Of a DNA stretch of 41,049 bases, positions 1-41,049 are shown one piece after another. Under the pieces are notes generated by a model, which made no database searches, was not told where the DNA came from, and was given only the letters and a program-made list of their open reading frames with translations. Within the stretch, counting starts at the first letter, position 1. Each line of letters starts with the position of its first letter. This stretch comes from Bacillota bacterium (GTDB lineage: Bacteria > Bacillota > Bacilli > Alicyclobacillales > SLC66). The stretch is taken from the NCBI GenBank assembly GCA_021846165.1, contig JAJZCL010000002.1, positions 1-41,049 of the forward strand, in the 5' to 3' direction. The translations under genes were made by a program, and so were the position numbers.

Positions 1-3
1 GAT

Positions 4-558
4 CTACAGGTCCTCGCCCGTCGTCGAACAAATGATGGGGGAGGCGGCAGGCGAAATGCCCTCGACGCGAACGGCCGTGCCAATACAGACAAATTCCACG
101 CAATCATCCAGTGACTCAAAGCCTTTATGTATCAGTTTAGCGTCCACAACGGCATTCGCGCCCAGCCTGACCGCCTCTTCCCGCATACGCCCCAGCGCGA
201 GCTGGCGGGCATCGTAAAGCGCCTGCGTCGGTTCGCGAATTTCCGCAGACGATCGCCCCCACCCATAAACGCCCACTGGTGACCGAATCCACCCCATTCG
301 GTATACGGAACTGCCCATCGCCTGCCCCAGCGGTTGGAGCGTGAGTTTGCGCAGCGAGAGCCACTCGCCCACAGATAACGTACTCGTCCAAGGCAACTCG
401 CCGGACGACTTCACGGCGCGAAACGAATCCCGTGAAGGCAAGTCACGCATAGGTACCGTGGACATGGACTGCTTGTCCGAAGCACCGTCGCGCTTGCCAA
501 AGCCAATACGGAACAATTCAATCCCCCCACTCTGTTCAGGATTCTTCAGCACACGCAC
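4..558 (-). CDS. YbjQ/DUF74-like heavy-metal-binding domain protein
   Basis: C-terminal LGANAVVDAKLIHKGFESLDDCVEFVCIGTAVRV resembles the YbjQ family (GANAVIGVR...E..A.GTAV). Confidence 0.5.
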   Translation of the reverse strand: MRVLKNPEQSGGIELFRIGFGKRDGASDKQSMSTVPMRDLPSRDSFRAVKSSGELPWTSTLSVGEWLSLRKLTLQPLGQAMGSSVYRMGWIRSPVGVYGWGRSSAEIREPTQALYDARQLALGRMREEAVRLGANAVVDAKLIHKGFESLDDCVEFVCIGTAVRVEGISPAASPIICSTTGEDL

Positions 559-951
559 TCACAACAAAAATTCCTCCAGCGACTTCCTCATCTCTAGGCG
601 GTGGTTCGCCAAGGCGCTAAGTGCGCTCGACAACCCATTCAACCATTCCTTGAACGGCACGGTTTTGCGGTTCAGTATGACGCCTCCCACAGACTTGGCT
701 ACGCGCGCCACGTAGCTGCCGTTTTCGAGCGTTAACACGTAGGTCTCATTATCGAGCAAGACCTCCAGCTCCTTCAGCGTTTGCGACTTGGCAAACCACT
801 TGCGCTCATGCCTAAGTCGCACCAAATCCGGAAGAGACTTTTGCAGCCGCTCCGCCAGCGCCTCCACATACGCCCGTTCATCCGCATGCTCGTGTCGCCA
901 CGATGCCGCACTTAAATCAAAAGAAACATCATCCATTGCCTTGTCACCCAC
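559..951 (-). CDS. hypothetical protein
   Basis: 130 aa ORF directly upstream of the YbjQ-like ORF on the same strand. Confidence 0.55.
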   Translation of the reverse strand: MGDKAMDDVSFDLSAASWRHEHADERAYVEALAERLQKSLPDLVRLRHERKWFAKSQTLKELEVLLDNETYVLTLENGSYVARVAKSVGGVILNRKTVPFKEWLNGLSSALSALANHRLEMRKSLEEFLL

Positions 952-1028
952 TTATCACAGCCGCAATACCTTATTCTATCCTATGTTAAAATACTTTTCT
1001 CGACTTTGATGATCAATTCCTGCCCCAT

Positions 1029-1328
1029 TTAGCGCGTTTCTTTTTCACCGTTCGCTTTCATGCGCACGCGCGATCGTTTTGCAACCCTCCTAACACGCAT
1101 GGGAACGGCGATGCTGCGTCGGTTGCGCTGGGGCGACGCATCCAGCAAAAACCACAAATTGGCAGCAATGATCACCATGGCAAGCGTCAACCAGCCAAAT
1201 TGAAACACACCGTGCCATCCGGTCGTATCGACGCGCAGGCGTGGTGTCGCCCAGACAACAAGCACCAACGCGAAAATCAAGTATAGGAATGAAGCGGAGA
1301 AACGCTTTTCTTTGACTGGCCGAAACAC
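1029..1328 (-). CDS. small membrane protein, hypothetical
   Basis: Two hydrophobic segments and a basic C-terminus; no family recognised. Confidence 0.4.
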   Translation of the reverse strand: MFRPVKEKRFSASFLYLIFALVLVVWATPRLRVDTTGWHGVFQFGWLTLAMVIIAANLWFLLDASPQRNRRSIAVPMRVRRVAKRSRVRMKANGEKETR

Positions 1329-1459
1329 GTTGAATCCCTCCTGAATCCGGCTTTTTTACGAAAATTCTATGCTGCGCCATACAGGACAAGAACGCATAAT
1401 AGCCGCCCCGAATGACAGACTAACGGTGAACAGGAGTATCAGCAAAGGGGGACGATACA

Positions 1460-1783
1460 GTGGACATCATGAGTAATCCCACGATGACGGCGCCAAACAC
1501 CGACGCGCTCAACTCTGCGCTGGACGACTTCAGCGCCTGGAAAGACTTCCTCGGACACCAGTTGAAGCGCGCGCAAAGCGCCGGCATGAGCGACAAAGAA
1601 ATCGATGATGTGGCTTTTCGGATGGGCAGCTTTCTGGCTGACAAGGTCGATCCGAAAAATGTTCAGCAACGCCTTTTGAAACAGATGTGGGACGTCAGCT
1701 CGAAAGAGGATCAAAGGGCGCTCGCCAGAATCATGGTCAACCTTGTCGAACGGTCGCATGATCGTGGCGCCACGGTTCACTGA
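1460..1783 (+). CDS. DUF3243 family protein
   Basis: ALDDFSAWKDFLGHQLKRAQSAGMSDKEIDDVAFRMGSFLADKVDPKNVQQRLLKQMWDVSSKEDQRALARIMVNL pattern typical of DUF3243. Confidence 0.7.
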   Translation: MDIMSNPTMTAPNTDALNSALDDFSAWKDFLGHQLKRAQSAGMSDKEIDDVAFRMGSFLADKVDPKNVQQRLLKQMWDVSSKEDQRALARIMVNLVERSHDRGATVH

Positions 1784-1789
1784 TCTGAC

Positions 1790-1817
1790 AAAAAAAGCGG
1801 GGGATCCCCCGCTTTTT
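1790..1817. terminator. bidirectional Rho-independent terminator
   Basis: AAAAAAGCGGGGGATCCCCCGCTTTTTT between convergent genes. Confidence 0.8.
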
Positions 1818-2500
1818 TATATGGTGACCGATTCGCCCGGCTTGATCGGGTAGCCGACCATGCCTTTTTCCCGTAACCGTGCGGCAAACTTGTCGGCGTC
1901 TTGCGCGAGCAGCGGGAAGGTGTTGTAGTGAATCGGCACAACCGCTTTAGCGCCTAACCACTCTGCCGCCACCAGCGCATCGTCAGGCCCCATGGTGAAG
2001 TTGTCGCCAATCGGCAGCAGGGCAAGGTCGATGGCGTGCCTCTCCCCGATTACCTTCATGTCGCCAAACAAGCCCGTATCGCCCGCATGGTACACCGTTT
2101 TCCCTTCTGCGGTAAACAGAACGCCAGCAGGATTGCCGCCATAGACCAGACCGTTTTCCGATTCAATCCCTGAACCGTGGAACGCGAGCGTCAGCTTGAC
2201 CTTGCCAAAGTCAAATTCATGCGCTCCCCCCAGATGCAAGGGATGGGCGTCGACGCCCTGCTTGGAGAGCCAGACCGCCAGTTCAAAATTCGTGATCACC
2301 TTTGCGCCTGTCCGTTTCGCAATCGCCACCGCGTCGCCAATGTGATCCGAGTGGCCGTGCGTGATGAGAATGGCGTCCGCTTGTACCTCGTCGGCACTCG
2401 CGGCGGCGGTAGGATTCCCGGTCAAAAACGGGTCGATCAGAATGTGGTGGCGCTCCGTCTCAATCGCAGTCGCCGCATGTCCCAAATACGTGATTTTCAA
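1817..2500 (-). CDS. UPF0173 metal-dependent hydrolase (YtkL-like)
   Basis: [53 protein letters not shown]; metallo-beta-lactamase fold signature. Confidence 0.9.
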
Positions 2501-2543
2501 TTTGATACACTCCTCACTAAGTGTTTTGCGCGATTGACGCTTC

Positions 2544-2903
2544 TCATTCTTCCGCTTGCCAGTCGGGGAGCAGGGAAACCTCTTGAATCACTTCGCTAAT
2601 GATTTGCTGAATGTCCTGATACAGGATGCCCAATTGCATTTCCGCAGTCAGGTACTCGCGCACCACTTCGTGCATCTGGATCGTGTCGGACCGTTTTTGC
2701 AGTTCATTCTGTTCATCTTCAGATATCGTATCGCCGAGCAGGCGTTTTCTCTCCAAAAAAAGTTGTTGGCGCTGGAAATCGATCAACATCGCCTTCGCCG
2801 CTTCGTCACTTTCCAACTTATCCTTCGCCGCTTTCATCTGCGCAAACATCTCGGTACCGCGCATCGCCCTTGACAGTTCGTGCGCCTTGTCGTACGGATT
2901 CAA
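2544..2903 (-). CDS. YlbF/YmcA family regulator
   Basis: [45 protein letters not shown] start placed after a GGAGG SD. Confidence 0.7.
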
Positions 2904-3078
2904 CCCCTCATCTCCCTCCGCATTTACTCCTTCAAGTATACATGATTCACCCAGGCCATCGCCACGACAACCGCCGCGGCACATGCGAATAGCGGGAATC
3001 AAGAGAATCTGTCATAATTGACGTACCGTACAGCACGTTCTGAAACGTGGATTCCAGCACGGAAGGGAGCCGCAAGGC

Positions 3079-4170
3079 ATGACGAAACTCCAGGAACTGT
3101 TTGCGCTCGGACAGAGCCCCTGGCTTGATTACATCCGCAAGGATCTCCTGCAAACGGGAGAACTGGCGAAACTCGCTGAAGAAGGCGTCCGCGGCGTTAC
3201 GTCCAATCCCACCATATTTGAAAACGCCATCGGCAAAAGCGACTTGTACTTTGACGACATCCGTCACCTCGCCAAGCAAGGACACGACAAGTTCCAAATT
3301 TACGAGGCGCTCGCTGTCGAGGACATTAAACGAGCCGCCGACGTTTTGCGCTTCGTGTACGTGCAATCTGACGAGACGGACGGGTTTGTCAGCCTAGAAG
3401 TTCCCCCTGACCTCTGCCACGACCGCGAAGGCACCGTCAGAGAGGCGAAACGCCTCTGGCAGGTCATCGAGCGCCCGAACCTGATGATCAAAGTCCCCGC
3501 GACCAAGGCTGGAGTGCTTGCCATCTCCGACCTGATCGCAGATGGGATCTCTGTGAACGCGACACTCATGTTTACACGCCAAGACTATCTGGATGTGGCA
3601 GATGCGTACCTCAAAGGCTTGGAAATCCGCCACGCGAACAGGCTGCCGTTAGACACGGTCGCGTCGGTCGCAAGCCTGTTTATCAGCCGCATTGACAGCG
3701 CCGTCGAAGGCATGTTGGCAGGTGACGCACTGCGGGAGGTATACGGGAAGGTCGCGATCGCCAACGCCAGGCACATTTACCGCGACTTTCTTGACATTTT
3801 TCAAAGTGAACGCTTCCTGCGCCTGAAGCATGCTGGAGCGCACTTGCAACGGCCTTTGTTTGCGTCGACGGGCACGAAGAATCCGGCTCATTCTGATGTC
3901 CTTTACATCGACAACCTGATCGGCCCCGATACAGTCAACACGATCCCGCCGTCTACCATGCATGCGTTTCTCGATCACGGCGCCGTCCAGCGCACGGTCG
4001 ATCAGTACCCAGAAGATGACGCGCAGGTATTGGCAGCATGCACTCGCCACGGCATCGAGTTGGAGCAAGTGGGGGCAAACTTAAAGGCAAAAGGGTTGCA
4101 ACAGTTCATCGATTCCTTTGAAAGTTTGATCGACACGGTCGAAGCGAAACGGCAAGAGGCGTTGGAGTAA
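3079..4170 (+). CDS. tal: transaldolase
   Basis: QSPWLDYIRKDLL..GVRGVTSNPTIFENAI..MIKVPATKAGVLAI; canonical transaldolase motifs. Confidence 0.95.
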   Translation: MTKLQELFALGQSPWLDYIRKDLLQTGELAKLAEEGVRGVTSNPTIFENAIGKSDLYFDDIRHLAKQGHDKFQIYEALAVEDIKRAADVLRFVYVQSDETDGFVSLEVPPDLCHDREGTVREAKRLWQVIERPNLMIKVPATKAGVLAISDLIADGISVNATLMFTRQDYLDVADAYLKGLEIRHANRLPLDTVASVASLFISRIDSAVEGMLAGDALREVYGKVAIANARHIYRDFLDIFQSERFLRLKHAGAHLQRPLFASTGTKNPAHSDVLYIDNLIGPDTVNTIPPSTMHAFLDHGAVQRTVDQYPEDDAQVLAACTRHGIELEQVGANLKAKGLQQFIDSFESLIDTVEAKRQEALE

Positions 4171-4184
4171 ATCCTGTGCCAGAT

Positions 4185-4219
4185 CCGGCAGCGACGACCG
4201 TGCGCTGCCGGTTTTTTTT
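4185..4219 (+). terminator. Rho-independent terminator after tal
   Basis: CCGGCAGCG...CGCTGCCGG followed by TTTTTTTT. Confidence 0.8.
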
Positions 4220-4236
4220 ATTCAACCCAGTTAAGG

Positions 4237-5541
4237 ATGACCCGCATGCGCAAACGATTATCTTACAGTACGGTCGCACTCGGACTGACGGCTTTGTGGT
4301 TGGTCGCGCTACCCGTTGGTCGGGCTGATCAGGCAAACGCAGCACTCGCCATTGATGCGAGACAATTTATCGGCATGGGCGATATTGCGCTGCTTTACAG
4401 CAACAACGGTTTTTCGGGGGGCAACCTGTATACCATTGTCAACAACACCACTCGCAAGCCCGCCGTCGCCTGGCATTTTATCGAGAGCGGCGCGCTTTCC
4501 GCTGATTTTTCAAGCGACGGAGCATGGTTGGCCACCACCTCTGTGATCGGTGATCAAGTCGTTTGGTCGCTAGTTGCCTCAAAGGGCGCAAAGCGCGAAG
4601 CGCTAGGGGCAAACGTGTTTACCGGCGCCTTTGCGCCCTTTGGACACAGCTTTTATTTCAGCACATTAAACGGCAAACTTTACCGCGTGACCCCGCCCGC
4701 GAAGCCGCAAATGCTGCCGCTACACCTCGCCAAACACAGCCGCATCGCGGGGCTTTCATTTTACGACAACAGCACGGCCGCCGTCACGATCACGGCGAAC
4801 GACAACGCCTATGCGGAGGGGCACGCCTACGACGAAATCGCGATCTGGAACGTAAACACACCGAAGCTGCGTGTAGTGACGAAGACGACGCCCCCCAATG
4901 GTCTGATTCTAGGACCCTGGTTAAATACGCACGAATTGTTTTTCTGGTTTGATCCCGATCACTCCGCGTCGATCATGGCGGACGGACTGCCCTTGTACCT
5001 GCTCAATATGAACGGTACGACACTAAAAATCGGTCACACTTACGCCAATTCGTCTTCTGTTTTACCCATTACCAGCACCAGCGCCCTGTTGTGGGAAAAC
5101 GCCTACCGCGAATTCTATCTGGGCGCTCAAAATCAGCTTGCGATTTGGCCGCACGGCACGCTGTCCATGCCGTCCAACCGCCTCGGCTTGTTTCCCGCCA
5201 TGAGTCCCAACCGGCGCGAGGTCGCGTTCGTGCTTGGACCCAAGTGGCCGTCTGACAAGTTCACTTCTTTTCAAGCGGTCAGTCGCTGGTTTGCACAGAC
5301 TCGGCTCGCGGTGGTTTCGCTGGATAGCGGCAAAGTTCGTGCGCTGGATCGCGCGGGCAGCGATGTGATGAACCCCGCCTTTGCCGCAAACGGCAAGCGG
5401 ATCGTCTTCACGGCGGGCAATCAAGCGGCATGGATTAACGCAAATGGAATCGGAGCGCGACAGGTGTTCGCCACCGCGCCGCCGTCGGCTACTTTTAACG
5501 CACTGCAAATCGCCGCGTACCTGCCCTCCCCCCACGCATAG
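4237..5541 (+). CDS. secreted TolB/PD40-like beta-propeller protein
   Basis: Signal peptide-like N-terminus; repeated WHFIESGALSADFSSDGAWLATTSV / AMSPNRREVAFVLG / NPAFAANGKRIVFTAG blades. Confidence 0.6.
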   Translation: MTRMRKRLSYSTVALGLTALWLVALPVGRADQANAALAIDARQFIGMGDIALLYSNNGFSGGNLYTIVNNTTRKPAVAWHFIESGALSADFSSDGAWLATTSVIGDQVVWSLVASKGAKREALGANVFTGAFAPFGHSFYFSTLNGKLYRVTPPAKPQMLPLHLAKHSRIAGLSFYDNSTAAVTITANDNAYAEGHAYDEIAIWNVNTPKLRVVTKTTPPNGLILGPWLNTHELFFWFDPDHSASIMADGLPLYLLNMNGTTLKIGHTYANSSSVLPITSTSALLWENAYREFYLGAQNQLAIWPHGTLSMPSNRLGLFPAMSPNRREVAFVLGPKWPSDKFTSFQAVSRWFAQTRLAVVSLDSGKVRALDRAGSDVMNPAFAANGKRIVFTAGNQAAWINANGIGARQVFATAPPSATFNALQIAAYLPSPHA

Positions 5542-5545
5542 CAAA

Positions 5546-5570
5546 GCGGCGCGTCAGCACGACGCGCCGC
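5546..5570. terminator. bidirectional terminator hairpin between convergent genes
   Basis: GCGGCGCGTC-AGCAC-GACGCGCCGC perfect 10-bp stem. Confidence 0.6.
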
Positions 5571-5591
5571 TAGGTGTGCGATGGATACGAA

Positions 5592-7019
5592 TCAGGCGAG
5601 ATTCCCCTTCGGTGCCGTAGGTCGCTTGCTGAACTTGCTGAAGATCGCATATAAAATCATCGCCACGACAAAACTCACGTAATACGAGATGTCGCCGATT
5701 TGCGGATAGGCTTTGGCAATCGGCCCCATCAGAATGGACTGGTTGAAGAACGGATACGAGGCGAGGATCGCCAGGATAAAAGCATACAGACCGGCGCGTA
5801 CATTGCCACTGCCCTCGTAGAACTGCCAGACGCCGTCACTTTTGCGCAGGTGCATCATATAGTCGGTCACAATAATCGCAAGCCACGGACTGATCCAATA
5901 GGCGAGCAAGAGCAGGAAGTTGCTGTAATTCTCATAGTACCCACTGGTACCGCCAAGGTACGAAATGATCCCACCCGCGATGCCGATGATCAGTGCGGCA
6001 ATCCAGCGCTTCGGCGCGATCGCGCGCACCCAACTGACGTCGATTGCAAGTAGCGAAAGCGAACCGGAGTAAATGTTCAGGACGTTGGCCGTGATCGTGC
6101 CGACCATGATCGCAATCATCGTCACAACCACAATCGGGTGCGGCATCAGACCCGACACCAGATCGGTCGGCGTGTTGATGTTCGGCTTGACCGTCGCCAA
6201 CCCGGCTCCGAGGAGTTCCAGCCAAACTGCCGGTATAAAGTTGCCAAAGAACGCGAAACTAAACGCTTTTTTCGTGGATGTATTGTGCGGAAGGTAGCGG
6301 CTGTAGTCGGAACTGAAGGTCAGCCATCCCATCATATAGGAAAGTGTCGTACCGATCGTCAGAATGATCGAACCCGCCGTACCGCTGAACACGGGCGCTT
6401 TGAAGTTCTCGGCAATGCCAAAGTGAATCTGCCCCAGCGCGTAAATCGTGGTGATGATAAAAATAACCGCCAAAAACAGCGCCGCCACTTTCTCCACAAA
6501 GTGAATCAGGTTGTGGCCGTAAATGCTGACGACCGCCTGCAGCACGATCATGATCAACAGGTCAGGCACAAATCCGATGGGCAGCAGCCACTGCAGCGCG
6601 TACACACCCAGCACTGTATTGACCGCGTACCAACCCATACCGGAAATGAAGTTGAATAATGCCGGCAAAAAGTTCCCGTAAAACCCAAACGCAGACCGTG
6701 ACTGAATGAGTTGCGGAATCCCCCAACGGTACCCGAAGGTCGTCAGGAGTCCGATGAAGATCGCGCCAAGCCCTGTCCCAATCACGATCGAAACCGCTGC
6801 CTGCGTCAAGTTCAACCCAAACAGCCCCACCGCTAAAACCCCCAGCGTCAACGTGGCAAATTCCAAGTTAGCGCTGAACCAAAGCGTGAAAATGTTGCGC
6901 GGTTTGCCGTGCCGCTCGTTCACTGAGATCGGGTCGATCCCGTGCGGTTCGACGTGCAGAACCTCTTCCCCGTAATATTCTGTCGATTTCGTCGCCTCCA
7001 TAGAAACCTCCTTGAGCAT
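5592..7019 (-). CDS. NCS1-family purine/cytosine permease
   Basis: 12-TM protein, GIDPISVNERHGKPRNIFTLWFSANLEFATLTLGVLA typical NCS1 N-terminus. Confidence 0.85.
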   Translation of the reverse strand: MLKEVSMEATKSTEYYGEEVLHVEPHGIDPISVNERHGKPRNIFTLWFSANLEFATLTLGVLAVGLFGLNLTQAAVSIVIGTGLGAIFIGLLTTFGYRWGIPQLIQSRSAFGFYGNFLPALFNFISGMGWYAVNTVLGVYALQWLLPIGFVPDLLIMIVLQAVVSIYGHNLIHFVEKVAALFLAVIFIITTIYALGQIHFGIAENFKAPVFSGTAGSIILTIGTTLSYMMGWLTFSSDYSRYLPHNTSTKKAFSFAFFGNFIPAVWLELLGAGLATVKPNINTPTDLVSGLMPHPIVVVTMIAIMVGTITANVLNIYSGSLSLLAIDVSWVRAIAPKRWIAALIIGIAGGIISYLGGTSGYYENYSNFLLLLAYWISPWLAIIVTDYMMHLRKSDGVWQFYEGSGNVRAGLYAFILAILASYPFFNQSILMGPIAKAYPQIGDISYYVSFVVAMILYAIFSKFSKRPTAPKGNLA

Positions 7020-7106
7020 CAGATTGCTTTAAATATGCCTGATGCGTCCCATAGAGTCAAGAAAGTTGACGAACATATATCGATCAAATTGGGGATTTGT
7101 TCGGCT

Positions 7107-7250
7107 TTAGCCCTGCTTTACTTCATCCAGCATTCGCTTGACATCCTCCATTTCCATGCGCAACTTGCGTTGGCGCCGCAAAAGGACGACCACATAGGCA
7201 AACGTGCCCACCCAGACCACGGCTGCCGCCGCAAACAGGTATCCCAACAT
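7107..7250 (-). CDS. ccmD: CcmD-like small membrane protein
   Basis: 47 aa single-TM ORF directly downstream of ccmC; start chosen by position. Confidence 0.55.
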   Translation of the reverse strand: MLGYLFAAAAVVWVGTFAYVVVLLRRQRKLRMEMEDVKRMLDEVKQG

Positions 7251-7251
7251 G

Positions 7252-7956
7252 TCATGAACCGATCCTTTCGTCATACTTGGCGAGAACACTTCTGGCCTGT
7301 TCGCGGAGATCGTTCAACGTGTCGCGGTCGCGCACAAGCTGCGTATTGATCCAGAGTAGCACCGCATACAGACCCAAAAACACGACAAAGCTGAACAGCA
7401 GCGCGACCACCATACTGGGCGGCATGTTGAACCCCTGCGCGGTGATCACATTGGGGTGAATGCCGCGCCACCAGGTGACGGACTGGTGAATGAGCGGCAC
7501 ATCAATCACCGCGATGAACCCGAACACCGACGCCACCTTTGCGGCTCGTTCGCGATCCGTGATGGACGCCCGCAACAGCGGATACGCCAGGTACAAAAAC
7601 CACAAAATGAGCGTGGTGGTCAACGTCGGATCCCATGTCCACCAGGTGTTCCAGACCGCGTCGCCCCAGATCGAACCCGAGATCAGCACGAACGTGGTGT
7701 AGACAAGGCCAATCTCCGCCGATCCCCGCGCGATTTGATCCCACAGCCATTTTTTTCTGATCAAAAAAATGATCCCGAACAGCGCCGTCACGCCAAAGGC
7801 GGTAAACGCAACCACAGCGCTCGCCACATGAAAGTACATGATGCGCACCACATTGCCCATCTGCGCCTCAGGCGGGGAGGCGATAAAATCCAGGTACTGA
7901 CTGACAATCATGCCGACGCCAACAAGCGAAACCAGCGCCCACTGCCATTTTTTCAT
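7252..7956 (-). CDS. ccmC: heme exporter/cytochrome c biogenesis protein CcmC
   Basis: ISGSIWGDAVWNTWWTWDPTLTTTLILWFLYLAY; WWD heme-handling motif, operon context. Confidence 0.93.
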   Translation of the reverse strand: MKKWQWALVSLVGVGMIVSQYLDFIASPPEAQMGNVVRIMYFHVASAVVAFTAFGVTALFGIIFLIRKKWLWDQIARGSAEIGLVYTTFVLISGSIWGDAVWNTWWTWDPTLTTTLILWFLYLAYPLLRASITDRERAAKVASVFGFIAVIDVPLIHQSVTWWRGIHPNVITAQGFNMPPSMVVALLFSFVVFLGLYAVLLWINTQLVRDRDTLNDLREQARSVLAKYDERIGS

Positions 7957-7958
7957 GA

Positions 7959-8630
7959 TTAGACCTCCGCGATAAAATCATACAAAAGTCCCGGCAACAC
8001 CAGAAACAACACATCATACGCCGCGATCACCGCCCACCAGATGACGGCGCCGTTTCCTCCCGTCAGCGTCGCCGACGTCACCTCGACGGTTCCTAGTAGA
8101 AGCGGGACGGCAAGCGGAAACAGCATCAGCGGCATCAGGATCTCACGCAGGCTGCTCGTCAGCGAAAGGCTCGTCAGCATCGCGCCGACCGCGACAAATC
8201 CGATCGTTCCTAGCAGCAGCACCAGCACAAAACCCGCCCACGACACCTGCGCCGCACCGCCCAGCACCGCGCTGTAAAGCGGCACCAGGATCACTTCCAT
8301 CACCAGCACGAACAGCAGGTGGCTGATCACGCGCGCGTAAAAGACGACACTGCGGTCGACCGGCGCCAGATACGCGCCGTAGATCGCCCCCTCATACCGC
8401 TCTTTGTCATCTTGACGATTAAGGCTGAAAAGTCCCGCCATCATAATCAACAGCCACAGCAGCCCCGCCTCGGAGAACGACGCGAGCGCCGCGCCGGTTT
8501 CCAGCACAAGCCCCATTAAAAACACGAGCAAGAGTGCAAACGATAGCGAGGAAATAAACAACTGTCGCGTCCGCCACTCAATCCGCAAATCTTTTCCGAC
8601 CATGGCGAAGAGCGTGCGCAAAAACCTCAC
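7959..8630 (-). CDS. ccmB: heme exporter protein CcmB
   Basis: KDLRIEWRTRQLFISSLSFALLLVFLMGL; position between ccmA and ccmC. Confidence 0.85.
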   Translation of the reverse strand: MRFLRTLFAMVGKDLRIEWRTRQLFISSLSFALLLVFLMGLVLETGAALASFSEAGLLWLLIMMAGLFSLNRQDDKERYEGAIYGAYLAPVDRSVVFYARVISHLLFVLVMEVILVPLYSAVLGGAAQVSWAGFVLVLLLGTIGFVAVGAMLTSLSLTSSLREILMPLMLFPLAVPLLLGTVEVTSATLTGGNGAVIWWAVIAAYDVLFLVLPGLLYDFIAEV

Positions 8631-9268
8631 GGCTCGCCACCCCCATACAGCCGCCCCTGCTCAAGCCGCAGCGTCCGATACGTAAGGTCTTGAAACGGCG
8701 CCACTGCGTGACTCACGAGCAAGACGCCGGTTCCCGCGCCTTGCAGCGTGCGCAACCACTCCGTCAAAATCTGACTGCCTGCGGCGTCGAGCCCATCGTA
8801 CGGCTCGTCCAACAGCAAGAGTTGTGGCTCGTGCAGACATGCCCGCGCGATGGCGAGGCGCTGGCGCATGCCCTTGGAAAACGTTTTGATCGGCACCCCC
8901 CGGTCGCGGTGCAGCCTGAACCGCTCCAACCACTCCAGGACGCGCTTTTGTTTCCCTTCAAGACCGTAAAGCCGCGCATAGTAAATCAGGTTCTCTTCAG
9001 CCGTCATTTCCCCATACAAAAAAGAGGCGTCGAGCAAAACGCCAATGCGCGTGCGCAGGTGCGCCGTCGGTGCCGCCCCGAACCACCTAACGACGCCCCG
9101 CGTTACCGGAGTCAGGTCAGCCGCCACCTTCAACAGCGTACTTTTGCCACTGCCGTTGCGCCCCGCTAGCCATACGATCTCGCCAGCGTCAAGCTGCAAA
9201 TCGACGCCGTGCAACACCTCGCGGTGACCCAGCGCCTTCACCACGCCTTCCAGTTCAAGCGCCCTCAT
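8627..9268 (-). CDS. ccmA: heme ABC exporter ATP-binding protein CcmA
   Basis: Walker A GRNGSGKSTLLKV, signature FSKGMRQRLAIAR, Walker B LLLLDEPYDGLD. The ORF track start at 9457 is upstream of the likely ATG at 9268. Confidence 0.85.
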   Translation of the reverse strand: MRALELEGVVKALGHREVLHGVDLQLDAGEIVWLAGRNGSGKSTLLKVAADLTPVTRGVVRWFGAAPTAHLRTRIGVLLDASFLYGEMTAEENLIYYARLYGLEGKQKRVLEWLERFRLHRDRGVPIKTFSKGMRQRLAIARACLHEPQLLLLDEPYDGLDAAGSQILTEWLRTLQGAGTGVLLVSHAVAPFQDLTYRTLRLEQGRLYGGGEP

Positions 9269-10182
9269 TCCTGCCCCTGCCTTTGCCTTAGCGCCATCTC
9301 CAATTGCAGCGCCCTCTCCACCATGCGCTCGCGCCGCGCACGGTAATCCTTCTCGCCGATCTTGCCACCCTGACGCGCCTGTTCGAGATCCGCCCAACCC
9401 TCCATCAAGTTCGCTTTTTGCTTGCGAAAATCGGTCAGGCTGGTTTGCCCGCGCCACTTGGTTTGGGAGCGGATCGAAAAAACACCGAGCGCTAGGATCA
9501 GCACCACCAGGATCAGGTTGGCAACGGCTTCAAAGTCCGCAACCCGCGATCCGTAGGAATTCAGCACCCGAACCTTAGTGAGTGGCGGTGCCTGCTTGCC
9601 GTTCGCGGTGGGGAGCAGCGCAACCGCTACCGTCCACGGTTCGTTAGCGCCGATATCCAACTCAGTGAATTGGCGGTAGACGTGCGTGCCCGACATCATC
9701 GCTTGCGAATCGGTCTGAAACCCGCCCTCCGCCGACACCGTCAACGCCCCCTCCGGGATCACGAAAAACAGCTTGCGCACAGCAAACGGTTCCTGCCAGG
9801 TGAGTTCCGTCCCGTTCTGATTCAGTGGCACTTGGAATTCGATGGCAAACGTTGTCAAGCTGTGACCGACTGCATAAAAACGCAATCGTCCATGTTGGTC
9901 GACCGCAACCGACTTGACCGTGCCCGCCACCACATTCAGGTGATTGGCGCCGCTTGGCATTGCGTACGAAACGGACGTCGTGGCGCCGACGTTTTGAATG
10001 TTCACCGTCAACAACGCTTGCAGCGTCGCACCGCTTTTTGACGGCACCGCCAACACCTGCTCGCTAGACACGTACAGGGAGTTGGCGCTTGACGACTGGG
10101 CCAGCGCGAATCCGGGGATTGTCGCTAGCAATGCGACAAATACCATCACGGACGCGATCCACTTCCAGTATGGACCTCTCAC
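9265..10182 (-). CDS. ccm-cluster membrane protein of unknown function with a coiled C-terminal tail
   Basis: GTG start VRGPYWKW; signal peptide, one C-terminal TM, tail LEQARQGGKIGEKDYRARRERMVERALQLE. Confidence 0.6.
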   Translation of the reverse strand: MRGPYWKWIASVMVFVALLATIPGFALAQSSSANSLYVSSEQVLAVPSKSGATLQALLTVNIQNVGATTSVSYAMPSGANHLNVVAGTVKSVAVDQHGRLRFYAVGHSLTTFAIEFQVPLNQNGTELTWQEPFAVRKLFFVIPEGALTVSAEGGFQTDSQAMMSGTHVYRQFTELDIGANEPWTVAVALLPTANGKQAPPLTKVRVLNSYGSRVADFEAVANLILVVLILALGVFSIRSQTKWRGQTSLTDFRKQKANLMEGWADLEQARQGGKIGEKDYRARRERMVERALQLEMALRQRQGQE

Positions 10183-12371
10183 GTCGCTTCTCGCCCCCTT
10201 AAGATCGCCTGCAATTCCCGTTCTAGATCGCTCTTCAATTCCTTCTCGTTCCCTACGGAAGCCTGCGTATTCGCCGTTTCCGACAGTTCCCGCTGACGCA
10301 TCTCGGCATACTCCGCTTGCGTGATTTTCCCCATGTGCAAGTCGTACTCCAGGTCGCGCAAATCCTGATACAGCTTGTCCGCCGCGACACCTGTCAGCGT
10401 AAACTCTGCACCCTTGCGCCTGCGCTGCGGCCACAGCCCAAGCAAAGTGCCAAGAATGTACAAGTAGCCTCCATCCCAGATTAAACTCACCAGCGGATTG
10501 AGGTGGATCTCAAACAGCGCAGCGCCAGTATTGTAATCGGCACCGTCCAGCACTGCGTACAAGTCAAGCCACGAGGTGCTGTACAAGCCGATGTTTGTGG
10601 AAGGGGAGTCGCCGTTTTCAAAAAACGACACGCTCGGTTTAAGCGCTCCCAGTAGGTGACCGGTGTGGGCGTTTTTCACCAACAGCGTGCCCGTCAACAG
10701 CACTTGCCCTGACTGGTGCGCCGTGTTCAACCCATAGTACTCGAACGCGTAACTGCCGAGCGCAACCGTTTGCCCCGGCTTCAAACTGACCGTCATTTGT
10801 TTCGCGTAGCCGCCGGAACCGGCAAAGCCGATCACCATTAGCACGACAGCGATATGCACAATATACCCGCCATACCGTCTGCGATTCCTCGCCACGAGGC
10901 GGACAAGCGATACAATGAACCCTTCACCCGTGATTTCTTTGCGCGCCAGGACAGCAAAGAACCACTCCTGTAAGATGATGACAAGCGCAAACGTTGCCAC
11001 CACGAGCGCAAACAGCGACAGCCAGCCTTGAAAGGCGAACAAGCGCAGTCCCAACCCCACAACGACCGCCGCAAACGCAGGCATCCGCAGCATTTTGGCC
11101 ATTTTGCGCAGGCTTGCGCGGCGCCAGGCCAGCACGGGTCCGATGCCCATCCACAAGACCAGTACCACCCCCACTGGCAGCACCACGACGTCATAAAACG
11201 TTCCGCTCACCATCATCGAACTGCCCGTGACGGCTTCGGACACAAGCGGGAATACCGTCCCCCAGAACACCGCAAACAAGATGCCGATCAAAAGCACATT
11301 GTTAAATAAAAATCCACTTTCTTTGGAAACCGCCGACTCGAACCTGGCGCCGCTTCGCAGCGCGGGGAAGCGCCACACCATGAGCGCCGCCGTCAACACG
11401 AACATGACGGCGACAAAGGTCATGAACACGGTGCCCATTTCCCCGTTCGCAAAGGCGTGAATCGACCACAATAGCCCGCCGCGAGTGAGCGCTGTTCCAA
11501 ACAGTGTTAACAAGTACGTGAGGCTGATCAGCACCACGTTCCACAGCTTGAACATGCCCTTGCGCTCCTGAATGATGGCGGAGTGCAGAAAAGCGGTAGC
11601 GGCGAGCCACGGCATCAGCGCCGCGTTTTCAATCGGATCCCATGACCAGTAGCCGCCCCAGCCGAGTTCCTCGTAGGACCAGTGCGCCCCGTAGATGATG
11701 CCGCAACTCAAAAACAGCCACGAGATCAGCGTCCATGTGCGCGTCGCGACCAGCCACGAAGCGTCTGTTTTCTTCAAAATCAGCGCCGCCATCCCATACG
11801 CGAACGGCACAAGAAAGCCTACATAGCCCAGATACAGATTGACAGGGTGAACCGTCATGCCGGGGTTTTGCAAGAGCGCGTTCAAACCGTTTCCATTTAA
11901 AGGGGGGGTAGTGAGGGTCACAAAAGGTGACGCAAAAAAATTCAAGACGACGACAAAAAACAGGATCACAAATGACATGATCGCCGACACGACCGGCTGC
12001 AACCGTTCGCTATCATGATGCGGTGCGAAGCGAACAACGAATGCGTAAAGGCTGGTGATCAGTAGCCAGAACAACAGCGACCCCGCATTGCCGCCCCAAA
12101 ACGCGGCGATTCGATACACAAGCGCCAGACCGCGACTGGTGTAATCAGCGACGTAGGCGTAGTGGAAATTCAAGGTAACAAGCAGTGCCAAAAGCGCGAT
12201 CGACGCGACGAACACCAGCGCAAACTGCAGCGCTGGTCCGATTTTCGCAAGGATGCCAAGCGGCTGATTGGCCGGGCTGTGCGCGGACAGGATCGATACG
12301 ACGAGCGAACATGGCACCACCAAAAGCAATAGGGACAATGCGTCCCGCCCCAGCGTTCCGATCAAGGCCAC
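10179..12371 (-). CDS. ccmF: cytochrome c-type biogenesis protein CcmF with CcmI-like C-terminal extension
   Basis: ELGWGGYWSWDPIENAALMPWLAATAFLHS (CcmF WWD domain) and multiple TM; tail LYQDLRDLEYDLHMGKITQAEYAEMRQREL. Confidence 0.9.
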   Translation of the reverse strand: MALIGTLGRDALSLLLLVVPCSLVVSILSAHSPANQPLGILAKIGPALQFALVFVASIALLALLVTLNFHYAYVADYTSRGLALVYRIAAFWGGNAGSLLFWLLITSLYAFVVRFAPHHDSERLQPVVSAIMSFVILFFVVVLNFFASPFVTLTTPPLNGNGLNALLQNPGMTVHPVNLYLGYVGFLVPFAYGMAALILKKTDASWLVATRTWTLISWLFLSCGIIYGAHWSYEELGWGGYWSWDPIENAALMPWLAATAFLHSAIIQERKGMFKLWNVVLISLTYLLTLFGTALTRGGLLWSIHAFANGEMGTVFMTFVAVMFVLTAALMVWRFPALRSGARFESAVSKESGFLFNNVLLIGILFAVFWGTVFPLVSEAVTGSSMMVSGTFYDVVVLPVGVVLVLWMGIGPVLAWRRASLRKMAKMLRMPAFAAVVVGLGLRLFAFQGWLSLFALVVATFALVIILQEWFFAVLARKEITGEGFIVSLVRLVARNRRRYGGYIVHIAVVLMVIGFAGSGGYAKQMTVSLKPGQTVALGSYAFEYYGLNTAHQSGQVLLTGTLLVKNAHTGHLLGALKPSVSFFENGDSPSTNIGLYSTSWLDLYAVLDGADYNTGAALFEIHLNPLVSLIWDGGYLYILGTLLGLWPQRRRKGAEFTLTGVAADKLYQDLRDLEYDLHMGKITQAEYAEMRQRELSETANTQASVGNEKELKSDLERELQAILRGREAT

Positions 12372-12402
12372 CCCTCCAGCCGCTTGCTATCGTGACAACG
12401 TA

Positions 12403-12813
12403 TCATGATCCGCTTTGCGCCGTATACTTGGACGGACACTTAATTAATAAATTCGTAGCTTTGAGCATGCCACTTTGTTCGATCGTGCCGGTGACGATGA
12501 TCGGCCAGCCGTTGGCAAAGTCGCTTGGCCGCAACCCGTGGTAAGCCACGGTTAACGAACGGTCGCCAACCTGATCTTGAATGGCAAACTGCAGATACTC
12601 GGTCGCCGAATTCCACACCACGCTGTTCGGCGTGATCTTCCCGCTTACCGTCAGAACCTCGCCCGCCTTCGGATGCTCGGCGAGCGCCTGATTGACCGTC
12701 ATATAGTAGCTCGATGCTCGCGCCACTCCCATCGCCACAAGTCCTACGATGACGAGCGCGACGAGCGCGAACGCCGTCCATAACTTGACACGCGTACTCA
12801 GACCCATCACCAC
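12403..12813 (-). CDS. ccmE: cytochrome c maturation protein CcmE, CxxxY variant
   Basis: N-terminal TM, OB-fold-like VSGKITPNSVVW..VAYHGLRPSDFANGWPIIVTGTIEQSGMLKATNLLIKCPSKY. Confidence 0.85.
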   Translation of the reverse strand: MVMGLSTRVKLWTAFALVALVIVGLVAMGVARASSYYMTVNQALAEHPKAGEVLTVSGKITPNSVVWNSATEYLQFAIQDQVGDRSLTVAYHGLRPSDFANGWPIIVTGTIEQSGMLKATNLLIKCPSKYTAQSGS

Positions 12814-12825
12814 TTTTCATGAAAA

Positions 12826-13365
12826 TTACAGGTAACTCCGCCATTCCTTTTCCGCACGCGCCGAAATCACATACTCCTCGTCGCGCGCAGCCCCTGTCTG
12901 CGTCGACAATTGTGTGCTTTTGCGCCGTACAAACCAAACGCCGAGCGCAAACGCCACGACCACTCCCACAACAGGCAACCCCCACGCAATGGCGCCAAAC
13001 CCGCGGCGAGGCGGATTGGCCAGCACCGCTTGGCCGTAGTCGGTCTCCATCGTCGCGAGAATTTGCGCGTTGCTCATGCCACGATCCAGCATCGATGCGA
13101 TCTGCCTGCGGATTTTCCAGGCCGCCGTCACATTGGAACTGGCCACCGTCTGTGTGGTGGTGTCACCTGGAGCGTGCAACTGAGAAGCAATGAATTGCAT
13201 ACGCCGCTCTAGGGTGTCGCCTTGCGTTGAACCGAAGACGCCAGCGGCAAAGAGTGTCGCGAAGAGTGCCACAAGCACGATGACAGTCGCGATGATCGGC
13301 CAACCATACCTGAAATGCGTTCTCCCCAACCCGACACCTCCCCATATTCCGTTCATATCGAACAT
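12826..13365 (-). CDS. CcmH-like protein lacking the LRCxxC motif
   Basis: IRRQIASMLDRGMSNAQILATMETDYGQAVLANPPRRGFGAIAWGLPVV is CcmH-like; no cysteine in the predicted protein. Confidence 0.7.
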   Translation of the reverse strand: MFDMNGIWGGVGLGRTHFRYGWPIIATVIVLVALFATLFAAGVFGSTQGDTLERRMQFIASQLHAPGDTTTQTVASSNVTAAWKIRRQIASMLDRGMSNAQILATMETDYGQAVLANPPRRGFGAIAWGLPVVGVVVAFALGVWFVRRKSTQLSTQTGAARDEEYVISARAEKEWRSYL

Positions 13366-13493
13366 TATAACGCATTCCTCAAAATTCACGTGTGACTGTT
13401 TGCGGACAAACCACAAAAATCCGCTATAATAGAACACAGTTCCACCATTTGTCGATTTGTGTTCCGCACTGATGACAAAGGAGAGCGGCGACG

Positions 13494-14852
13494 ATGATCA
13501 AAGAACTGACTGCTTTTTTATCTGAAGAACAAGTGAGCGTCAATCCATCCATCCGCGAACAACACAGTCACGACGAGTCATACCACACTCCTGTCTTGCC
13601 CGATGTCGTCGTATTTGCCAAGTCTCGCAGCGACGTCGTCAAGGTCATGCAAGTCGCCGTGAAACACCGTGTTCCCGTCGTCCCGTTCGCTGCCGGGAGC
13701 AGCCTGGAAGGCCACGCCATCCCCATCCGCGGCGGCATCAGTCTGGATATGATGGGGATGGACAAGATTCTGGAGATTCGCCCTGACGACTTTCTCGTTC
13801 ACGTCGAACCTGGCGTGACGCGCGAGGCACTCAACGAAGCGCTGAAAAAATACGGTTTATTTTTTCCTGTCGATCCCGGCGCCAACGCCTCGCTCGGTGG
13901 TATGGCGGCCACCAACGCCAGTGGCACCACGACGGTGCGTTACGGCGCGATGAAAGAGAATGTCCGCAAGCTTGAGGTGGTGCTGTCAAGCGGGGAAGTG
14001 ATTGAAGTCGGGTCGCTCGCCGCCAAGTCTTCATCAGGGTATCACCTCACCGAACTGTTTATCGGTTCGGAAGGCACACTGGGCGTGATCACCGGATTGT
14101 GGCTGCGCGTTTATGGCATCCCCGAAACGATGGTGGCCGCGCGCGCGACATTCCCCCGCCTCGAAGACGGAGTCGCCGCGACCACGGCAATCATGGGGAC
14201 GGGCATCCCCGTCGCGAGAATGGAACTCGTCGATCCCGCAGCGGTGCGCGGCGTGAATTTTTACAAAAAAACCAACTACCCCGAAATTCCAACCGTATTC
14301 TTTGAGTTTCACGGCAGTCGGGAAAGCCTGGCGCAGGACATCGAACGGGTGCGGGAAATGATCACAGAAGAAGGGTGTACGTCGTTTGCAATCGAGCATA
14401 ACGAGGAGGAGCGGCGCCGCCTTTGGGAGGCGCGGCACGTTGTGGCGCACGCTTTTTTGGCGCAGTATCCGGGCAAACGCCAAATTGTGACCGACGTCTG
14501 TCTGCCGCTGTCGGCGCTGCCGCAGGCGGTCGAAAACGCCCACAAATTGTTGGAACAACTCGATCTTCCCGGCGCCATCGCAGGCCACGTGGGCGATGGC
14601 AACTTTCACACCATTCTCGCGATCGACCCCGACAACCCTGACGACATGCAGAAGGCGGAAGCGTTTAACGAACAAATCGTCCTCGACGCCATCCACCGCG
14701 GCGGCACCTGCACGGGCGAACACGGCGTGGGTTCCGGCAAGCTGAAGTACCAGCGAACCGAACACGGCTCTTCCTATCGAATGATGAAATCCATCAAAAC
14801 GATGCTCGACCCATTCAACATCCTGAACCCTGGCAAGGTCATTGCCGACTGA
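13494..14852 (+). CDS. FAD-linked oxidase (GlcD / D-lactate dehydrogenase type)
   Basis: VPFAAGSSLEGHAIPIRGGISLDM..VDPGANASLGGMAATNASGTTTVRYG..AGHVGDGNFH..GGTCTGEHGVGSGK. Confidence 0.93.
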   Translation: MIKELTAFLSEEQVSVNPSIREQHSHDESYHTPVLPDVVVFAKSRSDVVKVMQVAVKHRVPVVPFAAGSSLEGHAIPIRGGISLDMMGMDKILEIRPDDFLVHVEPGVTREALNEALKKYGLFFPVDPGANASLGGMAATNASGTTTVRYGAMKENVRKLEVVLSSGEVIEVGSLAAKSSSGYHLTELFIGSEGTLGVITGLWLRVYGIPETMVAARATFPRLEDGVAATTAIMGTGIPVARMELVDPAAVRGVNFYKKTNYPEIPTVFFEFHGSRESLAQDIERVREMITEEGCTSFAIEHNEEERRRLWEARHVVAHAFLAQYPGKRQIVTDVCLPLSALPQAVENAHKLLEQLDLPGAIAGHVGDGNFHTILAIDPDNPDDMQKAEAFNEQIVLDAIHRGGTCTGEHGVGSGKLKYQRTEHGSSYRMMKSIKTMLDPFNILNPGKVIAD

Positions 14853-14875
14853 CAGATGCCGCCAGCATAACGCAG

Positions 14876-14905
14876 CCTCCTGCCGCAAATCTTAACGGCA
14901 GGAGG
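14876..14905 (+). promoter_or_regulatory. hairpin overlapping the DUF1540 Shine-Dalgarno
   Basis: CCTCCTGCCG-N10-CGGCAGGAGG, 10-bp perfect stem; the 3' arm contains AGGAGG just before ATG 14909. Confidence 0.6.
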
Positions 14906-14908
14906 TGC

Positions 14909-15088
14909 ATGCGAATGCCTGGCGCAGTGAAGTGCAACGTGGAAGAGTGCATTTACTATGAAGGGGTACACTGCACGGCTGACTCGATCCTGATCAAAAG
15001 CAACGGCAACCCGATCGTCGGCACGGTGCGCGGTACCATGTGCGACACCTTCTCATACCGCAATCCCGGGGAAGGCAGTCGACCTTAG
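14909..15088 (+). CDS. DUF1540 domain protein (59 aa)
   Basis: AVKCNVEECIYYEGVHCTADSILIKSNG...CDTF matches the Cys pattern of DUF1540. Confidence 0.75.
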   Translation: MRMPGAVKCNVEECIYYEGVHCTADSILIKSNGNPIVGTVRGTMCDTFSYRNPGEGSRP

Positions 15089-15143
15089 TTCAGCGTTGAT
15101 TCGCCCCGCCGTCGACTTCGACGGGGCGGTTACATATCCCCGA

Positions 15144-15739
15144 CTAGGTCAAGAAACGACGCTGGACTTTTTTCCCGTCGCAGGTAAAAAGAATTGGTCG
15201 CCCGTCCAGTTGCGTTTCTAGGCTAACCCCCCTGCCCCACAACTTTTGTACGTAGGGCAGGGTTCGCTCCGTGTACTTCGCATCAAGCTCCACGCCCTCA
15301 TACGAGTGCCATAATGACAGCTCTCCCGATAGCGGATCAGGATTGGCTTTGACATAGATCACCGGGTACCCGCCGTTGGTGCGCGATTGCCAGAGCGAGT
15401 CGCGGATTTTCTCGAAGTCCGTTTCGACGACCTTCCACTCACTTCCCACTTTTTGATATACATACAGATCAAGCTCTTCGACAAGTTCTTTGGTCAGGTA
15501 ATTGCGCAGAAACGAACCGTCCGACTCGCTCGCGCGCACCTCGAAAATCTTTTCCGGATCAGCATAGCGGCGAGCGATGTCTTCCCACATTTTGAGTCCG
15601 ACCAGATACGGGTTGACGACAGTTTTCGAGGGCAACACGACACCCGCATGCATCCTCGCAAAATCCAGGTACTCGTCGTCCTCCAGCCCCATCTCGCGCA
15701 TCATGCGCAGGTGCCAATACGTTGCCCACCCTTCGTTCA
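15144..15739 (-). CDS. spoVR: spoVR exon 3 (C-terminal segment)
   Basis: NEGWATYWHLRMMREMGLEDDEYLDFARMHAGVVLPSKTVVNPYLVGLKMWEDIARRYADPEKIFEVR is SpoVR C-terminal; begins abruptly inside the conserved MNEGWATYWH motif. Confidence 0.93.
15726..15739. repeat. att core copy of element E (left)
   Basis: CCACCCTTCGTTCA, identical 14-mer at 18627-18640 in direct orientation. Confidence 0.85.
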
Positions 15740-17164
15740 CTTGACACCGTCAGATCGCAACTGGATTTGCAAGCCATCGTCAATGACGCTTGCCGCCTCA
15801 ACAAACCCTTCGATCCACGTGCGCAGGTTCGCCTCCGACAATAACGCGAACGCAGTTGACACATCGAGCGCCGTTCGCACCGCCTCGTTCGCCACATGCG
15901 CCCTGCGCACGGCCTCCGCCTCCCAGGCGACAAGCGTACGGTTCCACTCTTCCCTCTGCGCCGCCATCTGCTCACGTTCCTTTTGCCACCGATTTGCATC
16001 GATCCCCCCAGCGACATACGCCCGCAGCCATCTCTCCTCGCGCCGCTCGCACTGACGCAGGCGCTTGTGCAGGCGCTGGCGCACCACCTCCGCGCTGTCC
16101 CGCCACTCGACCCGCACACGGCCTATCTGCACCGCTTGAAACAACTCCGCAAGCCCCTCCAAAAACGCAGCCTCTACGTCGTCAGCCGCGATTGCCTTCG
16201 CCCGGCAAACGCCTCCGCTGCGCCGCGCCGCACATCGGTACACGCGGCGCAGACCACGGGAACCCGCCGTTCCGCCATACATGCGACTGTCACATAACGA
16301 ACAGCGCAACAACCCAGACAGCAGGTGCCGACGACGATCCGCAACGCCTGTACTCGCGCCACGCGCTGCGCGTGCCTTGGCCAGTGCAAACTGCCCGTCA
16401 TCAATCAGCGCAGGGTGCGCGTCTTTCGCGACAATTGCCACTTGGTCTCGATTCCAAACCACCGTCCCCGTGTACACAGGGTTGGTGAGGATTTTTTTGA
16501 TCGCGTTGCTCGACCAGGTCTTTTTTTCCCTGGACGCTACGCCCTCTTCATTCAAGCGCCCGGCAATTTGATAGTATCCAAGATGTTCTTCTATAAATAG
16601 AAAAAAAACCTTTCGCACCACGGCGGCCTCGCCTTCGTTCACCACCAGCACCTTGGCGTCCAGCCGGTACCCGTAAGGCGGTCTCGCCAACCACCTGCCG
16701 GACTTCGCCGCATGCGCCATGTTGTCAATCACCCGCTCGCGGATGCGTTCGCGCTCAAACTCAGCGACAGCGCCAAGCACCTGCAACGTCAGGCGCCCAG
16801 ACGGCGTCGCCGTATCAAACGCCTCACTCGTCGATACCAGCGCTACGTGTTGGGTTTCGAGCAGTTCTATCAGGGACAAAAGATCGAGCAGTCGGCGGCT
16901 CAGCCGATCCAGCTTGGTCACGAGCAAACGGGCAAACGGTTCGTGTTGCAGATCATCAAGCAAACGAGAGAGCGCGGGACGGTGCAGGTTTTTGCCGGAG
17001 TACCCGTCATCGATATACAGGCGCAGGTTCGACTCGCGATCCCACCCCTGCGCGGCGCAGTAAGATGTCAAACGCGACTGTTGCTCGGAGAGGGACACCC
17101 CCTCATGCGCCTGTTCGTCTGTGGACACGCGACAATACAGCGCGATATAAGTGATTGTCGTCAT
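15737..17164 (-). CDS. large serine recombinase 1 (element E)
   Basis: IALYCRVSTDEQAHEGVSLSEQQ resolvase domain; YIDDGYSGKNLHRPAL; recombinase domain; zinc ribbon CSLCDSRM..YRCAARRSGGVCRA. Confidence 0.95.
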   Translation of the reverse strand: MTTITYIALYCRVSTDEQAHEGVSLSEQQSRLTSYCAAQGWDRESNLRLYIDDGYSGKNLHRPALSRLLDDLQHEPFARLLVTKLDRLSRRLLDLLSLIELLETQHVALVSTSEAFDTATPSGRLTLQVLGAVAEFERERIRERVIDNMAHAAKSGRWLARPPYGYRLDAKVLVVNEGEAAVVRKVFFLFIEEHLGYYQIAGRLNEEGVASREKKTWSSNAIKKILTNPVYTGTVVWNRDQVAIVAKDAHPALIDDGQFALAKARAARGASTGVADRRRHLLSGLLRCSLCDSRMYGGTAGSRGLRRVYRCAARRSGGVCRAKAIAADDVEAAFLEGLAELFQAVQIGRVRVEWRDSAEVVRQRLHKRLRQCERREERWLRAYVAGGIDANRWQKEREQMAAQREEWNRTLVAWEAEAVRRAHVANEAVRTALDVSTAFALLSEANLRTWIEGFVEAASVIDDGLQIQLRSDGVK

Positions 17165-17221
17165 GCCAGCATCATATGAAACACGTTGCTAGCATAGACT
17201 GAGCGATGAGGAGGCCGTCGG

Positions 17222-17425
17222 ATGCAGGTGACATTTTGCGTGAACAATAACGGAGAATCGCAGGCTTTTTCGCACCTCGACGAACTGCCGCCTACACTGG
17301 CGGCGGCGATGCGAGCAAGTCTTGTCAATCTGCGCCAGAATCTGATTGAATTGGCGATCCACTGCACCGTAGCGGCACAACTGGGCGACGACACCGCGGA
17401 GTCGGCGACGATTCACTTTGATTAG
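17222..17425 (+). CDS. small ORF (67 aa) divergent from recombinase 1
   Basis: AGGAGG SD upstream of ATG; MQVTFCVNNNGESQAFSHLDELPPTLAAAMRASLV; unknown family. Confidence 0.6.
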   Translation: MQVTFCVNNNGESQAFSHLDELPPTLAAAMRASLVNLRQNLIELAIHCTVAAQLGDDTAESATIHFD

Positions 17426-18588
17426 CGAAGCGGCGCGGAGGCGGATTTGCGAAACGCCCACTCGACGACGCCCGCCGCGATCATGACGAGCGCAGCCACG
17501 AGCGCAGCCACCGTCAGGTTAATGGTGTCTTTGAGCCACAGGAACAAGGGGGCGCCGATGGCGAAACCGAGGATGAACGACGCATTAAACAAGGCGTTGA
17601 CCACGCCCCGGACTGCTTCTGGCGCCTCTTCGCCGATCACCCAGGAAAACACCGTCTCTAGCACCCCCGAACCAAGCCCCCACAACAGCGACACGAACAA
17701 AAGCGGCACGAGCGTGCGGGCAAAGGCGAGCCAGGCGGTGCCGACGGCCAAGATGAACATCGCCGCCACTGCGTAGTTGAGCGGGTGGTGTACGCCTGCG
17801 CGACGGATCAACCAGGCATTGATCAGCACCCAACTCACGCCAAGCGGCAAGAACAAGACGCCTCCCCAGAACCCGTTCGCGTGCGCGACGAGCGCCAGCG
17901 GCAGGAGCGCCGACACGCCAAAGTAGACCATCGCGAACAGGACGTTGGCAACGAGCGTCGCAAACAGCAACTTATGACGCAACACCTCGCCCAGTCCCCG
18001 CACGTAATCAGCGAACAAAATTCGGCCACCAGCGCTTTTTTTCTGGGGAATGCGCAGCGCGGCCGCTGCCGCGAAAAAGCCCGCCGCATAGAGCAAAAAC
18101 ACCCCCATCCAGGACAAGCTATCGATCACGCCGCTAAAAAACGGCAGGATGGCTTCCGCCACTGCGATCGCCGTACTGATCCAGGCGAGCGCCTGACGCC
18201 TGCGTTCGCCCGCCTCGAACTCGTCACCGATGATGCTGAGTACCGTCGGCATGATGCCAGCGCTGCCCGCGCCCATCAACGCCCGTCCGCCCAGAATCAA
18301 CCACTGCAAGTGGGTAACCAGCGGAAATAAGCCGCCAATTGAAAACAGTCCCAACCCAACAACCAGAATCCACTTGCGACCCAGGCGGTCGGAGATCACG
18401 CCGAGTACCGGAGTCACAACGAGGTATGCGACGGAGTAGACGGAAATCATCAATCCGATGAAGGAAATCGGGACGTGCAAGTGCGCGGCGATGTCTCTTG
18501 AAGCCGGAAACAGCACGGAATTGGGGAGCATCGCCACAGTCACGGCAAATACAAGCACGCGCAGCAACCCTTGATCGCGCCGGGGCAT
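17422..18588 (-). CDS. MFS transporter (drug/multi-TM permease)
   Basis: MPRRDQGLLRVLVFAVTVAMLPNSVLFPASRDIAAHL..YLVVTPVLGVISDRLGRKWILVVGL; ATG at 18588 with GAGGTG SD, inside the element. Confidence 0.88.
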   Translation of the reverse strand: MPRRDQGLLRVLVFAVTVAMLPNSVLFPASRDIAAHLHVPISFIGLMISVYSVAYLVVTPVLGVISDRLGRKWILVVGLGLFSIGGLFPLVTHLQWLILGGRALMGAGSAGIMPTVLSIIGDEFEAGERRRQALAWISTAIAVAEAILPFFSGVIDSLSWMGVFLLYAAGFFAAAAALRIPQKKSAGGRILFADYVRGLGEVLRHKLLFATLVANVLFAMVYFGVSALLPLALVAHANGFWGGVLFLPLGVSWVLINAWLIRRAGVHHPLNYAVAAMFILAVGTAWLAFARTLVPLLFVSLLWGLGSGVLETVFSWVIGEEAPEAVRGVVNALFNASFILGFAIGAPLFLWLKDTINLTVAALVAALVMIAAGVVEWAFRKSASAPLR

Positions 18589-18626
18589 ACCATTCACCTC
18601 GCTAAGATGCAAAGACCGAACGATGG

Positions 18627-18640
18627 CCACCCTTCGTTCA
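18627..18640. repeat. att core copy of element E (right)
   Basis: CCACCCTTCGTTCA, direct repeat of 15726-15739. Confidence 0.85.
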
Positions 18641-19247
18641 TGATTTTCGTCTCCAATTGTGGCCAAAAATACAGCATTTCTTCACGCAACACGGTAAGGA
18701 TGTCGCGTTGCCAATCGGTAAGCGCTGGGCTGTGGTGGATAAGGTACAATAACAGATCTTTTTCCCACACCTCGGCGCGACCACTCACCGTGTCGGTTTT
18801 TGTCGACGACACTCGATCGTCGAGCGCGAGCAGGTCGTCATAACGCCCCTGACGTTCTTGCGCCACGCTACCGCGCTTTGCGCGATCGGCCGGATTTTGT
18901 TGGGGGCGGCGACGCGCCGTCAACGACGGGTCGATGTGTTCTTGCACCGCGAGCGCCGCGTCGAGGAACGACTCCACCACGTCTTTCCCGTACTGCATTT
19001 CATATTGATGGAAACGCTCGCCGCTCGCCGCCATGCGGTTGACCACGTCTCTTGGCGTCGGCGCGAACAGGGCGTTGTTTTTGAAAAAATCTGCGTGCGC
19101 GAGAACGTGAGCGGCGACCATCAGGTTCTGGACGTACGAATTGCTGTCGAGTAAAAACGCGTAACACGGATCAGCGTTAATCACCAGTTCGTAAATCTTG
19201 CTGAGCCCCAGGTCATAATCCATTTTCATCCGATAAAACGCTTTACC
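18627..19247 (-). CDS. spoVR: spoVR exon 2 (middle segment)
   Basis: GKAFYRMKMDYDLGLSKIYELVINADPCYAFLLDSNSYVQNLMVAAHVLAHADFFKNN...ETKIMNEGW; conserved SpoVR core. Confidence 0.95.
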
Positions 19248-19317
19248 AAATCATCCGCCACGTAAAAAACGCAATAATCCGTATAATCCTCGGGCACCTT
19301 CCATATACATGACAGCA

Positions 19318-19449
19318 CTAGCGGACGCCTTCGCCGGACGACTCGGTGCGCTTGTTCTCCTCGCGCATGTCGCCGCCGCGCCGCAACGCTTCCAGGCAAA
19401 TACGGATGATTTCTTGTTTGGCTCGCTCATCAAGCGAAACGTCTCCCAC
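19318..19449 (-). CDS. small ORF (43 aa), GTG start, divergent from recombinase 2
   Basis: GDVSLDERAKQEIIRICLEALRRGDMREENKRTESSGEGVR; charged/amphipathic, inside the element end. Not in the supplied ORF track. Confidence 0.4.
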   Translation of the reverse strand: MGDVSLDERAKQEIIRICLEALRRGGDMREENKRTESSGEGVR

Positions 19450-19519
19450 GTCGCATCACCCCACTCGTCGCACCCTATGCAAGCACTATTTGTCCTAGTT
19501 CTTTGCGAGGTGAATTCAG

Positions 19520-20941
19520 GTGCAAACCGCCCTTTATGCCCGCGTGTCTACTGACGAACAGGCGCAACAAGGGTTTTCGATCGACAGTCAAAAAGAGCGC
19601 CTTGCGGCTTACTGCCTTTCGCAAGGGTATGCAGGCTATGACTTTTACGTCGACGACGGCTACTCAGGCACCAACCTGAAGCGACCAGCGCTGCAGCGTT
19701 TGCTTGACGACATCCGCGTGCGCCGGGTCGACGCCGTCATCGTGTACCGCCTTGATCGCCTTGGCAGGCGGCAAAAAGATGTGCTGCACCTGCTCGAAGA
19801 CGTGTTCGAGCCGTTTGCGGTCACCTTTAAGAGCGTCACCGAACCGTTTGACACCGGCACGCCATTCGGCAGGGCGATGATCGGGGTACTCGCCGTGTTT
19901 GCGCAACTGGAGCGTGACACGATCATCGAGCGCACAACGCTTGGCAGGCGGCAACGGATTCGTTCCGGCCTGTGGCCGGGCGGGCGGGCGCCGTTTGGCT
20001 ACGAGTGGCGCAAAGATGAACAAGCGCTTTGCCCCATTCCCGAACAGGCGTCGCTCGTTCAGGCAATCTACCAGCGTTTTCTGCGCGGCGAGTCCTTGTC
20101 CGCGCTCAGTCGCTGGATCGCGTTGCGCAGCGCGGAGCGCAAGTGGACGCACAGCGCGATTCGCTTGATTTTATCGCGTCCCCTCTATGCGGGTCTGCTC
20201 GTTCGGCAGGAGGAAACGGCGCTCCAGGGTCGGCACATGGCCATCATCGACGCGGACACCTGGCGCGCCGCGCAGGCGGAACTGGCGCGGCGCTCAAGCG
20301 GCGTTACCGCAACAGGGGGGTATTTGCTCAGCGGCTTACTCCAGTGCGGGGTCTGCGGCAAAAGGGTGATCCACTTCCCTTATCAGGTGCGACGCGGCAA
20401 CCGCGTGTACCGCTACGAGTACTACGGCTGCCAAACGCAACACAGCCGCCAGGTTCAACAGACCGTTTCTTGTTCACTTGGTTTTCGACGCAAGGAAACC
20501 TTAGAGGCACAGATTACCGACGCGCTTTTTACGATCACCTTTACGCCCACCGAAATTGCGCACGTTCTCGCCGCTCTGACAAAGGCGGCGAACACAAGCG
20601 ACCATGCGGCTCTGCGCCAGCGGCTCGCCGCGAGCCAGTGCAAGGTCACGGTACGACGCGAACGCTGGCTCGCGGCCTACGAGGCGGGCGTCATCAGCAC
20701 AGAAGAGTTGGCCGCAAAGCTCGCGCCGCTTGACAGCGAGGCGAGCGTCATCGCGCTGCGACGCACCGAACTCGCAGACACTCCTTTGGCAACGGAGGAA
20801 CTCAATTTTTACCCTGATCTGATCCGTAAGGCCTGGCCTTACCTCACGCACGAAGAGCAAAGGTCGGTGATCCGCCTTGCCATCCGCAACGTGACGCTAC
20901 GCAAAGACCAACTCACGATCAACTGGAACCTAGCGACCTAA
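19520..20941 (+). CDS. large serine recombinase 2 (element D)
   Basis: TALYARVSTDEQAQQGFSIDSQKERLAAYC..YVDDGYSGTNLKRPALQRLL; zinc ribbon CGVCGKR. Confidence 0.95.
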   Translation: MQTALYARVSTDEQAQQGFSIDSQKERLAAYCLSQGYAGYDFYVDDGYSGTNLKRPALQRLLDDIRVRRVDAVIVYRLDRLGRRQKDVLHLLEDVFEPFAVTFKSVTEPFDTGTPFGRAMIGVLAVFAQLERDTIIERTTLGRRQRIRSGLWPGGRAPFGYEWRKDEQALCPIPEQASLVQAIYQRFLRGESLSALSRWIALRSAERKWTHSAIRLILSRPLYAGLLVRQEETALQGRHMAIIDADTWRAAQAELARRSSGVTATGGYLLSGLLQCGVCGKRVIHFPYQVRRGNRVYRYEYYGCQTQHSRQVQQTVSCSLGFRRKETLEAQITDALFTITFTPTEIAHVLAALTKAANTSDHAALRQRLAASQCKVTVRRERWLAAYEAGVISTEELAAKLAPLDSEASVIALRRTELADTPLATEELNFYPDLIRKAWPYLTHEEQRSVIRLAIRNVTLRKDQLTINWNLAT

Positions 20942-22197
20942 AGCGCGAGCAAGAGTTCCGGGTGTTCGAGGATTTCCTTAAGCCTCCGCAGAAACTGACC
21001 CACCGGTTCACCGTCGATGATGCGGTGGTCAAAGCTCAGCGACACCCCCATCCGATATCGTACCGCCACTTCGTCGTCCGCGAGTACGACAGGTTTTTTC
21101 GCGATGCTGTGTACTCCGAGGATCGCCACCTCCGGGTAATTGACGATCGGCGTCGCGAACCAGCCGCCGTTCGCCCCTGTGCTGCTGATCGTGAAGGTGC
21201 CGCCCGACATCTGTTCCAACGTCAGTTTTCGTTCCCTTGCCAGGCGCGTCAGGTCTTCGATCACGCGAGCGATGGCGAACACGGATATGCGATCTGCGTG
21301 ATGGACGACAGGCACCACGAGGCCATCTGGCGTGGCGGCGGCAATGCCGATGTGAATGTGCGGCTTGAACACGATTTCCATTTTTTCGCCATCTACAGAA
21401 GTGTTAAAAATCGGCAGTTCCCTCAGCACGTGCGACACGGCTTTGATGATAAACGGCAAGTACGTGAGTTTGATCCCCTCCGCCTCCGCAAACGGCAACA
21501 ACCGCTCGCGCACCTCGACGAGTCTGCTCGCGTCCAGTTCATCCATGCTCGTCGCCTGCGGCGCCGTGTACATGGAGCGAGCCATGTTCTCGTAGATGCG
21601 CCGACGCAGCCCGCGAATCGGCTGGCGCGTTTCACCATCCTCCTGCACAGACGCGGACACAGCGCGCGCAGTCGGCGAACTGGTGGGCGTTGACTGCACA
21701 AGCGACGCCACGGCCTGTCCGCTTGCCGACGCGCTGCCGCGCGCCCTCACAAACGCCTCCACATCCGCTTTGCTGACGTGCCCGCGCGAGTCGCTCGGCG
21801 ACACCTGAGCAAGGTCAACGCCAAGCTCCCGCGCCAGCTTGCGCACAGCAGGCGCCGCCAGCACCCTGCGTCCAGAAGTACCTGTGCGCTCTGCAACGGG
21901 AGTTTGTATTCGCTCCGCCAACGCAGGTTCCGTCGCTGGCGCGACCTCCTCTCCAGCGCCAGCGGAGGCAAGCGCAATCAGCACCTCTCCCACCTTCAGG
22001 ATCGCGCCAACCTCACCGCCCAGCCTTAACACCTTTCCCCCAACAGGCGTCGCGATTTCCACCGCCGCCTTGTCCGTTTGCACCTCGACGATCGGTTGAT
22101 CTTGCGTGATCACATCGCCCTCCGCCACGAACCACTGCAAAATCTCCGCTTCATGCAACCCTTCCCCAATATCGGGAAGGCGAAATTCATACGCCAT
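20938..22197 (-). CDS. 2-oxoacid dehydrogenase E2 (dihydrolipoamide acyltransferase)
   Basis: MAYEFRLPDIGEGLHEAEILQWFV..VQTDKAAVEI lipoyl domain; catalytic SLSFDHRIIDGEP. Confidence 0.95.
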   Translation of the reverse strand: MAYEFRLPDIGEGLHEAEILQWFVAEGDVITQDQPIVEVQTDKAAVEIATPVGGKVLRLGGEVGAILKVGEVLIALASAGAGEEVAPATEPALAERIQTPVAERTGTSGRRVLAAPAVRKLARELGVDLAQVSPSDSRGHVSKADVEAFVRARGSASASGQAVASLVQSTPTSSPTARAVSASVQEDGETRQPIRGLRRRIYENMARSMYTAPQATSMDELDASRLVEVRERLLPFAEAEGIKLTYLPFIIKAVSHVLRELPIFNTSVDGEKMEIVFKPHIHIGIAAATPDGLVVPVVHHADRISVFAIARVIEDLTRLARERKLTLEQMSGGTFTISSTGANGGWFATPIVNYPEVAILGVHSIAKKPVVLADDEVAVRYRMGVSLSFDHRIIDGEPVGQFLRRLKEILEHPELLLAL

Positions 22198-22211
22198 CGT
22201 CACGCCCCCCC

Positions 22212-23195
22212 TCACCGATACGAAAGCAACTCTTGCATCGCCTTGAAAATACGTTGTTTATTCGGCAGCCAGTCCTCTTCCACCGCAAACGCCGGATACG
22301 GCGTATCATACCCAGTCACGCGCAAGATCGGGGCAAGCAGCGACAGCATGCACTTTTCGCTGACAAGCGCCGCCACCTCCGCTCCGACGCCGCCCGACTT
22401 GACCGCCTCGTGAACAATCAGAACACGACCTGTTTTTGCAACTGAGCGTACAATCGCTTCTTCATCCATCGGCGCGACCGTGCGCAGGTCGATCACCTCG
22501 ACCGATCCCCCTTGCTTGTCCCGCCACTCTGCTGCAGCGGCAGTCGCGACAGGCGCCGCAGCGCCCCAGGTAATCAGCGTAAGGTCGTCGCCTTCGGCAA
22601 CCACCTTCGCCTTGCCAAGTTCTACGGTGTACTCCCCGTCTGGCACCTCTTCCTTGAAGGCGCGGTACAGCCTCATCGGTTCGAGGTACAGCACCGGATC
22701 GGGGTCGCGGATCGCCGAGAGCAGCAACCCTTTTGCGTCGTAGGGAGAACTTGGCATCACCACCTTGATGCCCGGGGTGTGAACAAACAACCCTTCCAGG
22801 CTGTCCGAGTGCAACTCCGGCGTGCGCACGCCCCCGCCATACGGGGAGCGCACCACCATCGGTAGGTGAATTCGCCCGGCTGTGCGAAAGCGCATGCGCG
22901 CCGCTTGCGAGGCCATTTGATCCATGGTCTCGTAGATGAACCCCAAAAACTGCACCTCCGCGACCGGCCTTAACCCGCGCGCCGCCAGTCCCACCGCTGC
23001 GCCGACAATCGCCGATTCGGCGAGCGGGGTATCGACGACGCGGCGATTGCCAAACTGCGCCTGCAATCCGTCTGTCACGCGAAACACGCCACCCGCCCGC
23101 CCAACGTCCTCGCCAATGATCAGCATGCTCGGATCGCGTTCCATTTCCAGCCGGAGCGCCGAATTGATCGCCTCCACCATGTTCATCAGCGGCAT
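22212..23195 (-). CDS. 2-oxoacid dehydrogenase E1 beta subunit
   Basis: MPLMNMVEAINSALRLEMERDPSMLIIGEDVGRAGGVFRVT; ATG at 23195. Confidence 0.95.
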   Translation of the reverse strand: MPLMNMVEAINSALRLEMERDPSMLIIGEDVGRAGGVFRVTDGLQAQFGNRRVVDTPLAESAIVGAAVGLAARGLRPVAEVQFLGFIYETMDQMASQAARMRFRTAGRIHLPMVVRSPYGGGVRTPELHSDSLEGLFVHTPGIKVVMPSSPYDAKGLLLSAIRDPDPVLYLEPMRLYRAFKEEVPDGEYTVELGKAKVVAEGDDLTLITWGAAAPVATAAAAEWRDKQGGSVEVIDLRTVAPMDEEAIVRSVAKTGRVLIVHEAVKSGGVGAEVAALVSEKCMLSLLAPILRVTGYDTPYPAFAVEEDWLPNKQRIFKAMQELLSYR

Positions 23196-23196
23196 C

Positions 23197-24264
23197 TCAG
23201 CGCCCCCTTTCCAGCGTCGCCCACTGCTCTTGCAAGCGTGGAGTAGGCGTAGCGTACACATAATCAAACGACTCAGCGAGCGTTCCCTTCGGCACGCCCT
23301 CCGCTTTCGCGACCACTTGCTCAATCACCTGCGCCGCTTCTTGCCAAAGCGCCTGTTCACGCTCATCGTCCCAGATCTGCAACCCGGTCAAATACCGCCG
23401 CAAACGCACAATTGGGTCTTTTTGTTTCCAACTCTCCACCTCGGCCTGACTCCTGTACCGATTGGGATCATCCGAGGTGGTGTGCGGACCGTTGCGATAC
23501 GTTACCGCCTCGATCAAAGACGGGCCTTTCCCCTCTCTTGCCCGCCTTACCGCCTCCATCGTCACTTGATAAACCGCCAGTACATCGTTGCCATCCACTT
23601 GAACTCCCGGTATTCCGTACGCAAGACCTTTCTGCGCAAACGTCGCACTACCTGTTTGATGACTGCGCGGCAAACTGATTGCCCACTGGTTGTTTTGAAT
23701 GAAGTAAATCGCAGGCAGCTTTAACACCGACGCGAAGTTCAGCGACTCGTGAAAATCTCCCTGTGACGTCGCGCCGTCACCCAGGTAACACAGGCTGACA
23801 CGCTTGTCTTCCAAATAAGTAGAGGCCCAGGCACTGCCCATTACATGCGTCGCCTGCCCGGCGATGATGATCTGCACGGGAAATGCATGAACACCCTCCG
23901 GCAACCTCGCGCCAAACACGTGGCCCATCGTGTACAGCAGACTGTATTCAAGCGGCGCCCCGTGTACCCACAGCGCAGGCGCCTCGCGATAGCTCGGAAA
24001 CATCCAATCGCTTCGTTCCAGCGCGTAAGCGCTGCCTATCTGCGCCGCCTCCTGACCACTAAACGGAGCATACGTGCCAATCCGTCCCTGTCGTTGCAAC
24101 CGCATCGCTCGTTCGTCATACGCGCGAGCAATCACCATATAGCGGTACACCTCCAGCAGTTGCCTGTGACCTAGCGACGGCGCCTCGCGCACCAGTTCCC
24201 CGGCTTCGTTCAATACCTGCCACTGCGTGACGGTAAGATCTTCAGGATTAATCCACATCGGCAA
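23197..24264 (-). CDS. 2-oxoacid dehydrogenase E1 alpha subunit
   Basis: LCYLGDGATSQGDFHESLNFASVLKLPAIYFIQNNQWAIS ThDP motif. Confidence 0.95.
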   Translation of the reverse strand: MPMWINPEDLTVTQWQVLNEAGELVREAPSLGHRQLLEVYRYMVIARAYDERAMRLQRQGRIGTYAPFSGQEAAQIGSAYALERSDWMFPSYREAPALWVHGAPLEYSLLYTMGHVFGARLPEGVHAFPVQIIIAGQATHVMGSAWASTYLEDKRVSLCYLGDGATSQGDFHESLNFASVLKLPAIYFIQNNQWAISLPRSHQTGSATFAQKGLAYGIPGVQVDGNDVLAVYQVTMEAVRRAREGKGPSLIEAVTYRNGPHTTSDDPNRYRSQAEVESWKQKDPIVRLRRYLTGLQIWDDEREQALWQEAAQVIEQVVAKAEGVPKGTLAESFDYVYATPTPRLQEQWATLERGR

Positions 24265-24335
24265 ACGCTCCTTATGTAATCAAGTCAATCGCGCACACGC
24301 CTTATTTGATGTTACTCATCTCGACCTCAAACGAC

Positions 24336-24361
24336 AAAAAGCTCCGCCTAACGGCAGGAGC
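24336..24361 (-). terminator. Rho-independent terminator
   Basis: Minus strand GCTCCTGCCGTTAGGCGGAGC followed by TTTTT. Confidence 0.7.
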
Positions 24362-24423
24362 CTTATATCCCCTGGATTGCGCACCAGTGTTGCACACTTG
24401 CCCGTTAGCGGCTACGCTTAATT

Positions 24424-24600
24424 TTGACTTCCGCCCCATGGATCAATCCAGGGGATTCCAACGATCACTCGTTGGTTTTCCTGCTTCTTAGAAACGCGCC
24501 TCTCTACGAGCAGGTCTTATCGTCGCCACGCAGGCTCACACACCGCCAGCCCGGCGGCTCCTATGCCTATGTGTTGGCACAAGTACATGATACCAAAACA
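24424..24600 (-). ncRNA. IS200/IS605 right-end / TnpB omega-RNA-like remnant
   Basis: Minus strand ...AGAAGCAGGAAAACCAACGAGTGATCGTTGGAATCCCCTGGATTGATCCATGGGGCGGAAGTCAA resembles 3' ends of tnpB elements (GAAGCAGGA..hairpin..CCCC..GGGG..GTCAA); no tnpB ORF nearby. Confidence 0.5.
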
Positions 24601-24701
24601 TTCGCCTGACGGCGAGCGCCTTACTGTGTGCCCCATAGGGGGTATAGTGGATCCAGGAAATCAGACAAGCTGAAAGGGGTCATGTAAGCGATCATCGGTT
24701 G

Positions 24702-24863
24702 ATGAGAAAACATGACACGGCAGCATTCAAAGCGCAGATAGTTTTGGAACTCTTGAAAGAGGAAAAAACGGTCAGTCAGATTTCGTCGGAGTACGGTATT
24801 CATTTTACCATGCTTCACAAATGGAAAAAGGTTGCCACAGACAGAACGCGTGCAAATGATTGA
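24702..24863 (+). pseudogene. IS3-type OrfA transposase remnant
   Basis: MRKHDTAAFKAQIVLELLKEEKTVSQISSEYGIHFTMLHKWKK, truncated at 53 aa. Confidence 0.7.
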
Positions 24864-24928
24864 TTGGGAACCACCTTTAGATGTTGAACAACCATTGTCG
24901 TCAATTTAAGCAAACATAAAAATCCATT

Positions 24929-25552
24929 TTGTATCGAACAAAAAAATATGATGTTTTCAATGAAGTCTTACTTGATGCAAGGATCACGAAGTTGTCCTGT
25001 GGGGAAAAGGAACTCGCTTCGCAGCATAGTTTACGTTTGCAGGAGATGGGCATTTCAAATGATCTGATTATTTTTGACCGAGGGTATGCGTCAGCGCAAC
25101 GGATTGCACAGCTTTTTGAGTCTGGTGTTCATTTTCTGATGCGCGTCAGACGTAAATTCAACAAGGAAATCGATGCCTTGACCTCATCAGATGCTTTTGT
25201 TGACCTCACCCATGAGCAAAAGGTCTATCGCATGAGGGTGGTTACATTCCCTTTACCATCGGGCGAAGTGGAAACACTGATCACTGATTTACCACAGGAT
25301 ACCTTCGAAACCATCGATTTTCAGGCTTTGTATTTCAGGACTTTTACGCAAGTATGTGGCAAGTTGAAGCATCACCTCGTTCTTGCGGTGTTGGAACCGG
25401 ATCCTAATAAGAGAGAACGCGCATTGAAAAAGGTGCTTGCTGTCATCGCTAAAAATCGAACCCCCATACGACCAGGCAGAAAATTTGAACGCAAAACCCC
25501 TGGGAAGAAACGGTTTTATATGAACATGAAATCGGCATTGTCAATGATTTGA
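24929..25552 (+). pseudogene. IS4-family DDE transposase remnant
   Basis: NEVLLDARITKLSCGEKELASQHSLRLQEMGISNDLIIFDRGYASAQRIAQLFESGVHFLMRVRRKFNKEID; lacks the N-terminal part. Confidence 0.7.
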
Positions 25553-25723
25553 TGTTTAAATTGACGACATTGGATCAAAAATAGGTTCTTACTCACCGAC
25601 GAAGATAAATGCTATGGATAGGTGTAGGCATGGCTGTTTCTACTTCATGTCTCTGTGATTCTTGGAATGCGCAGAGGCAACCGTCCGACCGAATTCGGTT
25701 TTTTCACTAGTCGTCGATTCCTC

Positions 25724-25902
25724 TTACCGAATGACCAGTGCGAAAAACGCGTCGGCATTCCCTGGTACGCCCCCAAAGTGTAAAGAATTTCTGCAGGCAC
25801 CAGTTCGAACCGCATCGAAAAAAAATCCAGTCCCAAAGACCGAGCAATGATGCCCACTTGTTCCAGCGCTGTTGCAAATTTGGCGCGTTCCTCACGATTC
25901 AC
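25724..25902 (-). CDS. spoVR: spoVR exon 1 (N-terminal segment)
   Basis: GTG start after [65 protein letters not shown] is the SpoVR N-terminus, ending in the conserved HWSFGK motif. Confidence 0.93.
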
Positions 25903-26055
25903 TTCGCCCCCCCACCTCCACTTGGGAATGATTCCTGAAAAGCGCAGAGAGCGCCAGATACACATCGCTTTTTTCGCGAATGATGGCTTTGCGAAACCGT
26001 GGATTTTGCATGTGTCGGTACGCACTCATCAGTGTGGATGCGCGGTTATATTGAT
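25892..26055 (-). CDS. yhbH: yhbH exon 3 (C-terminal segment)
   Basis: [53 protein letters not shown]; characteristic YhbH/DUF444 C-terminus; stop overlaps spoVR GTG start. Confidence 0.9.
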
Positions 26056-26263
26056 ATCACTGTGCATGATGTACACGATCCAAATGACAACTTCGTTGGT
26101 GTCGGGAGGCATGGGTTACAAACTCCGTTGAACACCGTCATACTGGCAGAAATCACTTTGATGATTCAATTTTTTGCGGATCGTACCGCCCAGCATGCTT
26201 GATGACGCGATCTCCGATCGCAATACTGATGGTATCTGGGCAACTTACCAAGTAAACTTCGCG

Positions 26264-27616
26264 TCACCAAGACACCGACAAATCCCTTGTCGGTACACGA
26301 TAATACTCCAGCGCTTCCGCGACAAGAGATTGCGTACCCGCAACGACCACCAGTCCATTCGCACCCGCCGCCCGCTTTGCAGCGGTAAGCGCGTCCTCAA
26401 GCCGCTCCGAACGCCCAGTCGGAACGGATCGACTCGCTTCCTCCCCAAGACGCAGCAGATCGAACGTAAGGTGTGGGTTCTGCGCCTTAGTCACCCACAC
26501 CGCATCGACAACAGGCGCCAGAACCGCAATGACACCGCTGCCGTCTTTGTCGACAGGCACCCCTACCACCAGCACCTTAGGAACAGCGTCGATCTGTTCG
26601 ATCACCTCTCGCAAGTGCATGGCGTTATCGCGGTTGATTGCGCCGTCGATCAACACCTGCGGACGGCGCATCAGTCGCTGCGTTCGCCCTGGCCAGTACA
26701 GGTTCGCAAAAGCGCCCTGCAAACTGGATTCCGGCAACGCCCCCCCAAGCCAGTTTTCTACAGTCGCAATAGCGACACCCGCGTTTTCCGCTTGATTCCT
26801 GCCGAGTAGGGACAACCTGACGCCAGCGTAACGAGCACGACGGGTGATCAAATCAAACACCGTTTTGTCAGACTCCGCCCGCACTCTTTCAAGGTGAAAA
26901 TCCCGCCCCAGTGCCAGTAGGCGCACGCCTTGGTCGTGCGCCTCTGCCGCGATCACAGCAAGTGCCTCTTTGGCTTGATCAGCCGCAATCACGGCTTTGA
27001 GTCCCTGATCAATCACGCCCGCCTTGTTCCACGCGATGTCCGTCAGTTCTGGCCCCAGCAAGTCCCGATGCTCCAGTTGGACGGGCGTTATCGCTGCGAT
27101 TTCCCCCAAAAGCTGGTTTACATCATCAAAACGAGCGCCGCGACCAAGCTCGAACACGTTCACATCCGTTTTTTGCGCAGCAAAATACAGCGCAGCCACG
27201 CAAGCCACAATGCCCACCGGCCCGAAGTACTCACCCGGCGCCATCCGGTTGCGCATGTCCTCCATCAATGGATATAGCGTTTCCTGCCATTTTATCCACT
27301 CATCTTCCGCAATTGCCTTGCCATTCATGCGAATGCGTTCTGTGAAATCGATCAAATGAGGGCTTGTAAACAGCCCCACCTTTAGTCCCTGTGACTCTAA
27401 CAAAGCGGCGATCAACCTTGCTGTAGAACCTTTGCCCTTGCTGCCCGTCACTTTGATGGTGCGAAGGCGCTTGTCAGGAGACCCTACGGCATCCAAAAGT
27501 TGGCGTGTGAGGTGTGGTGTGCGCGTGTCTTTATCATATTGCCCCCGACGATGCGGTTGGGCGAGGTGATAACTTTCAAACAAGTAGCCAATTGCGTCAT
27601 GAAACGATGCAAACAA
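26264..27616 (-). CDS. folC: folylpolyglutamate/dihydrofolate synthase
   Basis: IKVTGSKGKGSTARLIAALLESQGLKVGLFTSPHLIDFTERIRMNG; FolC ATP-binding motif. Confidence 0.93.
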   Translation of the reverse strand: MFASFHDAIGYLFESYHLAQPHRRGQYDKDTRTPHLTRQLLDAVGSPDKRLRTIKVTGSKGKGSTARLIAALLESQGLKVGLFTSPHLIDFTERIRMNGKAIAEDEWIKWQETLYPLMEDMRNRMAPGEYFGPVGIVACVAALYFAAQKTDVNVFELGRGARFDDVNQLLGEIAAITPVQLEHRDLLGPELTDIAWNKAGVIDQGLKAVIAADQAKEALAVIAAEAHDQGVRLLALGRDFHLERVRAESDKTVFDLITRRARYAGVRLSLLGRNQAENAGVAIATVENWLGGALPESSLQGAFANLYWPGRTQRLMRRPQVLIDGAINRDNAMHLREVIEQIDAVPKVLVVGVPVDKDGSGVIAVLAPVVDAVWVTKAQNPHLTFDLLRLGEEASRSVPTGRSERLEDALTAAKRAAGANGLVVVAGTQSLVAEALEYYRVPTRDLSVSW

Positions 27617-27631
27617 AGGTTTCGCGCCCCT

Positions 27632-29587
27632 CTACGAATGCTTGACCGGCTTTGTGGAAGCAGTTGCGGATGTCGCGGTCTTGATCGACACTTGTGGCGT
27701 CTTAGGCGTCGGTGCCAGCGTGCTGCTGTACTCGGCGAAATACGCGTCGATCACCTCCTGCCCGAGCGGCGCCGCCGCCGTAAAGCCTTCGCCTGCAACG
27801 TCGGGAATCACAACGGCAATCGCGATTTTCGGTTTGTTATAGGGCGCGTATCCGACAAACACAGAGTTGTTGAGTCCGGGCGTGCCGGATTCGGCGGTGC
27901 CGGTTTTTCCCGCCACATTGATCGGGTCGTTGCCAAAATAATAAGTGGCGGTGCCTAGCGACCCGTGTGTCGCCAGTTCCAGCCCTTGCTGAATGATTTT
28001 CAAGTATTGCTGACTGACAGGAACTTTATCCATAAGATGCGGTTGTATCACTTTGATGACTTTGCCTTTCGGGTTGGTGATCTCATGCACCACTTGCGGT
28101 TGATATCGATACCCACCATTGGCAATCGCGGCGATATAAGTACAAAGACCGATGGTAGAGTACGCCTCCTCCTGGCCGATCGCCGCCGCTGGCAGGTCAT
28201 AAAGAGTCGGCGGGTTCGCGTACGTGACATAACCCGGCACCTCGCCTGGCAAATCCACGCCAGTAAGCGTGGTGAGACCGAATTTTTTCCCCATGTCATT
28301 CAACTGGTTAAGCGCCCGCACACGACCGCCGTACAACCAGGCATTGATGTTGGCTGGGGGATTACTTGTATTAAAGTGACCCAAATTAAGGCCAACTTGG
28401 TAAAAATACGTGTCGTCTGAAACCTCGATCGCCTCTTTTAATCCGACCCAGCCGAAACCGCCAAGATTCCAGTTGTGCATATAGTAGGTGCCGATTTGCA
28501 GACCGCCCCGGTCATCCACCAACAAGTTAGGCGTCATTTCATGGTGGCTTAATGCCGTCAGTGCTGTCAGCATCTTCTCTGTCGAGCCTGGCATATAAAG
28601 GCCGGAAATGGCTCGATTAAACCCTGCGTCATTGTTCAAATACTGCTGATAGTGCTGATTCGAAATACCGCCAATCCACCAGTTGGGGTTGTACGTCGGA
28701 TAGCTCGCCATCGTCAGCACGGCACCGGTGTGTACATTCATCACTACCACCGTTCCCGAGCTTACAGCAGGCATGCCAGAATTGCGTAAAAATTGGATCC
28801 GCGCGATCAAATCCTGCGCTGCAATTTTTTCCAGCGGCCCGTTAATGTTGAGGACGAGGTTATCGCCCGCTTTGGCAGGAATTCCAACGATGCCTTGATT
28901 TAAAGGAATGCCTGCTGGCGAAACTGGAATTTTCTCCTCGCCGTATGAGCCTTTAAGCACATTCTCGTAGGATTGCTCAAGTCCTGACAACCCCACCTGC
29001 GCATCCTTAGGGTAACCTGTACTTTGGTATTGGCTCCACTCGTTGGCTGGAATGGGGCCAATGAACCCCAACTCGTGCGCAGCCAATTCCCCCTGCGGAT
29101 AGACCCTCTGCGGTACTGTCATCATCAACACGCCCGGCAAGTCGTCGCGATGCTCAGCAACAAATGCCATTTGCTCCTGTGTCGCTTTCGCCGCCAGCGT
29201 CACCGTCGGTTGCAAAGGGTTCTGGTTGATCATGAGGTTCTCAAGTTTGGCTGAGCTTAGACCCAAAACGGGCGCCAATTCTTTCGCCACATTCGCTGCC
29301 GAGAGCGTGTCATTGGGATAACGAATATACAATATTTGGTATACAGGAATATCCGCCGCGAGTACATCGCCCGCGCTATCGTATATCCACCCGCGCGACC
29401 CAGGAATCGGCAGAGAACTGTAGTTTTGCGTCGCAACATCCGTTTGGAACTGCTGCGCTTCAGTGATCTGCAAATATCCCAACCGCACAATCAGCGTTGA
29501 CGTCGCGAGTACCGCCGCAAAAAAAAGCTGTTGTACGCGCTTGGACGTTTTTAGCTGTAGCTTTTTTCGTTGATTATTGTCCGTCAC
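27632..29587 (-). CDS. class B penicillin-binding protein (PBP2-like transpeptidase)
   Basis: SGLYMPGSTEKMLTALTAL (SxxK-type region), VAGKTGTAESG (KTG box), N-terminal TM and dimerisation domain. Confidence 0.9.
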   Translation of the reverse strand: MTDNNQRKKLQLKTSKRVQQLFFAAVLATSTLIVRLGYLQITEAQQFQTDVATQNYSSLPIPGSRGWIYDSAGDVLAADIPVYQILYIRYPNDTLSAANVAKELAPVLGLSSAKLENLMINQNPLQPTVTLAAKATQEQMAFVAEHRDDLPGVLMMTVPQRVYPQGELAAHELGFIGPIPANEWSQYQSTGYPKDAQVGLSGLEQSYENVLKGSYGEEKIPVSPAGIPLNQGIVGIPAKAGDNLVLNINGPLEKIAAQDLIARIQFLRNSGMPAVSSGTVVVMNVHTGAVLTMASYPTYNPNWWIGGISNQHYQQYLNNDAGFNRAISGLYMPGSTEKMLTALTALSHHEMTPNLLVDDRGGLQIGTYYMHNWNLGGFGWVGLKEAIEVSDDTYFYQVGLNLGHFNTSNPPANINAWLYGGRVRALNQLNDMGKKFGLTTLTGVDLPGEVPGYVTYANPPTLYDLPAAAIGQEEAYSTIGLCTYIAAIANGGYRYQPQVVHEITNPKGKVIKVIQPHLMDKVPVSQQYLKIIQQGLELATHGSLGTATYYFGNDPINVAGKTGTAESGTPGLNNSVFVGYAPYNKPKIAIAVVIPDVAGEGFTAAAPLGQEVIDAYFAEYSSTLAPTPKTPQVSIKTATSATASTKPVKHS

Positions 29588-29853
29588 GATTTACACCACG
29601 TTTAGTTTTCTATCGAACCCCATTGTACCGAAAGCAGGCCGTATATTCCTGATGATAATCTGAATACACTGTTCAATGATCATATCCACACAATGTTCAT
29701 AAACGAGCATGCGAAAACATTGACAAGCTTACCCTTTGTGATAAAATTTGCCTTGACGTTTGGTACGAACCATGCGGAGAACTCATACTTACGCGGCGGG
29801 CTCCTTGCTGATCAAGGCGTTCGTCGCGTTTCCATTTTGTGGCGCACAAAAAT

Positions 29854-29881
29854 GAGCTGCCGTGACATTCATCGGCAGCTC
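29854..29881 (-). terminator. Rho-independent terminator after the SDR gene
   Basis: Minus strand GAGCTGCCG..CGGCAGCTC followed by ATTTTTG. Confidence 0.7.
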
Positions 29882-29898
29882 TACTGTAGCTATTTTCG

Positions 29899-30639
29899 CT
29901 AAAACGTCAACCCACCATCGACGCTCAATATGGCGCCGTTGACAAAGCTGGCCTCGTCGGACGCAAGGAACAGGTACGCATTTGCAATATCCTCAGGCTG
30001 CCCGATGCGACGCAGTGGCGTCTTCTCCGTCATCATTGTCAGGATTTTTTCCGGCATTTTGTTCGTCATCGGCGTCATCACAAACCCAGGCGCCACCGCA
30101 TTGACACGAATACCCTTCGGACCAAGCTCTTTCGCCCAAGTCTTGGTCATCCCCACCACACCAGCTTTAGTCGCCGCATAGTTGGTCTGACCGATGTTCC
30201 CGAATAACGCCACCACGGAAGCGGCATTGAGAATGACGCCGCTTTTCTGCTCCATCATCACTTTGGCAGCCGTCTGTGTGCAATAGAACACGCCTGTCAT
30301 GTTGACGGATAGCACTTGATCCCACTTGGCGGGATCCATCTTCACCAAAAAACCGTCTCTTGTGATGCCCGCATTATTAATCAAAATATCGAGTTTAGAG
30401 TTCTTTTCAATAACGGTATCAATCATCTGTTGCACTTCATCTAAATTACTGATGTTGGCTTTGACAAACTCTACCTTAATGCCTTCTTGACTAAGTTCTT
30501 GGACGACCTCGTTCCCAATGCCTTCATCAATATCAGCAATTATTACCTTGGCGCCATTTTGCGCGAACAACTTTGCCGTCGCTTTGCCAATACCGCCAGC
30601 ACCGCCAGTGATTAACGCGGACTTTCCCTGCAATCTCAT
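29899..30639 (-). CDS. 3-oxoacyl-ACP reductase FabG-like SDR
   Basis: MRLQGKSALITGGAGGIGKATAKLFAQNGAKVIIAD; YxxxK active site NYAATKAG. Confidence 0.9.
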   Translation of the reverse strand: MRLQGKSALITGGAGGIGKATAKLFAQNGAKVIIADIDEGIGNEVVQELSQEGIKVEFVKANISNLDEVQQMIDTVIEKNSKLDILINNAGITRDGFLVKMDPAKWDQVLSVNMTGVFYCTQTAAKVMMEQKSGVILNAASVVALFGNIGQTNYAATKAGVVGMTKTWAKELGPKGIRVNAVAPGFVMTPMTNKMPEKILTMMTEKTPLRRIGQPEDIANAYLFLASDEASFVNGAILSVDGGLTF

Positions 30640-30643
30640 GACG

Positions 30644-31144
30644 CTACACACCTTTACCGGCGCGTGACCAATCTCTTAGGTCATCGTTCATCAGTCGAAA
30701 AAACACGCGCTGTTGATTTTTTAAAGACTCTGTCATGTTGTCGTGCATACTCCAAAAATAACTGGTGTACTCATCACTTGACTTTTCTGCTTCGTCACTG
30801 CGATCGATCCAAGTGCGGTCGATTTTGTCAAATTGACCGAGAAAAAAATGCACTGGAGTCAAGGCGATTTCCTGGTATTTTTCTGCCACTTTCTTCAGTG
30901 ATTCATTCCCGCCAAAAATCATCTCATTGCCTTTTTGCACCGCTTCATGGTACACCTGCTCTGTCTGCTGACGACGATCCTGCACCCATTTGCGTGCATC
31001 GCCGTACGTTTTGCGCCACAAATCGTTGTTCACATTTGACTTGCGAGCATAAGCCACGAGGGCTTCATAAGGACTCCATAGCATATCCACGAAAGCGTCG
31101 CTCACCGTTTGCGACTTTTCAACCGTCTTCACTTCGCTCATCAT
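30644..31144 (-). CDS. phasin-like protein of the PHA locus
   Basis: MMSEVKTVEKSQTVSDAFVDMLWSPYEALVAYARKSNVNN; helical, PHA operon context, GGAGG SD. Confidence 0.65.
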   Translation of the reverse strand: MMSEVKTVEKSQTVSDAFVDMLWSPYEALVAYARKSNVNNDLWRKTYGDARKWVQDRRQQTEQVYHEAVQKGNEMIFGGNESLKKVAEKYQEIALTPVHFFLGQFDKIDRTWIDRSDEAEKSSDEYTSYFWSMHDNMTESLKNQQRVFFRLMNDDLRDWSRAGKGV

Positions 31145-31163
31145 TCCGCCTCCTCTAAGTTTG

Positions 31164-31559
31164 CTACTTCTCATCCCCTTCATTATTAAAAGGGAAAAGA
31201 TAGAAATCAAACATTTTTGAGTACATTTCAAAAAACTGCTTCAAAATGTCCTGATACTTTTGCAGCTGGTCAGCATACGTCTGCAAGTACTGCTCCCCCA
31301 CCTCGGTGAGCGAATAGAGACGCTTTGCCGGTCCGCTGGATGATGTGTCCCACTCGGAACAAACATAACTTTCCTTTTCGAGTTGACGCATCATCCGGTA
31401 AAAATTCCCTTGGTCAATCGTTCCGAACCCGATGGCGCCGAGTTGATGCATTAACTCGTAGCCGTGAACAGGAACGTTGCGCAAAAGGAGTAAAATATAC
31501 GGAACCAGCAATTCCTTCCCTGCTCCACCTACACCTACTTGGGGTTTCTCTTGTGCCAT
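31164..31559 (-). CDS. phaQ: PadR-type regulator, PhaQ-like
   Basis: LLVPYILLLLRNVPVHGYELMHQLGAIGFGTIDQGNFYRMMRQLEKESYVCSEWDTSSSGPAKRLYSLTEVGEQYL; PadR winged helix next to phaC. Confidence 0.75.
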   Translation of the reverse strand: MAQEKPQVGVGGAGKELLVPYILLLLRNVPVHGYELMHQLGAIGFGTIDQGNFYRMMRQLEKESYVCSEWDTSSSGPAKRLYSLTEVGEQYLQTYADQLQKYQDILKQFFEMYSKMFDFYLFPFNNEGDEK

Positions 31560-31650
31560 CCCCATCACCCTCTGACTCATACATGTAGTTTACACTTATA
31601 TGCTTGATTTGTACACCCTTTTTTGAAAAAAATTTTTGTGTTCCCCACGC

Positions 31651-31691
31651 AAAAAGACCGCCCGCCAATCCATGATGATTGGCGGGCGGTC
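31651..31691 (-). terminator. Rho-independent terminator after phaC
   Basis: Minus strand GACCGCCCGCCAATC-ATCATG-GATTGGCGGGCGGTC followed by TTTTT. Confidence 0.85.
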
Positions 31692-31712
31692 TCAATCCCT
31701 GTATCCTGCAAA

Positions 31713-32819
31713 TCAGTCGTGCTTGGCGAGCCAATCCGCAGTTTCTTGATACACTCGTTTTCTTGCAACGCCGCCAAAGACAAGGCTGACGTGTCCCACT
31801 GGGTAGTTGTGTTCTTCCTTGTCCTCGCTGCTGATGTAATCAAACAGCGCCCGCGTCTGATCAACTGGCACAATGTGATCGTGTTCCGCTGTCAGGATCA
31901 ACACAGGGCACTCGATTTTCGCAAGATCTACCGCTTGATCCCTGAGCATAATCTCGCCATTAATTAACTTGTTGTGCTGATAAAAGTTGTGAATCCATTC
32001 CTTGTATGTCTGTCCCGGAAAATCCGTGCCGTCATTCGCCCATTTGTTGAGTAAGCGCCAATTGTGTACAAAGTGATCGTCATCCACTTTTTCTAATAGG
32101 CGCACCCACGGGTTGACAAAGTTTACCATCGGCTTCAGCATCTTGTTGCCGAAGTCAATCAAATACGAAGGAACGTTGCCGAATGTATCGACTAGTTTAT
32201 CCACATCAAAATAGCTTTCGCTAAGCCAATTGTTGTACAGTTTCGCATGACGGAAATCAATCGGCGCCGCAAGAACCACCAGGTTCTTGATTCGTTCTTG
32301 GAACAAAGCGGTCGTCATGGTACCGATCGTGCCACCCATACAGTAGGAGAACATATTGATTTGATCCTGGCCGCTGTGCGCACGCACCTTATCGATGGCT
32401 TTCTTCAAGTAATCAAGAATGTATTCCGCAAAACCGTTACGGCGATCCTCAATGCCTGCCTCGCCCCAGTCGATCATATAGACATCGTATCCTTGCTTAA
32501 CCAAGGCTTCGACAAACGAGTTGCCTGGTTCCACGTCGAGGATGTAAGGCTTGTTAATCATCGCGTAGACCATCAACACTGGCGTCTTCTTCGTCACCTT
32601 GTAGCCAGGAATGCTGAAGTGATACAACATCGTCTTGTTCTTATGCCAGATCACCCGTTTTGGTGTGAGCCCCACATCCGGTTCCGCTTTATTCATGACG
32701 CTCATTAATTTGCTGTAACGATTATTCCACAAGGGAACCGACAGGTTCTCCTGCTCGGTGTTCAAGCCACCCTCCACCGCTTGGCTCCAGGTTTCGAGCC
32801 AATCTGAGTATAAAGACAT
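31713..32819 (-). CDS. phaC: class IV polyhydroxyalkanoate synthase subunit PhaC
   Basis: INMFSYCMGGTIGTMTTALF (lipase-box Cys), ILTAEHDHIVPVDQTRALFD, YPVGHVSLVFG. Confidence 0.93.
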   Translation of the reverse strand: MSLYSDWLETWSQAVEGGLNTEQENLSVPLWNNRYSKLMSVMNKAEPDVGLTPKRVIWHKNKTMLYHFSIPGYKVTKKTPVLMVYAMINKPYILDVEPGNSFVEALVKQGYDVYMIDWGEAGIEDRRNGFAEYILDYLKKAIDKVRAHSGQDQINMFSYCMGGTIGTMTTALFQERIKNLVVLAAPIDFRHAKLYNNWLSESYFDVDKLVDTFGNVPSYLIDFGNKMLKPMVNFVNPWVRLLEKVDDDHFVHNWRLLNKWANDGTDFPGQTYKEWIHNFYQHNKLINGEIMLRDQAVDLAKIECPVLILTAEHDHIVPVDQTRALFDYISSEDKEEHNYPVGHVSLVFGGVARKRVYQETADWLAKHD

Positions 32820-32874
32820 TATCTTCCCTCCGTAGTAAAAAGCCCTGTGATCAGCCTGTGCGCAAACGCCCGTC

Positions 32875-33648
32875 TTACATGTACATACCGCCGTTGACAC
32901 TCAGTGTTTCGCCGGTGATATAATCCCCGTCGACGGCAAGGAAACGCACGGCTTTGGCAACTTCGTCCGCCTTGCCGAAACGCCCCATCGGAATTTTAGA
33001 AATGACCTTCTCTTGCACTTTTTCCGAAACCACCGCCACCATATCGGTGAAGATGTAGCCGGGCGCTACGCAATTGACCGTTACGTTGTAGCGAGCGGTT
33101 TCGAGCGCAAGCGACTTCGTAAACCCGACCATCCCTGCTTTAGTCGCTGCGTAATTGGCCTGCCCAAAGCCGCCCGCCTGCCCGATAATGGATGCAATGT
33201 TAATGATTCTTCCGTAATTCTGTTCGATCATTTTAGGCAAAAAAAGCTTAGTGAGGTGAAAGACACTGCTCAGATTGGTCGCGATGACGTCGTTCCAATC
33301 CTGTTCCGTCATTTTTACAAACCTCGAATCCCGGGTGATGCCTGCATTATTGACGAGAATGTCTAATTTGCCGTAGGCATTCAACACCTCGTCATAAAGG
33401 CGGCGCACATCCTCGGGATTGCTGACATCACTCTTGATTGCCATGACGTTGGTATGAAAGGCTTGGATATCGCGCACGACTTCATTGGCGCGCTCCTCAT
33501 TCGAAACGTAATTGATGACAACCGTCGCCCCATGCCTTGCCAACTCTTTGGCAATTTCCGCACCAATTCCACGCGAACCACCCGTAACGAGCGCGACTTG
33601 ACCGCTCAGCGCCTTGCCGTGGTTCTGGCTATCTTCTGTGAGTGTCAT
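32875..33648 (-). CDS. phaB: acetoacetyl-CoA reductase PhaB
   Basis: VALVTGGSRGIGAEIAKELARHGATVVINY; between phaR and phaC. Confidence 0.9.
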   Translation of the reverse strand: MTLTEDSQNHGKALSGQVALVTGGSRGIGAEIAKELARHGATVVINYVSNEERANEVVRDIQAFHTNVMAIKSDVSNPEDVRRLYDEVLNAYGKLDILVNNAGITRDSRFVKMTEQDWNDVIATNLSSVFHLTKLFLPKMIEQNYGRIINIASIIGQAGGFGQANYAATKAGMVGFTKSLALETARYNVTVNCVAPGYIFTDMVAVVSEKVQEKVISKIPMGRFGKADEVAKAVRFLAVDGDYITGETLSVNGGMYM

Positions 33649-33679
33649 CTGAACTCACCCCCATGATAATATGCGAGGA

Positions 33680-34159
33680 CTACACTGACTCAGAGTCTGC
33701 TTGATTCCCGTCCGACTCCTCGTTCTCCGCGTTCTCCGTTTGCGAACGACGGCGTGTTCTTGTCGTTCCCTCTCTGGTTGCTTTCTTAGCCAGTTCATTC
33801 ATCGTTTCTTTGCTGAACGTATCGATGCGTTCGGCGATGCCCGCCAGTTGCTTCTCAAGCGACGTGAAGCGGTCATCTAGGTGTTCTTCGAGTTCATCTA
33901 CCTTATTCTCCAAAGCAACGATCATTTCCCCCAAGCGGGCAAAATCCTTGAGTGTCGGAAGTGTGTATGTATGCATCATCTGCTCAAAGGCCTTGACAAA
34001 CTGTTGCTCCATTTGCAAGGTGGTCGACAAAAACTGCCCGGAGAATTCCGCATACTCCTCGCTTTCCAGCCATTTTTGCATAGCCGACGAAACCTTAGGC
34101 TCCATCTCATTATAGATTGATTTCCAAACAGAAAACGGATCTAGAGAATTAGTTTGCAC
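33680..34159 (-). CDS. phaR: class IV PHA synthase subunit PhaR
   Basis: DPFSVWKSIYNEMEPKVSSAMQKWLESEEYAEFSGQFLSTTLQMEQQF..LPTLKDFARLGEMIVALENKVDELEEHLDD. Confidence 0.85.
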   Translation of the reverse strand: MQTNSLDPFSVWKSIYNEMEPKVSSAMQKWLESEEYAEFSGQFLSTTLQMEQQFVKAFEQMMHTYTLPTLKDFARLGEMIVALENKVDELEEHLDDRFTSLEKQLAGIAERIDTFSKETMNELAKKATREGTTRTRRRSQTENAENEESDGNQADSESV

Positions 34160-34439
34160 TGTTGCTGTTTTCTCCTTTCGGCTGAAGAATGTTTAAGATA
34201 CTTTCGAACTGGTCGCGGATGGCATTCTGGGCTTCAAGTTGCTGCGTCCGCAATTTTTCGAGTTGAGCAATATACTGCTCGGTTCCTTGTTGAGTCAACT
34301 GTGACGTTAACTGTTGCGCTTCTTTTTGCGCCCAGCTCAACAAGTCCACAGAGTTGGTCACTGATTCTTTGGCCAAATCGAACAACTTGGTGATGTTCCT
34401 CTGCGTTTGCTCAATAAAGTAATCTGTCACTTTTTCCAA
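34149..34439 (-). CDS. phasin-like coiled protein
   Basis: TTG start after GGAGGG; EKVTDYFIEQTQRNITKLFDLAKESVTNSVDLLSWAQKEAQQL; first gene of the PHA operon. Confidence 0.6.
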   Translation of the reverse strand: MEKVTDYFIEQTQRNITKLFDLAKESVTNSVDLLSWAQKEAQQLTSQLTQQGTEQYIAQLEKLRTQQLEAQNAIRDQFESILNILQPKGENSNSAN

Positions 34440-34626
34440 ACCCAATCCCTCCAAAATGTTTTTGATCGCGATCACGCTGACCGCCGTAAACCACAAAAAA
34501 ACGATATGCGACAGTTCCCTCTTATAGTATATTACGAATTTTATGAACAAGCAAAGGAAAGCGAACACAGCGATGTGCGCTACATAATTTGCCAACAAGG
34601 CGTGTCATTGCAGGTTTTGTTTCGCC

Positions 34627-34866
34627 TCATCGATCTTCAACCATCACCGTCATTTTTTTCGTCGCTTCGACAATTCTGTGAACAATGGGATTTCCCCGCT
34701 CCCATTCGCGCCGCAACCACGCCTGCCGCTGTTTTGCAGTCATCGCCAGAACACCCTCCGGCGAATGCGCGACGATCCGCGTCATCCCCAACATGAACTC
34801 ACGTGTGATCAAAGCAGCCACCTCCCAGTCCACGCTATGCAATGACCGCTTGACCACTTGCACCAA
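34627..34866 (-). CDS. small protein of unknown function, adjacent to and divergent from recombinase 3
   Basis: VQVVKRSLHSVDWEVAALITREFMLGMTRIVAHSPEGVLAMTAKQRQAWLRREWERGNPIVHRIVEATKKMTVMVEDR; coding-like composition. Confidence 0.55.
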   Translation of the reverse strand: MVQVVKRSLHSVDWEVAALITREFMLGMTRIVAHSPEGVLAMTAKQRQAWLRREWERGNPIVHRIVEATKKMTVMVEDR

Positions 34867-34946
34867 GTCGTCTGTTAAAAACCCATAGTCTGGTGCCGTT
34901 GATCATACACATGAACGACAGAAACGATGTGAGAGGAGGCTTTCGC

Positions 34947-36476
34947 ATGCACTACCCGACCGACCTTCACGATGTGGCCATTTACCTGAGAAAAAGCCGC
35001 CAGGACGCAGAAGCGGAAGCGCGCGGCGAAGGGGAAACCCTCTCCAAGCACAAACGCGCGCTCATGCAGGTCGCAAATCAATACGGCTATGCGATCAGCG
35101 CCGTCTACGAAGAAATCGTTTCCGGAGAACGAATTCTTGAGCGACCACAAATGCAGGCGCTTTTAAATGCCGTGCGAGAAATGCGCTATACAGCGGTTCT
35201 TTGCATGGATATCGATCGACTTGGCCGCGGCAACATGATCGACCAAGGGCTGATCCAGGACGTGTTCAAGAGTTCGGGAACCCTCATCATCACCCCCAGA
35301 AAGGTGTATGATCTGCGCGACGAATTGGATGAGGAATGGTCCGAGTTCGAAGCTTTTTTAGCGCGACGGGAATTGAAGGTGATCAACCGCAGACTGCAAC
35401 GCGGTCGACGCCAAAGTGCCGGCGAAGGCAAGTCCATTAGTGCCAGGCCGCCATATGGATACATGCGGGGGGCAGACTTAAAGCTGTCTCCCCACCCCGA
35501 AACCGCCCCGATTGTTCAGTTGATTTTTCGACTGGCTGCCGAAGGGAACGGCACAGGCGCGATAGCCAATTACCTGTCCGACCACGGCATTCAATCCCCC
35601 ACCGGCATGGACACGTGGTTGCGGTCTACCGTACGTTTTATCCTTCACAACCCCGTGTATCGCGGCCATATCGTGTGGGGACGACTGCGCTACCGCAAAA
35701 CGCCAGGCATTCCAGGTTACCGAAAAGAACGCGCCGAACCTGACGAATGGATTCGCCATCCATACGCCCACGAACCCCTTGTGGATGACGCCGCCTACGC
35801 GCTTTACCTTTCACACAAGAAGACCAACACCCGTTCGTCAACCGACAAAGTACTCGTCAACCCACTCGCCACTTTGATTTACTGCGACCACTGCCGCCGC
35901 GCCATGCGTTTCCAGAAAACGTACAACCGCCGCCACAACCGCCTTGTTTGCACCACCCGCCGCTGCCCCACCCGCAGCGCCAGCTTTGCATGCGTAGAGC
36001 AAAAGATCCTTGAATCGCTAGACCTTTTTCTCAGCGACCTAACCATCGAACCGGAGATGAGGAATTCCCGCGATCATAACGATGACGCACTACAGATCAT
36101 CGAGAAGCAAATCGGCAAATTTAACGAAAAAGTCAATGACATGGCAGACCAACGAGGGCGACTTCACGACCTTTTGGAGCAGGGGGTGTACGACGCAAGT
36201 CAGTTCCGGGAAAGGTATCAGGTACTCGTGAACCGAACTGAGGCGCTGCAAAAACAGCTCGCTGCGGCGCTGGCCGAGCGGGATCATTTCACGAAAACCG
36301 CACCCTGCCGCCAAAACGAGGCCCCCGTCAAGGTGATCGACGCCTACGCTGCAGCGCCGACGGCGAGAGCCAAAAACGACCTGCTCAAATCCATCATCGA
36401 GCGCGTCAGCTACCGCAGGGCGCCAGATTGGCGCAAGCCTGATCAATTCGAGCTTGAGATCTTTCTGCACATTTAG
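34947..36476 (+). CDS. large serine recombinase 3 (element C)
   Basis: VAIYLRKSRQDAEAEARGEGETLSKHKRAL..EEIVSGERILERPQMQALL..MDIDRLGRGNMIDQGLI; AGGAGG SD before ATG 34947. Confidence 0.95.
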   Translation: MHYPTDLHDVAIYLRKSRQDAEAEARGEGETLSKHKRALMQVANQYGYAISAVYEEIVSGERILERPQMQALLNAVREMRYTAVLCMDIDRLGRGNMIDQGLIQDVFKSSGTLIITPRKVYDLRDELDEEWSEFEAFLARRELKVINRRLQRGRRQSAGEGKSISARPPYGYMRGADLKLSPHPETAPIVQLIFRLAAEGNGTGAIANYLSDHGIQSPTGMDTWLRSTVRFILHNPVYRGHIVWGRLRYRKTPGIPGYRKERAEPDEWIRHPYAHEPLVDDAAYALYLSHKKTNTRSSTDKVLVNPLATLIYCDHCRRAMRFQKTYNRRHNRLVCTTRRCPTRSASFACVEQKILESLDLFLSDLTIEPEMRNSRDHNDDALQIIEKQIGKFNEKVNDMADQRGRLHDLLEQGVYDASQFRERYQVLVNRTEALQKQLAAALAERDHFTKTAPCRQNEAPVKVIDAYAAAPTARAKNDLLKSIIERVSYRRAPDWRKPDQFELEIFLHI

Positions 36477-36508
36477 CGCGTGACCGGTGACACGATGCGC
36501 AGCTCTAC

Positions 36509-36866
36509 TGATTGATCTCCCCGTACCCGAACAGGTTGCACTCCGTCATCAGCGCTTCCACCAGTTGCACGCAGCGCTCGTTGTCAGACGTCAGGTTGTC
36601 GCCGTCAGAAAAGTGGATCGGGTAAATGTTGTATTCCGCGGGGGGGTACTCGCTGTGTACCAGATCGAGCGCCAACTGGTACGCCGAAGAACAGATGGTG
36701 CCCCCGCTCTCGCCTTTCGTGAAAAACTCCTCCTCACTCACTCGCTTAGCCTCGGTGTGGTGCGCGATGAACTCCATCTTTACTGACTGGTACTTACGGC
36801 GCAAAAACCGCGCCATCCAAAAGAAAAACGTACGCGCGATGTACTTCTCAAACGTCCCCATCGATC
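36509..36866 (-). CDS. yhbH: yhbH exon 2 (middle segment)
   Basis: [119 protein letters not shown]; YhbH/UPF0229 core. Confidence 0.95.
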
Positions 36867-38173
36867 TGCGGAAACGCAAATGAATAAACCACACGCAGCC
36901 CGCGCCCGTCCGCCACGATCTTCTCGACCAGTCGTTGCAACAGGCGGCGCCGCCACCGCTCCCACCGTTTTGCACTCGCAAACACCTGTGCCGCCTCTTC
37001 GTCCCACAGCGCCGCAAGCAAAGTCACCCCGGCCTCATCGCCACACGCCGTACCCCCGACCTCAACGTGCTTGCGCAGGCGATCGATCACCAGTCGTTCG
37101 ACCGTATCCGCAGGCAAACTCGGTTGAGAACACGCCGCCCGCCCTCGTTCGTGGTACGTCCGACAAATGTAGTACCGGTACTCGCGACCGCCCTGCCTGC
37201 GCTTCTGGCAGGTCATTGACCGCCCGCAGCGACCACAGCGCAGCACACCTGTGAGCAAGTGATACGCACGCGGCCCTGCAGGTTGACGCAATCGACGCCG
37301 CGTGCGCTGTTCCGTCGCCGCAGCAAAGTCGGCGTTGCTCACCAGTGCCGGATGAGCGTCCTCCACCACCACCCAGGCGGTGCGCGGATTCGCGGTGCGC
37401 ACCTCTTTTTTCTTGCCGGGAACGTCGCTGTCGTAATCCCGCACGCTTTTGTCCTGACGCCGATTGTACAAAAGAGTGCCCGTATACACCTCGTTTTTCA
37501 GAATGCGTGCCACACCGCTCGCGTACCACGCGCCCCCCGCTTTGGTGGGTATCCGCTCACGATTTAGGCGATCGGCAATTTTACCAGGCCCCACGCCCTC
37601 TTTGACGTACCAGGCAAACACCTTTTGCACAACGCCTGCCCATGCCTCGTCCACCTCCAGTCGCCCCGACGCCCCGACGCGATACCCGAGCGGCGGCGTA
37701 CCGCCTGTAAACCGCCCCGATTTCGCCTTTTCCTTATTGCCAAGACGCACCCGGATGCTGATCTTCTCAGCCTCATACTCGGCAATAGCCGCATGCATCG
37801 TAAAAAGAAAGTTCGAGTTTTCCACATCCGAGTCGTAGTTTTCCTCATACGAAACCACGCGCAGCCCCTTGCTTTGCAGGCGTTCCAACACGTCCAGCGC
37901 TTCGTGCGTGTTGCGGGCAAGGCGCGAGATGCCCTTGAACAGCACCACCCCGAACTTCCCCCGTTCCGCGTCAAAAAGCAATCGTCGCATCGCAGGGCGC
38001 GACCAGATCGAGTACTTTGTCGCCGACACCCCCTCATCCTCATAGACGCAGTCGTCGCGAACGCGCCAGTCCTCTCCTCGCGTGTCCGCGAGTTCACGCA
38101 GCAGCGAAACCTGATGATCGACCGACTCGCCCTGTTTGTCCGTGGAAACGCGCGCATAGATGGCACAGTCCAA
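36848..38173 (-). CDS. large serine recombinase 4 (element B)
   Basis: [50 protein letters not shown]; zinc ribbon [13 protein letters not shown] start at 38173 after an AAGGGGGG SD. Confidence 0.93.
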
Positions 38174-38191
38174 CCCGTTCCCCCCTTGCAA

Positions 38192-38220
38192 ACAGGCGCC
38201 TTCTGCGAGAAGGCGCCTGT
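38192..38220 (-). promoter_or_regulatory. 13-bp perfect hairpin between small ORF and recombinase 4
   Basis: ACAGGCGCCTTCT-CGC-AGAAGGCGCCTGT on the minus strand, followed by TTTGC. Confidence 0.65.
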
Positions 38221-38233
38221 CGATATGAACGAA

Positions 38234-38404
38234 TTATATAGGCGGAAGCGGCGATTCGCGCAGCGCTTGTTCGAGTAGCGGCCACATCGCCTCGCAACCG
38301 AATTCTTCCACCAACTCGTAAGCATTCGCTTGCTTTTGCGCGACTCCCTCCCCTGCTGATTGGCCTTGATCGTCAGACGGTTTCTGCTTCAAAACGCGGC
38401 TCAT
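38234..38404 (-). CDS. small ORF (56 aa) upstream of recombinase 4
   Basis: MSRVLKQKPSDDQGQSAGEGVAQKQANAYELVEEFGCEAMWPLLEQALRESPLPPI; GGGGTG SD. Not in the supplied ORF track. Confidence 0.5.
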   Translation of the reverse strand: MSRVLKQKPSDDQGQSAGEGVAQKQANAYELVEEFGCEAMWPLLEQALRESPLPPI

Positions 38405-38518
38405 CTTACACACCCCGCGTGGGAGGCCATTTGGCGGAACTGCCCTCCTTTGTGCAGATGGTTTCGCCTCCTTGCCATGAAGATATGATGAAGAGGAGTT
38501 GACCCATTCTACCCGCCG

Positions 38519-39787
38519 TTAAAAAATCAGAGCGACCGTGACCATCAGGCCAAAGCCAATCACAAGCAGCGACGTTCCCCACACCGTATACTTGTACCAA
38601 CCGCGCATCCGCCACTCTTGCGGCAGCGCCTTCATTTCCAGCGCCAGTAACATCCCCAGCACAATCGGCAGCAGCATCGCGTTCATGACTTCCACATCCA
38701 CCGACAACCGCACCAGATTGATCGAGGCAATCACAAGCACGGCACCCAAAACATGCGTCAGTATGTAGATAAAGTAAAATAACTTCGCGTCCTTCACCTT
38801 GTCGTTGAGGCTGTGCTTCACCCCAAACGCCTCGCCGATGCCCCACGACCCGGCCAGTGAAACGACTATCGACGCGATAAAGCTGGCGCCGAGCATGCCC
38901 ATGCCGAACACGAAATTAGCGCCGATCGAACCAAGAAACGGAATCAAGCCTGTCGCAATCTGCTGAATCGTGTCTAGGGGACGGTGCGGATCGACGCGCC
39001 CGATCGTCGCGGCAGTGGTGACGATCACCGCGATCATGATCACCTGCGTGAGAATCGATCCCCCCATCGTGTCGAGGCGAGAACTCTTCAGGTGCTTGAC
39101 CTGCACCCCTTTTTCAACGACCGCGCCCTGTTGGTAGAAAATCATCCATGGCATGATCACCGCCCCGACATTAGCCGCGAGCATGTACATGTACTGCGGG
39201 TGATGAAGCGGGATGTTCACGAGGCCGCTCCCGACAGCCCCCCATTCCGGTCTGGCGATGATGGCTGCCGGGATAAAAAACAGTTCAAACAAACCCACCG
39301 CGATCCCTATGCGCTCGACACGCTGGTAACTTCCGGTGATGCCAATCGTGACCAACAAAACGGTACTCACCGACACCGTCAGCCAGGTGGGTAAGCCAAA
39401 GAGCGCCCCGACCCCGGCAATCCCGCTAAACTCCGTCACAAGCGCCCCGACAGAAGCCAAAAAAAGCGTCGCCACCGAAAGCGTTGCCCATCCGCGGCCA
39501 AAGCGTTCACGAATCAGTTCCCCGTGCCCTTTCCCGGTCACCGCGCCGAGCCGCACCGTCATTTCCTGTATGAGAAAGAGGATCGGGATGAGGATGAGTT
39601 GCGGCAAGATCATACGGTATCCCCACACGGCGCCCGACTGCGCCGCCGTGATCACGCTGCCCGCGTCAGTGTCCGCCAGCATGACCATCACACCAGGACC
39701 GACCAGTGCCATCCCGAGCATGAACTTGCCCAAAAGCGAGGCTTGCCTTCCTTCCGTCGGATTTTCCAAACGCTTAAACTGAGCCAT
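38519..39787 (-). CDS. NRAMP-family divalent metal transporter
   Basis: GPGVMVMLADTDAGSVITAAQSGAVWGYRMILPQLILIPILFLIQEMTVRLGAVTGKG; NRAMP TM1-TM2 pattern. Confidence 0.85.
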   Translation of the reverse strand: MAQFKRLENPTEGRQASLLGKFMLGMALVGPGVMVMLADTDAGSVITAAQSGAVWGYRMILPQLILIPILFLIQEMTVRLGAVTGKGHGELIRERFGRGWATLSVATLFLASVGALVTEFSGIAGVGALFGLPTWLTVSVSTVLLVTIGITGSYQRVERIGIAVGLFELFFIPAAIIARPEWGAVGSGLVNIPLHHPQYMYMLAANVGAVIMPWMIFYQQGAVVEKGVQVKHLKSSRLDTMGGSILTQVIMIAVIVTTAATIGRVDPHRPLDTIQQIATGLIPFLGSIGANFVFGMGMLGASFIASIVVSLAGSWGIGEAFGVKHSLNDKVKDAKLFYFIYILTHVLGAVLVIASINLVRLSVDVEVMNAMLLPIVLGMLLALEMKALPQEWRMRGWYKYTVWGTSLLVIGFGLMVTVALIF

Positions 39788-39891
39788 TCTCAAAGCCTTT
39801 CCGATCTCGTTTATGTTTTAATAAGAACAAATTTAAGTATGGAAGTCAAACTCAAAATGTTCCCCTGATGGTTCGTTTGTGTCTTTGCGGG

Positions 39892-40544
39892 GATCCGGAC
39901 GTATCCATCATCGCGATGACCACCGCTTGCGAGTGCGGTTGCTCCATATCCTGCCATGTTTTGTAGCGCAGATCCTCGGTACGGATGGGGCTGGTTTTGC
40001 CTTTGCCGGAAAGCGCGTTGCGCTTCATCGCTTCCAACAAAGTGCGCTTCTTCTCAATGTTGCCCTGCAGCCCCGTCTTGCGGACATCCCTGAATTCGAC
40101 ATCCGGCGAAGTCACGTTGTCGGGCTTTTTTTCTTCCAAATTCGGAAACTCCCAATCGGCAAACAGCACCTCCGCGATCTCGTCAATCGACACGCCGACC
40201 TCGTAATAATCAAGGCCGGGGCGATCCCCGGCACCACCCGCAGCGTTCCCGTGCGCGTCACTGTCGCGGCCAAGTACGTCTCCTGCCTTCGATCCGCCCT
40301 GTCCCTGACCCGCGTGTTGGCCTTTGTCGAAATTAAATCGAAAATGATACTCTTCAAGGGAGCGAATCGGAATTTTGACGATGTTGTGCCCGTCCGTCAT
40401 GATCAGTCCCTCTTCGCTGATCAAATCGGGCAGGTTTTGCCGAATGGCCTCCTTCACTTTTTCGTGGTGCCGCGCTTGATCTTGCTGCCCCTTACGGTGC
40501 AGCGACCAATCGTCCTGACTGAGTGTGAAACGAGGCGTTGTCAT
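39892..40544 (-). CDS. yhbH: yhbH exon 1 (N-terminal segment)
   Basis: FTLSQDDWSLHRKGQQDQARHHEKVKEAIRQNLPDLISEEGLIMTDGHNIVKIPIRSLEEYHFRF...SQAVVIAMMDTSGS; YhbH N-terminus up to the MMDTSGS motif. Confidence 0.95.
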
Positions 40545-40558
40545 GGCGTTTCCCTCCT

Positions 40559-40945
40559 TCAGCGGTTCAGCAGACTGCCCGTGTACTGCAAAAGTTCATT
40601 CGCGCACACCGCGCAGTACCCGTGATCGTCAATCAAACGCTTGCTTACTTCGTTCAGTTTTTTGAGCTGGTTCTGATCGGGCGTCTTGGAGGACGTGGTG
40701 ATCTTCACAACATCCTTCAGGTCGGCAAACAGCTTCTTCTCGATCGCTTCTTTCAACCGCTCGTGTGACTGGTAATCAAAGCGCTTGCCACGCCTTGCGT
40801 AAGTGGAAATGCGAATGAGGATCTCCTCGCGAAACGGGCGCTTGGCGTTTTCGGAGATGCCAATCTGTTCTTCGATCGAACGCATCAGCCGCTCGTCAGG
40901 ATCAATCTCGTCTCCCGTTACTGGATCTTTGAGTTTATTCCAGTT
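40559..40945 (-). CDS. prkA: prkA 3' segment (serine protein kinase PrkA C-terminus)
   Basis: NWNKLKDPVTGDEIDPDERLMRSIEEQIGISENAKRPFREEILIRISTYARRGKRFDYQSHERLKEAIEKKLFADLKDVVKITTSSKTPDQNQLKKLNEVSKRLIDDHGYCAVCANELLQYTGSLLNR*. Confidence 0.92.
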   Translation of the reverse strand, partial: NWNKLKDPVTGDEIDPDERLMRSIEEQIGISENAKRPFREEILIRISTYARRGKRFDYQSHERLKEAIEKKLFADLKDVVKITTSSKTPDQNQLKKLNEVSKRLIDDHGYCAVCANELLQYTGSLLNR

Positions 40946-41049
40946 TCCCGTACCGGTTCACGCGGTAAACAAACGCCAGTACCTCCGCCACCGCCTCGTA
41001 CCACTCACGCGGGATCACCTGTTCCACTTCGAGCTTCATGAGCGCGTTT
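40935..41049 (-). CDS. FlhB-C-terminal-domain protein (YlqH-like), 3' end only
   Basis: NALMKLEVEQVIPREWYEAVAEVLAFVYRVNRYGKLE*; stop lies on the prkA boundary; 5' part outside window. Confidence 0.7.
   Translation of the reverse strand, partial: NALMKLEVEQVIPREWYEAVAEVLAFVYRVNRYGKLE
40946..41049. mobile_element. edge of a probable fifth intervening element (A) in prkA
   Basis: PrkA homology stops at ~NWNKLKDPVTG and is replaced by an unrelated YlqH-like C-terminus; the other boundary is outside the window. Confidence 0.65.

Follow-up and report, generated by a model that had tools for sequence, protein, structure and literature searches.

The systems closest to the one described here are recombinase-bearing elements that lie inside sporulation genes. 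skin, a defective prophage in sigK of B. subtilis and C. difficile, is excised by its internal large serine recombinase, restoring the frame of the gene (PMC5025042). vrin, a single phage-derived element, lies in spoVR of Geobacillus thermoglucosidasius (PMC4191935), and gin, a 28.6-kb non-phage element with three recombinases, lies in gerE of B. cereus (PMC5595907). Lastly, the prophage-like yin in yabG of C. botulinum is flanked by 14-bp repeats and is excised precisely (PMC10747680). The known intervening elements are located in genes of the mother cell (PMC4191935, PMC6957869), as this cell dies and the spore keeps the element (PMC6957869).

We analysed a stretch of 41,049 nucleotides (the window) in which yhbH and spoVR are each split twice; together with the split prkA, there are five elements in three genes that lie in eight pieces (15144-40945). 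It spans the whole of contig C103 of assembly G000 (1.79 Mb, 129 contigs, 83% complete), and its right edge is thus the end of the contig.

The split prkA gene and its element

The split of prkA in the window is real. The original prediction was that PrkA homology runs clean from the stop codon at 40559 to about 40945 and then gives way to a YlqH/FlhB-C-like C-terminus in another frame. This was accurate within a few bases: PF06798, the PrkA C-terminal domain, matches on the minus strand from 40945 down to the stop codon at 40559-40561 (profile positions 137-255, E 1.5e-46), and 40945-40562 is 84% identical to residues 505-632 of the intact PrkA of a relative (tblastn). PrkA homology ends at 40945, and the minus-strand frame that takes over upstream (40938-41048) translates as NALMKLEVEQVIPREWYEAVAEVLAFVYRVNRYGKLE followed by a stop, the last 37 residues of a stand-alone FlhB-C (YlqH-like) protein (PF01312 positions 313-335, E 2e-4). 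The ylqH-like stop codon, TAA at 40935-40937, is supplied by the DNA of the prkA side, so that the ylqH-like gene ends on the boundary. Nor does an alternative frame bridge the break: inspection of all frames in the window found none for full-length PrkA, and no intact PrkA was found in genome G000. Only 104 bp of element DNA, beyond the junction core at 40940-40945, is inside the window. The features at this end are:

40559..40945, minus strand: prkA 3' part including the stop codon (residues ~505-632; PF06798 and tblastn)
40940..40945, minus strand: attachment-site core AACTGG (attR), from junction comparison of G000 and G002; joining here restores the frame
40935..41049, minus strand: 3' end of the ylqH-like gene of the prkA element (FlhB C-terminal domain; PF01312, 313-335)

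A prkA N-terminal part on the minus strand, ending near CNW, and a serine recombinase had been expected beyond 41049. Both are on another contig of the same genome, C97, where a Pfam search placed the PrkA AAA domain; the element proved smaller than the 5-15 kb suggested for the search. The features there are:

C97:2712-4229, minus strand: prkA 5' part (residues 6-511), ending ...VEAYCNW and then foreign sequence (Pfam search, tblastn)
C97:2727-2732: attachment-site core AACTGG (attL) at the end of the prkA 5' part (junction comparison of G000 and G002)
C97:1337-2665, plus strand: 442-aa large serine recombinase of the prkA element (PF00239, PF07508, PF13408)

The recombinase has resolvase, recombinase and zinc ribbon domains, a motif YLRKSRKD with the presumed catalytic serine, and a PHROG integrase match (E 1e-86). 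Its gene faces the prkA 5' part and terminates, at its stop codon, 61 bp from the junction core. To the left, on the minus strand, are a 66-aa ORF, a 322-aa ORF that we call ylqG/FliK-like from gene order and resemblance alone (neither NCBIfam nor Pfam has a family for it), and the first 37 residues of YlqH, which start at the first base of the contig (C97:1-112; PF01312 262-293). With the YlqH of G002 as query, residues 2-37 match C97 and residues 53-88 match C103, indicating a gap of about 40 bp between the contigs, inside ylqH, and an element of about 2.87 kb. The recombinase gene ends at one boundary and an unrelated gene, the ylqH-like one, ends on the other, a pattern that had been likened to that of another element of the window (element B). 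This is the pattern of an excisable gene-intervening element, and the original interpretation is supported.

The element contains the recombinase, the small ORF, and the ylqG-like and ylqH-like genes only. It has no phage replication, structural or lysis genes, and we do not class it as a prophage. An SCC-type (Ccr) cassette was considered and rejected, with a best CcrB score of 82.7 against the NCBI cut-off of 900 and prkA as the insertion site. Within the family, stand-alone ylqH was found only in G000, G002 and G010. In G010, the ylqG/ylqH-like pair lies in an ordinary genomic context with no recombinase, and searches of that genome for prkA, yhbH and spoVR found none of them.

In G002, a genome of the same genus (94% complete), the whole prkA element (2.84 kb) is on one contig, the counterpart of JAJZCW010000007.1 (Bacillota bacterium isolate JA4.bin15); its four genes, their order and its core match those in G000. 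Because the same split is contiguous in G002, it is due to neither chance nor misassembly. The two prkA-element recombinases are 66% identical. Conservation of the small ORF (66-82 aa) is limited to the two prkA elements (42% over 49 residues, E 9e-10), and the ORF is a candidate recombination directionality factor.

The word AACTGG is common to both prkA halves in the two genomes. Joining the halves at this word in silico gives a PrkA of 632 aa with no internal stop and a gap-free alignment to intact PrkA (492/632 identities). The interruption lies after the codons Asn-Trp, at about residue 510; the predicted word at the joined site is ...TGTAACTGGAATAAACTC... and the predicted circle junction is ...GGGAAACTGGCAAAAG.... 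Protein identity between G000 and G002 is 92% and 96% for the two prkA parts, with dN of 0.047 and ~0.02 and dS of ~1.7-2 or saturated. Low dN with near-saturated dS argues that prkA has been under selection while split; judged by these rates, purifying selection on both pieces is strong in this comparison, in which each genome carries the split. In a third member of the genus (G003), the prkA site is unoccupied (EAYCNWQKLKDP) and lies at a contig end. The prkA of G002 also has an extra split at about residue 138 (G002 C4:115023 onward); from there to the contig end, ICE- or phage-like genes take up more than 19 kb, and the N-terminal part was not found.

Elements in yhbH and spoVR and recurrence of the insertion sites

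The remaining pieces and recombinases in the window are:

39852..40544, minus strand: yhbH 5' part (DUF444; PF04285), the next gene downstream of prkA, ending at core GATC (39892-39895)
36848..38191, minus strand: serine recombinase of the yhbH ~219 element (~36867-39895)
36490..36876, minus strand: yhbH middle part (~213-341)
34893..36476, plus strand: serine recombinase of the yhbH ~338 element (~26050-36510)
25925..26071, minus strand: yhbH 3' part (~329-377)
25708..25908, minus strand: spoVR 5' part (residues 1 to ~62)
19520..20941, plus strand: serine recombinase of the spoVR ~62 element (~19248-25728)
18627..19247, minus strand: spoVR middle part (~62-268)
15737..17164, minus strand: serine recombinase of the spoVR ~268 element (~15740-18640), core TGAACGAAGGGTGG at both ends
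15144..15739, minus strand: spoVR 3' part (~265-477; PF04293)

The cores differ: TGAACGAAGGGTGG for spoVR-268, GGTAA for spoVR-62, GATC for yhbH-219, and an imperfect CARTA for yhbH-338. In silico removal of all elements gives YhbH (386 aa) and SpoVR (~460 aa), each in one frame, and the cell probably has to cut out all five elements before it can use prkA, yhbH and spoVR.

Judged from ORF translations, the other elements carry pdhABC, folC, a penicillin-binding protein gene, an MntH-like or MFS transporter gene, and PHA genes. The spoVR-62 element (19248-25728) has pdhABC-type genes in both G000 and G002, and the translation of 24929-25552 within it resembles a fragment of an IS4-like transposase. 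Two relatives (G021 and G025) have pdhAB directly upstream of prkA. In G000 the yhbH-338 element (26050-36510) contains a PHA synthesis cluster together with penicillin-binding protein and folC genes; its counterpart in G002 is ~5 kb and has no PHA genes.

Across 18 genomes of the family, gene pieces end repeatedly at the same places: ~289 and ~510 in prkA, ~219 and ~338 in yhbH, and ~62 and ~268 in spoVR. Recombinases were grouped by insertion site only, and in a tree of 33 of them each of the six groups forms one clade with 99-100% bootstrap; in a label-shuffle test over all groups, 0 of 200 shuffles gave a value as low. The prkA-510 clade groups with recombinases of Exiguobacterium plasmid and phage and is closely related to the yhbH-338 recombinases; within the window, the yhbH-338 recombinase (34893..36476) is the nearest paralogue of the one in the prkA element. 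Near the recombinase end in the Exiguobacterium plasmid and phage and in a Brevibacillus phage, whose recombinases are 41-50% identical, no prkA-like attP was seen. The second prkA site, at about residue 289, has its own recombinase clade and is used in several genomes of different families (G029, G031 and G158 belong to other families of the class). Among the prkA matches listed from 250 other genomes of the class, most are one open frame of more than 600 codons.

A scan of named genomes found the prkA-510 site occupied in Gordoniibacillus kamchatkensis. A recombinase 52% identical to that of the prkA element adjoins residues 1-510 of PrkA, and the remainder (residues 505-632) is on a separate contig. 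The insertion has genes for a DnaB-like helicase, an SbcC-like protein, tail proteins, holin and endolysin, and by this gene content it is a prophage. Its ends have only AACT in common, at the same position, and the joined frame would read C-N-L-V-K-I-K-D-P.

Two further observations concern prkA sites. Genome G232 (locus L129 1872-12854) has a duplication of yhbH and of prkA 508-632 that starts directly after the CNW site; phage-like genes separate it from the intact copies. We rejected the second prkA copy as another split gene, since it is a partial duplication around phage-like genes, which is possibly a scar of integration at the CNW site. Contig ends coincide with prkA split sites, or fall inside them, in several assemblies, perhaps because the sample was a mixture of integrated and excised forms, or because of repeats only.

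Probable excision in the mother cell and alternative explanations

As is typical of elements of the skin/vrin/gin type, the prkA element lies inside the coding sequence of a sporulation gene, has its own recombinase near one end, and has a short identical word at both ends at which joining restores the frame. We consider it likely that its recombinase excises it in the mother cell and so restores prkA, and that the other four elements behave likewise. We infer excision and its timing from the analogy with sigK/skin, spoVR/vrin, gerE/gin and yabG/yin (PMC5025042, PMC4191935, PMC5595907, PMC10747680). The element is integrated after the Asn-Trp codons at about residue 510. The recombinase, probably helped by a small directionality factor, would cut it out as a circle and reseal prkA in the sporulating mother cell, the cell in which PrkA, YhbH and SpoVR act, and the chromosome of the spore would retain it. 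With other recombinases and other sites, the four yhbH and spoVR elements would act alike, such that five excisions would reassemble three genes. The genus has an intact sigma-K and full-length sigma-E/F/G-like factors. In B. anthracis, PrkA is absent from vegetative cells, appears at sporulation stage II, and is needed for good spores (PMC13001217).

Excision might instead be induced by stress, starvation or a phage-type signal in growing cells, as a reversible 'active lysogeny' with no role for sporulation. PrkA, YhbH and SpoVR also occur together in non-sporulating bacteria as a set of starvation and stress proteins, and thus the trigger could be stress instead of sporulation. The yin element of C. 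botulinum fits such a mode, since the population contained both excised and integrated forms at every time point tested (PMC10747680). However, loss of pdhABC, folC and the penicillin-binding protein gene with the other elements would probably harm a growing cell, and the known examples in this class of genes are restricted to the mother cell (PMC6957869). We regard induction in growing cells as unlikely.

Less probable still is that a mobile island or prophage remnant killed prkA, leaving a decaying pseudogene with no scheduled excision. A full prophage does occupy the same site in Gordoniibacillus, and our scan detected no developmental promoter: searches for sigma-E, sigma-K and sigma-A consensus sequences upstream of ten recombinases found nothing convincing relative to shuffles. 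A stretch of the form GCATATT-N15-TTATGGATGATAG is conserved in the intergenic region upstream of the prkA-element recombinases of G000 and G002 (C97 1270-1330); it could not be matched to any sigma factor. Decay is nevertheless hard to reconcile with prkA pieces that remain 92-96% identical in protein when synonymous sites are near saturation, with recombinases that are intact, site-specific and retained, and with the restoration of all three split genes to full length.

It is very improbable that PrkA works as a split protein with no DNA excision, its two pieces being made separately and then assembling. Both pieces are conserved and an internal ATG opens a 108-aa ORF in the C-terminal part, but the break falls in the middle of a domain (PF06798 is cut at position 137 of 255), prkA is one continuous ORF in relatives, and a recombinase with site-specific ends would be needless. 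Lastly, an assembly chimera or binning error that took prkA fragments from a misjoined contig can be dismissed, since, even though the window is a MAG contig ending inside the element, the identical arrangement is contiguous in G002, which in the main refutes a chimera, and prkA of a cultured species (G. kamchatkensis VKM B-2647) is split at the same codon.

If mother-cell excision is correct, its consequences may extend beyond gene repair. The elements carry chromosomal genes (pdhABC, folC, penicillin-binding protein, ylqGH), and excision would also remove these growth genes from the terminal cell. We tentatively raise the possibility that, in this spore-forming family, prkA-yhbH-spoVR is a multi-part DNA-splicing locus, in which coexisting, vertically kept and site-faithful recombinases all act in the mother cell and the excisions double as a programmed loss of growth genes; of this we are rather doubtful.

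Comparison with known intervening elements

Split spore genes reported in the open-access literature are isolated cases, whereas here five elements with five different recombinases share one cluster. The open-access papers that we searched describe neither a split prkA or yhbH nor a cluster that contains five elements. To judge by these papers, the target genes prkA and yhbH, the very small non-phage element, and the unusual density are new. Across the whole family and beyond, the six insertion sites are used repeatedly, each by its own recombinase clade; this adds at least six serine recombinases, related to one another yet distinct, whose attB sites can be inferred. The five-element insertion also explains the broken look of prkA, yhbH and spoVR in such assemblies.

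The Gordoniibacillus prophage (contig NZ_JXAK01000085.1) shares with the window element the codon of prkA, the recombinase clade, and the way the recombinase is placed and oriented with respect to the prkA 5' part. It differs in being a full prophage with core AACT; the window element has no phage genes and its core is AACTGG. The prkA element is probably a reduced and domesticated relative of prophages at this site that now carries a chromosomal-type ylqG/ylqH-like pair. The natural series at one codon, from full prophage to 2.8-kb reduced element, offers a test of how phage integrases become developmental switches.

Among the established systems, skin resembles our proposal for prkA in that an internal large serine recombinase restores the frame of a sporulation gene. 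However, the sigK gene of this genus is whole, and the prkA element is below 3 kb and free of phage genes. yin is likewise a recombinase-bearing insertion in a sporulation gene but, unlike the prkA element, it is prophage-like, and some of the population has it excised at any time. gin is similar to the prkA element in its non-phage nature, its own serine recombinase and its small non-phage proteins, with a direct repeat of 9 bp compared with 6 bp here; its size, its three recombinases and its target set it apart, as does its experimentally demonstrated excision. vrin is also a recombinase element within a mother-cell sporulation gene, and its target, spoVR, is split in our locus too. Whereas vrin is one element in one gene, here spoVR contains two, and the adjacent yhbH and prkA are split as well.
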